From assembly GCF_000190635.1 (NCBI RefSeq), contig NC_015172.1, forward strand, positions 1,488,001-1,552,000: 64,000 bases of DNA, given 5' to 3'. Of this stretch, positions 1-64,000 are shown one piece after another. Below the pieces are notes generated by a model, which saw only the letters and a list, made by a program, of their open reading frames with translations, did not search any database and was not told the DNA's origin. Within the stretch, counting starts at the first letter, position 1. Every line of letters starts with the position of its first letter. This stretch comes from Syntrophobotulus glycolicus DSM 8271 (GTDB lineage: Bacteria > Bacillota > Desulfitobacteriia > Desulfitobacteriales > Syntrophobotulaceae). The position numbers and the translations under genes are program-made.

Positions 1-3000
1 CGGATGCCGCGGCGGTGATCACCCATCTTAACGAGAATTATTGCAGCGTGACCGCCCTCACGACAGGGAATACGGCAGGGGTTTCCGTCCCAGTGACCGG
101 ATGGGAGGGGGATGATTCCGCTCCCTATAACCCGGAGGTTGCCGGCAGCTATAGCTTCAGGGCCCAGCTGGGGGATATCCCTGCCGGCTATGCGCTGGGA
201 GAAGGAGTTACCGCAACAGTGGAGGTAACGGTGACGAACGTGACCGCCATCACGGTAAATAGAAGTAACTCAACGGTCAGCCCATCTATTCCGGTAACTT
301 TTACCGCTGTGGTGAGCGGTATCGGAGAGTATAACAGTACAGTAGAATGGAGTATTGTAGAACCGGTGGTCGAAGGCACCACCATTTCCGAAGGGGGTGT
401 GCTCAGTATCGCTTCCGGCGAAACCGCCGGCACGCTGACAGTGAAAGCAACATCTCAGGCTGATCGCAATCAATATGCTACGGCGAGCGTATCGGTCATA
501 ACGGTTTCTTCGATTTCCCTATCGCCGGCCAGCTCTACGGTGGCTCCGGGCGGGAAAGTTACGTTGACTCCTTCAATGTCGGGTAATAATATTTCCACCA
601 CGCGAAAAGTAACTTGGAGCATTGACGGGAATTCTTCATCAAATACAAAACTCAGTGCATCCGGCAGTCAGATGCTCAGCACAAAGCCGACACTGACCAT
701 AGGATCCGATGAGACGGCAACTGCTATTACAGTGACAATTACATCTGACAACGATAAGTCAAAAAGCGCTTCCGCCACGATAACGATCAAGCCTGTTCCT
801 GACGAAACGCTCAATAAGGCCATTGCGGCAATCCTTCATCAAAACGAAGGATATCAAGTGACTCTCAGCGATCTTCAAGGTCTTACTACTCTCGATTTGT
901 CTGATAGAGAAATTACGGACATTTCGGCGTTGGCGAACGCTACAAACCTTGAAAATCTGAACTTAAGCGGAAACCCTATTATCGAATCCACCTATTCGGC
1001 GCTTGGCAGTTTGACAAAGGTTAAGGAATTGAATCTCAGTAATTGCATGAACCGCGGGATGAGAGGCCTTATGCCCAGTGGTTTGCTAACTGCTCTAAAA
1101 AAAATGAGCGCTCTGGAAATATTGGATATTTCACAGAACAATTTAATGAGGGGAATATCATCTGGTAATACGCTGGGCAGCTTGAAATCACTGGACATAT
1201 CAGATAACGCCATTTACGCATTAAAATTAGCCGGCAACAGTTGTGTAGCAGGCAAGGAATACATGCCAAACTTGGAGCAGTTAGATATTTCCGGAAATTA
1301 TCTGGATATATCCGACAGCGAAGTATCCGCCGAAATACAGTCTTTGGCAAATTCGGGCGTAACTGTTACGTATGAGTCCCAGAAGGACCTTTCCGCGCTG
1401 TACGCTATTTCACTTATAAACTACGGCGGAAAAGCGGTTTATTTTGATAATACGACAAAAACCGCAGATTTAGGCAGTGTCGTGGCCGGGAAGTCGGATA
1501 TAAAACTTGTCAGCTTTGCCGGGGCGTCCACGGTCAGCATCGCGGGAGAAAGCTATTCCGCCGACGTGATCGCCACTTCTCCGGAGATCGCCGTTGATTT
1601 TGAAGAAGGCAATAACATCTTCCAAATCACAAGCACACACGCCAACGGAGATACCTCAACCTACACCGTGCACTACACCGGCGAAGGCCTGCCGTCAAAC
1701 GAGGCAGGGATAAAGGATGCAAATCTATATATCGCGCTATGCGGCCTGCTGGGCAAGGAACCGACGGAGACCATCACAATTGCCCAACTGAACGGTCTGT
1801 ATGTGAACGGGGGCTGGCTTGACCTGAGCGGTTTGGCTATTGCCGACGCTTCCGGCCTTCAATATGTCACAAGAACGAAGACCTTGAGTTTGGACAATAA
1901 TCAGCTTGCGGATTTGCCGGACTTAAGCGGGCTAACCGCACTGGATAGTTTAAGCTTAAATAACAACCAGTTTACGGAGATTCCCGTTACCCTAAACGAG
2001 ATCCCGACGCTAACCGTATTGTATCTGAATGACAATAGGCTGACAGCACTCAACGGCCGCCTTGACAAGCTGACGGCACTAAAGACCTTATACCTAGATG
2101 GAAACCGGATCACCGATTTTACCGATCTGGTATCCAGCAACAGCGGCTTGGGCTCACTGAGCGCCCTTCACCTCCAGAAAAACGGCCTGGCGGCTTTGCC
2201 TGGGGACTTAAGCCGGCTCAGCAGCCTGACCGCCCTTTACATTGGGGGCAATCTTTTTACAGAGATTCCGGCAGGCGTGTTCACCTTGTCCGCTTTGGAA
2301 ACATTGGATTTTTCCACTTGCAAGGTAACGGAGCTTCCGGCGGGTTTGGCCAGTCTTAACAACCTGAAAGCTATTCATGCCGATTATAACGCCATCAGCG
2401 TCATTGATACGGCTCTGAGCGGGATGACTTCATTGTTGAGCATTGACCTTACCGCCAACGGCCTCACCGTTATTCCCGATAATGTGCTCTCCATCAAGTC
2501 GCTGACAGGCCTTAGCCTCGACAGCAATTCGCTCAAAACAATCCCGGGGAACCTCGCCAATCTGGAAAACCTTCAAGGAATTTCGCTGGACGGCTGCTTG
2601 CTTACCGAGATTCCCGCCGTGCTGTTGGAAATGAGTAAACTTTCTAGCATTTCGCTTTCCAACAACAGCATTGAAAATATGGATGTGGACTGGAGCCGGC
2701 TGACAAACCTGAGACAGCTCTATCTGGACTATAACCGGTTGGGAAATGTCGCTTCGGACCTCAGCAAAACGGCCTTGAACAGTCTTTCCCTTGACTATAA
2801 CTTGATCACCGCTCTCTCTGTAGAGCAGGTAAATAACCTGCCCGATACCCTCCAGGGATCAAGCATGAGTCTCAAGTACAATTTCATCAAATGGAACGAG
2901 GCAGTGGAAGAGGCGCTGATAAGTAAAGACCCAAGATATGCCTCCACAATAAATCTGGCTAAGGCCTATGTTATGTATTTCGCGGCTTTGAAAGAAATCG

Positions 3001-6000
3001 GCTTGGAGGGGCAGGACAACGTGCAGGTTGCCACCAGCCCCACGACCCGGAACAGTTTGACTGTAATGGTTTCAGAGGGAACCGGGAGCATTAAGCTTAC
3101 GCCGCAGGCTGTTTTTGCGGACACGGTCATTACCTGCAACGGTGCAAATTACCATAGCGGGGAGGAAATATCGTTCTCCGGCCTGACCCCCGGCAAAAAT
3201 AGCGTAGTCCTTCAAACATCGAACGAATACGACAATTCTGCCGTTGTTTATCATATCACAGTCTTTGTAGCCGGCGGAGACATGGGGGCGGAGTTTCCAA
3301 CCAGCGGGCACGAATATGAAGTTCAGCTAAAAATTCTTCAAAAGGCCTCGAATTCCGGGTCCATGGCCGCCGCCTACGTTGATAAAACCGGAACCATCGA
3401 AGTAACGCAGGACGGGGAGATCTATCTGTATTTCACAACCTATGTTCCGGAATGGTTATCTGACGTAAAGTATAAATCAGCAGAAAGTACAGCCGCTTAT
3501 ATCGATACGGAAATCGTGGAATCCACATCGTCATCGTTGCGGCATAAAATCCCCATATCCAACATCACCGACTTTGTTTATATTACCGGCTACGTGGTTC
3601 CAATGGGCTACGCTCCCGAATTCCGCTTGGTGTTTGATCCGGATACCCTTGTCGATCTCACTACCGGTACGGGAGTGGAAATCTATAACCCTGACAAGGA
3701 TGCCAAAGTCACCATTACAGATGTGGATGGCGTGGTTACCGTTGGGGCCGGCAACTTGTCTGACCTATTGCAGACAGACAACGCGGCCCTGCAGATAGGC
3801 AGCGATATCACAGTAAGCTTCCCTGTCGGATATCTGCGCTCCATTCTGGATAGCAACGGTGGATCGGAAATCAAGCTGGAGCAAACCACCGCAAAAACGG
3901 ACAACATCGTCACCAGTGACGGAGAGTCGATTGTGACTGCCATGGACCTGAGCCTTCTTGTTGGAGAAGGCAAATACACAAACGAGTTTGGCGGAACAGT
4001 TAAAGTTACCGTTACTTTAACTAATGAGCAGGTTTCTCAGCTTCAAGACAGCGCTTCCAGAAAGATTTGCTATTACAATGAAAGCACGCAAGAGCTGGAA
4101 CTGCTTACAAGCAACTTCGATTGGGAAACCAAGACGGCTTCCTTCTATACTACACATTTAAGCACCTTTGTGATAGTCGCCACGTCAACAGCCTCCGACG
4201 GTAACGGGGATACCATAGCCGACGGGACCTACACCATAGACGCCGATGCCATGCATGAGACCCAGGAAAACACCTACTCCATGACGAACCAGTTCATCAC
4301 CGAACCAACGACCTTAACCGTAGAAGATGGCCAACTCACGGCCACCATGGTTTGGCACAGGACAGAACTGATCACGATGAATATGGTAAAGGGCCTGTGG
4401 TACAAAGACAGCCAGGGAGAAATGATCCCTGTGCCTGGAGTACCTTCGGAAGACACGGAAACATTGACCGTGACCATACCTATAGAAAGCCTAACCGAGC
4501 CTACGCTCTTCCAAGTTTATGCGCCTCAAGGCATGGGTGAAAGCAGGCCCTACTTTAAACTGGTCTTCAATACCGACACTTTGGTCAAAATAGAGGACCA
4601 GCTGGACCCTGACCATCTGCCCAACGGGGCCTACACCATAGATGCCGATGCCATGCATGAGACCCAGGAAAACACCTACTCCATGACTAACCAGTTCATC
4701 ACCGAACCAACGACCTTAACAGTAGAAGACGGCCAACTCACGGCCACCATGGTTTGGCACAGGACAGAACTGATCACGATGAATATGGTAAAGGGCCTGT
4801 GGTACAAAGACAGCCAGGGAGAAATGATCCCTGTGTCCGGAGTACCTTCGGAAGATACGGAAACACTGACCGTGACCATACCGATAGAAAGCCTAACCGA
4901 GCCTACGCTCTTCCAAGTTTACGCACCGCAGGGCATGGGTGAAAGCAAGCCCTACTTCAAACTGGTCTTCAACCTGGATACCCTGAGCAGGGTGACGGGG
5001 GAAGATGATATTGAAATAACGTCATTTGAGGCCATATCCATTGATGCCGGTGCTGCCCCTTCGGTAGCTTATGGGGACGCTGCGGCGGTCATCACCCATC
5101 TCAATACCAATTACGCCAGCGTAACCGCAAACGATGGTGCGGTTTCCGTTCCGGTGGCCGAGTGGACAGATACGGACAGCTATAACCCGTCTGTCGCCGG
5201 CAGTTATACCTTTACAGCGGTTTTAGGCGCAATTCCCGAAGGCTATGCCAATACGTCAGGGATTGCCGCCACGGCGGAGGTTGTGGTGAAAACCCCGGCC
5301 GAAGTGCCGGTAAGCATTCCCGACGCCAACCTGAAGGCCGCCATTAAGGCAGCCCTGGAAAAACCCGGCGATCATATCATCACCATGGGGGAGATGGAAA
5401 GCCTGACCTCTTTGGATGCGTCTGACCGGGAAATCAAGGACCTGACTGGCCTGTGGACTGCCGTCAACCTGGAAACGCTGAATCTGAGCGGCAACCCGCT
5501 GGGAGCGGACGTGAAAGGGACACCCGCCTACGATAACATCTTCAGCGGTCTGGAAAACCTTGCGAAACTTGAATATCTGGGCATAAGCCACTGCGCACTG
5601 GGTGTAGGGGGAAGCGCCAACATCCCCTCCTCACTGCAGAATTCCGTCGTTGACCTGAGAAATCTGGTTACCTATGATCTTTCCAACAACCAGATAGACG
5701 GCTACTATATGATAACGCAGTCTCTCCCCAAATTGCGGAATCTTGACCTTTCTGAAAACAACCTTTGCGAACTTACTATTGTTTCCACAGGTTACCTTCC
5801 CGTCATTGAACACATTAACTTAAACGGGAACTATATCTATCTTGCCGAAGGGCAGGAGGGCTATGAGAGTCTGGTTGAGATCGGCCTGGATAAAATTGAT
5901 GCCGGCGATATGAAAAATCTGGCTATGCTGAAGTCTCTTCGCGTGGCTAAGACTGGCGGGACAGTCACCTCTAATTATTGGGAATATACGGCCGGTGAAG

Positions 6001-9000
6001 AAGCGGAAGAAATTGACGCCGGCCAAATTTTTGGCGGCTCCATTACCTTTGCCTGCATGAGTTATGCTGGAGCTGATTCCGTGAAGGTGACGGTAAACGG
6101 AGAGGCCTATACCGCTCAGAATTTCACGTATGGGATCTTTGCCGTCCCCATCACCGTATCCGGCTTACCGGCCGGAGAAAATACTATCTCCATCCATGCG
6201 GCACATATGAACGGTACGGATACTTTTGATTACACGCTGAAGTTCACGGTGGCCGCCGTCCCCAGCCTTGAAGGATCGGCCGGTATTCAGGATGCCGTCC
6301 TGCAAAAAATAGTCTGCGATAGGCTGGGAAAAGATTACACCACTTATGTCGTTACCAAGGGCGATATGGCCTCATTGACGGGAACCATAAGTTCCACCGC
6401 ATTTACAAATCTTGAGGGATTGCAGTATGCTACGGGGCTTACATCTTTGACTCTGGGTGGCACATTTGTAAGCTATCCCGATCTGAGTGGCATAACCGGC
6501 CTTACAAGTCTGGCCCTGAGAGGCTCCATGGCGGCGACCCCTCCCAGCCTGAGCAGTCTGACCGAACTCAAAACCTTAACTGTTGCGACGACGCCTTTTA
6601 CAGCGTTTCCCAGTTTGGAAGGGCTGACCAAACTCACAACATTAACCATTCAAAACAATACAAAACTTGCAGGCTCGCTTCCGAACCTCGCGAACTGCCA
6701 AGCCCTGACCAAGCTTACCATTACCAGTACCCCCGGTCTTACCGTTCCGCAGGCAATTACCGAGGTGCCTCTGACAAATCTGCAGATGGATTACAATAAT
6801 CTGACATCGATCCCGGATTATATCGGACAGATAGAAACACTGACAACTCTAAACTTGAGTTCCAACAGCCTGACGGAACTTCCTGATTTAAGCGGCTTAA
6901 CTTTACTGACAGGGCTAACTTTAACGACAAATCGCTTTACCGATATTCCTTCAACAGTAGCGCAACTGACTTCGCTGAAAAACCTTAATCTGGGCAAAAA
7001 TCCGATCTCCCTTGTTCAGACCGATCTCAATGGCCTGCAGGCGCTGACAAGTTTAGATCTCTCAGGATGCGGACTGACGGAATTCCCAGGGGATATTCCG
7101 AAACTGGCAAATCTGACCACGCTTTACTTGCAAAACAATAAGCTGACTGCTCTGGAAGGTTCTATGACGGGCTTGTCCAAGCTTGCCACTTTGCGCATCG
7201 ATAACAACAGGTTTGACACTTTACCGATGGAGATCAAAGCACTTGGGGCGCTAAGCACTTTCTACGCCTCCGGAAACTACCTGACAGAGATAGAAGATGA
7301 GAATTTCTTTGCCGGTTTTCCGAAGCTGACGACTGTCCAACTGGGGAACTATATCAAATGCACCTACGCCAGTTCCACTTATACTCCGCTTGCTGGTTCC
7401 TCAGCGGCGAAAGCGCTTGCCAAGCTGAAGGAAATCCGTCCGACAGCTAACGTAACGTTTTCCATGGATACCGTTACGAGTCGTACAAGCAGCGATAGCG
7501 ATACCATTTACGCCGGGTTGAAAGCGCTTACAACAAGTGCGGGTACGCCTGAAGGACACTTTGATTACTACGAATGCTCGGAAGCGGAACGGCTGCGCCG
7601 GGAGTTGGCGATTTATGTTCCAAAGGACACCTCCAGCATTACCGTTACCGCCACCGGCATTTATGCGGACACTGCAATCAAAGTCGGAAATGAAACGATA
7701 ACGAGCGGTACGCCCTTCGCCGTGGACGGACTGGTCAACGGTCCCAACATCGTCCGTATTGATACGCATAATCCGGCCGGTGATGATACGGTCAGTTATA
7801 ACCTGACAATTTATGTTGGTTCTTACACGGAAGATGAGGAATTCCCGCAGGAAGGGAAACAGTATCAGATCCAGGCGGCAACCTATAAGGAAAGGGAACA
7901 AACCCTTTCCATGGCTAATCAATATATAGAAAAAACAGTTTCCTTCACTTACCACGACGGGCAATATGAGGTGCTCGTTACAACCAACAGGAACGATTAT
8001 TTCCAGAATTTCAGATACCGGAATGCAGAGGGAGAGTTGGTTGACGCCGAGATAGTCGCCACGGGCACGCCAACCGCTTTATCTGCCACCTACAGGGCGT
8101 ATGTGGATTCACTTGAGGATGATTTGTATATCGAATCGTATGTTATCCCCATGGGCTATGCGCCGGTTTTCCGACTGGTGTTTAATATGGATACCATCGT
8201 CGATATCACCCAGGGCGAAGACGATCCCGGCCAACCTTTGGACCCTGACCATCTGCCCAACGGGACCTACACCATAGACGCCGACGCCATGCATGAGACC
8301 CAGGAAAACACCTACTCCATGACCAACCAGTTCATCACCGAACCAACGACCTTAACCGTTGAAGACGGCCAAATTACGGCTACCATGGTCTGGCACAGGA
8401 CAGAACTGATCACGATGAATATGGTAAAGGGCCTGTGGTACAAAGACAGCGAGGGAGAAATGATCCCTGTGCCCGGAGTACCTTCGGAAGACACGGAAAC
8501 ATTGACCGTGACCATACCTATAGAAAGCTTAACCGAGCCTACGATCTTCCAGGTTTACGCACCGCAAGGCATGGGTGAAAGCAGGCCCTACTTTAAACTG
8601 GTCTTCAACCTGGATACCCTGAGCAAGGCGGGAGACCCTGACCCTGACAAGATACCGGTGAAAGAAATCTCCGCCGATCAGGACACGGTGACCATCGGCC
8701 GGAACGATATTCAAGGCTATACCGACCGGACGCAGAATATTGGCCTGAATTTCGGGGATGCTTCCATCACCATTCCGCTGCAATACCTGGATTCCTATTT
8801 GGCTGGAGATCCCAGCGGAACAGGCAGCCTGCAGCTGCAAAAATCTGAAGCGGCAGAGAATGAGAAGCAAGGGGTGATCAGCATCCTGACGGGTAACGAC
8901 ACCCTGGTGGGAGCTATTGAGCTGAATCTGAGCCTGATTTCCGGCGCAAACGCACAGCCTGTCACCGATTTGGGCGGCCGGATCAAGGTCACTCTCTCCC

Positions 9001-11642
9001 TTACGGAGGCGCAGGTTGCCCAACTGGACGCGGCCGACAGCATGAAGCTTTGCTATTACAACCCGGCCACAGGATTACTTGAGAACATGGGAGCCACCTT
9101 TGACCTGGAAAAGAAAACCGTAACTTTCTACACCGACCACTTCAGCACGTATGCGATCGTCAGCACAACATCCGGTAGTGGAGGTGATGGAAACGGAGGC
9201 GATGGAGGAGGCGGAAGCGGCGGTACCGGCGGTACTGGCTCCGGAATGACCAAAGGGAGCTACACCATTTCGGTTTCGGCCTTAAAAGAAGATGATAACA
9301 GCACTTCCATGGCCAACCAGTTCATCAAGGAGCGGGCAGGCTTGAGCGTATCAGGAGACGGCAGCATCGCTGTGACTATGGTCTGGTATGGAACGACCAG
9401 CAGCCCCCAAGCCAGTGACGGAATCCACATGACCTCCGTGAAAAAGCTGCAATACAAAAACAGCGGCGGCGAATGGAAGGATGTAAAAACAACACTGGAC
9501 ACAGCAAACGATACGCTCACCATTAAATTTACGGTGGACACAATCAGCCAGCCTGTATATATGAGAGTGAAGGCCAAGGAGATGGGACCGGATTATAAGG
9601 TGTTCAGATTGGTATTTAATCAGAGTTCTTTGAAAGAAGGCAGGCTGGTGTCAGAAAGCAATCTTGACTCTTATACCATCAAGGCTGAAGCTTCCGATGG
9701 CGGAGAGATCAGTCCCAGCGGCAATGTCAAAGTGAAAAAGGATGCCAGCCAAACGTTCACCATTACTCCCAACAAGGGCTATAAGGTCAAGAATGTACTT
9801 GTGGACAGCAAATCGGTGGGCACGGTAAGCACCTATACCTTTAAGAACGTGACGACAGGCCACACCATCAGCGCGACCTTTGAAAAGAGCGACGGCACGA
9901 GCTTCACGGACGAGACCGCCACTGTTTTTACCAGTAAGGACGGCGTGCAAGTGAGCATTCCCGGCAGCGCCCTCAGCGGCCTGCCCACTCCGGTGGAAAT
10001 TACGATTGTCGCAGGAACCGTGAAAACTTCCCCTCAGACCGAGAAAACCGCTCTTGTTTTAGATCCCGCGAAATACCAGCGCCAATTCGGCATTGAGGGA
10101 ATGGCCGAGGGAAGCATCGAATTCAAGGCCCCGGTGACCATTACTTTCCCCATTTCCCTGACTGATCTTCCGGAAGGGACCACCACCGCGCAGCTGGCAG
10201 TTTATTGGTGGAACCCTTCGAAAAACGATTGGATCAAAATAGGCGGGGTGTTCGACCCGCAAAACAATAGCATTTCCGTTCCGGTTTATCATTTTTCCAC
10301 CTACGCCGTCATGGCCGACACCAGCACCACCCCGGATCGGCTGGCGGGAGGAGATCGCTTTGCCACAGCCGTCGCTATCGCGGAACAAGGCTGGAAAACG
10401 GGAGCGGATACTGTTGTACTGGCCAATGCTTACTCCTTCGCGGATGCGCTGGCGGCAGGCCCCCTGGCTTACAAACTGAATGCCCCGGTTCTGCTGAGTG
10501 AGGCCAGGACTCTTCCCGCTGTTACCGCGGCGGGAATCCAGAAGCTGGCGCCTAAAAAGATCATCCTCATCGGAGGGACGGGAGTCCTGTCCCAGTCCAT
10601 TCAAGACTCCCTGAGCGCAACGTATGGTCAAGAGAATGTCGTCCGGTACGGGGGAGCGGACCGCTACGCTACGGCGGCGGCCCTGGCTTCAGCCCTGGGG
10701 ACGACGGGCCGGGCGGTCATCGCCAACGGTGAAGACGGACATTATCCGGACGCCCTGGCCATTTCCAGCTATGCTTCTTATCTCGGCGTGCCCATTCTCT
10801 TCACGGCGACCAACGCTCTGCCTGCTGTGACCGAACAAACCCTGACCGAACAAAAAGTCAGCGCAAGCATTGTGGTCGGCGGAGAGGGTGCCGTACCGGC
10901 CGGAATTTACCAGCAGCTGCCGGGAGCGACCCGTTATGGCGGAGCGGACCGTTACGCCACGGCGGCGGCGATTGCGGAAGGGCTCGACCTGAACCTGAAC
11001 CAGGTATTCATCGCCACCGGCTTGAATTTCTCCGATGCCCTGGTCGCGGGCAACCTGGCGGCACGTTCCTTCTCCCCGCTGCTGCTGGTGGATAAGGATT
11101 TACCGCAGACAGTCGAGGGTTTCCTGGCGGACAATAAAGAGGCCATCTCCGAAACGATCGTTGTCGGCGGGGAAAAAGCGGTCAGCCCGGGGCAGGAGAG
11201 TGCGATTAAAAATGTGATCAAAAACAATCTGCCCCTTCCGGATGCCGGGACCTCAGAGTCTGATCTGAAAGACGGGAAATATACTGTGGAAGCCACGGCG
11301 CTGAAGGAAAAAGCAGACGAGCTGTCCATGACCGACCAGTTCCTGACGGAAAAAGCCACGCTCACCGTCAGCGGCGGAGTGATCTCAGCCAGCATGACCT
11401 GGCACGGAACGGAGTTCGTCACCATGGATATGCTCAAGGAGCTGAAATATCAGAAGATGGACGGCAGCCTTGTGGATGTGAACCGGGTTCTCGACGCGGC
11501 CAACAACACGCTGACCATCAATTTTGAGATTGCCGACCTGAAAGAACCTACAATCATGCAGGTTTATGTGCCGGCAGGAATGGGCGAGAGCCGTCCGAAA
11601 TTCAGGCTGGTCCTGGAGCTTGACACCCTGGCGGCAAGCTGA
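1..11642 (+). CDS. Giant NEAT / leucine-rich repeat / CWB2 surface protein (5' end outside window)
   Basis: Probable wall-bound heme-capture protein. The frame is open to the window edge: codons before the first GTG (15) give Asp-Ala-Ala-Ala, matching an internal repeat near 5086, so the true start lies upstream. Residues counted from 15: Ig-like domains 1-260; leucine-rich blocks 286-440, 592-956, 1794-1949 and 2114-2442; NEAT domains near 1090-1216, 1403-1524, 1536-1656, 2609-2731, 2749-2871, 3079-3208 and 3751-3875; an InlB-type repeat 3220-3295; three CWB2 repeats 3439-3735. NEAT signs are SMxxQ[FY] near each start and FRLVF or FKLVF near each end. Ig/LRR/NEAT units at 1-4985 and about 5020-8640 look duplicated. 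NEAT plus LRR recalls Bacillus cereus IlsA, which uses SLH anchors instead of CWB2. The strand-8 Tyr motif is not in standard YxxxY spacing, and the last copy lacks Tyr there, so not every copy need bind heme. A hairpin follows at 11671-11703. Confidence 0.9.
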   Translation, partial: DAAAVITHLNENYCSVTALTTGNTAGVSVPVTGWEGDDSAPYNPEVAGSYSFRAQLGDIPAGYALGEGVTATVEVTVTNVTAITVNRSNSTVSPSIPVTFTAVVSGIGEYNSTVEWSIVEPVVEGTTISEGGVLSIASGETAGTLTVKATSQADRNQYATASVSVITVSSISLSPASSTVAPGGKVTLTPSMSGNNISTTRKVTWSIDGNSSSNTKLSASGSQMLSTKPTLTIGSDETATAITVTITSDNDKSKSASATITIKPVPDETLNKAIAAILHQNEGYQVTLSDLQGLTTLDLSDREITDISALANATNLENLNLSGNPIIESTYSALGSLTKVKELNLSNCMNRGMRGLMPSGLLTALKKMSALEILDISQNNLMRGISSGNTLGSLKSLDISDNAIYALKLAGNSCVAGKEYMPNLEQLDISGNYLDISDSEVSAEIQSLANSGVTVTYESQKDLSALYAISLINYGGKAVYFDNTTKTADLGSVVAGKSDIKLVSFAGASTVSIAGESYSADVIATSPEIAVDFEEGNNIFQITSTHANGDTSTYTVHYTGEGLPSNEAGIKDANLYIALCGLLGKEPTETITIAQLNGLYVNGGWLDLSGLAIADASGLQYVTRTKTLSLDNNQLADLPDLSGLTALDSLSLNNNQFTEIPVTLNEIPTLTVLYLNDNRLTALNGRLDKLTALKTLYLDGNRITDFTDLVSSNSGLGSLSALHLQKNGLAALPGDLSRLSSLTALYIGGNLFTEIPAGVFTLSALETLDFSTCKVTELPAGLASLNNLKAIHADYNAISVIDTALSGMTSLLSIDLTANGLTVIPDNVLSIKSLTGLSLDSNSLKTIPGNLANLENLQGISLDGCLLTEIPAVLLEMSKLSSISLSNNSIENMDVDWSRLTNLRQLYLDYNRLGNVASDLSKTALNSLSLDYNLITALSVEQVNNLPDTLQGSSMSLKYNFIKWNEAVEEALISKDPRYASTINLAKAYVMYFAALKEIGLEGQDNVQVATSPTTRNSLTVMVSEGTGSIKLTPQAVFADTVITCNGANYHSGEEISFSGLTPGKNSVVLQTSNEYDNSAVVYHITVFVAGGDMGAEFPTSGHEYEVQLKILQKASNSGSMAAAYVDKTGTIEVTQDGEIYLYFTTYVPEWLSDVKYKSAESTAAYIDTEIVESTSSSLRHKIPISNITDFVYITGYVVPMGYAPEFRLVFDPDTLVDLTTGTGVEIYNPDKDAKVTITDVDGVVTVGAGNLSDLLQTDNAALQIGSDITVSFPVGYLRSILDSNGGSEIKLEQTTAKTDNIVTSDGESIVTAMDLSLLVGEGKYTNEFGGTVKVTVTLTNEQVSQLQDSASRKICYYNESTQELELLTSNFDWETKTASFYTTHLSTFVIVATSTASDGNGDTIADGTYTIDADAMHETQENTYSMTNQFITEPTTLTVEDGQLTATMVWHRTELITMNMVKGLWYKDSQGEMIPVPGVPSEDTETLTVTIPIESLTEPTLFQVYAPQGMGESRPYFKLVFNTDTLVKIEDQLDPDHLPNGAYTIDADAMHETQENTYSMTNQFITEPTTLTVEDGQLTATMVWHRTELITMNMVKGLWYKDSQGEMIPVSGVPSEDTETLTVTIPIESLTEPTLFQVYAPQGMGESKPYFKLVFNLDTLSRVTGEDDIEITSFEAISIDAGAAPSVAYGDAAAVITHLNTNYASVTANDGAVSVPVAEWTDTDSYNPSVAGSYTFTAVLGAIPEGYANTSGIAATAEVVVKTPAEVPVSIPDANLKAAIKAALEKPGDHIITMGEMESLTSLDASDREIKDLTGLWTAVNLETLNLSGNPLGADVKGTPAYDNIFSGLENLAKLEYLGISHCALGVGGSANIPSSLQNSVVDLRNLVTYDLSNNQIDGYYMITQSLPKLRNLDLSENNLCELTIVSTGYLPVIEHINLNGNYIYLAEGQEGYESLVEIGLDKIDAGDMKNLAMLKSLRVAKTGGTVTSNYWEYTAGEEAEEIDAGQIFGGSITFACMSYAGADSVKVTVNGEAYTAQNFTYGIFAVPITVSGLPAGENTISIHAAHMNGTDTFDYTLKFTVAAVPSLEGSAGIQDAVLQKIVCDRLGKDYTTYVVTKGDMASLTGTISSTAFTNLEGLQYATGLTSLTLGGTFVSYPDLSGITGLTSLALRGSMAATPPSLSSLTELKTLTVATTPFTAFPSLEGLTKLTTLTIQNNTKLAGSLPNLANCQALTKLTITSTPGLTVPQAITEVPLTNLQMDYNNLTSIPDYIGQIETLTTLNLSSNSLTELPDLSGLTLLTGLTLTTNRFTDIPSTVAQLTSLKNLNLGKNPISLVQTDLNGLQALTSLDLSGCGLTEFPGDIPKLANLTTLYLQNNKLTALEGSMTGLSKLATLRIDNNRFDTLPMEIKALGALSTFYASGNYLTEIEDENFFAGFPKLTTVQLGNYIKCTYASSTYTPLAGSSAAKALAKLKEIRPTANVTFSMDTVTSRTSSDSDTIYAGLKALTTSAGTPEGHFDYYECSEAERLRRELAIYVPKDTSSITVTATGIYADTAIKVGNETITSGTPFAVDGLVNGPNIVRIDTHNPAGDDTVSYNLTIYVGSYTEDEEFPQEGKQYQIQAATYKEREQTLSMANQYIEKTVSFTYHDGQYEVLVTTNRNDYFQNFRYRNAEGELVDAEIVATGTPTALSATYRAYVDSLEDDLYIESYVIPMGYAPVFRLVFNMDTIVDITQGEDDPGQPLDPDHLPNGTYTIDADAMHETQENTYSMTNQFITEPTTLTVEDGQITATMVWHRTELITMNMVKGLWYKDSEGEMIPVPGVPSEDTETLTVTIPIESLTEPTIFQVYAPQGMGESRPYFKLVFNLDTLSKAGDPDPDKIPVKEISADQDTVTIGRNDIQGYTDRTQNIGLNFGDASITIPLQYLDSYLAGDPSGTGSLQLQKSEAAENEKQGVISILTGNDTLVGAIELNLSLISGANAQPVTDLGGRIKVTLSLTEAQVAQLDAADSMKLCYYNPATGLLENMGATFDLEKKTVTFYTDHFSTYAIVSTTSGSGGDGNGGDGGGGSGGTGGTGSGMTKGSYTISVSALKEDDNSTSMANQFIKERAGLSVSGDGSIAVTMVWYGTTSSPQASDGIHMTSVKKLQYKNSGGEWKDVKTTLDTANDTLTIKFTVDTISQPVYMRVKAKEMGPDYKVFRLVFNQSSLKEGRLVSESNLDSYTIKAEASDGGEISPSGNVKVKKDASQTFTITPNKGYKVKNVLVDSKSVGTVSTYTFKNVTTGHTISATFEKSDGTSFTDETATVFTSKDGVQVSIPGSALSGLPTPVEITIVAGTVKTSPQTEKTALVLDPAKYQRQFGIEGMAEGSIEFKAPVTITFPISLTDLPEGTTTAQLAVYWWNPSKNDWIKIGGVFDPQNNSISVPVYHFSTYAVMADTSTTPDRLAGGDRFATAVAIAEQGWKTGADTVVLANAYSFADALAAGPLAYKLNAPVLLSEARTLPAVTAAGIQKLAPKKIILIGGTGVLSQSIQDSLSATYGQENVVRYGGADRYATAAALASALGTTGRAVIANGEDGHYPDALAISSYASYLGVPILFTATNALPAVTEQTLTEQKVSASIVVGGEGAVPAGIYQQLPGATRYGGADRYATAAAIAEGLDLNLNQVFIATGLNFSDALVAGNLAARSFSPLLLVDKDLPQTVEGFLADNKEAISETIVVGGEKAVSPGQESAIKNVIKNNLPLPDAGTSESDLKDGKYTVEATALKEKADELSMTDQFLTEKATLTVSGGVISASMTWHGTEFVTMDMLKELKYQKMDGSLVDVNRVLDAANNTLTINFEIADLKEPTIMQVYVPAGMGESRPKFRLVLELDTLAAS
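4219..4585 (+). repeat. NEAT-coding direct repeat, copy 1
   Basis: About 365 bp of nearly identical DNA, also present at 4623-4984 and 8260-8625. Each copy encodes one NEAT domain beginning YTIDADAMHE. By eye the copies differ by scattered, mostly silent changes, which points to recent duplication or gene conversion. The other four NEAT domains of the protein are far more diverged. Confidence 0.9.
4623..4984 (+). repeat. NEAT-coding direct repeat, copy 2
   Basis: Second near-identical copy of the NEAT block at 4219-4585, joined to it by a short linker encoding LDPDHLPNG. The same linker precedes copy 3. Confidence 0.9.
8260..8625 (+). repeat. NEAT-coding direct repeat, copy 3
   Basis: Third near-identical copy, about 3.6 kb downstream of copy 2 in the second half of the duplicated protein. 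It carries the same LDPDHLPNG linker upstream. Confidence 0.9.
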
Positions 11643-11670
11643 CGACCCAGAGCAGAAGACAGTCCAAAGC

Positions 11671-11703
11671 GGCAGATGGAGAGGATACATCCTCCCCATC
11701 TGC
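11671..11703 (+). terminator. Hairpin after the giant surface gene
   Basis: Stem GGCAGATGG / CCATCTGCC continues with GAGG/CCTC around a 6-nt loop. There is no T tract, so it could be a partial terminator or an mRNA-stability stem between the surface gene and the radical SAM gene. Confidence 0.4.
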
Positions 11704-11740
11704 CCGCCGCGTCATAAAACGTTATGCGGGGGAGAGATAA

Positions 11741-12961
11741 ATGTTTGCGCAAAGATTGAAGAGCCACCATGAATTGCATAACATCAAGAAAGACTTCACC
11801 ATCAGCAGGATGGATGTAAACGAATATATCAAAAGTATTCCCGGGGTTTCCCGGGAGGCAGTGATCTATATCCATATCCCTTACTGCCGTAAAATTTGCA
11901 GTTTTTGCAATATGATGAGAAGGCTTGGGTCCCCCGGGGATGATTATGCCCGGCTGATCATCCGGGAGATCAGGAGTTATGGAGAGTTGGATTATATCCG
12001 GCAGTTGACCTTTCAAGCGGTGTATTTCGGCGGGGGAACCCCCACTACCTTGAGCAGCCGGGCGATTCAGGAGATTCTGGCTGCTCTGAGGGAGAGCTTC
12101 CGTTTGGCGGACGACGCGGAAATCACCCTGGAGTCTACCGTTTCCGAACTGACGGAGGAGAAAATCAACGTTTTGCATGAAGGGGGCGTGAACAGGATCA
12201 GTGTCGGCATCCAGACCTTTAACGACCGGGGCCGGCAGCTGCTGGGGAGGAATGGGAGCGGGAAAGAAGCCTATCAAAAGCTTCTGCTCCTGAAGTCTCT
12301 GGGGTTTGAAAATGTGAATATCGACATCATTTATCACTATCCCCACCAGACAAGAGAAGAACTGGATGAGGATTTAAACAAAGTATTTTCTCTCGGTTTG
12401 GCCAGCTTTTCCTTTTACTCTCTGATTATGCATCCGGATTCCGCCCTGCAAATCAGCTCCCCAAGCGAAAACGACACGGACAGGGCCTTATTTGACCGCT
12501 TATATGCCAGATCCATAGACCAGGGATTTGCTATTCTAGAACTGACCAAGCTGAGCCGGCATGATCGCTATCGCTATATTACGGCGAGGCATGACGGGGC
12601 GGACACCTTGGCCCTGGGAGCGGGGGCGGGGGGAACCTTGGGGGATATGATCTATATGAATCCCATTTCCCTGGAAAACTATCAAAATTATGTGGAGAGC
12701 GGGTCCGACAGGAAACGAGTGGGTGTGGTGACAAAGAATCAATATCGAACGGTTGCCAGGCTGATCGGCGCGATGCAGCGGGGCAGGATTCCCCGCCATG
12801 AGTATGCGGATCTGTTGGGCGGGCGGGGCCAGAGGCTTACGGAGCGGCTTTTGGCAGAAGGATATGCCACAGAAACGGAGGATGGCTGCCGTCTGACGCC
12901 AAAGGGAATTTACTGGGGCAACAATATCTGTGACACCATGTTAAAGAACCTGGAAATATAA
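11741..12961 (+). CDS. Radical SAM protein, HemW/ChuW-HutW type
   Basis: 406 residues. The radical SAM cluster motif CX3CX2C is at C49, C53 and C56, in HIPYCRKICSFC, followed by FGGGTP at 96-101. This layout is shared by HemW, anaerobic coproporphyrinogen oxidase HemN, and the anaerobic heme-degrading methyltransferases ChuW/HutW. The start at 11741 has GGGGGAGAG just upstream. The position between a NEAT surface protein and an Shp/IsdE/ABC heme importer favours a heme-processing role, such as ring opening to release iron without oxygen, but this is inferred from context. The cytosolic heme chaperone HemW is the main alternative. The length is closer to HemW (about 380) than to ChuW (about 445). 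No signal peptide is seen. Confidence 0.75.
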   Translation: MFAQRLKSHHELHNIKKDFTISRMDVNEYIKSIPGVSREAVIYIHIPYCRKICSFCNMMRRLGSPGDDYARLIIREIRSYGELDYIRQLTFQAVYFGGGTPTTLSSRAIQEILAALRESFRLADDAEITLESTVSELTEEKINVLHEGGVNRISVGIQTFNDRGRQLLGRNGSGKEAYQKLLLLKSLGFENVNIDIIYHYPHQTREELDEDLNKVFSLGLASFSFYSLIMHPDSALQISSPSENDTDRALFDRLYARSIDQGFAILELTKLSRHDRYRYITARHDGADTLALGAGAGGTLGDMIYMNPISLENYQNYVESGSDRKRVGVVTKNQYRTVARLIGAMQRGRIPRHEYADLLGGRGQRLTERLLAEGYATETEDGCRLTPKGIYWGNNICDTMLKNLEI

Positions 12962-12986
12962 AAGAAATCAAAGGGGCGGGGGAAAA

Positions 12987-13892
12987 ATGAACACACGAAA
13001 ATTATTGTGCAGTATGGTTGCGCTGCTGATCTTGATGTCAGGCAGTATGGCCACCTGTGCTTTCGCTTTGGCGGCAGGGGGCTATGCTGTTGCCAATACC
13101 ACATACTATATCAATCCCGATACCGGGGTGGCGGATGACGGAGGGGATACCTCCATCGGGGAGGGGATGTGCCGGAATTCGGTGTATGCCGACAGCTTTT
13201 ACGAGTTAAAGGATGGCCGCCATTATCTGACCATTCGCCTCAAATTGATATCGTTTATCAGTAACATTGCCTTCCAGGTCCAGCAGGTCAAAGGGGACGG
13301 TGAGTCCTACCGGAACGTCAGCTATACGGTGACGGGGGAGAATAAAGAGGAGAACACCAGAGATTTCCGGCTGGAGCTGCCGGCAGCCGATGCCTTGATC
13401 AGGCCGTCATTTTTCGTGGCTCCCATGAACCGTGATGTGACGTTTTTTATGCGGATTAACCAGGACACGGCCCGAAAGGATGACGGTTCTTTCGCGGCCT
13501 TTAACAACAGCAAGGCTGGAGAGTCCCCGGAACCGGCCTCCAACACCGGCGGGAACCCGAAGACTTTGCCGGCAAAACCGGTGGGTGGAGAAACACCGGC
13601 TAACGGAGGAACAACGGCAGCCGGAAATGAGGTCCCGGCAGCTGCTCCGGCGGGCGGAAACGAGCAGGCTTCCGTAACCGGTCAGGGGGCTCCGGGCCAG
13701 AAAACGGAAGAAGTGACCGGGATTGCGGAATTTCCTGCCGGAAAGGAAACCGGGGCGGAAGACAACGCGGCAGGAGACAATCCGAAGGAAAGCAGTCTGC
13801 TGGGGAGCGGCACCGCCGCTGCCGGGACGGCTGTGATCATCCTTTGTCTGGCGGGCGGGGGTTTTTGGGTCCGGAAGAAAAAGCGGCTGTAA
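12987..13892 (+). CDS. Shp-like heme-binding surface protein
   Basis: 301 residues: a Sec signal peptide (about 1-30), one Shp-type heme domain (35-165), a Gly/Ala/Pro-rich spacer (170-265), a transmembrane helix and a basic tail ending RKKKRL. The domain matches streptococcal Shp in the blocks GEGMCRNSVYAD and FVAPMNRDVTFF. M61 and M147 fall where the two axial heme methionines of Shp (M66, M153) would be. Shp is known to pass heme to an ABC lipoprotein, and the next gene encodes such a lipoprotein. No LPXTG sorting motif is seen, so the tail helix probably holds it in the membrane. GGGGCGGGGG serves as ribosome site. It probably bridges the wall protein and the importer. Confidence 0.85.
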   Translation: MNTRKLLCSMVALLILMSGSMATCAFALAAGGYAVANTTYYINPDTGVADDGGDTSIGEGMCRNSVYADSFYELKDGRHYLTIRLKLISFISNIAFQVQQVKGDGESYRNVSYTVTGENKEENTRDFRLELPAADALIRPSFFVAPMNRDVTFFMRINQDTARKDDGSFAAFNNSKAGESPEPASNTGGNPKTLPAKPVGGETPANGGTTAAGNEVPAAAPAGGNEQASVTGQGAPGQKTEEVTGIAEFPAGKETGAEDNAAGDNPKESSLLGSGTAAAGTAVIILCLAGGGFWVRKKKRL

Positions 13893-13922
13893 TTTCCAGC
13901 GTGTGGAGAAAGTAGGGACAAA

Positions 13923-14840
13923 ATGAAGACGAAGATGGATATGAAGATCAAGACAAAAATCAATCTAAAGAGAGATCAAATCATAACGGTTATCCTGAGC
14001 CTGATTCTGGCGGCGAGCTTAACAGCAGGGTGCGCCGTGTCGGGGGCCTCTAAGGCGAAAGCGGAAGGCGGCGCGCGCATCGTTTCAACCTCAGTATCGG
14101 TTTGTGAAATTACGGACCGTCTGGATCTGGATCTGGTCGGGATTCCCACCAGTGCCTACACCTTGCCTGAACGCTACCGGGAGGTCACCAAGGTAGGGAT
14201 GCCCATGACGCCCGATCTGGAGATTCTCAGTTCCCTGAAGCCCACGGATGTCATCAGCCCCAACTCCCTGCAGTACGATTTAAAGCCCAAATATGAAAGC
14301 ATTGGGGTGGCGTGCACCTTCATCAATCTCATGAGTCTGGAAGGGATGCTCAAAAGCATTGAGCAGCTGGGCGGAAAATACGACCGGGTGGCGGAGGCCT
14401 CGCAAGTCAAGCAGGAATATGAAACGTTTATGGCCGGGTACAACAGCCGGATCGCCGGCAAAACCAAGCCGAGAGTCCTGCTCCTGATGGGCCTTCCGGG
14501 CGCTTATATGGTGGCTACGGAAAAATCCTATGTAGGGGATTTGGTGAAACTGGCCGGCGGAGAAAATGTTTTCGCGGGAGACCAGGCCTTTTTGAACCTG
14601 AACACGGAAGCCATAGCCCAGACAAATCCGGATATCATTCTGAGGGCCGCTCACGGGCTGCCGGAGGAAGTGAAGGAAAGCTTCGCCAAAGAATTCAGGA
14701 CAAACGACATCTGGCAGCATTTCCGGGCGGTCCAAAACGGCAAGGTCTATGACCTGGACTATAATCTTTTCGGCATGAGCGCCAGCTTGGATTACCAGGA
14801 AGCTCTGCAGGCGCTTCAAACTATGCTTTATGGGAACTGA
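13923..14840 (+). CDS. Heme ABC transporter substrate-binding lipoprotein (IsdE-like)
   Basis: 305 residues. Lipobox LTAGC puts the lipidated cysteine at C37 after a hydrophobic stretch, so it is a membrane-tethered binding protein. The blocks YTLPERYREVTKVGMPMTPD and RAAHGLPEE resemble staphylococcal IsdE, whose heme ligands are a Met and a His. M93 or M95 and H244 are the likely equivalents. It would take heme from the Shp-like protein and pass it to the permease. The permease gene starts 5 nt after its stop, so the two are very probably cotranscribed. Confidence 0.88.
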   Translation: MKTKMDMKIKTKINLKRDQIITVILSLILAASLTAGCAVSGASKAKAEGGARIVSTSVSVCEITDRLDLDLVGIPTSAYTLPERYREVTKVGMPMTPDLEILSSLKPTDVISPNSLQYDLKPKYESIGVACTFINLMSLEGMLKSIEQLGGKYDRVAEASQVKQEYETFMAGYNSRIAGKTKPRVLLLMGLPGAYMVATEKSYVGDLVKLAGGENVFAGDQAFLNLNTEAIAQTNPDIILRAAHGLPEEVKESFAKEFRTNDIWQHFRAVQNGKVYDLDYNLFGMSASLDYQEALQALQTMLYGN

Positions 14841-14845
14841 CGGTC

Positions 14846-15832
14846 ATGGATAAGAAAAAAAATATCAGTTTTCTGGTACTGGGCGTACTGCTTCTGGGGC
14901 TCTTCTTTCTTTCCGTGAACACGGGAAGCATCCGGCTTTCACCGGCAGAACTGTTCAGAGGGATTTTTCTGGAATACGATGAAAAGGTGACGATTGTTTG
15001 GGATCTCCGGTTTCCGCGGATCATCATCGCCATGCTGGCCGGGGCCGCCATGGCGGTTTCGGGAGCGTTGTTTCAGGCCGTGATGAAAAATCCCCTGGCT
15101 GATCCCGGCATTATCGGCATCTCCTCCGGGGCCGGCTTCACCGCCCTGATCATCACGATGTTTTTTCCTTCCCTGTTTTTTCTGGGGCCGGTTTTTGCCT
15201 TTGCAGGGGGATTAGCCTCTTTTTTCCTGATTTACAGCCTGGCCTGGCGGTCGGATTTGAATCCGCTTCGCCTGATCCTGGTGGGGGTGGCGGTCAATGC
15301 GGTCTTCAGCGGACTGATCCAGTCTCTGGAGTACTTAAGCGCCGGCAGCCAGACGACGGCGGCGGCCATCGTCAATGCCAATATCACCATGAAAACCTGG
15401 GAGGATGTGACGCTTCTCAGCGCCTATGTCGTGTTCGGCCTGCTGGCGTCCCTTTTCGTCCCCCGGCAGTGCAACCTGCTTTTGCTGGAAGACAAGACAG
15501 TGCGCAATCTGGGTGTAAATATCGGGCGGCTCAGACTAGGCGTATCTCTGGTCGCCGTTCTGCTGGCCAGCATAACCACCGCCGTGACCGGTGTGCTCGG
15601 TTTTGTGGGGCTGATTGGCCCCCATCTGGCGCGCTTATTCGTCGGTTCGGATCACCGGGCCCTGATCCCCTTTTCTATCCTGATGGGCGGTTTTATCGTC
15701 CTGCTGGCCGATACCATCGGGCGCACGCTTCTTTATCCCTATGAGATACCGGCCTCGATTGTCATGATGGTCGTGGGGGGGCCCTTCTTCATCTTCTTGC
15801 TGCTAAGGAGTGGAAACTATCATGGAAATTAA
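14846..15832 (+). CDS. Heme ABC transporter permease (FecCD family)
   Basis: 328 residues, largely hydrophobic, with the multi-helix FecCD fold expected for iron-complex importers. Family blocks seen are RFPRIIIAMLAGAAMAVSGA near the N terminus and GFVGLIGPHLARL near residue 255, the segment that contacts the ATPase. It lies between an IsdE-like lipoprotein and an ATPase, so heme is the expected substrate. It overlaps the ATPase gene by 11 nt. Confidence 0.9.
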   Translation: MDKKKNISFLVLGVLLLGLFFLSVNTGSIRLSPAELFRGIFLEYDEKVTIVWDLRFPRIIIAMLAGAAMAVSGALFQAVMKNPLADPGIIGISSGAGFTALIITMFFPSLFFLGPVFAFAGGLASFFLIYSLAWRSDLNPLRLILVGVAVNAVFSGLIQSLEYLSAGSQTTAAAIVNANITMKTWEDVTLLSAYVVFGLLASLFVPRQCNLLLLEDKTVRNLGVNIGRLRLGVSLVAVLLASITTAVTGVLGFVGLIGPHLARLFVGSDHRALIPFSILMGGFIVLLADTIGRTLLYPYEIPASIVMMVVGGPFFIFLLLRSGNYHGN

Positions 15833-16613
15833 TCAATTATCCTTTGCTTACGGGAAACAGGCGGTGTTGAACGCCGTTTCCGCCCGCATAGAAAAAGGCC
15901 GGGTGACGGCCATCCTGGGTCCCAACGGCTGCGGCAAAACCACCCTGTTTCAATTGATGACCAAAAATCTCCGGCCGGCCGGCGGAAGTATCCGCCTGAA
16001 CGGAAAAGATATCCGGGACATTCCGGTAAAGGAGTTTGCCAGGCAGGTGGCGATTGTGCATCAGGACAACGTTGCCCCGCCGGATGTACCGGTCAAGGTT
16101 CTGGTGGCTTACGGCAGGACGCCTTATACCACTTTTTACAAACAGCGCAGCCGGGAGGATCAGGAGATGATCGAATGGGCCATGGAGATGACTCAGGTGT
16201 ATGCCTACAGGGATCAGCCCATTTCCTCCCTGTCGGGCGGGCAGCGCCAGCGGGTCTGGCTGGCCATGGCCCTAGCGCAGAAAACAGGCTTCCTGCTCCT
16301 GGATGAGCCGACCACCTATCTGGATATCCGCTATCAGATTGAGATGCTGGAGCTGATCCGGAGACTCAACCGGGAACTGGGCATGACCATTGTCATGGTG
16401 GTGCATGACATCAACCAGGCGGCGCACTACAGCGACGAGATCATCGGCATGCAGGGCGGGAAGATTATCGCGGCGGGGAATACCGCCAAGGTGATCAACA
16501 GCGATACGTTATATGAGATCTTTCAGGTGCGGCTGGATATTCTGGAAACAGAGCAGTCCAAGTTTGTGCTGACAGTGAAAAACGGCGAACGGGAAGGAGT
16601 GGAAAAAATATGA
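15822..16613 (+). CDS. Heme ABC transporter ATP-binding protein
   Basis: About 263 residues from the ATG at 15822. An in-frame GTG at 15810 overlaps AAGGAG (15805-15810), so the ATG with an 11-nt spacer is preferred. Visible motifs are Walker A GPNGCGKTT, Q-loop HQD, signature LSGGQRQR, Walker B LLLDEPT and the switch histidine in VVHDIN. This is the FecE/HmuV-type ATPase of iron-complex importers and powers the permease encoded just upstream. It ends in a 4-nt ATGA overlap with the DtxR-like gene. Confidence 0.9.
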   Translation: MEINQLSFAYGKQAVLNAVSARIEKGRVTAILGPNGCGKTTLFQLMTKNLRPAGGSIRLNGKDIRDIPVKEFARQVAIVHQDNVAPPDVPVKVLVAYGRTPYTTFYKQRSREDQEMIEWAMEMTQVYAYRDQPISSLSGGQRQRVWLAMALAQKTGFLLLDEPTTYLDIRYQIEMLELIRRLNRELGMTIVMVVHDINQAAHYSDEIIGMQGGKIIAAGNTAKVINSDTLYEIFQVRLDILETEQSKFVLTVKNGEREGVEKI

Positions 16614-17455
16614 TAACCTTGGGGCAGGCGCGTTATCTGCTGGCGATGGACCAGATGCCGGGCAGGGAACGTACAGTGACCAAAATCGCGCAGGAACTGG
16701 GAGTGAAAAAGCCCAGTGTGACAAACATGCTGAACGGACTCGAGGAAAGGGGGCTGGTGAAAAAAGAACGGGGGCTGATCCTGACGGCGCAGGGCAGGGC
16801 GGCAGCGGAAGAAATCCGGACCAAGCAGTCCGTGATCACATCCTATCTGACCGGGGAATTGGGGCTTGCACCGGCGGAAGCCGACAATGACGCCTTGGTG
16901 ATGATGTTTGAAACGTCGGAGAAATTCGTGGCCGGTTTAATCCGGAAAATAGAAACAGATGCCGCGCGGGCCAGACTGGGTGAATTGGTGGGAAGTGCTT
17001 ATTTAAGCAATTTTCAGGGAATCATGGCAGACGGGGTTTACGCGATGCCCTTTCAGCTCCTGAAAAAAAACGACAGCCGGCTTTCCATGGGAGACAAGGG
17101 ATTAAGGCATCCGGCCAAGCTGGTGGTAATCGGCGGGTACGGCCTGATCAGCCTGAGCGCGCTGCCGATAACCCATAAAAGCCTGCCGGGCCACACCCTA
17201 AAGGGGAGGCTGGCCAGGCTGTCCTATTGGAACGGGGAAAAGTATGTAGAAGCCTGGGGAGAAGAGGGGAGCTATTCCTTCCCGGTTATGGATATGCACT
17301 GGCGCTATGACCAGGAAAAAAGCCTGGATTTTGGGGTGCTGCCGCTCAAGGTGCAAGCCAGCGTCGGTTTGGTCCATATGCCGGAAAGCCTGGCCGACCT
17401 GGCCATATACCCCGAAACCGATCAGGCCGGCACCGGGAAAGTCAGAGTGTCCTAG
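16610..17455 (+). CDS. DtxR-like regulator with lost metal ligands and an unknown C-terminal domain
   Basis: 281 residues, translationally coupled to the heme ATPase by an ATGA overlap. Residues 1-120 follow the DtxR/MntR plan, with a winged helix (TVTKIAQELGVKKPSVTNML) and dimer helices. Against the neighbouring repressor, the His of KHR is Q73, and the Cys, Glu and His of DACAIEH become L96, M99 and F100. The usual metal site therefore appears absent. Residues about 140-281 form a region I do not recognise: beta-rich, with Trp, Tyr and Met in MDMHWRYD. DNA binding seems kept. The effector could be heme, another ligand or none; this is inference. It is about twice the usual DtxR length. Confidence 0.75.
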   Translation: MITLGQARYLLAMDQMPGRERTVTKIAQELGVKKPSVTNMLNGLEERGLVKKERGLILTAQGRAAAEEIRTKQSVITSYLTGELGLAPAEADNDALVMMFETSEKFVAGLIRKIETDAARARLGELVGSAYLSNFQGIMADGVYAMPFQLLKKNDSRLSMGDKGLRHPAKLVVIGGYGLISLSALPITHKSLPGHTLKGRLARLSYWNGEKYVEAWGEEGSYSFPVMDMHWRYDQEKSLDFGVLPLKVQASVGLVHMPESLADLAIYPETDQAGTGKVRVS

Positions 17456-17461
17456 GGTCCT

Positions 17462-17839
17462 CTATTTTTTATAGGTGCGCATAAATTCCTGCATGGCTTG
17501 AATGGACTCGTTGCTGATCACATGTTCGATGGCGCAGGCGTCCATATCGGCTGTATTCACATCCAATTTCAGAATTTCCGTAAAGAACTGCTGAATGGTA
17601 CGATGCTTGTTGGAAGTAAGCATGGCCAGTTCTTTTCCAGCGGGGGTCAGGAAGATTTCCCCGTATTTTTCATTGGTGATGAGTCCTTTGGTGGAGAGTG
17701 TGGACATGGCGCTGTTGGTACTGGCTTTGGTCACGCCCAAACGCTCGGCGATATCGGACACCCTCACGCCGGCTCCTTCGTCTGAAAGTTCGTATACCGC
17801 TTCCAGGTAGTTTTCCATGGTAAATGTCAGTTTTCCCAA
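17462..17839 (-). CDS. Iron-type DtxR/IdeR family repressor
   Basis: 125 residues from a TTG start at 17839. AAGGAGG lies 7 nt before it, while the upstream ATG at 17866 lies ahead of that site and has none. With this start H79, C102, E105 and H106 carry the same numbers as the metal ligands of diphtheria DtxR; position 10 is Asn and position 98 Asp. The Cys-x-x-Glu-His set is typical of iron-sensing members, where MntR has Glu for Cys. There is no C-terminal SH3-like domain. It is the best local candidate for the repressor that reads the GTTAGA-N4-TCTAAC operators. It converges on the heme operon, stop to stop, 6 nt apart. Confidence 0.85.
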   Translation of the reverse strand: MGKLTFTMENYLEAVYELSDEGAGVRVSDIAERLGVTKASTNSAMSTLSTKGLITNEKYGEIFLTPAGKELAMLTSNKHRTIQQFFTEILKLDVNTADMDACAIEHVISNESIQAMQEFMRTYKK

Positions 17840-17954
17840 TTCCTTCCCTCCTTGTGGCCAGCACACATTTTTTTGCTTAATAATGATATTATATCCATTC
17901 TATAGATAAAAAATAAAGGGAGAAGTGTTGGCGGCAGACAAAGTTCTCCCGCGG

Positions 17955-18000
17955 CAACACAAATACACCCGGCTTGATCAAACCGGGTGTATTTGTGTTG
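17955..18000. terminator. 18-bp perfect hairpin downstream of the flavoprotein gene
   Basis: Arms 17955-17972 and 17983-18000 are exact complements (CAACACAAATACACCCGG and its reverse) around a 10-nt loop. It starts 4 nt past the stop of the minus-strand flavoprotein gene. No T tract follows on the minus strand, so termination or 3'-end protection are both possible. Confidence 0.6.
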
Positions 18001-18004
18001 TCCG

Positions 18005-19627
18005 TCAGGCTCCGGCCAGTCCCAGCAGCTCATCCAGGCTTTTCTTGCCGAAAGAGAGCTGATCATCGTTTACGACAATGGCCGGCACACTCATGATGGA
18101 ATATTTGTTTTTAAAACCGGGGAAACGCGCCACATCGATCATTTCCGCCTCAATCAGCGGATTTTTCAGCGCCATCAGCTGGGACAGGGACACGACATCC
18201 GGGCAGAGCGTGCAGGAAAGGGACACCCCGATCTTGAGGTTGACCTTCTCTTTCACCGCCAGGATTTTCTTCAGGGTATCTTCGCCGACCGCCTGTCCGG
18301 GGCCGGCAGCGTTATACAAGGCAAGGATGAAGGAATTGATTTCGTGTCCGCCGGGTATTCCGTGAAACTGCACGCCGGCGTACGTCCCGTCCGGTCCCAG
18401 AACGGCGACGGAGGGGAAGAGGGTGACGTTTACTTCTTTTTCTTTTGCCGGGTTTTCTCCTTTGGTCAGGAACTCGACCCGCACCTTGTCCGTCAGCGCG
18501 GAGAACTCAGACAGGAATGTCCGCAGCTCCCCGCTGAAATCACTGCTTTCGTCCAGAAAAGCCAGCAGTCCGATCCGGTTTTCCAATCGTTCCAGGATGG
18601 GAATCAACTGCTCCTTGAGGGCGTCGTCGAAAAAAGAGACGCCGGGCTGTGCGGCGGGGAAGTTCTCTGGCTCGGCCAGGCCAAGCCGTTCTTTTTTCTG
18701 CGCAATATATTTTTCGGCATGGGTCGCCGCGACCGCGCCGTCTGAGACGGCGGTGACGAGCTGGCGAAGCTCCTTGGGACGAATGTCGCCCGCCGCATAT
18801 ATGCCGTCCACATTGGTACGCATGTTTTCGTCGGTCAGAATATAGCCCCGCTCGTCGAGCCGGAGCTGCTGGGCGTATTCGGCGCTCTGCGGGATGTAGC
18901 CGACAAATACGAACACACCGAAAGTCCGTTCGCTCCCGGACACATCGTACCGCCACTTTTCGCCGGTCCGGTTGTCGGCGAACTCAGCGTATCGCAGGAC
19001 CGTGTCACCGCCGACCTCCAGAAGCTCGGTGTGAAATTTCACTTCGATTTTGGGGTGGGCCAGCACCCGGTCGGAAATGGTTTTGGGGCAGGTGAAGGAG
19101 TCGCCGCGGGCGATAATGGTCACTTTCCCGGCATAGCGGGTCAGGAAAATCGCCTCCTCTGCCGCGGCAAAGCCCGCTCCGATCACAAAAACGTCCAAAC
19201 CGGTGAAGAATTCGCCGTCGCAGGTGGCGCAGTAGCCGATACCGCGCCCTTTGAATTCCTCCTCTCCCGCAAAGCCCAGCTTTCTGGGAACAGATCCGGT
19301 CGCGACGATCACGGCCAGTGCTTCATACTCTCCCTCGATGGTCCGGATTTTCTTGATATCCTGTGTAAAATCCACCGCCTCGACCACCGCCTGCAGAAAC
19401 TTCACTCCGAACTTTTCCGCCTGCCGGCGCATGGTCTGACTGAGCTCCTCCCCGGAAATATGCAGGATGCCCGGATAATTCTCTACTTCGGAGGTGATCT
19501 TAATCTGCCCCCCGCTCCGGTCCCGGTCAATGACGAGGGTTTTGAGCCTGGCCCGCCCGGCGTAGATGCCGGCTGCCATTCCCGCGCTGCCGGAACCGAT
19601 GATCACCAGATCGTACAGTTCTTTCAT
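18005..19627 (-). CDS. Thioredoxin-reductase-like flavoprotein with C-terminal thioredoxin-fold region
   Basis: 540 residues from the ATG at 19627, 5 nt after the ahpC stop. Residues 1-310 form the reductase: FAD site GSGSAGMAAG, redox pair CATC, pyridine-nucleotide site GAGFAAAEEA and the second FAD motif YAAGDI. Residues 330-540 look like two thioredoxin folds, and the last one carries an active SCTLCPD pair. AhpF has its two thioredoxin folds at the N terminus, so this is the reverse order. It probably carries electrons from NAD(P)H through its CXXC pairs to AhpC, encoded immediately upstream in the same operon, and so reduces peroxides in the cytosol. Confidence 0.85.
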   Translation of the reverse strand: MKELYDLVIIGSGSAGMAAGIYAGRARLKTLVIDRDRSGGQIKITSEVENYPGILHISGEELSQTMRRQAEKFGVKFLQAVVEAVDFTQDIKKIRTIEGEYEALAVIVATGSVPRKLGFAGEEEFKGRGIGYCATCDGEFFTGLDVFVIGAGFAAAEEAIFLTRYAGKVTIIARGDSFTCPKTISDRVLAHPKIEVKFHTELLEVGGDTVLRYAEFADNRTGEKWRYDVSGSERTFGVFVFVGYIPQSAEYAQQLRLDERGYILTDENMRTNVDGIYAAGDIRPKELRQLVTAVSDGAVAATHAEKYIAQKKERLGLAEPENFPAAQPGVSFFDDALKEQLIPILERLENRIGLLAFLDESSDFSGELRTFLSEFSALTDKVRVEFLTKGENPAKEKEVNVTLFPSVAVLGPDGTYAGVQFHGIPGGHEINSFILALYNAAGPGQAVGEDTLKKILAVKEKVNLKIGVSLSCTLCPDVVSLSQLMALKNPLIEAEMIDVARFPGFKNKYSIMSVPAIVVNDDQLSFGKKSLDELLGLAGA

Positions 19628-19632
19628 ACGCC

Positions 19633-20196
19633 TTACAGCTTTCCGACCAGATCCAGGCTGGGCCTGAGCGTTTCCGCCCCGGGCCGCCACTTGGCCGGGC
19701 AAACCTGATCACCGTGCTCGGCGACAAACTGTGCCGCCTGCACCTTGCGCAGCAGCTCGGACGCCTCGCGCCCGATATTGTTGGCGTTGACCTCATAAGA
19801 CACGATTTTGGCTTCGGGGTTGATCACAAAGCTGCCGCGCAGGGCCAGGCCTTCATCCTCGATATAGACCTCAAAGTCCTTCGCCAGCTTCGCAGTGGGA
19901 TCGGCCAGCATGGGATAGCGGATTTTTTTGATGGTGTCGGAAGTGTCATGCCAGGCCTTGTGTACAAAATGAGTGTCGGTGGACACCGAATAGACCTCAG
20001 CGCCAATTTTCTGAAACTGCTCGTACTGATCGGCCAGATCGCCCAGTTCAGTCGGGCATACAAAGGTAAAGTCGGCCGGATAAAAGACGAAAACCGACCA
20101 TTTGCCCAGAAGATCTGCCTTGGTGACCTCCCGGAAATCTCCCTCTACGAAGGCCTGTACTTTGAAATCGTTGATTTCCTTTCCAATAAGTGACAT
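19633..20196 (-). CDS. ahpC: Peroxiredoxin AhpC
   Basis: 187 residues, the full length of typical AhpC. Peroxidatic Cys C47 sits in FVCPTE and resolving Cys C166 in QVCPAKW, so it is a typical two-Cys peroxiredoxin reducing hydrogen peroxide and alkyl hydroperoxides. The flavoprotein gene follows 5 nt downstream as its probable reductase. A near-perfect PerR-type box lies about 80 nt upstream of the start, and an iron-type operator about 225 nt upstream, suggesting joint peroxide and iron control. Confidence 0.95.
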   Translation of the reverse strand: MSLIGKEINDFKVQAFVEGDFREVTKADLLGKWSVFVFYPADFTFVCPTELGDLADQYEQFQKIGAEVYSVSTDTHFVHKAWHDTSDTIKKIRYPMLADPTAKLAKDFEVYIEDEGLALRGSFVINPEAKIVSYEVNANNIGREASELLRKVQAAQFVAEHGDQVCPAKWRPGAETLRPSLDLVGKL

Positions 20197-20275
20197 TCCG
20201 TTTCCTCCCTTAATAAAAATAATTTTATTGTGACCGGCAAAAATGCCGGAGACTATTTTTATAATGGTTTTTAAT

Positions 20276-20290
20276 TAATAATGATTATAA
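20276..20290 (-). promoter_or_regulatory. PerR-like operator upstream of ahpC
   Basis: TAATAATGATTATAA matches the Bacillus PerR box TTATAATNATTATAA at 13 of 14 defined positions. It lies in the ahpC promoter region. The overlapping palindrome ATGATTATAATCAT (20281-20294) fits a Fur-superfamily dimer as well. Confidence 0.75.
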
Positions 20291-20420
20291 TCATAGAATA
20301 TATTTTCAAAAATGTCAATATTTTTTATGTAATTTTATGCAGTCTCTGATTGGATAGATTACTGTGTCTTTCAATGGTTTTTCCTTTTGCTTGCCGGATA
20401 AAAAACCTTCAGGGAATAAA

Positions 20421-20436
20421 GTTAGAGTTTTCTAAC
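20421..20436. promoter_or_regulatory. GTTAGA-N4-TCTAAC operator between the AraC gene and ahpC
   Basis: GTTAGAGTTTTCTAAC has perfect half-sites. The same 16-bp element precedes feoAB, the 53.5-kb surface protein and the second feoB. Its distance from ahpC (about 225 nt) is larger than in the other cases. The rest of 20197-20554 is AT-rich and shows no gene. Confidence 0.6.
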
Positions 20437-20554
20437 TAAATTTTAGCATTTCTTCACATCCTTCGCAATAGGGGACTTTTTCATAAACAGGGCAGACGAA
20501 GTTCACCAAAATGTATTTTTTGTAAATAAAGCATAGCATAAATATTTGCGGAGA

Positions 20555-21535
20555 TCAGATCATTTTGCGGTATTCAAGAGGACTCCGGCCCGTAATTTCT
20601 TTAAAGGCGGCCGCAAATTTGCTTTGGTTCTCATAGCCGACCCGGAAAGCAATCTCAGAAACGCTGCCGTTTGTCCGTCTCAGCATAACGGCCGCGCATT
20701 TTATCCTGTAGTTCTTCATATAGGCCGCGACGGATGTCCCATAGACTCCTTTGAAGCACACTTTTAAAGCGGTCCGGCTGATGCCGTGTTCTTGCGATAG
20801 TTCTTCAATCGTGTGGCGCTGTCTAAGATCGCCGGTGATTTGTTTTTGGATACGCTTAATGAGTTCAACCTGCCGCCGGGGGTAGTACTTTTGCGCTTCG
20901 TTTTCCTGAACGTTGTCCCTCGCCCCAAAAAGCAGGAGCAGCTCCATGACCTTTAGCTCCAGATAAGCCTTCCGTACGGGTTCGGGTGCCTGGTACAAGT
21001 CCAAGAAGACGCGCGCCACCCGCTCTTCGGCCCGCCTGATGCAGATAGGATCAGGAAGCAGCCGGTTTTGGATCTGGTAAATATTAATGGATGTCTCTTG
21101 AAGCAAGGGGGGCATCTTCTGCGTAAACAGGTCCGGATCTACATAAAGCGAAATACCCTGGTAATTTTCCATGGGAAAGGCTCTGACACCGGGGTAGGCA
21201 TTGAGCAGGCCCGCAAAAAAGTCGCCTTGTCCCATGTATACATAAAGCCCGTTCTGAAAGGCGCATTCCAGCCGGCCCTCACGACAGTAGCTGATTTCCA
21301 TCATCTTCCCGAAGGTTTTCCCCCGGGAATGGGCCTCGATGATACCGGAAAAATCTGTGGTGTTAAATTCGTCGTAGACCAGATCCAATCCGGTGAATAC
21401 CCGGTAAACGCTCCTGATTCCATAGCCGTCCGGGCACCTCATCTGATAGACCGTATGATAGCCTTCGTCTTCTTGCTTGATGACATTTCCCATTTTGTTC
21501 CATGGGAGCTGTTCCCGGGAGATATTATCCGCCAT
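20555..21535 (-). CDS. AraC family transcriptional regulator
   Basis: 326 residues from the ATG at 21535, which has AAGGAGG 10 nt upstream; the adjacent TTG (21538) is less likely. Residues 1-210 form an effector domain of unknown ligand. Residues about 225-326 form the double helix-turn-helix of the family, with HTIEELSQEHGISRTALKVC in the first and the conserved SEIAFRVGYENQSKFAAAFK, then GRSPLEYR, in the second. The N-terminal part recalls AraC regulators that respond to iron chelates, such as PchR, but this rests on general layout and on the neighbouring feo and ahpC genes. The target genes cannot be read from the sequence. Confidence 0.85.
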   Translation of the reverse strand: MADNISREQLPWNKMGNVIKQEDEGYHTVYQMRCPDGYGIRSVYRVFTGLDLVYDEFNTTDFSGIIEAHSRGKTFGKMMEISYCREGRLECAFQNGLYVYMGQGDFFAGLLNAYPGVRAFPMENYQGISLYVDPDLFTQKMPPLLQETSINIYQIQNRLLPDPICIRRAEERVARVFLDLYQAPEPVRKAYLELKVMELLLLFGARDNVQENEAQKYYPRRQVELIKRIQKQITGDLRQRHTIEELSQEHGISRTALKVCFKGVYGTSVAAYMKNYRIKCAAVMLRRTNGSVSEIAFRVGYENQSKFAAAFKEITGRSPLEYRKMI

Positions 21536-21612
21536 CAAACCGGAGCCTCCTTATCGTCAGTATTTGAGCACCGTCATTATTTTCGCCCGGCCGCACTTGC
21601 TTTTCAATACCC

Positions 21613-23640
21613 TTAGAAGATCAGCAGTCCCACATGATAAGCCAGAAAGGCCATGAGCAGCGCCATACCAAGATAGTAACCAGCGATGCGCAGCGTCCAC
21701 TTCAGGGAGTGGGTTTCCTGGTAGGTGGCGGCCAGAGCCATCAGGCAGGGGATATTGAAGGTAAAGGCAAAGATAAAGGCCAGGGCTTCGGCTTTTGAAA
21801 TGCTGGACAGGAGCACGCTGCTGAGATTGGGGGCGACCGCGCCCTGTCCGATCGCAGAGCTGAATACACCGCTGCCGGTGGCGAACAAGGTGCTGAGGAC
21901 ACCGAGCGCCGCTTCTTTGCCCATGGCCGAAGCCAGGAAGGCCATGAACAGCTGCCATTTAAGGCCGAAAAGAGCCGTAACCGGTTCGATAAAGGTTCCG
22001 ACGGCATAAATAATGCTGCCCGAAACATCCCCGTCCGGCGTATAGGAGAGAAGCCAGAATAAGACTGCAACAAGAATGACAATCTTCAAAGCGCGGACCA
22101 GGACATCGCCCATGCGGTTGAGAACAAAGCGGAACAGGTTTTTCCACCTTGGCTTATGATAGGGCGGGAGTTCCATAATGAGGCCGCTCCGGTCCGATTC
22201 TTGTAATAGGGATCTGCCGAATATTCTGGAAGTGATCCCCATATGCAGCAGGGCGGTCAGGAACAAGGAGACCACCACCAGCGGAGCCCAGACGCCGAAA
22301 AACGTCCCGCTCATCAAACCGACAACGCCCCATGTACCGGCGCAGGGAACTACCCAGGCCAGGGAAATGGCGAGCACCCTTTGCCCCCAGGAATCGATGA
22401 CCCTGGCTCCGGCCGCTCCGCCGATGGTGCAGCCAAAACTGACCAAAAACGGCATCACGGCTTTCCCATGCAAGCCCAAACGCGACATCGTGTGATCAAA
22501 GACATAGGAGATACGGGCCATATAGCCTATTTCCTCCAAAAAACCGAAAACCAGGCTGATCCCAAACACGAAACCTGCCATGGCAATGACAAAGCCGATC
22601 GCAGTGATGACCGCATCGCCGAGCAGGGAAATGATGATTGGCGGCACGCCGAGGGTTCCCAAACCGCCGGCAACAGGCGGCACTAGGATTCCAGGCAGCA
22701 TGGAGCCGAACGCCATAAATGGCGCTGCGGGCAGGAAAGAGAGAACCAAACCCAGCAGGATCATTGCGATAGACAGCGGCTTGCCCCAGGTTTTGCTGGT
22801 GGCGATCCGGTCGAAACGACCCAGCTTTTGTTTGTCGCTTGGCGCTGCGGAAACACTTCCCTTAAGCAGGTCGTCGATCCAGCGGAATTTGCAATCGCCG
22901 GTAAGCAGGCTGCCGTTTTCCACTCTGTTCACCAGGGAGTCGAGCTTGGCCATGGCAGCAGCATCCAGGGAGGATTGGACAATTTGCCGGGCTGAAGCAT
23001 CCCGCTCCAGCAGTTTGACAGCCAGCCAGGAGGCGGAATACGCACCGATGCCGCCGGCCGGCAATAAGTCCAGCACTTGCCGGTAGGGATTGCCGATTAC
23101 GGTGGCATACAGGTTTGAGAGACTGGTTTCAGCTAAGAGAGCAGGGGTCTCCCCGCCATCCACCAGGGTTTGAAAGAAGCCGGCGTAGTTTTTGGTATCA
23201 ACCGCGCTCAGCGGAACCACCGGGATGCCAAGCTTTCTGGAAATGACCGCGCTGTCGATGGTTTTGCCCTGCTTTGCGGCTACATCCATCATGTTTAAAA
23301 GCAGCACTGCCGGGGTCCTGATGCCCGCATAATCGGCCAGCATAAACAAGGTGCGTTCCAGCTGGGAGGCATCAGCCAGGATATACACCCGGTCTGCCTT
23401 GCCGCCGGCGATATATTCCCGGGTGACGATTTCTTCGTCGGAATGGGCGGACAGGCTGTAGGTGCCGGGCAGGTCCACCACCGTATATTTCCTGCCGGCA
23501 TGGTTAAAATGCCCTTCCTTTTGTTCCACGGTTTTGCCTGGCCAGTTGCCGACATGCTGGCGTGATCCGGTAAGGCCGTTAAACAGCGTCGACTTGCCCG
23601 AGTTCGGCTGTCCCAGCAGGGCAATGGTCATACTGCTCAC
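21613..23640 (-). CDS. feoB: Ferrous iron transporter FeoB (first copy)
   Basis: 675 residues. The N-terminal GTPase domain has G1 GQPNSGKST, G3 DLPGTY and G4 NMMD; a helical region of about 100 residues leads to a C-terminal membrane domain. It imports Fe(II) across the cytoplasmic membrane. The start is GTG at 23640, 9 nt after GGAGG within a long anti-SD match (GGAGGTGAT). An ATG at 23631 is in frame but further off. The gene overlaps feoA by 62 nt and lies behind a doubled iron operator. It is clearly diverged from the second FeoB at 60965, so the two are not a recent duplication. Confidence 0.95.
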   Translation of the reverse strand: MSSMTIALLGQPNSGKSTLFNGLTGSRQHVGNWPGKTVEQKEGHFNHAGRKYTVVDLPGTYSLSAHSDEEIVTREYIAGGKADRVYILADASQLERTLFMLADYAGIRTPAVLLLNMMDVAAKQGKTIDSAVISRKLGIPVVPLSAVDTKNYAGFFQTLVDGGETPALLAETSLSNLYATVIGNPYRQVLDLLPAGGIGAYSASWLAVKLLERDASARQIVQSSLDAAAMAKLDSLVNRVENGSLLTGDCKFRWIDDLLKGSVSAAPSDKQKLGRFDRIATSKTWGKPLSIAMILLGLVLSFLPAAPFMAFGSMLPGILVPPVAGGLGTLGVPPIIISLLGDAVITAIGFVIAMAGFVFGISLVFGFLEEIGYMARISYVFDHTMSRLGLHGKAVMPFLVSFGCTIGGAAGARVIDSWGQRVLAISLAWVVPCAGTWGVVGLMSGTFFGVWAPLVVVSLFLTALLHMGITSRIFGRSLLQESDRSGLIMELPPYHKPRWKNLFRFVLNRMGDVLVRALKIVILVAVLFWLLSYTPDGDVSGSIIYAVGTFIEPVTALFGLKWQLFMAFLASAMGKEAALGVLSTLFATGSGVFSSAIGQGAVAPNLSSVLLSSISKAEALAFIFAFTFNIPCLMALAATYQETHSLKWTLRIAGYYLGMALLMAFLAYHVGLLIF

Positions 23641-23872
23641 GTGGTATCACCTCCAGCATAATTTTTTCGCATTCCCTGCGGTTGACGGCGATCATGGTAT
23701 CCCTAGCGTAGACGAGCAGAGGACGCCGATTTTGATTCTGAATGACTTCGATCACGCTGCCGATAATCAAACCGATGGAAGTAATACGGCTTAAAAACCG
23801 GGCGTCGCCTTGGATGGCAACAATCCTGCCCGTTTCTCCGGCCCTTGTCTCGTTTAACTTCTGCACGATCAT
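23579..23872 (-). CDS. feoA: FeoA-type protein
   Basis: 97 residues with the small SH3-like FeoA fold (GETGRIVAIQGDARFLSRITSIGLIIGS and VYARDTMIAVNR). FeoA binds FeoB on the cytosolic side and supports Fe(II) uptake. It is somewhat longer than usual (about 75-80) because its frame runs 62 nt into feoB, so the last 20 residues are probably unstructured. GGAGGGATG supplies its ribosome site. Confidence 0.9.
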   Translation of the reverse strand: MIVQKLNETRAGETGRIVAIQGDARFLSRITSIGLIIGSVIEVIQNQNRRPLLVYARDTMIAVNRRECEKIMLEVIPREQYDHCPAGTAELGQVDAV

Positions 23873-23894
23873 CCCTCCTTTCTGAGTTTCGGAT

Positions 23895-23930
23895 AAGTTA
23901 GAACTTTCTATAGTTAGAAAGTTCTAACTT
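23895..23930. promoter_or_regulatory. Doubled iron-type operator upstream of feoAB
   Basis: Perfect 16-nt inverted repeat (23895-23910 and 23915-23930). It can be read as two abutting 16-bp sites: GTTAGAACTTTCTATA (23897-23912) and GTTAGAAAGTTCTAAC (23913-23928). It lies 23 nt upstream of feoA, as expected for a repressor site over the promoter. Confidence 0.8.
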
Positions 23931-24021
23931 ATATTTGGATTATACGCTCCCGATCGCTCTTTGTCCGCTCTGAAATGTCGGGTTTGGCTCCAAATGGACG
24001 CGACATCTTGGATCACCAATT

Positions 24022-24522
24022 TTATCTATCCGAAGGAGAGGCAGGAAGATCCGTTTTCTTAAACGCTTCGTATTCGGTGTTTATTTCCGGATTGCGGGCA
24101 AAGAACGCCAGCAGGGTCTTTATTCCCGTTACGGTGGAGGTGCTGAGGGAATGCTCGATCAGTTCCGCTTCCTCCAGCGGGCTGGTGTTGCCGATAAGCC
24201 GTAAAAACTCCTCTGTAGTGTCATGGCGCGCCAGAAGATAGGCCCCCGCTTCCTGGCCCTTGCCTGTCAGACAGATACTGTCATAGGGGTCGTATTCTAA
24301 ATAGCCCCGGTTAACAAGCTTAAGAATCATCTTGGATGTCGAAGACGGTTTGACGTGCAGCAGTTCAGAGAGCTTGCCCACCCGGGCATAACCGTCCTCG
24401 CTGCATAACCGGTACACCATCTCAAGGTAGTCTTCCAGCGCCGGCGTCAGCCCGTCTTCCCGCCGGTTGGCAAGCTGATAGCCGCGAACGGTCCGAAATC
24501 CCAGGTTTGGAGTCTCTTTCAT
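24022..24522 (-). CDS. mntR: MntR-type metal-dependent regulator
   Basis: 166 residues of the DtxR family. The full metal-ligand set of Bacillus MntR (D8, E11, H77, E99, E102, H103) has counterparts at D31, E34, H100, E120, E123 and H124; Glu in place of the DtxR Cys points to manganese. The first 24 residues are an N-terminal extension over MntR, so a later start is possible. The gene is divergent from a TroABCD-like Mn/Zn importer with a palindrome between them, so it probably represses that importer when metal is plentiful. Confidence 0.85.
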   Translation of the reverse strand: MKETPNLGFRTVRGYQLANRREDGLTPALEDYLEMVYRLCSEDGYARVGKLSELLHVKPSSTSKMILKLVNRGYLEYDPYDSICLTGKGQEAGAYLLARHDTTEEFLRLIGNTSPLEEAELIEHSLSTSTVTGIKTLLAFFARNPEINTEYEAFKKTDLPASPSDR

Positions 24523-24554
24523 AAAACCAATCCCTTTGCGAAAAATTTTTATCT

Positions 24555-24572
24555 TTACATTTATATATGTAA
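24555..24572. promoter_or_regulatory. Palindromic operator between mntR and the Mn/Zn importer
   Basis: TTACAT-N6-ATGTAA in the AT-rich divergent promoter region. Its half-sites differ from GTTAGA-N4-TCTAAC. It is a likely MntR-family site serving both directions. Confidence 0.55.
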
Positions 24573-24673
24573 CACTTTCCCTTATGCGTCATAGATTAGT
24601 TAAAGGAAACGCTGTTTCCCGCCCCTAACAAAAAGAGAGGCGAGAAACAACTCATTACATAGGGAGGTAGCTT

Positions 24674-25612
24674 ATGAATTGGAAACCAAAAGGCTTACTT
24701 GGAATCATGCTGGCCCTGCTGCTTATACTGGGGGGCTGTGCCCAGCCTGGGTCTAAGACCGGTCCGGCGGAAAACAGGCTGAATGTTGTGGCGACGACAA
24801 CCATGCTGGCGGACTTATCCGGTGTGATCGGGGGAGAGCATGTCGCGGTCAGCGGCCTGATGGGACCAGGAATCGACCCCCATCTGTATCAGGCCGGTGC
24901 GGGTGATGTGACGTTGATGCAGCAGGCCGATGTAGTGGTGTATAACGGGCTGCATCTGGAAGGAAAGATGGGCGAGATATTTGAGTCCCTCTCCGGTCAG
25001 GGACACGCGGTCATCTGCCTGGAGGCGGGACTGGACGAAGCAAAGCTTCTCCGGTGGGATGGCGGCGGCTCGGTGTATGACCCGCATATCTGGTTTAATG
25101 TGTCCCTTTGGCAAGAGGCAGCCAGGATCGTAGCGGAAGGATTTTCCCAGGCCGATCCCGGTAATACCCCCGCGTACCAAGCCAACCTGGCAAACTATCT
25201 CCGGGAGCTTGAGGCACTGGATGCTTATATCCGCGCGCGGGCTGCTGAGCTGCCGGCAGAACAGCGAGTGCTGGTCACGGCGCATGACGCCTTCAATTAC
25301 TTCGGCAACGCCTATGGCTTTGAAGTCCGGGGGCTTCAAGGCATCAGTACGGACGCCGAGGCCGGTACCGCCGACGTAAGCGCCCTGGCGGATTTTATTG
25401 CGGAGCGGAAGATTAAAGCAATCTTTGTGGAATCCTCGGTGCCGCCCAAAACCATCCAGGCCCTCCAGGCCGCGGTCAGGGCCAAGGGCTTTGACGTCGC
25501 CATCGGGGGCGAGTTGTATTCCGATTCTCTGGGCGGAGAAAATTCAGGAGCGCAGACCTATATTCTGACAGTCCGGGCCAATATTGACGCCATCGTGGAG
25601 GCTTTGCAGTAA
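24674..25612 (+). CDS. TroA-like Mn/Zn ABC substrate-binding lipoprotein
   Basis: 312 residues. Lipobox LGGC gives lipidated C22. The four metal ligands of Treponema TroA (H68, H133, H199, D279) have counterparts at H70 in DPHLY, H138 in DPHIW, H204 in TAHDAF and D284 in YSDSLG. The third ligand is His, as in TroA, where PsaA-type manganese proteins have Glu, so Mn, Zn or both are possible. There is no His-rich loop of the ZnuA type. First gene of a four-gene importer operon under the divergent MntR-type regulator. GGGAGG precedes the start. Confidence 0.9.
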   Translation: MNWKPKGLLGIMLALLLILGGCAQPGSKTGPAENRLNVVATTTMLADLSGVIGGEHVAVSGLMGPGIDPHLYQAGAGDVTLMQQADVVVYNGLHLEGKMGEIFESLSGQGHAVICLEAGLDEAKLLRWDGGGSVYDPHIWFNVSLWQEAARIVAEGFSQADPGNTPAYQANLANYLRELEALDAYIRARAAELPAEQRVLVTAHDAFNYFGNAYGFEVRGLQGISTDAEAGTADVSALADFIAERKIKAIFVESSVPPKTIQALQAAVRAKGFDVAIGGELYSDSLGGENSGAQTYILTVRANIDAIVEALQ

Positions 25613-25629
25613 ACGGAGGGATGGAGAGA

Positions 25630-26394
25630 GTGGAAAGAGAAAGAGAAGATTATGCGGTGGAATTGCAAGACCTCACGGTTGCCTACGACGCCAAACCGGT
25701 TTTATGGGACATTGATCTGAAAATTCCCCAGGGAAAGCTGATGGCGGTGGTCGGGCCCAACGGCGCAGGCAAGACCACCTTGATCAAAGCAATGCTGGGG
25801 CTGCTCAGACCAGTTTCCGGAGCTGTTCGCTTTTTGAATGGAAATGACAACGGCGGCGATCTGCGCTCCCTGAAAAACCGCATTGGCTACGTTCCTCAAA
25901 GCGGCAGCGTAGACTGGGATTTCCCGGCAACCGTGCAGGACGTCGTACTGATGGGCTGCTATGGAAAGCTCGGCTGGATCAGGCGGCCCCGTAAGGCGGA
26001 TTTGGCGCTGGCGCGGCAAACCCTGCAAAAGGTCGGCATGGCGGAATACGCCTCCCGTCAGATCAGCCAGCTTTCCGGCGGGCAGCAGCAGCGGGTGTTT
26101 TTGGCCCGGGCCCTGGTGCAGGAGGCGGAGGTCTATTTCATGGACGAACCGTTTAAAGGGGTGGATGCCCAGACGGAAAAAGCCATCGTGCTGCTCTTAA
26201 AGGAACTGAAAGAGCAGGGCAAAACCGTCGTAGTGGTCCACCACGACCTGCAGACCGTCGCCAACTATTTTGATTGGGTGACACTGATCAACTTGCGGGT
26301 GGTCGCCAGCGGACCGGTCGAAGAGGTTTTTCATGAGGAAAACGTGCAAAAAACTTACCGGAGCACCGGTAAGCTGTTAAGGAGCACAGTGTGA
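25630..26394 (+). CDS. Mn/Zn ABC transporter ATP-binding protein
   Basis: 254 residues from the GTG at 25630. The ATG at 25621 lies one base after GGAGG, too close for normal initiation, while the GTG has a 10-nt gap. Motifs are Walker A GPNGAGKTT, signature LSGGQQQR, Walker B YFMDEPF and switch VVHHD. It is the TroB/MntB-type ATPase energising the two permeases encoded downstream. Confidence 0.9.
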   Translation: MEREREDYAVELQDLTVAYDAKPVLWDIDLKIPQGKLMAVVGPNGAGKTTLIKAMLGLLRPVSGAVRFLNGNDNGGDLRSLKNRIGYVPQSGSVDWDFPATVQDVVLMGCYGKLGWIRRPRKADLALARQTLQKVGMAEYASRQISQLSGGQQQRVFLARALVQEAEVYFMDEPFKGVDAQTEKAIVLLLKELKEQGKTVVVVHHDLQTVANYFDWVTLINLRVVASGPVEEVFHEENVQKTYRSTGKLLRSTV

Positions 26395-26395
26395 A

Positions 26396-27319
26396 ATGAA
26401 AGCCTTGATTTTTCTGCTTAACGACTATACCTTTCAGACAGTCGCGCTGGGCTCGGCCCTGTTAGGGCTCATCAGCGGCGTGCTGGGAAGCTTTGCTGTG
26501 CTGCGCAGGCAAAGCTTGCTGGGCGACGGAGTTTCCCATTCCGCCTTGCCCGGAGTGGTCCTGGCTTTTATCCTGCTGGGCAGCAAAAACACGGAAATCC
26601 TGTTGTTGGGCGCCCTGGCCTCCGGACTCCTGGCCACACTTTTAATCGTCGGCATTGTCCGGTACACGCGGATCAAGTTCGACAGCGCCCTGGCGCTGGT
26701 GATGTCCGTATTTTTCGGGCTGGGCCTGGTGCTTCTGAGCTATGTGCAAAAGATCCCCAACGCCAACCAGGCGGGACTCAAGCGTTTTATCTTCGGCCAG
26801 GCATCCACGCTGCTGCAGGGTGATATCATCCTGATGGCGGTTTGCGGAACGGTCCTGCTCGCTCTTGTCGTCCTGTTCTGGAAGGAATTCAAGCTCTTTA
26901 CCTTTGACGGTGACTTTGCCCAAAGCCTCGGCTTTTCGCCGCAAAGGCTGAACCTGCTGCTGTCGTTTATGATCGTCCTGGCCATCATCATCGGGCTGCA
27001 AACGGTGGGTGTTATTCTGATGAGCGCCATGCTGATCGCGCCGGCCGTTGCCGCGCGCCAGTGGACCAATAAGCTGTGGAAGATGGTCCTGCTGGCCGCC
27101 GTTTTCGGCGCAGTGTCGGGCGTGGCGGGAACCACGGCCAGCTCCCTGGCCCCCAAGCTGCCCACCGGGCCGGCGATTGTGGTGTGTGTCAGCACGATCG
27201 TTGTGATCAGCGTTTTATTTGCCCCGGGAAGGGGCGTCCTGCACAGACTGTATCGGCACAGAAAAAACAAACTTTTATTGCGGATGGAAGGAGGCGCGTT
27301 CCATGTCCCCACACCTTGA
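26396..27319 (+). CDS. Mn/Zn ABC transporter permease (TroC-like)
   Basis: 307 residues with the multi-helix ABC-3 fold. Family blocks are GSFAVLRRQSLLGDGVSHSALPG near residue 30 and GVILMSAMLIAPAVAARQWT near 205. AAGGAG lies 11 nt upstream of the start. It overlaps the second permease gene by 17 nt, and both probably form the membrane channel together. Confidence 0.9.
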   Translation: MKALIFLLNDYTFQTVALGSALLGLISGVLGSFAVLRRQSLLGDGVSHSALPGVVLAFILLGSKNTEILLLGALASGLLATLLIVGIVRYTRIKFDSALALVMSVFFGLGLVLLSYVQKIPNANQAGLKRFIFGQASTLLQGDIILMAVCGTVLLALVVLFWKEFKLFTFDGDFAQSLGFSPQRLNLLLSFMIVLAIIIGLQTVGVILMSAMLIAPAVAARQWTNKLWKMVLLAAVFGAVSGVAGTTASSLAPKLPTGPAIVVCVSTIVVISVLFAPGRGVLHRLYRHRKNKLLLRMEGGAFHVPTP

Positions 27320-28412
27320 AATACAGCTCATTGCCGTGATCGTGGCAACGGCTTGCGCGCTCCCCGGTGTGTTTCTGGTGCTGCGCGGGATGTCTATGAT
27401 GTCCGACTCCATTACCCATACCATCCTGCTCGGCATCGTGCTGGCGTTTTTTATGACACATGACCTGTCCTCACCCTTACTGATCATCGGCGCGGCTTTG
27501 ATGGGCGTCGCCACCGTTTGGCTGACCGAAATGCTGAGCCGCACCCGGCTTTTGGCAGAGGACGCCGCCATTGGCGTCGTGTTCCCGCTGCTGTTTTCCA
27601 TCGCGATTATTCTGATCACGCGCTACGCAGGCTCTGTACACTTGGATACCGACTCTGTGCTTCTGGGCGAGCTGGCCTTCGCGCCGTTTGACCGGATGAT
27701 TGTGGGGGGAGTGGATATCGGTGCCAAAGCCCTTTACATGACGGGCGCTCTGCTGCTCATCAACCTGGCGGCGATTAGCCTGTTCTTTAAGGAGCTGAAG
27801 GTGGCGACCTTTGATCCGCTGCTGGCGGCCGTTCTGGGCTTTGCCCCGGCCTTGGTGCATTACGGCCTGATGACGCTGGTTTCGCTTACCGCGGTCGGCG
27901 CGTTCCAGGCAGTCGGCTCTATCCTGGTGGTGGCGTTCATGATCGGCCCGCCGGTCACGGCATATTTGCTGACCGACGATTTGAAACGGATGCTCATGCT
28001 CAGCGGACTGATCGGCGCCGCCAACGGGGTATTCGGTTACCAGGCAGCCGCTTTCCTGGACGTATCCATCGCCGGCTGCATGGCAGTGGTGACCGGAATC
28101 GTCTTCCTGCTGGCGTTCGTCTTTGCCCCGCGCCGCGGACTCGCCAGCTCCCTGCTCGGACGCCGCCGCCGGAAAATAGAATTTGCCAAAATGACACTCC
28201 TTCTTTACCTCTGCAACCAGGAGGCCGGCGCAGAGGAAATGAGGAAAGAAAGAATTGACGCGATCCTGGCGCAGTTGCATTGGAGCGAAGGGTTTACCAG
28301 GAAAATCATGGTGATTTTGCAAAAAGAAGATTGCCTGGATTTTACAGGGGATGCCGTTAAACTGACTGCCGGCGGGTACTCAGCTTGCAAGAAAAGTTAC
28401 GAAGCGGGATGA
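27303..28412 (+). CDS. Mn/Zn ABC permease with C-terminal helical, possibly winged-helix extension (TroD-like)
   Basis: 369 residues from the ATG at 27303, which follows GGAGG by 8 nt; upstream in-frame codons lie inside the previous gene. Residues 1-280 are an ABC-3 permease with VFLVLRGMSMMSDSITHTIL and GSILVVAFMIGPPVTAYLL. Residues about 290-369 are cytosolic and hydrophilic, with helices and a final strand pair (DFTGDAVKLTAGGYSACKK) reminiscent of the wing of a DtxR-like winged helix. TroD-type permeases without this end are about 280 residues long. The tail may sense metal or regulate transport, or may merely resemble a winged helix; this is inferred from eye alignment only. Confidence 0.85.
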   Translation: MSPHLEIQLIAVIVATACALPGVFLVLRGMSMMSDSITHTILLGIVLAFFMTHDLSSPLLIIGAALMGVATVWLTEMLSRTRLLAEDAAIGVVFPLLFSIAIILITRYAGSVHLDTDSVLLGELAFAPFDRMIVGGVDIGAKALYMTGALLLINLAAISLFFKELKVATFDPLLAAVLGFAPALVHYGLMTLVSLTAVGAFQAVGSILVVAFMIGPPVTAYLLTDDLKRMLMLSGLIGAANGVFGYQAAAFLDVSIAGCMAVVTGIVFLLAFVFAPRRGLASSLLGRRRRKIEFAKMTLLLYLCNQEAGAEEMRKERIDAILAQLHWSEGFTRKIMVILQKEDCLDFTGDAVKLTAGGYSACKKSYEAG

Positions 28413-28431
28413 GATTGGTTCTCATTTCTCA

Positions 28432-28460
28432 TTGACAACGGTCAGGATTTTCCGTATCAT
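28432..28460 (+). promoter_or_regulatory. Promoter upstream of the cyclic-di-GMP riboswitch
   Basis: -35 TTGACA (28432-28437), 17-nt spacer, -10 TATCAT (28455-28460). Transcription would start near 28467 and run straight into the riboswitch. Confidence 0.7.
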
Positions 28461-28484
28461 TATCTCGAAAAATGAAATGAAAAA

Positions 28485-28590
28485 ATAATGATGACGATAA
28501 GAGCACACCTTCCGAAAGGATGGGCCGCAAAGTCACGGGTCTAAAGCGATTTGCCAGGATTGCCGGACTGCCGAAACATGGATGAGAGTG
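28485..28590 (+). promoter_or_regulatory. Cyclic-di-GMP-I (GEMM-I) riboswitch
   Basis: The core GAAAGGATGGGCCGCAAAG, then ACGGGTCTAA and GGATTGCCGGACTGCCGAA, follow the GEMM-I pattern: a GAAA-capped first hairpin, the GCAAAG junction, and the tetraloop-receptor arm. An intrinsic terminator follows 6 nt later, so ligand binding probably sets read-through into the CWB2-peptidase gene. Whether it senses c-di-GMP or cGAMP, and whether it switches on or off, cannot be decided by eye. Confidence 0.88.
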
Positions 28591-28595
28591 AAATG

Positions 28596-28630
28596 AGCAT
28601 CTATGCTTCAAAAAGATGCTTGTTTTTTTA
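28596..28630 (+). terminator. Riboswitch expression-platform terminator
   Basis: AGCATCT / AGATGCT stem (28596-28602 with 28614-28620) followed by TGTTTTTTT. It lies about 60 nt before the start codon of the downstream gene. Confidence 0.8.
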
Positions 28631-28688
28631 TTTTTGAAAACATTTCTTCAAATCATCTTTATTTTCATTGCGGGAAGGGGAAAATCTT

Positions 28689-30215
28689 GTGCGACACTTG
28701 AGAAAGCTTTTGAGGACCGCTTTATTCACACTTATGTTAATATTGTTCATGGCAGAGCCGGCCTTTACCTATGCCGCCGGCAATGAATGCCGTTTGGCCG
28801 GTCAGGACCGCTACGCGACGGCAGCCGCAATAGCCCGGGAGGGTTGGACACAATCCGACTATGCCCTTTTGGTGAGCGGAGAAAATTTTCCCGATGCTTT
28901 GGTTGCGGCGCCCTTAGCAAAACAATATGGGGCGCCGATACTCCTGTCCCAGAAGAAATGCCTGCCTGAAGTGACAAAACAAACATTGAACGATTTAAAG
29001 ATAAAAAATGTCATCCTGATCGGCGGCCAGGGGGTGCTGTCCGCTCAGCTTCAGGATGAGCTGCAGGATATGGAGATCCGTTCAAGCCGGCTGGCCGGTG
29101 AAGACAGATATGAAACAGCCATCGTTGTGGCAGACCAACTTACCGATATTTCGGAGGTCGTGATCGCAACGGGGGAAGATTTTGCCGATGCTCTCTCAAT
29201 TTCCTCTATTGCCGCCGCTAAACATATGCCGGTTATTCTGGTGCCGAAAAATAACATCGGGAGTGCCACCCAGACCTTTATCCGAAAAAACAAGATCAGG
29301 AAAACTTATGTTGTCGGCAGCCCGGATTTGATCAGCGACCGGGTAGCGGAGCAGTTTGCCAAACCGGAACGGGTAACCGGAGCCACGAAATACGACCGGA
29401 ATATCAATATCATCAAAAGATTTCAAGCCGGGATCAGCGAAGATAATGTGTTTTTAGCAACTGGAAATAACTATGCCGACGCTTTGGCGGGAGCCGGTTA
29501 TGCCGCAAAAATCAATGCTCCCATTGTCTTAGTCAGCGGCAATATGAGCAGATCGACGAAAAGTTATCTGTCATCAAATCTATCCGATAAAAATGTCTAC
29601 ATTCTGGGCGGGGAAGGAGCGGTCAGTGCATCGATCTTTCATACAGCCGGCAGCCGGGGAGACCAAAGCAATTCCAGACGGGAAACGACAACAGATCTCC
29701 TGCGGGAGCTTGGGTCTAATGAAGCAAAGTACGCTCTGGTCTTTGGCTCAACAGACAATAAAATGTATCAAAGCGCCGCTGAAGCGCAAGAGAATATGGT
29801 TGAGATCAGGGTCGATGTATGGCAGATAAACACCGAAGGGGAGAAATCTCCCGCAAAGTGTACATTGACTGTCAATAAAGCGATAGCGGATATGATCAGC
29901 TCGGTATTTGAGGAAATATTTGAAGGCGGGGAGAAATTCCCCATATACAGTGCCGAGGGATATGTTTGGCGCGGTGATGATACTTCGGAGCATAATTGGG
30001 GTTTGGCTGTTGATCTCAATCCGAACGAGAATGCTATGATCAACAGCAGCGGGGAGGTTGTAGCCGGCTCCTTTTGGGATCCCCAAAAGAGTCCCTATTC
30101 CATCCCGGAGGATGGCGATGTGGTCAAAGCATTTCAAAAATACGGCTTTGCCTGGGGCGGTAACGCCTGGAAGTCGTCAAATGATTATATGCATTTTTCT
30201 TATTTGGGGAAATAA
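28689..30215 (+). CDS. CWB2 surface protein with C-terminal M15-type peptidase domain
   Basis: 508 residues from the GTG at 28689, with GGAAGGGG about 8 nt upstream; the TTG at 28668 has no such site. A signal peptide ends near AAG (residue 31). Three CWB2 repeats follow (about 32-320), beginning RLAGQDRYATAAA, which bind wall polymers non-covalently. The C-terminal 180 residues resemble D-Ala-D-Ala carboxypeptidases of the VanY/M15 group: zinc motif SEHNWGLAVDLN and the late DYMHF histidine are present. It likely trims peptidoglycan peptides outside the cell, with expression set by the riboswitch. The exact peptidase specificity is unknown. Confidence 0.85.
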   Translation: MRHLRKLLRTALFTLMLILFMAEPAFTYAAGNECRLAGQDRYATAAAIAREGWTQSDYALLVSGENFPDALVAAPLAKQYGAPILLSQKKCLPEVTKQTLNDLKIKNVILIGGQGVLSAQLQDELQDMEIRSSRLAGEDRYETAIVVADQLTDISEVVIATGEDFADALSISSIAAAKHMPVILVPKNNIGSATQTFIRKNKIRKTYVVGSPDLISDRVAEQFAKPERVTGATKYDRNINIIKRFQAGISEDNVFLATGNNYADALAGAGYAAKINAPIVLVSGNMSRSTKSYLSSNLSDKNVYILGGEGAVSASIFHTAGSRGDQSNSRRETTTDLLRELGSNEAKYALVFGSTDNKMYQSAAEAQENMVEIRVDVWQINTEGEKSPAKCTLTVNKAIADMISSVFEEIFEGGEKFPIYSAEGYVWRGDDTSEHNWGLAVDLNPNENAMINSSGEVVAGSFWDPQKSPYSIPEDGDVVKAFQKYGFAWGGNAWKSSNDYMHFSYLGK

Positions 30216-30376
30216 AAACGGATTCGGGCGAGAAGGGCGAGATAGGCCTTCTCCATCAGATCAAGGAAAACAGATCAAAGGGTCCCGTACAGCAGATGAA
30301 AAGAAAAGATCTGGCTGTCCCGCAATTTATTTGATAAAATTGGACTAAAAACCGGCTTGATTTGATGGGAGCGACT

Positions 30377-32044
30377 ATGGAAACTTCTGCCCTGTTATTA
30401 ATTGCCTCACTCGGGGCTATTTCTGTTTTGCTGATGCTGTACGCCTACATCTTTACGTTTGACCACAGGCTTTTTCTCGGCCTGTGGTTTATTGGCTGGG
30501 CCGTCATTGCCTTGAATTATAGTCTGGATGCTTTTTTCCCTGACTTGCTGAGACAAAACCGCCTGATTTTAGGTCTTAGTCTGAGCTCGTATTTCTGGGC
30601 AAATCTTTTGATCTCCTGGGGCACGTTTATCTTCCTGAAAATCAAAGCCGGAATGTCGCTGCTGCTCACTGCGGGAATGGTTTGGCTGTTCTTTTTTATC
30701 TTTCTTTTCGCAAACCGGAGCGGGTCTGCTTTGCAGATGATTCAATATACCTGTTTTGCGGTGTATGTCCTATCCTCCTGGGTGGGCATAGCCATGATCA
30801 GATCCGCCGGCAGGTACGGAAATCTCGCTCTGTTTTTAGGGCTGTTAAACATCGCCTGGGTGAGCAATACGGTTTTTTCTTCCTGCATTTTAAAAATACC
30901 CCAGATGGCCCCCTATATTGTTTCCCAAATCATCTTAATTTTGAACGCCATCGGACTGATTCAGCTTTTTTTAAAAGAACAAAAGGATGAGATTAAGCAG
31001 GGGCTGGACCACATCACTTACCTTACTTCCTATGATGAGCTAACAGGATTGCATAATAAGGCTTATTTCGATAAGAAAATACTGGAGATGGGCAAAAACA
31101 ATGACTGCCTGCCCATTTCTCTGCTTGTTGGCGATATGAACGGGTTGAAATTCGTCAATGATGTGCTTGGTCATCAAGAAGGAGATAACTGGCTGAAAAG
31201 GATGGCCCTCATTATCCGGCAATCCTGCCGGAAAAATGATATTACGGCAAGATGGGGCGGTGATGAGTTCGCGATGATCCTGCCGAACACGGATAAAGAG
31301 ACGGCTTTTCATATCGGACAACGGATCAGGACAGCGTGCAAAAGCAATCAGGAGACCGATATTCTGCTGAGTATATCCCTGGGTGTGGCGACCAAGACCG
31401 ACAGGGAAACAGATTTACTGGAAGTGTTAAAACAAGCTGAAGAATTCATGTATGAAATGAAACTGATCGAAGGGAAGAAGGCCAAGTGGGCCATTGCGGA
31501 AATCCTGGGTAAACTGTTGCAGAAAAAAGATTATGAAACCAAAGGACATCTTGAAAGAATGGAGTCGCTTGCCAAAGAGTTCGCCCAAACTCTGAATTTT
31601 TCCAGGGAAAACCTGAATCAGCTTTTGCAGGCCGCAAAGCTACATGACATCGGTAAAATCGCTATTCCCGGGGATATTGTTCTAAAAAAATCCCAACTCA
31701 ATGAAGCAGAATGGTCCGCGATAAAAAGACATGTCGAAATCGGTTATCGAATTGCTCACGCCTCCGGAGAATTTGCCCATCTGGCCGATATTATTTTATA
31801 TCACCATGAATGGTGGAACGGCCAGGGTTATCCCCAGGGACTGAAGGAAGAAGAGATTCCTTTTTTGGCCCGGATCATATCCATTTTGGACGCCTTTGAT
31901 GTCATGACCAACCGGCAGCCTTATAAACCGGCCAAAACGGTAAATGAGGCTTTGGATGAGCTCTGTCTCAAAGCGGGAACCCAGTTTGACCCTGTTTTAG
32001 TCCCGATCTTTGTGCAGATGATGACCGCAAAGGGACTTGGTTAA
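30377..32044 (+). CDS. Membrane GGDEF / HD-GYP cyclic-di-GMP turnover protein
   Basis: 555 residues from the ATG at 30377, preceded by GGGAG; ATG at 30365 is an alternative. About seven N-terminal membrane helices (1-205) form a sensor. The diguanylate cyclase domain (225-375) has an intact RWGGDEF motif. The HD-GYP phosphodiesterase domain (385-550) has HDIGK, HHEWWNGQGYP and DAFDVMT. Both the making and the breaking of cyclic-di-GMP look possible, so net direction is unknown. The neighbouring riboswitch gives a plausible local target for the signal. It ends in a 4-nt convergent overlap with the cpsB-like gene. Confidence 0.92.
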   Translation: METSALLLIASLGAISVLLMLYAYIFTFDHRLFLGLWFIGWAVIALNYSLDAFFPDLLRQNRLILGLSLSSYFWANLLISWGTFIFLKIKAGMSLLLTAGMVWLFFFIFLFANRSGSALQMIQYTCFAVYVLSSWVGIAMIRSAGRYGNLALFLGLLNIAWVSNTVFSSCILKIPQMAPYIVSQIILILNAIGLIQLFLKEQKDEIKQGLDHITYLTSYDELTGLHNKAYFDKKILEMGKNNDCLPISLLVGDMNGLKFVNDVLGHQEGDNWLKRMALIIRQSCRKNDITARWGGDEFAMILPNTDKETAFHIGQRIRTACKSNQETDILLSISLGVATKTDRETDLLEVLKQAEEFMYEMKLIEGKKAKWAIAEILGKLLQKKDYETKGHLERMESLAKEFAQTLNFSRENLNQLLQAAKLHDIGKIAIPGDIVLKKSQLNEAEWSAIKRHVEIGYRIAHASGEFAHLADIILYHHEWWNGQGYPQGLKEEEIPFLARIISILDAFDVMTNRQPYKPAKTVNEALDELCLKAGTQFDPVLVPIFVQMMTAKGLG

Positions 32045-32760
32045 AACGGGCCCTGTGATTTCCGGCTGTTAAGAATTGCTCTGCCGAGCGCTTCCAGTTC
32101 GTTTATTCTGGACTCTCCGAGCATGTCGCGTATATATTGATAACCTTTATCCATGTTTGGTTTACGGGTAGTCATATTGTGGGAATCTGATCCTAACAGG
32201 CTGGCGCAGTTTTGCGTTAAGTATGTTAAGGCCGTTTTTCGCGTCCGCCTGGAAATCAAGAAATCAGCGTTTAGCTGCATAAGCACTCCATTGCGCAATA
32301 ATACTGGGAAGGCCTTGACATTTTCTGTTGCGATATACCGCTCCATATGGGCGATAATCGGATTGATTCTCCTGCTTAAGGCAAGATTGCAGACTTCCGT
32401 GAGTATACGGCCAGACCATGTTTCAAAGGGCATTTCCAGTAAGAGGTGCCTTGTTCCGGCAATGCAGAGACGTTCAATCTCTCTATTGACGCTGATTCCG
32501 GAGAAATAGGCTGTTTCTGCTCCCAGGATGATTTGAGGGAGTCCGGATTCATTGTGGCAGGCCTTTTCCAGCAGCTCATGAGCATAACGTCTCCTGAGCA
32601 AAAAGCTGTGAACCGTCTCCTTACACAGATAAAAGTGCGGGGTGGCGATTATGGTGTCGACACCCTGTCCGGCAGATAACCGGAGCATCTGCAGAGATTC
32701 CTCTGTATCCCGGCTTCCGTCATCCATGCAGGGTAAGATGTGTGAATGATAATCGATCAT
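32041..32760 (-). CDS. CpsB/YwqE-type tyrosine-protein phosphatase (PHP family)
   Basis: 239 residues. Metal-binding PHP motifs are visible: DYHSHILPCMDDGS at the N terminus, ATPHF near 40, IIAHMERY near 138 and GSDSHN near 195. CpsB enzymes remove phosphate from the tyrosine kinase CpsD and tune polysaccharide chain export. It is the last gene of the minus-strand polysaccharide cluster, 58 nt after the kinase gene, with AGGAG as ribosome site. Confidence 0.9.
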   Translation of the reverse strand: MIDYHSHILPCMDDGSRDTEESLQMLRLSAGQGVDTIIATPHFYLCKETVHSFLLRRRYAHELLEKACHNESGLPQIILGAETAYFSGISVNREIERLCIAGTRHLLLEMPFETWSGRILTEVCNLALSRRINPIIAHMERYIATENVKAFPVLLRNGVLMQLNADFLISRRTRKTALTYLTQNCASLLGSDSHNMTTRKPNMDKGYQYIRDMLGESRINELEALGRAILNSRKSQGPF

Positions 32761-32818
32761 ATGTCAGCGCTCCTAAAAACCAATGATCGGATCTTTTACT
32801 GGCTGGCAGCCCGATCTT

Positions 32819-33541
32819 CTATCTGTAATATTTAGAATAACGGCTGGAGGTGCTCTTTGTTTTGATGCCATTGAGCAGAAAACCTAAAATGTTCCCGCCG
32901 ACAAAGGTCAAATGATTGACAGCATTGATTACACTCCCTTTTTCAGATAAGCCTGCTCTGACAACAAAAAGAATTCCGGTCAGCCATTTGGATAAAATGA
33001 CAGCATCGGTAACCAAATTGATGGGCGGGCTGTCTAAGAAAATATAGTCATATTTTTTTGCCAATTGCTCCAACAATAATCGCATCTGATCGGAAGCCAG
33101 CAGTTCTGAGGGGTTGGGGGGGATGTCTCCCGATAAAATCACATCGGCCGTTGAGTTACTCATAGTATGGATGACCTCGTCCGGTGAGCTGAGACTCACC
33201 AGCACGTTACTGAGTCCTGGTGATGCCGGCATACTGAGCAGGCTGGATATCCGGGGCCGTCGTAGATCACAATCGATGATGAGTACCCGTGCTTTTGTTT
33301 CCGCAAAGGCAAGAGCGAGATTAATACAGGTGATGCTTTTTCCCTCCTCAGCCTCTGCGCTGGTAATCCCGATGATTTTGCATTGGCCGGACGGAAGACA
33401 GAAGGTGATGTTTGTCCGCAATGCTTTATATTCTTCTATGGTGGAAAAGGCAGAGTCGGAGTTCAGAATATTCAGCTTGTCGCGGACAATGTCTGGTGTT
33501 TTGTTCCGACCTTTATTCAGCAGACGTTTGATTCCTCTCAT
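32819..33541 (-). CDS. CpsD/YwqD-type bacterial tyrosine kinase
   Basis: 240 residues. The Walker A-like loop AEAEEGKSITCINLA is somewhat altered from the usual PGEGKST. Walker A' VLIIDCDLRRP and Walker B FLDSPP follow. The C terminus ends in a small tyrosine cluster (RYSKYYR), the expected autophosphorylation site. It pairs with the Wzz-type protein encoded just upstream (4-nt overlap) to control polysaccharide polymerisation and export at the membrane. Confidence 0.9.
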   Translation of the reverse strand: MRGIKRLLNKGRNKTPDIVRDKLNILNSDSAFSTIEEYKALRTNITFCLPSGQCKIIGITSAEAEEGKSITCINLALAFAETKARVLIIDCDLRRPRISSLLSMPASPGLSNVLVSLSSPDEVIHTMSNSTADVILSGDIPPNPSELLASDQMRLLLEQLAKKYDYIFLDSPPINLVTDAVILSKWLTGILFVVRAGLSEKGSVINAVNHLTFVGGNILGFLLNGIKTKSTSSRYSKYYR

Positions 33542-34293
33542 ATCTGCACTCCTTCCTGATGAGACAATTCATAGTTGTAGCTGGCGTAGCCGTGTTTTGA
33601 GACATGCTCAAAGTCTGTGATAGAGCCTAATACGGGGAGCTTGAACATCCTTTCTAAATCCGATTCTGTCTCAATACGTCTATCCAGCAGCTCGGTGAGA
33701 AGAATCCCGGAGATGGACAAGACAAGTCCAAGCATCAGGCCGATCAGTGTATGGAGGGCCAGGGAAGGCGACGCTTTTTCTGTGGGAGCTTTGGCCATAT
33801 CCACGACTTTCACGGAACTGCCTTGAACAATTTCCCCAATATAATTCGGGACAATGCCTGCAATTGTATTGGCGATCTGCGCCGCCTCGTCAGGATTGGC
33901 CGCTGTTACGGATACGGCAAAAACTTCGGTATCATAGATGGTATTTGTGCTGACCATTTCCCTGATTTTCTTGGTCTGTTCATTGGAAGGCGGCAATCCA
34001 AGCGTAGTGATCACTTTTTCCAATACGGTATCGCTTTGAATGATCGTCATATAGGTTTTAATCAGAGACTGAGATGCCTTCATATCGCTGTCTGTGATTT
34101 GAACGGCAAGCTCAGTGGAATTGTTCACATATAATTTAATACTTGCCGTATACAAAGGCGTCATAAAATAGTAAGTAATCCCTAATGCTATGGCTCCGGA
34201 TAAGCCTGTGCCCAAGATAATAATCCAGGCCTTTTTCCACAGAACATTCAATGTTTTCCATAGATCAAACTCTCTATATAGTTGTGTCGGCAT
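33538..34293 (-). CDS. Wzz/YveK-type chain-length and kinase-activator protein
   Basis: 251 residues: N-terminal helix (about 20-42), an extracytoplasmic domain rich in VSTNTIYDTEVFAVSV-type strands, and a second helix (about 175-198) followed by a short cytosolic tail. This is the CapA/YveK layout, in which the tail activates the separate tyrosine kinase. AGGAGG precedes the start by 9 nt. Confidence 0.9.
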   Translation of the reverse strand: MPTQLYREFDLWKTLNVLWKKAWIIILGTGLSGAIALGITYYFMTPLYTASIKLYVNNSTELAVQITDSDMKASQSLIKTYMTIIQSDTVLEKVITTLGLPPSNEQTKKIREMVSTNTIYDTEVFAVSVTAANPDEAAQIANTIAGIVPNYIGEIVQGSSVKVVDMAKAPTEKASPSLALHTLIGLMLGLVLSISGILLTELLDRRIETESDLERMFKLPVLGSITDFEHVSKHGYASYNYELSHQEGVQI

Positions 34294-34405
34294 AGATAGA
34301 ATCCTCCTATTGGGGTTTTCTGCTTCAGATGAAGAAATATTGTGTTTTCATAAGCCAGGATGTACAATATGCTCATAAATCCAAAATTTGTAAAAGGAGT
34401 CTGGT

Positions 34406-34549
34406 ATGGTTTATATTTTTGCTTTGATCAGCATTGCCGTGGTTGTCGTTTGTTATTGCTGCCTGGCTATCTCAACTCGTCACGACAGGGAGGAGGATCG
34501 GGAACAGGCGGAAAGATTATGGGAATGGAAATGTACGCATAAGAAATAA
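34406..34549 (+). CDS. Small one-helix membrane peptide (47 aa), opposite strand within the polysaccharide cluster
   Basis: Open frame of 47 codons, MVYIFALISI onward, with AAAGGAG 6 nt before the ATG. An N-terminal helix with three cysteines (VVVVCYCCLA) is followed by a charged tail with HDREEDREQAERLWEW. It lies in the gap between galE and the Wzz-type gene on the other strand. The good ribosome site and membrane-then-charged layout support a real gene. No family is recognised, and a chance frame is possible. Confidence 0.55.
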   Translation: MVYIFALISIAVVVVCYCCLAISTRHDREEDREQAERLWEWKCTHKK

Positions 34550-34578
34550 TTCAGTACAATCCCGGAACATTTTTGGGA

Positions 34579-35604
34579 TCAAGAGCATGCGTCATGATAT
34601 CCATTGGGATTTCCGAGCTGCCAGCGCCAGGAATCCAAGCACATATCTGCAAGGCTGCGGGTTGTTTTCCACTTTAATTCCCGTTCAGCCTTACCGGCAT
34701 CTGCATAGCAGACGGCAATATCTCCGGGACGCCTGCTTACAACCTGGCAAGGAATAGGAACGCCTGAGACCTGTTCAAAGCATCGGACAACTTCCAAAAC
34801 ACTGTATCCCTTTCCGGTTCCCAGATTGTAAATTTCCAGGCCCGGGTTTTGCCGGACGGCTTCCAGGGCTTTTACATGTCCTACAGCCAGATCCGAAACA
34901 TGGATATAATCACGTATCCCTGTTCCATCTCTGGTATGATAATCATTCCCGTAAATCAGCAGTTTTTCCAGCCTTCTGACAGCTACTTGAGCGATATAGG
35001 GCACCAGATTTCCGGGAATACCCACCGGACTTTCCCCGATCAGGCCGCTGATATGGGCGCCGATCGGGTTGAAATAGCGGAGCAGGATGACGTTCCATTC
35101 AGGATCTGCTTTTTGGATATCGGCCAGGATCTCCTCCTGCATGGATTTGGTTCGCCCGTAAGGGTTGACAATTTTGCCTTTTGGGCAGTCTTCCGTGATG
35201 GGAACAAAGGCCGGCTTTCCATATACTGTTGCCGAAGAAGAAAAAATCATGTTTTTTGTGCGGTACTTTCTCATCACATCGATCAGTGCCAATGTCCCGT
35301 TTATATTGTTGTCGTAATATTCCCAGGGAGCTGTGACAGATTGGCCTACTGCTTTGAATCCCGCAAAATGAATGCAGCATTCAAATTTTTCTTTACGAAA
35401 TATCTCTTCCATGGCTGATCTGTCCCGGATATCCGCCTTGTAGAAGGGGACGCGTTTCCCTGTGATTTTTTCCACACGCCGGAGGGCTTCCGGAAAGGAA
35501 TTTGAAAAATTATCCACAACCACCACAGAATAGCCTGCGTTTTGGAGCTCGACCACAGTGTGGCTTCCAATATATCCTGCTCCGCCTGTTATTAATATTG
35601 ACAT
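34579..35604 (-). CDS. galE: UDP-glucose 4-epimerase
   Basis: 341 residues from the second ATG (35604), 7 nt after GAGGATGG; the first ATG (35613) overlaps the ribosome site. Motifs are the NAD loop TGGAGYIGSHT, the SSSATVYG serine, and catalytic YGRTK. It interconverts UDP-glucose and UDP-galactose in the cytosol and so feeds galactose units to the cluster. Length is typical. Confidence 0.95.
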   Translation of the reverse strand: MSILITGGAGYIGSHTVVELQNAGYSVVVVDNFSNSFPEALRRVEKITGKRVPFYKADIRDRSAMEEIFRKEKFECCIHFAGFKAVGQSVTAPWEYYDNNINGTLALIDVMRKYRTKNMIFSSSATVYGKPAFVPITEDCPKGKIVNPYGRTKSMQEEILADIQKADPEWNVILLRYFNPIGAHISGLIGESPVGIPGNLVPYIAQVAVRRLEKLLIYGNDYHTRDGTGIRDYIHVSDLAVGHVKALEAVRQNPGLEIYNLGTGKGYSVLEVVRCFEQVSGVPIPCQVVSRRPGDIAVCYADAGKAERELKWKTTRSLADMCLDSWRWQLGNPNGYHDACS

Positions 35605-35653
35605 ATTTTCCATCCTCTTTATCTTTTCTGGTCACCTCTGAAGGGGGCTTTGC

Positions 35654-36811
35654 TCAATACTGCATGATTCGTTTTAGAGCAAACTTGCTTTTGCATTTGA
35701 TGCGGTAAAAGCGGCCAAAATATTTCCGGCACGCATAGTGAAAGCCGTTCCGGGTATAATTGTTCCAAAACACAAAGCGCAGAGACGGTTCCGGGCAGGG
35801 CGATTCCAGCCGGGGCTGCATAATTTCGGCGATGGCGGATTCGTACAATTGCAACGAGGGAGAAACGGCTGCCAACAGACTTGCACCTTTGTCTGTGTTT
35901 GTCAGCACGGTAGATATCCCGTTGGGAAGATCAAGCTGTTGTGCGGACAGATCAACATGTCCGCAATCGGCGATTGTGATATCGGAAACGCGGGGGAGGC
36001 AGGCATACGGGCAGCTGTAACAAGACGGCCTCATGATGATTCCGGCGTAGAACAATGGATTATATTGATTCCAGGTTTGGTCTAAAGAAACCGACAATCC
36101 TTTTTCCAGGTGACAAAGCTCATTTGAAGAAAGATAACCGCTTGTTTTTGGCCGGAACTGATAATTTGTAATGATGGAATGATATCTTTTTTCCAGATCT
36201 CTGATAAAATCCGCCCAGATTACCGGACTGGACACGCCGTGACAGACCAGGTCGCAGAAAATTACACTTGAAAGGGAAAGGCTTGTCTTCGTCAATCTGT
36301 TTTTTACAGCCGCATTCTGGCAGGGTGTTCCGGTAAAAAGCACGAGCTTTCCCACGGACAGATCATCTCTTATCTGTTCATAGATGCCGGCCATATTGCT
36401 TTGTACATACTTGGAACCTTTGAAAAAATCCCGCTGGGCGGCTGTCAATGCCCTTTGATGTTCAACGGTCATCCTCTTGCCAAAGCCTGCGCCGTAGACG
36501 GCTCCGCCGAATCTTAAAATGTGATCGGAGAGTGCTGTAAATACCCCGCCCGATGTACTTGTCAGACAAACCTCAGAGCTGATATGTCGGGCAATATACG
36601 CTTTGGGTTTTCTTGCCCCTTTCGGGGCGATCGGCTGAATAAACGGGCAAACGTGCGCACAATCCTGACAATTGACGCATTTGGACGAGTCGATGCTGGG
36701 ATATAAAAAGCCCTCCTCGTCAGCCTTCATTTCAATAGCCGCCCCGGAGCAGACATCCTTGCAGGCCCCGCAGCCACAGCAGTGTGCTTTATTTTGAAGA
36801 AATACTGCCAT
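35654..36811 (-). CDS. Fe-S protein with coenzyme F420 hydrogenase beta-subunit-like domain
   Basis: 385 residues. Two 4Fe-4S ferredoxin motifs are at the N terminus: CCGCGACKDVC and CVNCQDCAHVC. They are followed by a FrhB-like region with TSGGVFTALSDH and FTGTPCQNAAV. F420 itself is not implied: such proteins are common in polysaccharide clusters of bacteria without F420, often beside pyruvyl transferases as here. A redox role in modifying a sugar or its carrier is inferred. It overlaps the flippase gene by 23 nt. Confidence 0.85.
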   Translation of the reverse strand: MAVFLQNKAHCCGCGACKDVCSGAAIEMKADEEGFLYPSIDSSKCVNCQDCAHVCPFIQPIAPKGARKPKAYIARHISSEVCLTSTSGGVFTALSDHILRFGGAVYGAGFGKRMTVEHQRALTAAQRDFFKGSKYVQSNMAGIYEQIRDDLSVGKLVLFTGTPCQNAAVKNRLTKTSLSLSSVIFCDLVCHGVSSPVIWADFIRDLEKRYHSIITNYQFRPKTSGYLSSNELCHLEKGLSVSLDQTWNQYNPLFYAGIIMRPSCYSCPYACLPRVSDITIADCGHVDLSAQQLDLPNGISTVLTNTDKGASLLAAVSPSLQLYESAIAEIMQPRLESPCPEPSLRFVFWNNYTRNGFHYACRKYFGRFYRIKCKSKFALKRIMQY

Positions 36812-38330
36812 ATGTCGTTCCCTCTTTCTTAAAAAAAGATTGGATCCGCTTGAAAAGATATTTTAATTGCCTTGGTTCAAAAACCAGCACGTTCAGGAAA
36901 GCGAGAATAAGGGCATGGATGCCGACAAGAAGTGCCCGCATGATCCATTGGATGATGTTATCGGCAGACCAGGGAAACAGCAGGTAAGGAAGTACGGTGA
37001 TCGCACATACGATGAAGGCGCGTAGTATTCTCCCGCAGGATTCTTGCAAGGGGAGAGCGGTAATGTGTTTTGTGACAAAAAGTAAAAGCGCCCATGTGCG
37101 ATAAAGATCGGAAAGGATTGAGGCGGCGACAATTCCATGTAAGCCGAAGGGAAAGGCGAGAATGATTCCGCCTCCTGTGATAATCAGAGCGGCGGCAGTG
37201 CTTTGTGTTCTGGTTTCTTTGTATTTCCCCGCCGCAATGACCAATACGCTCTGAGGGGCTTTCATACAATAGCAAAAACCGCTGAGGACAAACAAGAAAG
37301 CAATTGAAGGGATTTCATATGTCACATCCGTAATATTTCTGGTATACAACCTGATAAATGGCAGGATCATGACCAGCGTTACGGAATAAGCCGCACTCAG
37401 CAGAAAATAATAGATCACTTCAAATTCCCTGATCAAAGAGTTCAGTTTGTCTGTCTCTTTTCGGGCGATGACATCACCGAAACCGGCTGACAGCCCGTTG
37501 GTGAAGATGCCCATGATACCGTTTATGCCGCCAATCACCAGATAATAGACGGTATAAACGCTGACTGATTTCAGACCGAGAATAACTGTGGTAAGAATGA
37601 TCGGCATACCTGACTGCACAGCGGCCAAGAGCTGTTGATAAAAAACATCCCACCGTTGTTTGAGCGCCCCGGTGTTCGGCTTTGCGTTAAAATTTAAATA
37701 TCGATAGTGTTTCCGGCAGTACAACATAAGCAGCAAAGTGCGCACAGAGATCGAGAATAGGGCCAGGAAACGAACCATAACGATATTCAGCCCGCCGGAT
37801 GCTGTGAGACAGACAATGAGGGCATATAAAGCAAGATGAATTACATTGGAACAGGAAATGACATAAGTGCGCTGATCGGCAGTCAATATCGACCTGTATT
37901 TGGCAAGGGTAAAGAATTCAAGGGCTCCGTTTGTCCCTAAAATCAGGGTGAGCAGAAAAATTTCGGTTTGAGTAAGATGTTGAGCATAGACCAACACAGG
38001 GTATAAGAAAGCAAGTAAAAGGACGAAGATACAAAAAAAATAGCCTGTTTGGATGTAAAACCTTTTTGCTCCCGCAACAATTCCGCTGATTTCGTCAGTT
38101 TGTCCCTGGGCAAGCGGCTTATATAAAGAAAAGACCACAGCCCCGCTCAATCCGGCCTCTAGTAAGCTGAAATAGGAAATGAACTGGGTTAGGGAAGAGA
38201 TCAGTCCGTTTACTTCGGAACCGTAATGGACCAACAGAACGTGAGGAATAATAAATCCGACGGCTAGTGTTACACTCTGAAGGACGGCCGCTCCAATTGT
38301 ATTTTTAATGAATTTTTCCGTTCTGCTCAT
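36789..38330 (-). CDS. Polysaccharide flippase (Wzx/MATE-like)
   Basis: 513 residues from the ATG at 38330, which overlaps the stop of the pyruvyl transferase gene (ATGA) and follows AAGGA by 6 nt. About 12-14 hydrophobic helices are spread over the whole length, as in the MOP superfamily. It would move lipid-linked repeat units across the cytoplasmic membrane to the polymerase. Confidence 0.88.
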   Translation of the reverse strand: MSRTEKFIKNTIGAAVLQSVTLAVGFIIPHVLLVHYGSEVNGLISSLTQFISYFSLLEAGLSGAVVFSLYKPLAQGQTDEISGIVAGAKRFYIQTGYFFCIFVLLLAFLYPVLVYAQHLTQTEIFLLTLILGTNGALEFFTLAKYRSILTADQRTYVISCSNVIHLALYALIVCLTASGGLNIVMVRFLALFSISVRTLLLMLYCRKHYRYLNFNAKPNTGALKQRWDVFYQQLLAAVQSGMPIILTTVILGLKSVSVYTVYYLVIGGINGIMGIFTNGLSAGFGDVIARKETDKLNSLIREFEVIYYFLLSAAYSVTLVMILPFIRLYTRNITDVTYEIPSIAFLFVLSGFCYCMKAPQSVLVIAAGKYKETRTQSTAAALIITGGGIILAFPFGLHGIVAASILSDLYRTWALLLFVTKHITALPLQESCGRILRAFIVCAITVLPYLLFPWSADNIIQWIMRALLVGIHALILAFLNVLVFEPRQLKYLFKRIQSFFKKEGTTYGSISSK

Positions 38331-39418
38331 ATCCATTCCTTGATCATGTTTCGGAGATAACGGACAGCGCTTTGCCGGTCCTGATTAAGAATAGAGTCCA
38401 CTTGACGGTAATCAATCTCCGTAAAGCTGTTTTCTCCCAATGCGGAGTTTCTGTTTTCCAGATGAAAGTGTTCCACAATATTTTTCAGCCTGGAATTGGT
38501 ATCCGAAGAATACTCAAAGAAAAAATTTTTCTTGAGGTTAATGGAAAAAGCAATTCCGTGGAAGGAATTTGTTACGACAGATTGAGCATTGATGAACAGG
38601 GAAAGCCATTCTCTCGGCGTCGCATCACAAAAGAACTCAGTGTTGCTTTTGAACCGGTTTAAAAAATTCCCCCCGATGCGAACCAGCCTGCAGCCGGTTT
38701 TGGCAGACAATCTCCGGGCAAACCGATAGAGGGCTTCGGAATCCTTCACAGTGTAGTACAGGAGATAACGCTCATCGCCAAAAACTGGGGGTGCCGCTTC
38801 ACCTGCCCACTCTTCGCCGGTCAGCAACAGCGTAGGATCGGGAACAATAGGGGGAACGATTCCCGTAAGACTTTTCACAAGGGCTTGTCCGGCCTGCTCC
38901 CGGACACAGAGGTGGCGGAACCGTTTGAGCAGCTCTCCGATCTTTTCCTGCTCTGTCGCAGAGGGGAAAGATTCCAGGCCAAAGCTGGGGGCGTAGGAAG
39001 CTTTTTTCTGATCATCCGTACAAAAGTCCAAAAAATAGCTGTAATCATGATTGGTTATCTCGGTATTCCATACCTGATCGCTGCCGCAGATCAACAGATC
39101 ATACCGGGCTTGCAGGGGACTGAGGCCGGAAGGATGGGTGAGGCAACGCTTTGGATAAAACCGCATGGTTCTTTCAAAATCGGAAAAGCCTCGGTATCCT
39201 TTGTGATGGATGATTTTTCTGACCAGCGGCTGGAGCAGGCTTGTTATCGGCTTTTTCGAGGTGTTTTCGGCATGTCTTTCCCAGCGCATATGATCATTGT
39301 GATAATTGATTACCTCAACATCTCCGCCCAGTCTTTCAAGGGAGCGGTACAAGGCGAACAGCTGAAGGGAAGCGCCAAAGCTTGAAGAATGGGGAAATGA
39401 AAGAATACCAATGTTCAT
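38327..39418 (-). CDS. Polysaccharide pyruvyl transferase family protein
   Basis: 363 residues. Family signs are the N-terminal GILSFPHSSSFGASLQ, LLICGSDQVWNTE near residue 110, PDPTLLLTGEEW near 200 and TNSFHGIAFS near 295. Such enzymes put a pyruvate ketal from phosphoenolpyruvate onto a sugar and give the polymer negative charge. It neighbours the Fe-S/FrhB-like protein, a pair often seen together. AAAGGAG lies upstream. Confidence 0.88.
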   Translation of the reverse strand: MNIGILSFPHSSSFGASLQLFALYRSLERLGGDVEVINYHNDHMRWERHAENTSKKPITSLLQPLVRKIIHHKGYRGFSDFERTMRFYPKRCLTHPSGLSPLQARYDLLICGSDQVWNTEITNHDYSYFLDFCTDDQKKASYAPSFGLESFPSATEQEKIGELLKRFRHLCVREQAGQALVKSLTGIVPPIVPDPTLLLTGEEWAGEAAPPVFGDERYLLYYTVKDSEALYRFARRLSAKTGCRLVRIGGNFLNRFKSNTEFFCDATPREWLSLFINAQSVVTNSFHGIAFSINLKKNFFFEYSSDTNSRLKNIVEHFHLENRNSALGENSFTEIDYRQVDSILNQDRQSAVRYLRNMIKEWI

Positions 39419-39425
39419 TTTGAGA

Positions 39426-40781
39426 TCATCTCCTTTCTGTCGGGGGAAAATTGGGGTTGAGGCCTTTGGCTTGTGGCAGCTGCCTATTCAAGATCATCCA
39501 GCAAAAGATGAGGTAAAAGGGTAAGTAGTAGTCAAACAGCTCGTTAAGGAAGAAGCTGATCATGATCAGCAGTACAACCGGGAAATAGTTAAAAAATACT
39601 CTCTTGCTTGTCCTTTGCCGGATAAAAAGAGCAAAGGACACCGGTATCAAATACAGGATCGCTCCGATCAGGCCAAGATGGTAGACGATTTCAAGATAAA
39701 AATTGTGGACTGCCCTGCCGTTTATCATGTTATTGTTGGCACCTACGCCAAAACACAAAGTGAACGGACGCTGCTTCAAAAAATCGATGTACCATAGCCA
39801 CAGCGCGGAGCGGCCTGTTGTCGCGTCCTCTGTTTGAAAGCGCCTGATCATGATGTTGATCAGCTCAATCCGTTCCTGAAGGATGGCAAGTATAACGGCT
39901 GAGAGGACGATAGCAATACCAATGATGACCAATAAACGTCTTTTCTTTGATCCCGCTTTCAACAAAGTAAAGGCAGAGACAAAAACCAGCAGGGAGTAGA
40001 ACAGCGTAAACGATTTGCTGTAAGTAAGAAAGCCAAATCCTGATAATATGATAAAAAGCAACCAGTATTCAATTCCTAGCTCTTTCTTAAGATAGAGAAC
40101 AGTGAGGGCGGCAAGACAGATCATAATTCCCGCCGAATAGTAATTTGGATCGGAAACCAAACCGGTGAACCTGGAATAAAGCACTCCGTCGATATACAGA
40201 GAATCAGCTTGAGAAAGGTAATAATTGATTTTGGGCAGTGAAGCTTTGAAAAGCCCCATAGTCGAAGAAGTGATCAGGCCAAGGGAGAATAGAAGGGTCA
40301 TCTTTTTGAGGTAATCCGGGCCGGCGCGTTCTGTAAACAGCAAAAACAGCAGAAGGAAGGCGCAGAGCTTGACTATGGTCAGAAAATCACCTGAAAATTG
40401 CACAAGCAGATACGCAAGGAGGATGAGCACAGAAAACAGTGTTGTACATCTGATTGTCTTCCTTTTCAAAGCAAGCACAGCGACAAGAATAAAAAGCAAA
40501 ATGGTATACAGTGAGGTTGGAAAGCCACCAATTTTATAAATGGCGGCAAATGGCAATAGAAAAGCCATTTGGCTGAACATGTCTCGTTCTGTAAGGAACA
40601 AAAGCATACAGACATGGATGACAAATGCCGACAGCGCAAAGACCGGGCTGAACAGGCCGCCAAGCAGGAGAGCAGCTGATGCCAGGCTAAGCCCAAAACA
40701 TGATAAAAGGCTTAAACCTTGCCGGTCAGCCGAGAGTCCATCATATTCATACGGATATTTCCTCAATACAATACTGCTCAT
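39426..40781 (-). CDS. O-antigen polymerase/ligase-like membrane protein (Wzy)
   Basis: 451 residues from the ATG at 40781, 8 nt after GGAG. The longer frame from 40844 would run into the preceding glycosyltransferase gene. About 10-12 membrane helices flank a larger outside loop with GRSALWLWYIDFLKQRPF and VHNFYLEIVYHLGLIG, the motifs of the Wzy/WaaL family. It probably joins the exported repeat units. Confidence 0.85.
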   Translation of the reverse strand: MSSIVLRKYPYEYDGLSADRQGLSLLSCFGLSLASAALLLGGLFSPVFALSAFVIHVCMLLFLTERDMFSQMAFLLPFAAIYKIGGFPTSLYTILLFILVAVLALKRKTIRCTTLFSVLILLAYLLVQFSGDFLTIVKLCAFLLLFLLFTERAGPDYLKKMTLLFSLGLITSSTMGLFKASLPKINYYLSQADSLYIDGVLYSRFTGLVSDPNYYSAGIMICLAALTVLYLKKELGIEYWLLFIILSGFGFLTYSKSFTLFYSLLVFVSAFTLLKAGSKKRRLLVIIGIAIVLSAVILAILQERIELINIMIRRFQTEDATTGRSALWLWYIDFLKQRPFTLCFGVGANNNMINGRAVHNFYLEIVYHLGLIGAILYLIPVSFALFIRQRTSKRVFFNYFPVVLLIMISFFLNELFDYYLPFYLIFCWMILNRQLPQAKGLNPNFPPTERR

Positions 40782-40818
40782 TTGATTAACTCCATATTTG
40801 GTAAAAAATAGTAATTGA

Positions 40819-42006
40819 TCAGTCGATGAGCCGATAAAACTCATTTAACGCCGAGGAATTGTCGTACCGGCGCGTGAAAAGCTGCCGCTTTTTGACCGCT
40901 GTTAAGCTCTCTCTGTTTTCAAAAACCCCTTTGAGGCCCTTTATAAGTCCTCCTGTGCTGTTCTCGCAGACAAAGCCTGTTCCGCTGCCGGCAACCATTT
41001 CCACCGCGGAAACTGTAGCTGTTGTCAATATCGGCAGCCCAAGGAGTTGAGCTTCTCCGAATACCATGGGAGCCGCTTCATGAAAGGACGGGACCAAAAG
41101 CAAATCCGCATTTGTCATATAGCGATAGGGATTACTTTGATTTCCGTACATTTGCACATATCCTTCTAAGCCGAGTACCCGGATCTGAGCTTTCAGCTTA
41201 TTCTCGAAAGAACGCGTACCTCCGCCGACAATATGCCAAAGAAAAGAGTGTCCATCATTTTTTAAGACGGATAAGGCTTCCAAGGCCCGAAAATGTCCTT
41301 TTTCTTCACTGAGTCTGGCTACGGTCACGATATTGAGGATATCCTTGCGGTAAGCGAGCGGCTCATTTCCAGCCAGGGTCAGGATTTTTTTCTGATTATG
41401 GCAATTCCTGACGACAGTGGTCTTCCCGGCCAGTCCCGGTTCCGCCGAAAGGAAGATATCCTTTACACTTTGGGAAACAACGGCGATACGGTCAAACCTC
41501 TTATAAATGTGATGATTATGGCGGTTATTTAACCCGTAGGCGACATAATCACAATGAATAAAAGCTGCCTTTTGTTTTGACAGGACATTATGCAAAACAA
41601 ATTCGTTGCACCCGCCATAGAGGCTGTTGGGCGGTGCTGACTGAGTGCAGGATATCGCCCAATCGTAGCCTGAATATTTGCGGTTGGAGGCAAAGATCAG
41701 CTTATAAGGGAGGGTATCGCCACATACTTTTGTGAGCCCGCCGAGAAGATACCTTGTCAGCCAGAGATGAACTCCTTTTTCCCAAGACTCTTTTTGAGAG
41801 ATGGCAATAAGATCAGCCAGAGAATTTGCCGCCATGAGATTCACAGATAAAGGCAGGTCCTCGATGTCATTGGCATCCGGATGGAAGAGGAGCAAATCGA
41901 CGCTGATTTTTTTGTCTTTATCCAGTTCCTGCAACAGATTGCAAAGAGAGGTGGCGATACCGCCCGCCCGCAGAGTTGTCATCACAAACAAAAGTCTTTT
42001 TTGCAT
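40819..42006 (-). CDS. Glycosyltransferase family 4-like protein (first of three)
   Basis: 395 residues with a GT-B fold: RAGGIATSLCNLL at the acceptor-binding N terminus and NIVTVARLSEEKGH, then ADLLLVPSFHEAAPMVFGEAQLLGLP, the donor-binding E-x7-E type region. It adds a sugar to the lipid-linked repeat unit in the cytosol; donor and acceptor cannot be read from the sequence. AGGAG precedes the start. Confidence 0.88.
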   Translation of the reverse strand: MQKRLLFVMTTLRAGGIATSLCNLLQELDKDKKISVDLLLFHPDANDIEDLPLSVNLMAANSLADLIAISQKESWEKGVHLWLTRYLLGGLTKVCGDTLPYKLIFASNRKYSGYDWAISCTQSAPPNSLYGGCNEFVLHNVLSKQKAAFIHCDYVAYGLNNRHNHHIYKRFDRIAVVSQSVKDIFLSAEPGLAGKTTVVRNCHNQKKILTLAGNEPLAYRKDILNIVTVARLSEEKGHFRALEALSVLKNDGHSFLWHIVGGGTRSFENKLKAQIRVLGLEGYVQMYGNQSNPYRYMTNADLLLVPSFHEAAPMVFGEAQLLGLPILTTATVSAVEMVAGSGTGFVCENSTGGLIKGLKGVFENRESLTAVKKRQLFTRRYDNSSALNEFYRLID

Positions 42007-42040
42007 TCGCCGGCTCCTGATTGATCATCCTCATGATCAG

Positions 42041-43135
42041 TTAAATAATTTGATGAAGAAATTCATTAAACCGCTGAAATACGACAGCATTGGAAAAGTG
42101 TTTCTCGAAAATCTCATAAGAATATCTGTTAAACGGGGGAGAGTCTACGGCAAGCCAGGAACGGATAGCAGAAATAAAAGCGCTGTTGTTTTTGCAGAGC
42201 CCCCCGATTTTATTGAAATCACCGGAGATTCCTTCAAACGCTTCCGGTGTTGCAAAAACAGCTTTCCCGTATTTTAACGCTTCCACTGTTTTTGTTTTCA
42301 TCCCTGAGCCGGAATAGATCGGGCAGATCACTGCCTTGGCGTCGATATAAGCCTGCTCAATATTCTCCAAAAAACCTTTTAATACAACCTTGGGATTAGA
42401 GGTGACTTGCCGGTTTTTGGCAAGCGCTTCACAGCAGTCGCCAGCTACCCAAAGTGTAATATTAAGGTAAGGGAGGGCATGCAGGATGAAACTTGTGATT
42501 CCTTCCACATTTGCAAAAAAATTTCCGCCGACAAAGAGAAAATAACCTTTTTGGCCGGCTGACTGGATTTTCCGGATATCGGCACTGGGATAACTGGTCG
42601 GCAGACAGCAGTCAGCTTTCCGACCGTACAATTGCTGAAGATCGCGGCTGTCTCTTTCATTTAAGGTAATGATGCAATCCGCATATTTCGTACAAATTCT
42701 TTCATTATGTTTGATATACAGATACATAAAATAGTCTCTCATCAGCAGGGAGCTCAGATATTTTTGGCGGTAAAATACAGTCTCAACATTATGGTAAAAA
42801 ACAACCGTTTTTATTTTTTTGCCGCACACGGACTTAACATAATCTCCGTAAATAGACCCGTTAAAAAATGCGGCATCGTAATTTAAATGCAGTAACTGGT
42901 TCAGCTGAGCGGCGGCTTGGGGTGTATGCCCGTAACTTTGCCTGAAGGCCATGTTCATCATCCGCTTGACTGTATTGGGTTTTTTTAAGAATAGGTAATC
43001 AATGTTTTCCTGCCGCATAGAATGCTGAACCATACTCAGAACCCGCCGCGCACCATATTCGCCGCCGTCAGCGGGCTGATTGCCGCCGCTGGCGCCTCTA
43101 CCGACAAATAACAGCTTTTTTTTGCCCTTTGCCAT
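42041..43135 (-). CDS. Glycosyltransferase (second of three)
   Basis: 364 residues from the ATG at 43135, with GGGAGG 7 nt upstream. It is a GT-B type enzyme, with FVGRGASGGNQ near the start and GYFLFVGGNFFANVEGI plus VICPIYSGSGMKTKTVEALKYGK in the C-terminal half. Substrates are unknown. It shares the GSGMKTK/GAGMQNK block with the next glycosyltransferase, so the two are likely relatives. Confidence 0.86.
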   Translation of the reverse strand: MAKGKKKLLFVGRGASGGNQPADGGEYGARRVLSMVQHSMRQENIDYLFLKKPNTVKRMMNMAFRQSYGHTPQAAAQLNQLLHLNYDAAFFNGSIYGDYVKSVCGKKIKTVVFYHNVETVFYRQKYLSSLLMRDYFMYLYIKHNERICTKYADCIITLNERDSRDLQQLYGRKADCCLPTSYPSADIRKIQSAGQKGYFLFVGGNFFANVEGITSFILHALPYLNITLWVAGDCCEALAKNRQVTSNPKVVLKGFLENIEQAYIDAKAVICPIYSGSGMKTKTVEALKYGKAVFATPEAFEGISGDFNKIGGLCKNNSAFISAIRSWLAVDSPPFNRYSYEIFEKHFSNAVVFQRFNEFLHQII

Positions 43136-43199
43136 GAATAAACCTCCCATCCTGTTGGCTGCCGATTATGTATCTGAGGATATTTGCCCGGCTCATCTG

Positions 43200-44387
43200 T
43201 CAGCCCGCTACACTTTGGATGATCCTAACCCATTTTTCCGAGAGGACCTTCCAGGAATATTTGTTTTCTACCAACTGTTGTCCGTTTTGGCCGATTTTTT
43301 CTCTTAGAGCCGGATCATGGTACAGCGTCAGGATTTTTTCCAGATAATCTTCCGGCCGCTCTGCCAGCAGAAAGTCCCGTCCGGCTATTCCCTCCAAACC
43401 TTCGGCGGCAATTGAGGAGATGACTGTCGGGGTTCCCACAAGCATGCTTTCCAAAACCTTATTCTGCATACCGGCCCCGCTGCGAATGGGGGCGACCATG
43501 GCGATGCACCGGCTGATCAGTTCAAAGGGATTTTCCACAAACCCGGTGATGATGATCCCTTCAGTCTTCGCCAGCTCACAGACTTTTTTGGTCGGTTCGA
43601 TCCCGATAATGTAAAAAATCAGTTCAGGAATTCTCAATTTGAGCCTGGGGAATACTTTTCGGCAGAACCATAAAACCGCGTCTTCATTAGGCTGATAAGA
43701 CATTTTCCCTAAAAAACAAATTTTATTCTGGTCTTTCAGGTAATTGCTTTTGCGAACGGCAATATCATCCCGTACGGCAACAGGGACGATCGTTATCTTG
43801 TCAGGACCTGCTCCCAATTGTTCCAAATAAGCCTTGTCTACCGGAGAAATAATAATATTTCGGTCAAAATGATTGACAATATCTCGTTCATAAGCTTTCA
43901 GCCGTTTGTGCTCCGTACGGTAAATGATTCTTTTTATCCCGTTGGAATGGTGAATCGTGTTTTGATAGGTATAAGAGATTGCATCATGCATATCCAGGAT
44001 TTTCTTGATTCCCTGGAGCGGTTTGGCATATTCGGCTGCCCTTACATGATTTGCAATGACCACGTCGTAATCCTGACTCAAGACTGACAGCCTGGCTGAA
44101 AAAAGCCTGTTTTGATATAAACCAACCTGAAATGGACGCCTGTGGTTAAACAAGCATTTTAACAGGTTGCAAATGACCTCGGTTTTGCGCAGGGGGATCG
44201 TTTCAACATAATCGAAAACGTCTTTAAGCTCCTGGTCATAGCTCTTTTCCTGAGAGGTAAGCTGAAGCAGGCCGACGGAATGTCCGGCGCTTTTCAGATG
44301 CTTGGCGGTATTGAATATGCGAATTCGGAATCCGGCGGTCAGGGGATAAGGAATCCTTGTTGATAATATGAGAATATTGATTTTCGA
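43200..44387 (-). CDS. Glycosyltransferase with missing canonical start codon (third of three)
   Basis: The first ordinary start is a TTG at 44153 (about 317 residues). In-frame coding continues upstream to the stop of the sugar transferase gene, giving KINILILSTRIPYPLTAGF, the normal N terminus of this family. No ATG, GTG or TTG exists there: the codon before AAA is TCG, directly after the upstream TGA. Removing one C would recreate GATGAAAATC with an ATG at the expected place. Possible readings are a one-base insertion (mutation or sequencing error), a rare non-AUG start such as ATC at 44381 after GAGG, or stop read-through from the upstream gene. The C-terminal half is intact (SGAGMQNKVLESMLVGTP). 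Confidence 0.75.
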   Translation of the reverse strand, partial: SKINILILSTRIPYPLTAGFRIRIFNTAKHLKSAGHSVGLLQLTSQEKSYDQELKDVFDYVETIPLRKTEVICNLLKCLFNHRRPFQVGLYQNRLFSARLSVLSQDYDVVIANHVRAAEYAKPLQGIKKILDMHDAISYTYQNTIHHSNGIKRIIYRTEHKRLKAYERDIVNHFDRNIIISPVDKAYLEQLGAGPDKITIVPVAVRDDIAVRKSNYLKDQNKICFLGKMSYQPNEDAVLWFCRKVFPRLKLRIPELIFYIIGIEPTKKVCELAKTEGIIITGFVENPFELISRCIAMVAPIRSGAGMQNKVLESMLVGTPTVISSIAAEGLEGIAGRDFLLAERPEDYLEKILTLYHDPALREKIGQNGQQLVENKYSWKVLSEKWVRIIQSVAG

Positions 44388-45101
44388 TCACCTCGCACCA
44401 TGATGGTTGAATACAATAACGACAGTTTTTAAAATTAATTGAATATCCAGGACTAAGGACTGGTTTTTCATATACTCGACATCCAGCAGAATCTTTTCTT
44501 CCGGCAGCAAGTCATAGCCGCCGTTGACCTGAGCCAGGCCTGTAAGTCCAGGCTTGACCATCAGTCTTTGATGGAAGCCATGAATGTAAGTTTCAAATTG
44601 ATCATAAAAAATTTTGCGCTCGGGACGAGGCCCGACCAGACTCATATGGCCGGTCAGGATGTTAAGCAACTGAGGCAGCTCGTCCAGCCTGGTTTTGCGG
44701 ATCAGCCGTCCGACCCGCGTCAGCCTGTCGTCTTCTTTGGAAGCCCAGCGCGGTCCGTCCGCTTCGGCATCAATCCGCATGGAGCGGAATTTAAAAAGCC
44801 GGAATGGTTTTCCGTTTAATCCCAGGCGCTCCTGAGTAAACAGGGCCGGGCCTTCTGAATCAAGCTTAATCCATACCCCAATGAGCAGCATGGGAAAAAA
44901 TAAGATCAGGAGTCCGTTCAGGCTGACCGCCAGATCAAGCAAGCGTTTTAGAGAGCGGTAGACAAATCCGTTTTTTAGAGAGCAAAGCTGCTCGATCATA
45001 ATAATGTCATCATTACTTAGATTTGTTTTTCCCGGCTCATGGGCGGTGTGAATGGCCGCCGCATTGTCAATCATTTTTTTTAAAGCAGTTGCTTCAATCA
45101 T
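44388..45101 (-). CDS. Initiating sugar-phosphate transferase (WbaP/EpsL type)
   Basis: 237 residues from the ATG at 45101; the GTG at 45113 abuts the AAGGAAG site and is less likely. One membrane segment (about 50-75) is followed by the catalytic region with FKFRSM, TRLDELPQLLNIL, LVGPRPE and VKPGLTGLAQVNG. It moves a hexose or amino-sugar phosphate from a nucleotide sugar to undecaprenyl phosphate, the first step of repeat-unit assembly. Confidence 0.92.
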   Translation of the reverse strand: MIEATALKKMIDNAAAIHTAHEPGKTNLSNDDIIMIEQLCSLKNGFVYRSLKRLLDLAVSLNGLLILFFPMLLIGVWIKLDSEGPALFTQERLGLNGKPFRLFKFRSMRIDAEADGPRWASKEDDRLTRVGRLIRKTRLDELPQLLNILTGHMSLVGPRPERKIFYDQFETYIHGFHQRLMVKPGLTGLAQVNGGYDLLPEEKILLDVEYMKNQSLVLDIQLILKTVVIVFNHHGAR

Positions 45102-45134
45102 CCTTGAAGACACCTTCCTTTAACTCCTTGCCGG

Positions 45135-45803
45135 TTAATACTTACTACACCCAAAAAAACAGTCCTCAAGCATCAGGCACCAGCAATGATAAATGGGAAG
45201 GTGCAGCTCCTGAATCCGATATGTCACCGTCTCCGGCACCCGCACCGTGACATCAGCTATTTGAGACAGCATGCTGGGGCGGTCACCGGTCAGCCCGATG
45301 ATTTTCATGTTTTTTGCTTTTGCCGCTACGGCTGCGTACAAAAGGTTTTGAGAATTCCCGGACGTAGAAATCGCCAGAAAAACATCCGGTTTTTGCCCGT
45401 AAACGTGTACCTGCTGGGCATAACAGAGCAGACCGTCAACATCATTGGCATATGCGGTGTTCAGAGCCGGATGGTTTTGGAGAGCGATAGCGGGAAGTCC
45501 GTCTTGAAGCTTGACGGCCAATTCGTTTCCCCTGGTCGCATCGATGGCGATCATGGAGTCAATCAGTCTCTTGCTCAGCTTGCGTGGAAGTTCGAAGCTT
45601 TTCATCAGCTCGCCCACGATGTGTTCGGCATCGGCCGCACTGCCGCCGTTTCCTGCGATGAGCAGCTTGCCCCCGTTTTTATAGCAGGCTTCCATAAAAA
45701 AATAGGCCCGGAGGATATCTTCGCCGATAGGCGAGAGTGCGGGATATCGTTTAAGTAATTCAATATGTCGCCGCAGTTGAGATCCTATACTGCTCATAGA
45801 CAT
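45135..45803 (-). CDS. gmhA: Sedoheptulose-7-phosphate isomerase-like SIS protein
   Basis: 222 residues from the ATG at 45803, 9 nt after AAAGGA. SIS-domain motifs are GNGGSAADAEHIVGEL and AISTSGNSQNLL. GmhA converts sedoheptulose 7-phosphate to D-glycero-D-manno-heptose 7-phosphate. The next three steps are covered by the two genes just upstream, which makes this assignment stronger than the fold alone. Confidence 0.85.
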   Translation of the reverse strand: MSMSSIGSQLRRHIELLKRYPALSPIGEDILRAYFFMEACYKNGGKLLIAGNGGSAADAEHIVGELMKSFELPRKLSKRLIDSMIAIDATRGNELAVKLQDGLPAIALQNHPALNTAYANDVDGLLCYAQQVHVYGQKPDVFLAISTSGNSQNLLYAAVAAKAKNMKIIGLTGDRPSMLSQIADVTVRVPETVTYRIQELHLPIYHCWCLMLEDCFFGCSKY

Positions 45804-45819
45804 CAAGACCCATCCTTTC

Positions 45820-47109
45820 TCATCTGTCCAAAATGGTACAAATACAGTCATAAAGGGTCGGAAAGCTTTTGGCGTTTAGAGGTGGCTCCTCCCCGATGAA
45901 GCATACCTGGCAGCCCGCGCTGAGTCCCGCCTGTATATCACTTTCGCTATCCCCGATCATCCAGGAGCGGGACAGATCGATATTGAATTTTTGGGCCGCT
46001 TTTCGCAGCATTCCCGGCTTTGGTTTCCGACAATCACAATGGATTTTCAGCTCCGGACGTTCTCCGGCAAAGCCTTTGCGGGGGTGATGAGGGCAGTAAT
46101 AAAGCGCGTCGATATAGGCGCCCTGGCGGCCAAGCAGGGTTTCCATCTTATGATGAATCTCCTGTAATCCTTCCGGAGAAAGTTCACCCCTGGCAATGAC
46201 CGGCTGGTTAGTCACGACAATGGCCAGGTAGCCGCTGTCATTAATCTTTCTGATGGCATCAGCCACATTGTCCATCAAGGCAAAATCTTCAATACTGGTC
46301 AGAAAACCGACATGCTTATTGATGATCCCATCCCTGTCTAAAAAGACTGCCCGCTGTCTGTTCGAGAGATTTTTTTCTCCGACGATTCCTGTCCTGACGG
46401 CGGAGCTTACGGAGCTGAGACGTTCCGGGGTTCCCATGTCTTTAACATATTCCGGGGAATCATAGGCGTACAGCCTGCCGGTTGCGATCAGGGGCTGCAA
46501 AATATCCCGGTCCAGGTCCCTCTTCTGCAGAGTGGCAAAGGCAGACAAAATCTCAGGGGAAAGGATATGTAAGCCCGCATTCACGCGGTTGGGGCAATAC
46601 ATGCGGACATCCTCGCTGTGGAGCCATCTTTTTACGCGGCTTTCCTGATCCGTCACAATAATGCCGCTGTCATAAGGATGGCTGTTCGGGTGTGTAAACA
46701 GCGTTGCCAATCCTTTCTTATCCCTGTGAAACTGATAAAAGCGGTTGATATCAATATCAAAGATGATATCCCCGTTCAGCAGCAGGAAATCCTCTTTGCA
46801 TTTATCCCGGAGCCAGTACAGAGCGCCTGCCGTACCCAAAGGCTCTTCCTCCGCCACATAGGAAAGATGAACGCCGAAAGGCTTTCCGGTTGCCGGAGAG
46901 CGTTTATCCCCATTGCCGAAGTAAGTCTGAATCGTATGGGACAAATAACCGACGGTCACTGTAATATCCGTAAACCCTTGTTTGTGCAGGCACTCAATCT
47001 GATGTTCCAGGACCGGTTTACCCAAAACCGGTATCATGGGTTTGGGTATCCTTGAATGGACGGCGGAAATTCGTGTGCCTCTGCCACCGGCTGTGATGAC
47101 AACCTTCAT
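45820..47109 (-). CDS. Fused heptose-1-phosphate nucleotidyltransferase and heptose bisphosphatase
   Basis: 429 residues from the ATG at 47109, with GGATGGG 7 nt upstream. Residues 1-240 are a sugar nucleotidyltransferase (GGRGTRI, then PKPMIPVLGKP, then LNGDIIFDID). Residues 250-429 are a HAD phosphatase of the GmhB type (FLDRDGIINKHVG, VVTNQP, a Cys/His zinc loop CPHHP with CDCRKPKPG, and GDSESDIQAG). The fusion covers the phosphatase and guanylyltransferase (HddC) steps of the GDP-heptose pathway in one chain. The nucleotide GTP is inferred from the HddA-type kinase next door. Confidence 0.88.
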   Translation of the reverse strand: MKVVITAGGRGTRISAVHSRIPKPMIPVLGKPVLEHQIECLHKQGFTDITVTVGYLSHTIQTYFGNGDKRSPATGKPFGVHLSYVAEEEPLGTAGALYWLRDKCKEDFLLLNGDIIFDIDINRFYQFHRDKKGLATLFTHPNSHPYDSGIIVTDQESRVKRWLHSEDVRMYCPNRVNAGLHILSPEILSAFATLQKRDLDRDILQPLIATGRLYAYDSPEYVKDMGTPERLSSVSSAVRTGIVGEKNLSNRQRAVFLDRDGIINKHVGFLTSIEDFALMDNVADAIRKINDSGYLAIVVTNQPVIARGELSPEGLQEIHHKMETLLGRQGAYIDALYYCPHHPRKGFAGERPELKIHCDCRKPKPGMLRKAAQKFNIDLSRSWMIGDSESDIQAGLSAGCQVCFIGEEPPLNAKSFPTLYDCICTILDR

Positions 47110-47122
47110 ATCTGATCCCATC

Positions 47123-48136
47123 CTATCCTACGAGTAATTCAACAGGCTCATAGTTTTCCGGCATATAATGAATGATCCGTGTTCCTTGATTTTCAAAGCG
47201 AAAGGGAACATAGAGCAAGCTCTTTAACGCTTCCTGAACAGCTTTTTTCCTGCCAGGTTCCACATAAAACAAGAAGAAGCCTCCGCCTCCCGCACCGAGC
47301 AGTTTTCCGCCTACTGCCCCGGCTTTTATTGCGGCATTGTAAAGCTCGTCAATGGAATCTGTCGAAATCTTACTGGTGAGATTTCTTTTGATTTTCCAGG
47401 TATGATCCAAGAGCTCTCCGAAGTCTTTTAAATCTCCGTATTGAGAGGTGAGAATCTTTTCGGCCTCCTTTACAAGGGACAGGATTTCCAGCAGCTGTCT
47501 TTTTTTGTCGGTGATCGCCTGTTTTGTTGACACTTGAATATCGCAGGAGAATCTTGAAAAACCGGTAAAGAACAGCAACAAATTGTCATTTAACTGCCGT
47601 TTCCTTTCAGGGAGCATAATGAGGGGATTTACCGTGTAGCCATCGGCACTGAAATCGATTCGGTTAAACCCTCCAAAGGCGGCGGCAATCTGGTCCTGCT
47701 CGCCCCCGGCCTCCTTGCACAGCACCCGTTCCAGGTAGATCGCATCACTGGCCAATTTCCCCTTATCAGCATATTGGCCCTTTAAGGCAAAAAATGCGTT
47801 CAGCAGACCGACGGCAAAAGAGCTGCTTGTACCAAGGCCGGAGCGTGCCGGGAGATCGGCCTCATAAGTCAGCCTCAGCTCATGCAGATCTAAATATTTC
47901 ATTGCTTCGCGTATGGCCGGATGACGGATCTCATCTGTTGAGGTCACACGCTCGGTAATGGAATAAGACAATTCTGTGGAATAGGCAAAGAATCTTGGCA
48001 AATGGCGAACCGTAACATAGCAGTATTTATCAAAGGTGGTTGAGATGACCGAACCTTTGTGCTCCCGATAAAATTCGGGGAAATCTGTTCCGCCTCCAAA
48101 AAAGGACATTCTTAGCGGGGTCTGTGTAATAATCAT
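47123..48136 (-). CDS. hddA: D-glycero-D-manno-heptose 7-phosphate kinase
   Basis: 337 residues of the GHMP kinase family. Motif 1 is TPLRMSFFGGGTDFPEF, the ATP loop is ARSGLGTSSSFAVGLLNA and the C-terminal block is GGKLLGAGGGGFFLFY. HddA phosphorylates heptose 7-phosphate at carbon 1 and leads to GDP-D-glycero-alpha-D-manno-heptose, known from the S-layer glycan of Aneurinibacillus. It is nearly adjacent to the fused phosphatase/nucleotidyltransferase gene. The 137 nt upstream (48137-48273) show nothing clear. Confidence 0.9.
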   Translation of the reverse strand: MIITQTPLRMSFFGGGTDFPEFYREHKGSVISTTFDKYCYVTVRHLPRFFAYSTELSYSITERVTSTDEIRHPAIREAMKYLDLHELRLTYEADLPARSGLGTSSSFAVGLLNAFFALKGQYADKGKLASDAIYLERVLCKEAGGEQDQIAAAFGGFNRIDFSADGYTVNPLIMLPERKRQLNDNLLLFFTGFSRFSCDIQVSTKQAITDKKRQLLEILSLVKEAEKILTSQYGDLKDFGELLDHTWKIKRNLTSKISTDSIDELYNAAIKAGAVGGKLLGAGGGGFFLFYVEPGRKKAVQEALKSLLYVPFRFENQGTRIIHYMPENYEPVELLVG

Positions 48137-48273
48137 CGCTTCATCTCCTATAAATTACTTGAACAAAGAAAAAAATGAATGTACTATAATTAGGATTATT
48201 TTTCGGCCGGAAACGACCCTGCGGAGATATTTTGATGTATCTTCGGAAAATCCGATCGGGCTTGGCATCGCTG

Positions 48274-48771
48274 TTATAGGCTTATTGCGGGAACAAGCTG
48301 GAGCACAGCAGGATAAAAGCGCCCTTCTTGCCGGTAATAAAGATCAAAAATCTGAGCAAGCTCCCTAAATATGTACTCTTGAATAAATGTCTGCGCTACG
48401 TTCTCCTGGCAATATTCTGTCAATCTTCTTGAACCGCCGGCTGTTGTGGAAAATAAATCCTGATAGCCCTGTTCCGTTTTTTCTTGAATAATAAACATTC
48501 CGATCCAATGAAAGAGAGGGGAGACGCGGTAAATAAAACGAAATCCTGCCGATGGCGGATAAACTCCATAAAGAACCCTTGTAACGCAATCCGTGGAAAA
48601 TTCCGTGCACCAGGGGAAGACACGGTTTTCCAGAAGCTCGCTCAGCACAGACAAAAGCTCCTGCTTCTTTGCCGGTTTCATAACAGGATCTGCCTTCCCG
48701 AAAGAAACTTCATCATAAAATGCTTGCTTTTCTGACAAGGGATCGCTCAGAGGAATCTCAAGGTGGTGCAT
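48274..48771 (-). CDS. Hypothetical protein at the head of the polysaccharide cluster
   Basis: 165 residues, not recognised. No signal peptide or membrane helix is clear; the chain is rich in aromatic residues (FPWCTEF, FRFIYRVSPLFHW, IFDLYYRQ). AAAGGAAGGG lies 5 nt before the ATG, and the spacing to hddA fits a shared transcript. It is the most upstream gene of the cluster and lies 55 nt from one of the inverted repeats around the recombinase. Confidence 0.65.
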   Translation of the reverse strand: MHHLEIPLSDPLSEKQAFYDEVSFGKADPVMKPAKKQELLSVLSELLENRVFPWCTEFSTDCVTRVLYGVYPPSAGFRFIYRVSPLFHWIGMFIIQEKTEQGYQDLFSTTAGGSRRLTEYCQENVAQTFIQEYIFRELAQIFDLYYRQEGRFYPAVLQLVPAISL

Positions 48772-48825
48772 AAAATCCCTTCCTTTTGGAACAATTCTTT
48801 TAGAGGATGTTCTGAGGACCTATAT

Positions 48826-48853
48826 TGTCGCTGTTTTATTTAAACCGCGACAG
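48826..48853. repeat. 28-bp inverted repeat, left copy, beside the recombinase
   Basis: It matches the reverse complement of 50192-50219 at 27 of 28 positions. The element is itself nearly palindromic (TGTCGC ... GCGACA around TTTTATTTAAA). No T tract follows here, so this copy is a poor terminator. The two copies enclose the recombinase gene. The remainder of 48772-48926 shows no gene. Confidence 0.75.
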
Positions 48854-48926
48854 GACAGGGGCAAACATCGTTGTTCAGGCCCATGCCAGGGTAGTGTCTA
48901 TTTTTTATGACAGCTGATAATCCACG

Positions 48927-50063
48927 CTACATCGCGCTTATCCACTGCTTTTCATAAAAAGAATTCATTTTATCTATGGCAATAATCTTTTGTTCCATCA
49001 GGGAATGGGCATAGGTATTCAGCGTGACAGTCACACTGGAATGTCCCAATAACTCGCTGAGCGTTTTAATGTCCACACTCATTTCCAGAGCCCTGGTTGC
49101 AAAAGTATGTCGTATGGCATGGAATTTCCGGGGCGTAATCTTCGCTTTATCCAACAGCCTTTTATAGACCCTCTGATAAGTTCTTGGGTCTGTAGGGCCT
49201 TTTTTATTGGAAAAAATATAGGAATCCTCTTTCGATTGAGAGCTTTCTAAAGATCGCATCTTTTGAATCAAAAAATTGGGTATGGGGATTTTACGCATAG
49301 AACTGCGGCTTTTCGGAGTAGTAATTGAAAGTTGAGTTTTTCCGTGTTGGGTATTCTTTTTTTTGATTCGGGACACGGTTCCATTAATGAGAAGAGTTTT
49401 GGCATCCAGATCAACATCCTTCCAGCTTAAAGCGCATAGTTCACCCAGCCGGATCCCGGTGTAAAAACACAATAAAATGCCCACAGACCTGATATCATTG
49501 TCCCTCATGATTTCAGCTTCAATCAAACGTTGTTCTTTCATGGAAAAAACTGCTACCGGCACGCTTTTGGACTTGGGCAGATGAAAAGCCTCCATGATGG
49601 ATCTGTAATTTTCAGCATTCTTGAAAATTTTTTTCAGGGCAGTTTTAAAAATCGACAGCACTTTTCTTTTATAGGTCTCCGACAAATGCTGATTGCGGCT
49701 GATATAGCTGATAAAATATTTGATATGCCCTTCAGAAATCGCTCCTCCTCCAATCTCCAGCGAATCAAAAAACGGAATGACATAGGTTGCCATGCAATAA
49801 TAATAGCTGTCGTATGTTGTGGGCTTAACACGTTCGCGAACATCATCATTGAGCCATTTTTTCAATAGACAGGATAAAGGATGACGACTATTCGGGGACG
49901 TTTCAGGGAGACTCAGAAAAGCTTTCATTAGCTTCTCCTTTTTATTTTGCACTTCATCGTAACTTTGTCCGTATAAATACCGATGTTTGCCGTCCGGCTT
50001 CAATACACGGCAGACCCAGCGGCCATCCTTACGTTCATAAATGTTTTCTCCGAATTTACTCAC
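48927..50063 (-). CDS. Tyrosine site-specific recombinase (phage/Tn916 integrase type)
   Basis: 378 residues from the GTG at 50063; the GTG at 50075 overlaps GAGG and is less likely. An N-terminal arm-binding region (YERKDGRW), a SAM-like core-binding domain and a catalytic domain follow. The active-site set is visible: Arg in GIRLGELCALSWKD, His-x-x-Arg in HAIRHTFATR, the second His in LGHSSVTVTLNTYAH and Tyr in the same segment. It should be active. No excisionase or other mobile genes accompany it, and 28-bp inverted repeats lie on both sides. Confidence 0.92.
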   Translation of the reverse strand: MSKFGENIYERKDGRWVCRVLKPDGKHRYLYGQSYDEVQNKKEKLMKAFLSLPETSPNSRHPLSCLLKKWLNDDVRERVKPTTYDSYYYCMATYVIPFFDSLEIGGGAISEGHIKYFISYISRNQHLSETYKRKVLSIFKTALKKIFKNAENYRSIMEAFHLPKSKSVPVAVFSMKEQRLIEAEIMRDNDIRSVGILLCFYTGIRLGELCALSWKDVDLDAKTLLINGTVSRIKKKNTQHGKTQLSITTPKSRSSMRKIPIPNFLIQKMRSLESSQSKEDSYIFSNKKGPTDPRTYQRVYKRLLDKAKITPRKFHAIRHTFATRALEMSVDIKTLSELLGHSSVTVTLNTYAHSLMEQKIIAIDKMNSFYEKQWISAM

Positions 50064-50191
50064 TTTATTTTGCACCTCAGCTATTTAATTTAGGATAGTT
50101 CGTGGGCCAGAATACAAGATCCGACAAAAATTATCATAAATAATAGTTTAACTTGCAATCTATACCATTTTTTCTTATAATATAAAAAAAG

Positions 50192-50219
50192 CTGTCGCGG
50201 TTTAAATAAAACCGCGACA
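50192..50219. repeat. 28-bp inverted repeat, right copy, also a terminator for minus-strand transcripts
   Basis: A 13-bp stem from GCTGTCGCGGTTT with an AAAT-type loop (whole hairpin 50191-50221). Read on the minus strand it is followed by seven T, a good intrinsic terminator. It is the partner of 48826-48853. Confidence 0.8.
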
Positions 50220-50233
50220 GCTTTCGACATCGA

Positions 50234-50287
50234 GAAGAGAAATAAAACAACAACCGGAATGAACAGGTTGTTGTTTTATTTCTCTTC
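50234..50287 (-). terminator. 22-bp perfect hairpin downstream of the metal ATPase gene
   Basis: Arms 50234-50255 and 50266-50287 are exact complements around a 10-nt loop, with TTTTATTT inside the arm. It lies about 86 nt past the ATPase stop, in tandem with the hairpin at 50191-50221. Confidence 0.75.
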
Positions 50288-50373
50288 TTTTATTTCCGTC
50301 AATACTCTGCGGGAGAGATCAACGGATGCTGCTGTCAGAATTCGTTTGAAATGAAGTGAAGCAGGGCTTGGCC

Positions 50374-52728
50374 CTATTCGACGACACGCATAGCCCTCAT
50401 GGCATTGAGAATGGCAATGATCGCCACACCCACATCCCCGAATACGGCTTCCCACATGGTGGCAATTCCTAAAGCGCCCAGGACAAGGATGACGGCCTTT
50501 ACTCCCAAGGCAAAAAGAATATTCTGCCACACTATGCCGCGGGTTTTGTGCGCAATCCGGATTGCGGAAACAAGCTTTGAGGGTTCATCCGTCATCAGCA
50601 CGACATCGGCTGCCTCAATGGCCGCATCGGAGCCGAGCCCTCCCATCGCGATGCCGATATCTGAACGGGCAAGCACGGGGGCATCGTTGACGCCGTCGCC
50701 GACGAAGACCAGTTTCCCCTTGGCTGGTTTCTCCTTTTCCAGGTTTTCCAGCTGTTCAACCTTTTGATGGGGCAGAAGGTCGGCGTAAACCGCGTCAAGT
50801 CCGATTTCACCGGCGATTTTCTCGCCGACGGTTTTGCTGTCCCCTGTCAGCATGACAAGGCTTCTCACTCCGATGGAGCGCAAATCCTTGATTGCCTGCT
50901 TACTGTCCGGTTTAATTTCGTCAGAGATGACAATGGTTCCGGCAAAGACTCCGTCAACGGCAAGATAGACAACGGTGCCCGAGGTGTCCTCCTTTTGACA
51001 GGGAATATTCTCGGCATCCAGAAGTTTGCTGTTTCCGGCCAGTACCGTCTTTCCGTCCACCTTGACCCGGATACCGAGCCCGGATAGTTCCTCATGCTCC
51101 GAGAGCTTCCGGGTGTCAATTTCCTGACCGTAAGCCTTTTGAATGGAAAGGGCAATGGGGTGGTTGGAATAACCTTCGGCGTGGGCGGCATAGAAGAGCA
51201 GATCATCCTGTGACCAGCCGCCTGCGGCTGTAATTTGGGCAACGTTAAACACGCCTTTTGTCAAAGTGCCTGTTTTATCAAAGACAACCGTATCCACATT
51301 ATTCAGGGCCTCCAGATAATTGCTTCCCTTAATCAAAATGCCGTTTTTCGAGGCGCCGCCGATGCCGCCGAAAAAGCTGAGAGGAATCGAAATGACCAAG
51401 GCGCAGGGACAAGATACAACTAAAAAGACCAGGGCGCGGTTAATCCAATCCGCGAATGTTGCTTCGGCAATAAGCAAAGGCGGAATTACGGCCAGGGCGA
51501 GAGCGGCAAAGACCACAAAGGGGGTATAGTATCTGGCGAATTTTGTGATAAAGTTCTCCGTAGGAGCCTTCTTGCTGCTGGCATTTTGCACCAGATCCAA
51601 AATTTTAGAAATGGTGGATTCGCCAAATTCCTTGGATACCTCAATCGTCAGCAAGCCATTTTTGTTGATTGAGCCGGACAGAACCTCGCTTCCGGGTTCC
51701 ACATCTCTGGGGAGGGATTCCCCGGTCAGGGCCGAAAGATCCAAAGCCGATCTGCCGTCCAGGACTCTGCCGTCAAGAGGAACCTTTTCTCCGGGCTTGA
51801 CAATAATGACATCTCCGATCCCGACTTCTTCCGGTGTGACCTTACGCAATTCATTACCGATTTGCAGATTGGCAAAATCCGGGCGGATGTCCATAAGGGA
51901 AGAAATCGACTTGCGGGAGCGGTTGACGGCAAGCTGCTGAAAAGCCTCGCCAATCTGATAAAAGAGCATGACGGCAACACCTTCGGGATATTCGCCGATG
52001 GCAAAGGCGCCTATCGTAGCCACGCTCATCAGGAAGTTTTCATCAAAAACCTGACCCTTGGAAATGTTTTTCAATGCCCTGTATATGACTTCGCCGCCGA
52101 TCAGGAGATAACTGAGAAAAAATAAAATGAATTCTGCCGGCGTCCCGAAATCGAACAGCATACCGGCGGCAAAGATTGCCGCACCGGTGCCCAGCCCAAT
52201 ACGGTAGGCCCATTTCTTCCAGAAGCGGGATGCTTCCTGGTCATTTTTTTTATTCGTATAGGAAATTTGGATGTCCGGTTCGATCTCCAGGGCGATTTGA
52301 GAGGCCTGCCGGATGATACCGGGTAAATCCTTTTGATTCAAAGCTTCGATGGTGAGCTTTTGAGAAACAAAATCAAGGACTGCCGTTTTTACTCCGTCTA
52401 TCAGGTTAACCTGCTTCTCAATCTTCTGTGCACAGTCGGCACAGCACAGACCAAACAGATAGATTACCTTTTTGCCCGGCTGTAAAGTCTCCTTTTCATT
52501 CATCATGATATCAGGATCGTGCAGTTTTACGATGGAGTCCGCTTGGGCCACAAGGCTGTTGACCTTTTCCCCGTCCGCAATTTCCATCGTGAAGGTTTTG
52601 GAGACAAAATCGACGGTAGCGGAGGAGACTCCTTCCAGATTGCCGACTTCTTGCTCAATCTTTGCGGCGCAATTTCCGCAGCAAAGCCCTTCTAAAATAA
52701 ATTCTTTTCTGATTATTGCTGTATCCAT
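50374..52728 (-). CDS. cadA: Zn/Cd/Pb-exporting P1B-type ATPase
   Basis: 784 residues. Two N-terminal heavy-metal domains carry LCCGNC and LCCADC. Eight membrane helices are expected; the metal-path motif is SCPCALV and the phosphorylation site DKTGTLT, with TGDS and GDGVNDAP in the ATP-binding part. The layout matches CadA/ZntA exporters, which pump Zn(II), Cd(II) or Pb(II) out of the cytosol. The CadC-type repressor gene lies just upstream in the same direction. The 132-nt gap between them holds an inverted repeat (52781-52810). Confidence 0.92.
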   Translation of the reverse strand: MDTAIIRKEFILEGLCCGNCAAKIEQEVGNLEGVSSATVDFVSKTFTMEIADGEKVNSLVAQADSIVKLHDPDIMMNEKETLQPGKKVIYLFGLCCADCAQKIEKQVNLIDGVKTAVLDFVSQKLTIEALNQKDLPGIIRQASQIALEIEPDIQISYTNKKNDQEASRFWKKWAYRIGLGTGAAIFAAGMLFDFGTPAEFILFFLSYLLIGGEVIYRALKNISKGQVFDENFLMSVATIGAFAIGEYPEGVAVMLFYQIGEAFQQLAVNRSRKSISSLMDIRPDFANLQIGNELRKVTPEEVGIGDVIIVKPGEKVPLDGRVLDGRSALDLSALTGESLPRDVEPGSEVLSGSINKNGLLTIEVSKEFGESTISKILDLVQNASSKKAPTENFITKFARYYTPFVVFAALALAVIPPLLIAEATFADWINRALVFLVVSCPCALVISIPLSFFGGIGGASKNGILIKGSNYLEALNNVDTVVFDKTGTLTKGVFNVAQITAAGGWSQDDLLFYAAHAEGYSNHPIALSIQKAYGQEIDTRKLSEHEELSGLGIRVKVDGKTVLAGNSKLLDAENIPCQKEDTSGTVVYLAVDGVFAGTIVISDEIKPDSKQAIKDLRSIGVRSLVMLTGDSKTVGEKIAGEIGLDAVYADLLPHQKVEQLENLEKEKPAKGKLVFVGDGVNDAPVLARSDIGIAMGGLGSDAAIEAADVVLMTDEPSKLVSAIRIAHKTRGIVWQNILFALGVKAVILVLGALGIATMWEAVFGDVGVAIIAILNAMRAMRVVE

Positions 52729-52780
52729 GTGGAAATACCGCCTTTCTGTTTCTCTTTTTAAAGGATTGGCTGCCGGAAGT

Positions 52781-52810
52781 CAGTTGAACGGTTGTCTTGT
52801 TATTCAACTG
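52781..52810. repeat. Inverted repeat between cadC and cadA
   Basis: CAGTTGAA / TTCAACTG arms with a 14-nt loop. The half-sites share GTTGA with the operator upstream of cadC, so a second repressor site or an mRNA hairpin is possible. Confidence 0.4.
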
Positions 52811-52860
52811 ATGGAATAAAAAAAATCCTTTGTTAACACAATGTTCTAAAGGACTGCCGG

Positions 52861-53238
52861 TCAGTCTTCTAAAACATGAATCAGACCCTGATCAAAAATA
52901 TTTTTCACATGCTCATCGGCCAAAGAGTAGTAAACAACTTTCCCGTCCTTACGATTTTTCACAAGCTTGGACTGTCTCAGCACTCTGAGCTGGTGGGAGA
53001 TGGACGACTTGGTCATCCCCAGAAGTACAGCGATGTCGCAGACACACATTTCAGCGCGAAACAAAGCACAAAGAATCTTCACCCGTGTGGAATCGCCGAA
53101 TACTTTAAACAAATCTGCCAGGTCGATCAGATTGTTTTCGTCAGGCATATGCTCCCGAACCTCACTGACGACAGCCTGATGAATGGTATTGCAGTCACAG
53201 CGATCCATACGGTCCATATCTGTAGTATATGCACACAT
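52861..53238 (-). CDS. cadC: ArsR/SmtB-family metal sensor (CadC-like)
   Basis: 125 residues. The helix motif MCVCD near residue 75 is the metal-sensing ELCVCD-type box, and an N-terminal RCDC supplies further cysteines as in CadC. The winged helix contains TKSSISHQLRVLRQSKLV. It should repress cadC-cadA and leave DNA when Cd, Pb or Zn binds. A consensus promoter and a GTTGA...TCAAC operator lie directly upstream. Confidence 0.92.
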   Translation of the reverse strand: MCAYTTDMDRMDRCDCNTIHQAVVSEVREHMPDENNLIDLADLFKVFGDSTRVKILCALFRAEMCVCDIAVLLGMTKSSISHQLRVLRQSKLVKNRKDGKVVYYSLADEHVKNIFDQGLIHVLED

Positions 53239-53258
53239 GATTTCCTCCGCTCTCGATG

Positions 53259-53276
53259 GTTGAGTAATTGTTCAAC
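53259..53276 (-). promoter_or_regulatory. CadC operator
   Basis: GTTGAGTAATTGTTCAAC, imperfect palindrome between the -10 box and the cadC start. Position and half-sites suit ArsR/SmtB-family repression. Confidence 0.65.
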
Positions 53277-53280
53277 TATT

Positions 53281-53308
53281 ATTATAGGCAATATTTTATC
53301 ATTGTCAA
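53281..53308 (-). promoter_or_regulatory. Promoter of cadC-cadA
   Basis: On the minus strand, -35 TTGACA (53303-53308), 16-nt spacer and -10 TATAAT (53281-53286); both boxes match the consensus fully. The operator follows immediately. Confidence 0.8.
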
Positions 53309-53314
53309 GATCAG

Positions 53315-53359
53315 CTGCCTTAGCCAATTGCTTAGTCAGAAAACAATTGGCTAAGGCAG
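53315..53359. repeat. 16-bp perfect inverted repeat between cadC and the surface-protein gene
   Basis: CTGCCTTAGCCAATTG and its complement around a 13-nt loop, without a T tract on either side. It lies between two divergent genes, so it does not end an evident transcript. Confidence 0.6.
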
Positions 53360-53472
53360 AAAAATACAAAAGGAATGAAGAATCAATGCCTTGTCCCACA
53401 TTTCGATTTATGTAGCACTTGTGGCCAATCTATTGATTTTTTTTCATACGGAAGATACGATGAACCCATAAA

Positions 53473-53488
53473 GTTAGACATATCTAAC
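53473..53488 (+). promoter_or_regulatory. GTTAGA-N4-TCTAAC operator upstream of the surface-protein gene
   Basis: GTTAGACATATCTAAC lies between a possible promoter (TTGATT, 17 nt, TACGAT) and the ribosome site, 16 nt before the start. Repressor binding here would block initiation or early elongation. Confidence 0.75.
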
Positions 53489-53504
53489 TAAAAGGGGGAT
53501 GTTT

Positions 53505-56500
53505 ATGGAGAAAATTCAAAAAGCTATTAGGAGGGAAGGTCTTTCAGCGCTGCTTATGGCGCTGATCATAGCGTTTGGCCTGAGCTTGATGAGCCCGGTC
53601 AGCGTTTCAGCCACCGACTTTGGCGACAAGAAGGTTGAGGAGCCGGAGCGGATACTGACAATTGTTTTTGATCCGCAAGGCGGAGAATTTGAGGAGGGCG
53701 GAGCTGTGACCGCCAGGGAAGTTACGCTTCCTGCCTCGTATCTCGATGAAGAATCCGACCGTTATTACGCTTCAGCCGAAGATCTTCCGGCCCTGAACGA
53801 TCGTTCCGGTTACACCTTTACAGGCTGGTACCTTGATGGGGACAAGCTGGAGGAAGGCGACCGCATTTTTGATGAGGTCACATTTGAAGCGCAGTGGAAC
53901 GAGCTCAGCACGGAAGAAGCTTTCGCAGGGAACAGTCCTGCGAATAAATTTGGCGATGACAAAGATTTTACCCAGCCGGGAGAGGAAGTCATCCTTCTTT
54001 TTGATCCGAAAGGCGGTGTGTTTGAAGACGGCACGATAGAGAGCAAGGAAATTACGGCTGAAGCCAGTGATCAAGATGGCGACTATTATTACTACACAGT
54101 CCGGGCTGAGGATTTTCCAAATCTGCAAAACCGTCCCGGTTGCATTTTCGAAGGCTGGTACATGGCTGAGCAGAAGTTGGAGGTCGGTGACCGCGTTTAT
54201 TTAGCGCTTCTTCAATTTGATGCCAAATGGAAAGGGAAGAACGAGGCGTCTGTCGATGAAGACGTGAAAGAGTTTTTTAGCGGGACACTTCCGGATATCA
54301 GGTTTGGCGGGGCAGAGGGTGAAGCACCCGGATTATCCGTGAAGGCCTTGGCTGCCGGCGATAAAAAAAGCGCGGAGACCCTGACCGCGGACGCCGCCGC
54401 CTTAAAGATTACGACAGCGGACATCAGTTCGGCAGTCCAGTTGGATATTGCACTGGAAATGGGAACAGTCGGCACGCATGGGGTGACCATTACCATGCCG
54501 GTTCCGGAGGCGCTGGCCGGTGCCGAAGAGATTGCCGCGATCCATTATGGAAAAACGAAAGAGGCCATGATCTGCGAGTTGTCAGGAGATACCCTGAGCT
54601 TCACTTTGGAATCCTTCAGCCCGGTGGTCCTGCTGGCCGGTGAAGCGCCGAAGGTTGCAACCGTTTATATTAAAAATGTCAAAGGCGGAGCGATTTTGGC
54701 CTTTGATGCCTCCAGAGGTCAGAAAATACTGCCGGTTGGCGAAAATGTCCGGATAGACATTGGCGCCACGCTGTATACGTACCCTTATCCGATGGAAGAC
54801 GGACAGGGGACAATCCGGTACCTTTCCACGAAAGCGGAAACAATGGCAGGCCGACTCATTTTTGAGGATACGGGGATGTCACAGCAAATTACAATTATGC
54901 AGGATACAATCATCTCGGCAGCCTTTGAGCGGGTTGCCGCAAGCGATGCTTCGGTAGCCGTCAATCCGGCAAAGGCCTATTTTCCTGCAGCCAAAGGAGG
55001 GGCAAGCACTTCAATCAGTACGACGCTGACCGCCTCCCGGAACGGGAGCATCCTCAGCGGTGCTGCTTTTAGAAAATCCGCGGATCAAGGCGGGTCAAGC
55101 TTTGACTTCAGTGTGACGGAAAGCGGGGAGCTGAGCAGTGAAGGGAATATTGCTTTGGGAGGCTATACCGTCTATGTCGATGTCACTTACGGCGGGCAAG
55201 CTTATGAAGGGCTTCCGGTGGCGATAACCTCCGGCTCCCGGGTAAATGTTGAATTGTACATTGCGGATAACGTGAGGAGCGGCGATCTCCTCAATATGCT
55301 GGCCAAATCTTACTATGCAAAGGAAAGCACGCTCGCAGACGTTCTGAAGAACGGCTACGGAGTTTTCCCGATCTATAATTACGACAACTTTGCCGGCATA
55401 TATACAGCCGCCGGGAAAAAGGTCTCCGATGACGATGACGTAGTATCCTTGGATAAAAACTATTATTTTCTTAGACACACAAATGATGAAGGAAAGATGT
55501 ACAGTCTGAAGGTTGAGGCGCTTGCCGGCGGCAGTTCAGGCGGCAGCGGCTCAGGAGGGGGTTCAGTCATAACTGACGGCAGCGGAGGAGTACCGGACTC
55601 CTCTATCACGGAAAAAGCGGATAAAATGGAAGTCAGCGTGACCGGCGGCTCCGGCAAAATGTCTTCTTCTCAACTCCGGAACCTGATCAGCAAAAATAAG
55701 GATAAGCCGGTTGTCATTTCCGGAACAAACTATACCATCACCTTTGCCCAAGGCACCATGCAGATCTCTGCCGGCCAGACCGGCATCGACTTCGGAGTCA
55801 GAATCAGTCCCGAGACAGATAACAGCAGTCTGCAAGGCCTGGCCGGGGACAGTCTGGCCCTGGTCCTGAATTTCAACCACAGCGGGGCCTTGCCGGGTGA
55901 AGCCTCCATTACCATCAAAGCAGGCAGCAAGTATGCGGGCCAGACCCTTCATTATTATTACTGCAATCAAAGCACCGGCCAGCTGGAGTACCGGCAGAGC
56001 GCTGTTGTGGACACCAATGGCTTTGTCACCGTCACGCAGAATCGCTGCTCCGACTATGTCTTTCTGACGGAAAAACAGACCGGCAGTCCGGGCAGAACTT
56101 ATGGGGAGAACCGTTATGATACGGCTTTGGAAATCGCCAGGACCTATTTTACCAAGGGAGCGGATACCGTCGTTCTCGTCCGGGGAGACATTTCTGCCGA
56201 CGCCCTGCCGGCGGTGCCCTTGGCCAAAAAACACAATGCCCCTCTGTTGCTTACTCCTCCCGCCAGCCTGCCGGATAACGTCTTAGCTCAGATTAAAGCT
56301 TTGGGCGCCGAAAAGGTAATCATTGTCGGCGGTCCCGGGGCCATAAAGCCCGCGGTGGCAGAAAGGCTTGAAAGTGAGGGAGTTACCGTTGAGCGGATTT
56401 ACGGAGCCAACCAGTACGAAACCGCCTATGAGATTGCCAAAGTGGTCGGCAATGCCACCGGTCAAGCCGCTCTGGTCAATGGAAGCCGTAAACAAACCGC

Positions 56501-57008
56501 CTTCGCTGATGCGTTATCTATTGCCGCTTGGGCCGGATATCAAGGTGTGCCGATCCTTTATGCGGGTGAAAATTCCGGGACACTGCCTGAAGCCACCAAC
56601 CGGGCTTTCAAGGAACTGGGCATCAGTCAAACCCTCCTGATCGGCGGGCCGGGCGTCCTGCCCCAAGCGTTGGAGGCCCTGGTCCCGAAGGCGCAGCGCT
56701 ATGCCGGAACCGACCGTTACGACACCAATGCCCGGGTCTTGAAAGAGCTTCAGCCCAATGCCAAAACCCTCTATGTTGTCAGCGGAGCTGATTTCGCCGA
56801 TGCCCTGGCCGGTGCGGCCGTAGCCGCCCAAAATAACGGCTGGCTGCTCCTGACCGGTACCCAGGGGGGAACGAACGGCCTGACGGCAACACAGCAAAGC
56901 CTGCTGCAGGCGGCCAAAGGAACTGTGCAGGAAATGCAGGTTTTCGGCGGTGCGGCGGCGGTGCCTCAGGCTACACTGGAAGCGGTTAAGGCTTCGCTTG
57001 GACTGTAA
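53505..57008 (+). CDS. CWB2 surface protein with InlB-type repeats, probably iron regulated
   Basis: 1,167 residues from the ATG at 53505, 6 nt after GGGGG; the ATG at 53499 abuts that site. A signal peptide ends near SVSA. Two Listeria-Bacteroides-type repeats (about 48-135 and 160-245) end in GWYLDGDKLEEGDR-like blocks. A middle beta-rich part includes a Gly/Ser linker and a region with HYYYCNQSTGQLEYR and YVFLTEK, which recurs in the giant protein at 1. Three CWB2 repeats (about 865-1167) anchor it to the wall. No NEAT or Shp domain is seen. The operator at 53473 suggests expression under iron limitation, so a role in iron or host-factor capture is possible but unproven. Confidence 0.85.
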   Translation: MEKIQKAIRREGLSALLMALIIAFGLSLMSPVSVSATDFGDKKVEEPERILTIVFDPQGGEFEEGGAVTAREVTLPASYLDEESDRYYASAEDLPALNDRSGYTFTGWYLDGDKLEEGDRIFDEVTFEAQWNELSTEEAFAGNSPANKFGDDKDFTQPGEEVILLFDPKGGVFEDGTIESKEITAEASDQDGDYYYYTVRAEDFPNLQNRPGCIFEGWYMAEQKLEVGDRVYLALLQFDAKWKGKNEASVDEDVKEFFSGTLPDIRFGGAEGEAPGLSVKALAAGDKKSAETLTADAAALKITTADISSAVQLDIALEMGTVGTHGVTITMPVPEALAGAEEIAAIHYGKTKEAMICELSGDTLSFTLESFSPVVLLAGEAPKVATVYIKNVKGGAILAFDASRGQKILPVGENVRIDIGATLYTYPYPMEDGQGTIRYLSTKAETMAGRLIFEDTGMSQQITIMQDTIISAAFERVAASDASVAVNPAKAYFPAAKGGASTSISTTLTASRNGSILSGAAFRKSADQGGSSFDFSVTESGELSSEGNIALGGYTVYVDVTYGGQAYEGLPVAITSGSRVNVELYIADNVRSGDLLNMLAKSYYAKESTLADVLKNGYGVFPIYNYDNFAGIYTAAGKKVSDDDDVVSLDKNYYFLRHTNDEGKMYSLKVEALAGGSSGGSGSGGGSVITDGSGGVPDSSITEKADKMEVSVTGGSGKMSSSQLRNLISKNKDKPVVISGTNYTITFAQGTMQISAGQTGIDFGVRISPETDNSSLQGLAGDSLALVLNFNHSGALPGEASITIKAGSKYAGQTLHYYYCNQSTGQLEYRQSAVVDTNGFVTVTQNRCSDYVFLTEKQTGSPGRTYGENRYDTALEIARTYFTKGADTVVLVRGDISADALPAVPLAKKHNAPLLLTPPASLPDNVLAQIKALGAEKVIIVGGPGAIKPAVAERLESEGVTVERIYGANQYETAYEIAKVVGNATGQAALVNGSRKQTAFADALSIAAWAGYQGVPILYAGENSGTLPEATNRAFKELGISQTLLIGGPGVLPQALEALVPKAQRYAGTDRYDTNARVLKELQPNAKTLYVVSGADFADALAGAAVAAQNNGWLLLTGTQGGTNGLTATQQSLLQAAKGTVQEMQVFGGAAAVPQATLEAVKASLGL

Positions 57009-57102
57009 ACGTTCCGAAATACCTCCGGGTGAATGAAGGAATAATGAACCGGAGCCGGTCAGCCATAAACGACCGGCTCCACAATGATAATGGGCGGGAC
57101 CA

Positions 57103-57705
57103 TCAATAACCGGCAACTGTTCCTGAATATTTCCCTGATGCCGGTTCCAGTGAATGATAGATCTCCGTAATATATTCGAGGATGATCTGTCCCATTTCTT
57201 CAGGCGTCTCGCGGGGTTCTTCAGATATCCACCGGTTCAGCACGTGCCAAAGACCGCCGAAGCCGTAGAAAAAATGGTAGCGGGTTTTATGGTCTAAGTT
57301 AACGCCGGTCATATAGGGTTTTACTTTGAGGGATACATGTTCATAAATAAGTTGATCCATTCTGTCCGCAAAAAAATAGATCATATTGTTTTGTTTCAAA
57401 AGCTTGAGAAAATCGATGTGGTCATGCCATAGCTGAAAATAGGAGACAGTGACAGCCTGAAAAGACAGTTCACTCTTATTAAGAATTTTTTTGGCAAAAT
57501 CCTCAATCACCACTCGGCAATGCAAAGACAGGACTTCTTCTTTTGATTTGAAATAACGGTAAAAGGTTCTTCGGTCTAAATCTGCTTTTTTCGAAAGCTC
57601 TTTGACTTGAATCTCGTTAAAGGGTTTTTTCTGCATCAGGGCAAGCAGGGCATTAATAAACCATTGCTGAGCCTGATTGGGTTTGAAATCTTCTGCTTTG
57701 TCCAT
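57103..57705 (-). CDS. TetR family transcriptional regulator
   Basis: 200 residues from the ATG at 57705, 8 nt after AAAGGAG. The N-terminal helix-turn-helix is KPFNEIQVKELSKKADLDRRTFYRYFKSKEEVL. The C-terminal ligand domain is of the DhaS/TetR_C type, rich in aromatic residues. Targets are unknown; it is divergent from ogt and follows the CWB2 gene tail to tail. Confidence 0.88.
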   Translation of the reverse strand: MDKAEDFKPNQAQQWFINALLALMQKKPFNEIQVKELSKKADLDRRTFYRYFKSKEEVLSLHCRVVIEDFAKKILNKSELSFQAVTVSYFQLWHDHIDFLKLLKQNNMIYFFADRMDQLIYEHVSLKVKPYMTGVNLDHKTRYHFFYGFGGLWHVLNRWISEEPRETPEEMGQIILEYITEIYHSLEPASGKYSGTVAGY

Positions 57706-57850
57706 AAAAAAGACTCCTTTATGTCCCATGTTTTAAAATATGCAGCATTTTATTCGGAGTATTGATTTCTTTCTGCTGTCAAGTGTATCGTAAATAAAGG
57801 AAAGTCACAAGTGAGACATTGAAGTTTTAGTATCGACGTTTCTGAAGGCT

Positions 57851-57883
57851 GACCGATAGATTAAACTGTCGGTCTCTTTTTAT
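57851..57883 (+). terminator. Intrinsic-terminator-like hairpin without an upstream gene
   Basis: GACCGATAG / CTGTCGGTC stem, 6-nt loop, then TCTTTTTATT on the plus strand. The region 57706-57976 otherwise holds only AT-rich promoter-like DNA. It may end a small RNA or act as a leader attenuator for ogt. Confidence 0.6.
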
Positions 57884-57976
57884 TGATCGGACTAATTTCA
57901 TTAAAAAACCTGCTATACTATGCTTAGAATGTACCTATCCGGGACCAAAGCGCTGAACATTCGAGGAGGGATACTC

Positions 57977-58447
57977 ATGAAAAGGGTATGGTATGATGAT
58001 TATCCGATCGGAGTAATTGGAATAGCCGAAGATAGCGGCTCCATCTCTCATCTGTTTTTCGGGAGAGATAAAGGTCCGGCTGGCTTTGAGGTTGGGGCAA
58101 CACCGCTCATTGAAAAAGCGGTGCTGCAGCTCAGAGAGTATTTTGACGGCAAACGGACGGAATTTGACCTGCCGTTATGTTTGCAGGGTACGGAGTTTCA
58201 ACAATCCGTATGGAAAGCTTTGCAAACCATAGCTGCCGCTGAAACCCGCAGCTATAAAGAGATTGCCGTCCAGATCGGAAACCCGAAAGCAGTACGCGCC
58301 GTTGGGATGGCGAATAACCGCAATCCCATATCTATCATTGTTCCCTGTCACCGTGTCGTGGGGGCTGACGGCAGTCTGACCGGCTATGGAGGCGGCCTTC
58401 CCGTGAAAAAATATTTACTGGATTTGGAGAAGCGTTATTATGCCTGA
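57977..58447 (+). CDS. ogt: Methylated-DNA-protein-cysteine methyltransferase
   Basis: 156 residues from the ATG at 57977, 6 nt after GAGGAGGG. The acceptor cysteine is in IVPCHRVVG and the DNA-binding helix in YKEIAVQIGNPKAVRAVG. It removes methyl groups from O6-methylguanine in a suicide reaction. It overlaps the AlkA-like gene by 8 nt, so they form an alkylation repair operon. Confidence 0.95.
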   Translation: MKRVWYDDYPIGVIGIAEDSGSISHLFFGRDKGPAGFEVGATPLIEKAVLQLREYFDGKRTEFDLPLCLQGTEFQQSVWKALQTIAAAETRSYKEIAVQIGNPKAVRAVGMANNRNPISIIVPCHRVVGADGSLTGYGGGLPVKKYLLDLEKRYYA

Positions 58448-59135
58448 TCCCCAATATTTTCAATACGGAGAGAAGGAAATTGCCTACCTGAGATCCCGTG
58501 ACCCTTTGCTTGGGGTCGCGATAGATGAAATTGGGCAGATTGAGCGGGTGGTTATCCCTGATCTGTTTATGGCTTTGGTCAACACCATTGTCGGCCAGCA
58601 AATATCAACAAAGGCTCAAGCCACAATCTGGGCCAGGATGCGGGAACAATTCGTTCCGCTGACCCCGGAAATCATAGGGACGGCAACGGCAGAAGAATTG
58701 CGGACTTGCGGAATATCTCTCCGCAAGGCGTCTTATATCAAGGAAATCGCCGGTTCGGTCTTAAACGGCAGTTTGGATTTGGCGCATTTGCAAACCCTGC
58801 CGGATGATGAAGTTTGTTTGTACCTTAGTCAGATCAAAGGAATCGGTGTTTGGACCGCCGAAATGCTGATGACTTTTTCCATGCAGCGTCCGGATGTGAT
58901 GAGTGCGGGTGATCTGGCAATTCTCCGGGGCTTGCGGATGCTGTATCATCACCGGAAAATTACGCCCAAACTTTTTGCCAGGTACAAACGCCGATATTCG
59001 CCTTATGCCACGGTAGCAAGCTTATATCTTTGGGCAATAGCCGGCGGTGCCTGTCCGGGACTGATCGACCACGCTCCAAAATCAGATGTGCGCAAAAAGG
59101 CAGACGCCAAAAAACAGCAAACCGAAAAAAGTTAA
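58440..59135 (+). CDS. DNA-3-methyladenine glycosylase II (AlkA-like)
   Basis: 231 residues of the helix-hairpin-helix GPD superfamily. The segment LSQIKGIGVWTAEMLMTF is the hairpin motif and the catalytic Asp follows in MSAGDLAILRG. It excises alkylated purines from DNA and works with the Ogt protein of the same operon. The last 20 residues are Lys-rich. Downstream, 59136-59317 shows no gene. Confidence 0.92.
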   Translation: MPDPQYFQYGEKEIAYLRSRDPLLGVAIDEIGQIERVVIPDLFMALVNTIVGQQISTKAQATIWARMREQFVPLTPEIIGTATAEELRTCGISLRKASYIKEIAGSVLNGSLDLAHLQTLPDDEVCLYLSQIKGIGVWTAEMLMTFSMQRPDVMSAGDLAILRGLRMLYHHRKITPKLFARYKRRYSPYATVASLYLWAIAGGACPGLIDHAPKSDVRKKADAKKQQTEKS

Positions 59136-59317
59136 TTCCTCATCTTTATAAATGTCAAAAGCATACCGGATCCGCTGGGAAAACGATCAGTCTGCAGGTC
59201 CGGTTTTGCTCAACGATTGAACAACGTTGCCAGCTATAGATAGGTTATATAATCGTCTATATGTTCATGTGTAAAGAAGGAAAAACATCCTGGGCTGGAA
59301 GCAGGAATAATTAGGGG

Positions 59318-59857
59318 TTGATAGAAATAAAACACGTGCCTAACATCCTGACAGGATCCCGAATCATTTTTTCTCTCGGTCTGCTGTTTGTGAACCCATT
59401 ATCCGCTGAATTTTTTATCCTCTATCTTTTATGTGGGACAACCGATGTTTTGGATGGTTATCTGGCCAGAAGAACCGGCATTGCTAGTTCGTTCGGCGCA
59501 ACATTTGACAGTATTGCCGATTTCATTTTTTTCGGTATAGTACTCATTGTTTTTATTCCGCTAATTCAATGTCCATGGTGGGTTTTATTATGGATAGGCC
59601 TTATCGTGTCGGTGCGTTTCACCACCTTAGGAGTGGGTTATGCAAAATATCAAGAGATCTCTTTTCTGCACACATACGCAAACAAGGCAACGGGGGCGGC
59701 GCTGTTTTTCTTTCCTTTTATTGATCAGCTATTTGGCCTGAAGGTGACGGCGCTATTGGTATGCGGGGCAGCAACCTTTTCAGCGCTTGAAGAACTGGTT
59801 ATCACTTTGACCTCAAAAGAACTGAAAAAAGACACACGGAGCTTTTTCGTCAAATGA
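59318..59857 (+). CDS. CDP-alcohol phosphatidyltransferase family protein
   Basis: 179 residues, several membrane helices. The full family motif D-G-x2-A-R-x8-G-x3-D-x3-D is present in DVLDGYLARRTG ... GATFDSIAD. Such enzymes make phospholipids from a CDP-alcohol or CDP-diacylglycerol; the alcohol here is unknown. The start is TTG at 59318 close to AGGGG; GTG at 59336 is an alternative. Its 3' end overlaps a damaged toxin gene on the other strand. Confidence 0.85.
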   Translation: MIEIKHVPNILTGSRIIFSLGLLFVNPLSAEFFILYLLCGTTDVLDGYLARRTGIASSFGATFDSIADFIFFGIVLIVFIPLIQCPWWVLLWIGLIVSVRFTTLGVGYAKYQEISFLHTYANKATGAALFFFPFIDQLFGLKVTALLVCGAATFSALEELVITLTSKELKKDTRSFFVK

Positions 59858-59973
59858 TGTGTTGGACTTTCGGCCAACAAATTCAGTTTTTTCATAATCT
59901 GCTTTTTTTCTTGTGTTGTCAGCGTTTTGAAGTGCTTTTGGAAACGTTGCGTAAAAGTGAATTGATAGACCAT
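59725..59973 (-). pseudogene. Truncated RelE-type toxin gene
   Basis: Residues 1-38 (MVYQFTFTQRFQKHFKTLTT onward) look like the N terminus of a RelE/ParE-fold toxin. From residue 39 the frame runs antisense through the CDP-alcohol transferase gene and reads as a low-complexity tail (VITSSSSAEK), so the catalytic C-terminal strands are missing. Its ATG shares one base with the antitoxin stop (TGATG), the usual coupling. The antitoxin gene remains whole. Confidence 0.65.
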
Positions 59974-60236
59974 CAGTTTTCCTCTAGTTTTGCAAATAGT
60001 GCCTCCACATTATCAAAGACAGGCTGTTTGCCGGAGGCTATTTTTGCTTTTGCTATTTCGATTTCTTTCCGAAGCTCGTCGAGATATTTTTTTGGATATA
60101 CAACTACCGGCATAAGATAAATCACGCCGTCTTTTTCGTAAATTTCCAATTTGTCGCCTTCGGAAAGTCCCAGCCGTTCAACAAGTTCTTTCGGTATCGT
60201 AATCTGTGATTTGGCCCGCAGCTCAGACAACATCAT
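59973..60236 (-). CDS. AbrB/MazE-type antitoxin
   Basis: 87 residues from the ATG at 60236, 6 nt after GGAG; the longer frame from 60350 lacks a ribosome site. The swapped-hairpin DNA-binding fold is clear in LRAKSQITIPKELVERLGLSEGDKLEIYEKDGVIYL. The C-terminal helices would bind the toxin, whose gene is now truncated. It may persist as a simple regulator. Confidence 0.85.
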   Translation of the reverse strand: MMLSELRAKSQITIPKELVERLGLSEGDKLEIYEKDGVIYLMPVVVYPKKYLDELRKEIEIAKAKIASGKQPVFDNVEALFAKLEEN

Positions 60237-60405
60237 GATCATCTCCAATTTATCGTGAGAAATTCTTACTTTCTTACCACAAGTATATGCTGTTTTATTA
60301 AAAAGATCAACAGAACAAATAGCTGGGTTAACGGGATAAGGTATAGTCATGCTATGAAATGATGAGAATCAGTCTGGAATCTAATACATCGTGTCCGGAT
60401 CAGCA

Positions 60406-60430
60406 GATAATGATATTGACTTTCATTATC
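60406..60430 (+). promoter_or_regulatory. Fur-like box overlapping the promoter of the second feo operon
   Basis: GATAATGA and TCATTATC arms with 9 nt between. Within it begins a promoter: -35 TTGACT (60416-60421), 17-nt spacer, -10 TATCAT (60439-60444). Classical Fur sites have closer arms, so binding by Fur is uncertain. The leader to feoA is about 150 nt and contains the inverted repeat TTCCGG / CCGGAA near 60476-60500. Confidence 0.5.
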
Positions 60431-60598
60431 GGCCATGGTATCATCAAATCACAGTATTCCTGCAGGGTTGACGTGTTCCGGACGTCATTTATCCGGAAGC
60501 ATCGAGCCAAGGAATTTGGATTTTTAGAATCATGATTAATATTACGGAAAATAATAAGAAAAATTATTTCAATGATCTATTGAATTTTGGAGATGGTT

Positions 60599-60814
60599 AT
60601 GATGTCATTAGCGAAAGGGAACTTAAATACGACTTATACTGTAAATTCTGTAAAAACCGATCAGGAAGATATCCGTAAATTTTTATTTACGCTGGGGTGT
60701 TATCCCGGCGAAAAAGTAACGATTATTTCTAAGCTGGCCTCTAACTATATTATTAACATAAAAGATGCAAGGTATAGTATAGACGAGGATTTAGCAAAAG
60801 TCATTATGATATAA
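60599..60814 (+). CDS. feoA: FeoA-type protein (second feo operon)
   Basis: 71 residues from the ATG at 60599, 6 nt after GGAG. Small beta-barrel with FLFTLGCYPGEKVTIIS and the conserved end IINIKDARYSIDEDLAK. It supports FeoB, encoded 150 nt downstream behind its own iron-type operator. It is only distantly similar to the FeoA at 23579. Confidence 0.9.
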   Translation: MMSLAKGNLNTTYTVNSVKTDQEDIRKFLFTLGCYPGEKVTIISKLASNYIINIKDARYSIDEDLAKVIMI

Positions 60815-60907
60815 GCCATCAGTCAAGTGTAGGCTGCTGTATTTTGAAGCAAAAGGATGGCTTTGGGCAAAAGTGCAAAATTTGGACAAGTATTTTTTGC
60901 CCGAAAA

Positions 60908-60923
60908 GTTAGATCGATCTAAT
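60908..60923 (+). promoter_or_regulatory. GTTAGA-N4-TCTAA(C/T) operator upstream of the second feoB
   Basis: GTTAGATCGATCTAAT; the inner 14 nt form a perfect palindrome. A further half-site AGTTAGATA follows at 60928-60936. It lies 40-57 nt before the feoB start. Confidence 0.75.
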
Positions 60924-60964
60924 TTCAAGTTAGATATTATTTTCTTAAAAAGAAGGAGGAAACC

Positions 60965-62977
60965 ATGAGAATCGCTTTAGCAGGAAATCCCAATAGCGGA
61001 AAAACAACATTGTTTAACGCTATTACAGGGAAAATCGAGCATGTGGGAAACTGGCCCGGAGTTACCGTAGAGAAAAAGGAAGGTGATATCAAGCAAAACC
61101 TCAACCCAAGAAATGAAAATTTGGTTGTTGTGGATTTGCCGGGGGCTTACTCCATGTCGCCATTCACCAGTGAAGAGGCGATAACCAAGGATTTTGTTCA
61201 AAATGAAAAGCCGGACGTGATCATCAATATTGTGGATGCAACCAATTTGAGCAGAAGCTTGTTCTTTACCACGCAATTATTGGAGTTGGGGATACCGGTT
61301 GTTGTTGCCCTCAACAAAAGTGATCTGACGGAAAGAAAGGGTACGATCATCAATATCCCGGCATTGAGTGACGCCTTGAAATGCCCGGTTATTCAAACCA
61401 TAGCGACAAAATCTGATCATAATGGTTTGCCCGAGCTGATCAGTGCGGTCATCGCCGTTGGCAAATCCGATAAGAAGCAAATTGCCCCTCATATCGGGAA
61501 TGCGGCAAAAGCTTCCAGCAAAGAAGAATTCGAAAAAGCGGATAAAAAACGCTATGCTTTTGTTAACGAAATTGTTGCGGAAGTCGAGAGAAGAAAGGTA
61601 AGCTCGGACAAGCAAACCCTGCAGGATAAGGTTGACAGGATCGTTGCCAATAAATGGCTGGGGATTCCGATTTTTGCGATCATTATCTACCTGGTCTTTT
61701 CGATCTCCCAGTCCTGGGTTGGACCATGGTTTGCGGATACCTTTGTCGGGTGGATCGACTTGTTGTATGAGGGAGTAGCTTCACTTCTGGGTGAAAACGT
61801 AAACCCGGTTCTTGGCACCTTGCTGCTTGACGGGATTATCGGCGGTGTCGGTGCGGTCATCGGGTTCTTACCGCTGATTATGGTTCTGTTTTTCTGTCTG
61901 GCCCTGTTGGAAGACTGTGGTTATATGGCCAGGGTCGCTGTAATTATGGACAGGTTCTTTAGAAAGGTCGGATTATCCGGCAGATCCATTATCCCGATGA
62001 TTGTCAGTACAGGTTGCGGCATACCCGGCGTAATGGCGACAAGAACGATCAAGAACGAAAGACAAAGACGTACTACTGCCATGTTGACGACATTTATGCC
62101 TTGCGGAGCTAAGCTCCCCATCATTGCACTTTTTGCCGGCGTTTTTTTCGGCGACAACAGTTGGGTTGGAACTTCAATGTATTTTCTCGGAATTATAGTG
62201 ATTATTCTCGGTGCGCTGATTATCAGACAAATTACCGGCGATTTTTCCAGATCCTATTTTATCATGGAGCTTCCTGAATACAGGTTCCCAAGTTTGAAGA
62301 GAGCGGCCTTATCCATGTTAATGAGAGCCAAAGCGTTTATCATTAAAGCAGGTACCATTATCCTGGTGTGTAACGCGGCAGTCCAAATCTTGCAAACATT
62401 CAACTGGCAGTTTGAGGTTGTGGCAGAGGATGCGGCGGGGACAAGTATCCTGGCAGGCATTGCAACACCTCTGGCCCTAGTGTTTATCCCTCTCGGCTTT
62501 GGTTTGTGGCAGTTTGCGGCAGCGGCTGTAACGGGCTTTATCGCCAAAGAAAATGTAGTCGGAACCTTAGCCGTATGCTTTGGAATCACGAACTTTATCG
62601 ACACAGAGGAATTGACCTTGGTCGGGAGCAGTGCCGATGTCAGTTCAGTATTCGGAATCACTGCCGTAGCCGCGCTCTCCTATCTGGTGTTTAATCTTTT
62701 TACACCACCGTGCTTTGCGGCGATCGGGGCCATGAACTCCGAACTGGAATCGAAAAAGTGGCTCGGGGGGGCTGTTGCTTTCCAACTAAGTATGGGCTAT
62801 GTCCTGGCTTTCTTCGTCTATCAGATAGGGACCTTGGCAACGACCGGCGCGTTGGGGCAAGGGTTTGTCGGTGGACTGATTGCTGTGGCAGTAATCATAG
62901 GAACCGTTGTTTACCTGATGAGGAAAGGCAGTAGGAACGCCCAAATATCTGTTGAAAGGCAGGCGGTACAATTATGA
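60965..62977 (+). CDS. feoB: Ferrous iron transporter FeoB (second copy)
   Basis: 670 residues. GTPase motifs are G1 GNPNSGKTT, G3 DLPGAYS and G4 NKSD; the membrane half has the Gate motifs ALLEDCGYMARVA and STGCGIPGVMATRT with TFMPCGAKLPI. It imports Fe(II). AAGGAGGA precedes the ATG. The next gene overlaps its stop by 4 nt. Having two distinct Feo systems is common in clostridia. Confidence 0.96.
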   Translation: MRIALAGNPNSGKTTLFNAITGKIEHVGNWPGVTVEKKEGDIKQNLNPRNENLVVVDLPGAYSMSPFTSEEAITKDFVQNEKPDVIINIVDATNLSRSLFFTTQLLELGIPVVVALNKSDLTERKGTIINIPALSDALKCPVIQTIATKSDHNGLPELISAVIAVGKSDKKQIAPHIGNAAKASSKEEFEKADKKRYAFVNEIVAEVERRKVSSDKQTLQDKVDRIVANKWLGIPIFAIIIYLVFSISQSWVGPWFADTFVGWIDLLYEGVASLLGENVNPVLGTLLLDGIIGGVGAVIGFLPLIMVLFFCLALLEDCGYMARVAVIMDRFFRKVGLSGRSIIPMIVSTGCGIPGVMATRTIKNERQRRTTAMLTTFMPCGAKLPIIALFAGVFFGDNSWVGTSMYFLGIIVIILGALIIRQITGDFSRSYFIMELPEYRFPSLKRAALSMLMRAKAFIIKAGTIILVCNAAVQILQTFNWQFEVVAEDAAGTSILAGIATPLALVFIPLGFGLWQFAAAAVTGFIAKENVVGTLAVCFGITNFIDTEELTLVGSSADVSSVFGITAVAALSYLVFNLFTPPCFAAIGAMNSELESKKWLGGAVAFQLSMGYVLAFFVYQIGTLATTGALGQGFVGGLIAVAVIIGTVVYLMRKGSRNAQISVERQAVQL

Positions 62978-63120
62978 ACACAGGAGATTTTGGTGTGATT
63001 GCCGTAATCGCTGTAATCCTCGTGCTTGCCGTCACTAAAATTGTCAGGGATAAGAAGAAAGGGATAAAATGCCCTGGGTGCGGTGAATGCGAATGCTCCT
63101 CTCACAAGTCAGATAAATAA
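62974..63120 (+). CDS. FeoB-associated Cys-rich membrane protein
   Basis: 48 residues, starting in an ATGA overlap with feoB. One N-terminal membrane helix (IAVIAVILVLAV) is followed by a basic stretch and the cysteine cluster CPGCGECEC. This matches the small FeoB-associated family found after feoB in Firmicutes; the clustered cysteines may handle iron on the inner side of the membrane, which is inference. It ends at a TAA just before a strong terminator. Confidence 0.9.
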   Translation: MNTGDFGVIAVIAVILVLAVTKIVRDKKKGIKCPGCGECECSSHKSDK

Positions 63121-63141
63121 TCATTCACATTAATTATGAAG

Positions 63142-63183
63142 ACCTTCTTCAATCTATTTAAAGTATTGAAGAAGGTTTTTTTT
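63142..63183 (+). terminator. Intrinsic terminator of the second feo operon
   Basis: 12-bp stem ACCTTCTTCAAT / ATTGAAGAAGGT, 11-nt loop, then eight T. It closes the feoA-feoB-small protein unit. Confidence 0.92.
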
Positions 63184-63331
63184 GTGCAAAATATTGGGAC
63201 TGGCAGCATCATGGTGTTACAGACAATCGTGTTAAGCAATTCAGATGGTGGAGGATAAAAAAATATCTTCCAAATGTATCCAAATAACCCTGATCGTGCA
63301 TATAGTGTACTATTAGGAGGTGATTTATAAC

Positions 63332-63577
63332 ATGACTTGTGGATGTGTTAAACCAATTGTTTGCCCCCCGCAGTATGTAGTCCGTGATCACTATGCCCAG
63401 CAGGTAGTCCCGGTTATCCATCCGGTAGTAACAGTGAACCGCCAAAATATTGTCAATGTTCCCCAACATTTTATTCAGCCTTACACGACCAATGTTGCTG
63501 GAACGGAATCATTTTATCCCGGCTATTCCGGTTATGCCGGTGGTGGAGCGAGTCTTTTTGGACGCAGGTTCTTATAG
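63332..63577 (+). CDS. CotD-family spore coat protein
   Basis: 81 residues from the ATG at 63332, with AGGAGGTGA upstream; a GTG at 63320 is in frame but overlaps it. The chain starts MTCGCVKPIVCPP and is rich in Val, Pro, His and Tyr, as in CotD-type coat proteins, ending in a Gly/Ser/Tyr-rich tail. CATATAGT about 30 nt upstream resembles a mother-cell sigma -10 element. It marks the organism as a spore former. Confidence 0.85.
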   Translation: MTCGCVKPIVCPPQYVVRDHYAQQVVPVIHPVVTVNRQNIVNVPQHFIQPYTTNVAGTESFYPGYSGYAGGGASLFGRRFL

Positions 63578-63607
63578 TATTCCAATTAAGAAAAGCACTG
63601 ATCAAGA

Positions 63608-63642
63608 CAAACCTCCTGTAACGATAAACAACAGGAGGTTTG
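63608..63642. terminator. Bidirectional hairpin between the coat gene and the ABC exporter
   Basis: CAAACCTCCTGT / ACAGGAGGTTTG, a 12-bp stem with an 11-nt loop, placed between two convergent genes. T tracts are weak on both sides. Confidence 0.65.
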
Positions 63643-63651
63643 GTCTAATAT

Positions 63652-64000
63652 TCAGGCAATATCTTCGGCAAACTGGCTGTAATACAAAGTGGCGTAATCA
63701 CCTTTTTTTTCCAGAAGCTGTTCGTGCCTGCCGCTTTCTACAATATGCCCCTTACTCATGACCAGAATCAAATCCGCATTTTTAATCGTAGAAAGCCGGT
63801 GGGCAATCACAAAGCTGGTCCGTCCGGCGGTCAGCCTTGCAAAGGCGTGTTGAATCCGCACTTCCGTATACGTATCGATATTGCTGGTGGCTTCGTCCAG
63901 AATCAGCATCGGAGGATTGGCCAGCATGACACGGGCAATTGTCAGCAGCTGTTTTTGTCCCTGGGAAAGACTGTCGCCATCCGCAGTAATCAAGGTGTCG
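63652..64000 (-). CDS. ABC exporter ATPase, C-terminal end (5' part outside window)
   Basis: About 115 residues of an ATP-binding domain, open to the window edge. Visible are signature LSQGQKQLL, Walker B MLILDEATSNID, D-loop and switch FVIAHRLSTI. This is the end of an MsbA/LmrA-type exporter half with fused membrane domain; substrate cannot be told. Confidence 0.9.
   Translation of the reverse strand, partial: DTLITADGDSLSQGQKQLLTIARVMLANPPMLILDEATSNIDTYTEVRIQHAFARLTAGRTSFVIAHRLSTIKNADLILVMSKGHIVESGRHEQLLEKKGDYATLYYSQFAEDIA

Follow-up and report, generated by a model that had tools for sequence, protein, structure and literature searches.

In Syntrophobotulus glycolicus DSM 8271, a 1.39-kb segment (48826-50219 of the 64,000-nucleotide stretch of DNA that we analysed, hereafter the window) probably constitutes a self-contained invertible-promoter cassette (probability of about 0.83). 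It carries a tyrosine recombinase gene and a promoter pointing outwards between two inverted sites, and it adjoins a polysaccharide operon. The best reading of this cassette is that it represents a new version of the known invertible-promoter switch.

Sites, recombinase and promoters of the cassette

The cassette and its right flank comprise the following features (window positions):
48826..48853, no strand: putative left crossover site, operon side, TGTCGCTG-TTTTATTTAAA-CCGCGACAG
48908..48911, minus strand: single GTCA, remnant of a tandem motif, at the conserved distance of 58 nt from the left site
48927..50075, minus strand: 382-aa tyrosine recombinase with intact catalytic residues, domains PF00589 and PF14659 (SAM-like, N-terminal)
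50130..50158, minus strand: probable recombinase promoter, TTGCAA-17-GATAAT, 9/12 matches
50153..50181, plus strand: outward sigma-A promoter, TTGCAA-17-TATAAT, within the putative invertible segment, 10 nt from the right site
50187..50225, minus strand: hairpin and T-run resembling a terminator of the ATPase gene, formed by the right site with its flanks
50192..50219, no strand: putative right crossover site, promoter side, inverted relative to the left site and also the stem of the minus-strand terminator
50233..50288, no strand: perfect hairpin with 23-bp arms, in the gap between cassette and ATPase gene, directly after the right site
50374..52728, minus strand: heavy-metal P-type ATPase, 3' end toward the cassette and the outward promoter

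The two sites are 28 nt long, complementary at 27 positions (96%) and separated by 1338 nt. A previous sequence-only reading had described them as lying in opposite orientation, enclosing only the recombinase gene, with the left copy 55 nt upstream of the first gene of the cluster; the coordinates, the complementarity and this distance were all confirmed. Each copy is a near-palindrome, so that its orientation depends on its centre. Since this centre is asymmetric (TATTT versus AAATA), the copies can be defined as inverted (96% alike in this orientation versus 86% in direct orientation). The half-site core of the left site is CGCNGTTT-N5-AAACNGCG. The pair scores 25, versus a mean of 10.1 and a maximum of 14 for the null obtained with swapped flanks (387 pairings), and the repeats surrounding the segment are thus above chance. 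Random window segments of the same geometry gave a mean of 9.9 and a maximum of 25, this maximum being taken to come from draws that contain the site pair itself. Only two copies of the site, at three mismatches or fewer, were found in the 3.4 Mb genome. A relaxed core pattern retrieved one near-match as a candidate third site, which was rejected: it is located inside a 379-aa reading frame and such matches occur at about chance frequency.

The recombinase has an intact frame and matches the Phage_integrase domain (PF00589) with an E-value of 6e-29. The catalytic R...H-x-x-R...H...Y residues (R209, H319, R322, H345 and Y355) are present and invariant in the alignment of relatives, hence the enzyme is a tyrosine recombinase and not a serine recombinase of the Hin-type invertase systems. 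Its score against the Fim-type tyrosine DNA invertases (PRK09870) is 32.1 bits, far below the curated cut-off of 221. A 16-nt direct repeat (94% identity; 49941-49956 and 50064-50079) has one copy over the start region of the gene and the other 123 nt downstream within it.

The outward promoter is near-consensus (10/12 matches). It is arranged back to back with the probable recombinase promoter, and the palindromic -35 hexamer TTGCAA is common to both. At the sequence level, the window has the promoter expected of an inverton, located inside the segment and pointing outwards. The genes that would be switched are those of the polysaccharide operon, designated by their adjacency only, 55 nt beyond the left site:
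48274..48771, minus strand: first operon gene, 165 aa, no Pfam or NCBIfam match
47123..48136, minus strand: GHMP kinase, best NCBIfam match HddA (heptose-7-phosphate kinase), below its cut-off
45820..47121, minus strand: nucleotidyltransferase fused to a GmhB-like phosphatase
45135..45851, minus strand: phosphoheptose isomerase-like protein (GmhA, below its cut-off)
44388..45113, minus strand: exopolysaccharide polyprenyl glycosylphosphotransferase
32819..44153, minus strand: remainder of the operon, with three glycosyltransferases, a Wzy_C ligase/polymerase, a polysaccharide pyruvyl transferase, an FrhB-like protein, an NAD epimerase, Wzz and an AAA_31 (CpsD-like) protein

By its gene content, this operon is a complete polysaccharide locus that includes a pathway for a heptose-like sugar. 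On the other side of the cassette, positions 53499-57008 encode a secreted-looking protein of 1169 aa, apparently with repeat and cell-wall-binding regions.

Repeat-bracketed integrases in other Bacillota

The closest relative that we found shares only 47% protein identity with the recombinase, and scans with the single sequence detected no close homologue. The relatives sharing the bracketed anatomy are all distant (31-47% identity). Inverted repeats surround integrases of R. albus, E. gilvus, E. raffinosus, Vescimonas, E. faecalis and faecal contigs, where they mostly span about 1.4-1.6 kb, and one genome of the same family as S. glycolicus also has an integrase between inverted repeats. Among relatives as a whole, the repeats are mostly 1.1-1.8 kb apart. 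In an ungapped search of all fetched loci, dozens scored above 14, a value never exceeded when flanks of different loci were swapped (387 trials). By the cut-offs used, 46 of the 139 aligned integrases of the tree are bracketed, a label given by the score relative to this null maximum of 14, plus two borderline cases and two added by hand. A separate profile search across the phylum gave nine hits outside the S. glycolicus genome, eight of which have repeats scoring at least 21. This anatomy in dozens of distant relatives supports the switch proposed by the sequence-only reading, as do the crossover-like invariant centres of the sites, the conserved outward promoter and the frequent surface-operon neighbours described below.

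Repeat carriers fall in an Enterococcus clade, in a large clostridial clade and in a three-member clade made of the window, Lacrimispora defluvii and Pygmaiobacter, while more distant integrases mostly have no repeats. In the three-member clade, repeats are clear in the window and in Lacrimispora but not in Pygmaiobacter, whose contig is truncated. The Lacrimispora site core is CGCAGTTT-N5-AAAC versus CGCGGTTT-N5-AAACCGCG in the window, so that a half-site core CGYRGTTT-N5-AAAC is common to the window and this relative, one of the closest (47% identity), which have other neighbours: the Lacrimispora cassette adjoins a chemotaxis receptor.

We aligned 54 site pairs, two sites per cassette, on their palindromic centre. 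Mismatches are 0-2% at central positions -3 to +5, up to about 26% in the arms and about 70% beyond them, the repeats having been picked for similarity, which accounts for part of the contrast between centre and edge. The mismatches drop around the axis of symmetry, as a tyrosine recombinase needs for exchanging strands. An essentially invariant centre of about 9 bp flanked by varying palindromic arms is as expected of a site at which such an enzyme would act.

Furthermore, the outward promoter is found in relatives inside the 5'-side repeat of the recombinase, on the opposite strand, as seen by reading the inner flanks. In a simple matrix scan, it is significant in 38 of 46 cassettes (mean score of 11.2 versus 5.7 for shuffles), and the three other combinations of end and direction are close to the null level. 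It was also detected in six of the eight cassettes of the independent set, i.e. in 44 of 54 overall, and in only 6 of 70 integrases that have no repeats.

A tandem GTCA motif (GTCR-N6-10-SGTC) also recurs in direct orientation at two places in the cassettes (L038-L256): counted inwards, these are mostly 125-290 nt from the 5'-side repeat and 54-69 nt from the 3'-side repeat. On the plus strand, 58 of 66 matches fall within two tenths of the cassette length; the other strand has only two. Judging from these fixed positions, the motif may be a second, arm-type binding site of the recombinase. It is degenerate in the window, where one GTCA is left.

Elsewhere, the cassette design is found next to surface genes of many Firmicutes from the gut and the environment, among them genes for adhesins and pili as well as capsule operons. 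First or second neighbours of surface type include WxL, pectate-lyase-like adhesin, Big_2, Big_6/LPXTG, MucBP, dockerin and BspA-type LRR proteins, as well as TadZ, Wzz, LicD, polysialyltransferase and glycerophosphotransferase-like proteins. Others are not of surface type (helicases, TnpB-like proteins, the chemotaxis receptor and proteins without known function). One faecal contig carries two divergent, duplicated capsule operons on either side of its cassette. The divergent flanks of the cassette are inverted duplicates of each other in L043 (7200-9764) and L108 (5401-7315), and two near-identical capsule operon starts flank the cassette in L043. Such an arrangement suggests that the L043 and L108 cassettes would toggle between two operons. 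An R. albus plasmid (L037; 5885-9068 and 9298-13321) has further recombinase genes next to its cassette, two for tyrosine-type enzymes and three for 'recombinase family' proteins.

We would give even odds to a broader proposal, namely that these elements form a widespread and so far unrecognised class of autonomous switch cassettes of Bacillota. Its members would have a tyrosine recombinase inside its own invertible segment, a divergent outward sigma-A promoter upstream of it, inverted palindromic crossover sites and tandem GTCA in direct orientation at two fixed places (upstream of the recombinase gene and near the 3'-side site), and would mostly be assembled with the promoter away from the surface operon. 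No description of a bracketed single-gene recombinase cassette was found in the open literature that we searched, which does not prove its absence. A segment of about 1.4 kb could escape searches tuned to short invertible promoters. A recombinase between inverted sites, with an outward promoter on its 5' side, is a signature that can be recognised in one genome without any reads and that predicts which capsule, adhesin and pilus operons are phase-variable. It also makes clear predictions for surface variation in enterococci, ruminococci and Lachnospiraceae.

Predicted OFF state and search for the inverted orientation

From the sites, the gene, the promoter sequence and their conservation across the family, we infer an inversion reaction, a change of expression and the ON and OFF labels as follows. 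The recombinase would bind the palindromic arms of both inverted sites, and strand exchange within their identical asymmetric centre would invert the whole segment, recombinase gene included. In the assembled orientation, the promoter points right, at the hairpin and the ATPase gene (3' end), leaving the polysaccharide operon without this promoter (OFF). Inversion would bring the end of the -10 box to about 48864; transcription would then run leftwards across the left site and enter the operon, with a leader of about 85 nt ahead of the first operon gene (ON). Since the recombinase gene would flip with the switch, its own expression context would differ by state, a point of relevance to the way in which these switches keep a bias.

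The outward promoter of the right-hand end, missed by the sequence-only reading, is what places the assembled state at OFF: it faces away from the polysaccharide operon, toward the strong hairpin and the ATPase gene. The window assembly is thus predicted to be OFF, and the hairpin at 50233-50288 could stop transcripts from the outward promoter in this state. The window is not alone in this respect. The neighbour on the promoter side is convergent, as in the window, in 31 of the 52 cassettes that have a neighbour there, hence no gene is evident that their promoter could drive in the assembled orientation. Moreover, the gene on the 3' side of the recombinase is co-directional in 43 of 52 cassettes. 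Taken together, the two tendencies make most assemblies, window included, look OFF. In a few cassettes, it is the promoter side that adjoins the operon, and in some, genes lead away from the cassette in both directions; the neighbour table was built from mechanical reading frames, a few of which are spurious.

No inverted molecule was found. In E. raffinosus, three cassettes each have one orientation across four, two and three strains, and no pair of strains with opposite orientations was found among plasmids, faecal phage records, species of the same genus or site patterns of viral contigs. A possible assembly break at the invertible end in G475 was discarded, the orientation being the same as in G407. 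Contig ends near integrases are in excess (8 observed versus 2.5 expected), a count that is suggestive of mixed populations but confounded, and on which we do not rely. Inversion may take place rarely or under certain conditions only, or may have been lost in places. In E. raffinosus (L039, L207-L210), the cassette is 78% and the operon 89% identical between strains, with a left flank at 99%, and in one strain the match stops at the left flank. The cassette and its operon thus seem to vary jointly, as one module.

A loss of inversion would mean, for the window, that a cassette of an invertible family is now locked in this strain and that its operon is expressed only by read-through of the recombinase transcript. 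The degenerate GTCA arm motif, the invariance of the E. raffinosus cassettes between strains and the co-directionality of recombinase and operon speak for such a state. However, the frame and catalytic residues of the recombinase are intact, the sites are alike at 27 of 28 positions with identical centres, and the outward promoter keeps 10 of 12 consensus matches. We therefore consider a locked cassette unlikely.

Other explanations and known switches

It is very unlikely that the segment is what remains of a mobile element that once integrated here, its repeats being attL and attR. The recombinase does resemble integrases of phages and conjugative transposons, and its best PDB match is 6emy, an 'Int protein' of a transposon that is the closest solved catalytic domain by sequence. 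Transposon integrases of this kind excise and insert a large element, whereas the window contains none. Furthermore, no cargo lies between the sites, these are inverted (96%) and not the direct core repeats (86%) of an integrative element, and the single-gene layout with its outward promoter recurs across the family.

The sequence-only reading regarded shared terminator sequence as the main alternative: an ordinary intrinsic terminator palindrome would happen to lie on both sides of a resident integrase. Both copies are palindromic. As that reading had claimed, the right one doubles as a terminator of textbook form, which serves the ATPase gene and exists on the minus strand alone. No T-run accompanies the left copy, however, and its fold is less stable (-13.3 kcal/mol), so that a hairpin followed by a T-run exists at the right copy only. 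The palindrome is not widespread as a plain terminator either, with no third copy in 3.4 Mb, and the site centre is inverted and not direct. In addition, integrases of relatives are bracketed in a like layout by different sequences, while one of the nearest relatives keeps the half-site core. This alternative accounts neither for the left copy nor for the family, and we hold it to be highly improbable. Hardly credible, finally, is the view that the repeats are operator or attenuator elements for autoregulation of the recombinase: one site does overlap the start region of the outward promoter, but inverted, asymmetric, near-identical centres and paired sites at both ends would be left unexplained.

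The invertible-promoter cassette that we favour shares traits with several known systems. FimB and FimE (PRK09870 and PRK09871) are tyrosine DNA invertases that flip a promoter, as proposed here, but their recombinase genes lie outside the segment and the window protein scores far below their cut-off. Hin is a serine recombinase. The Hin-type switch resembles the window in that recombinase gene and outward promoter lie inside one segment bounded by inverted repeats, and differs from it since the window enzyme is a tyrosine recombinase with palindromic two-arm sites. Hin, of the Salmonella flagellar switch, has been named as a recombinase located within its invertible segment (PMC5903667). Clostridial invertons of hCom2 (inverton group 139, invertase group 35) were tied to tyrosine recombinases, shift orientation in culture and are located near surface genes (PMC11892184). 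They share with the window the class Clostridia, a tyrosine recombinase and inverted repeats. Compared by layout, however, about 206-228 bp separate the repeats in the two group-139 examples with coordinates (PMC11892184), too short for a recombinase gene, whereas the window has the gene inside a 1.3-kb segment. The well-studied RecV switches of C. difficile (cwpV, flagellar) likewise combine a tyrosine recombinase, inverted repeats and surface phase variation, but RecV acts on several distant short switches and only Cdi7 has an adjoining recombinase (PMC5903667).
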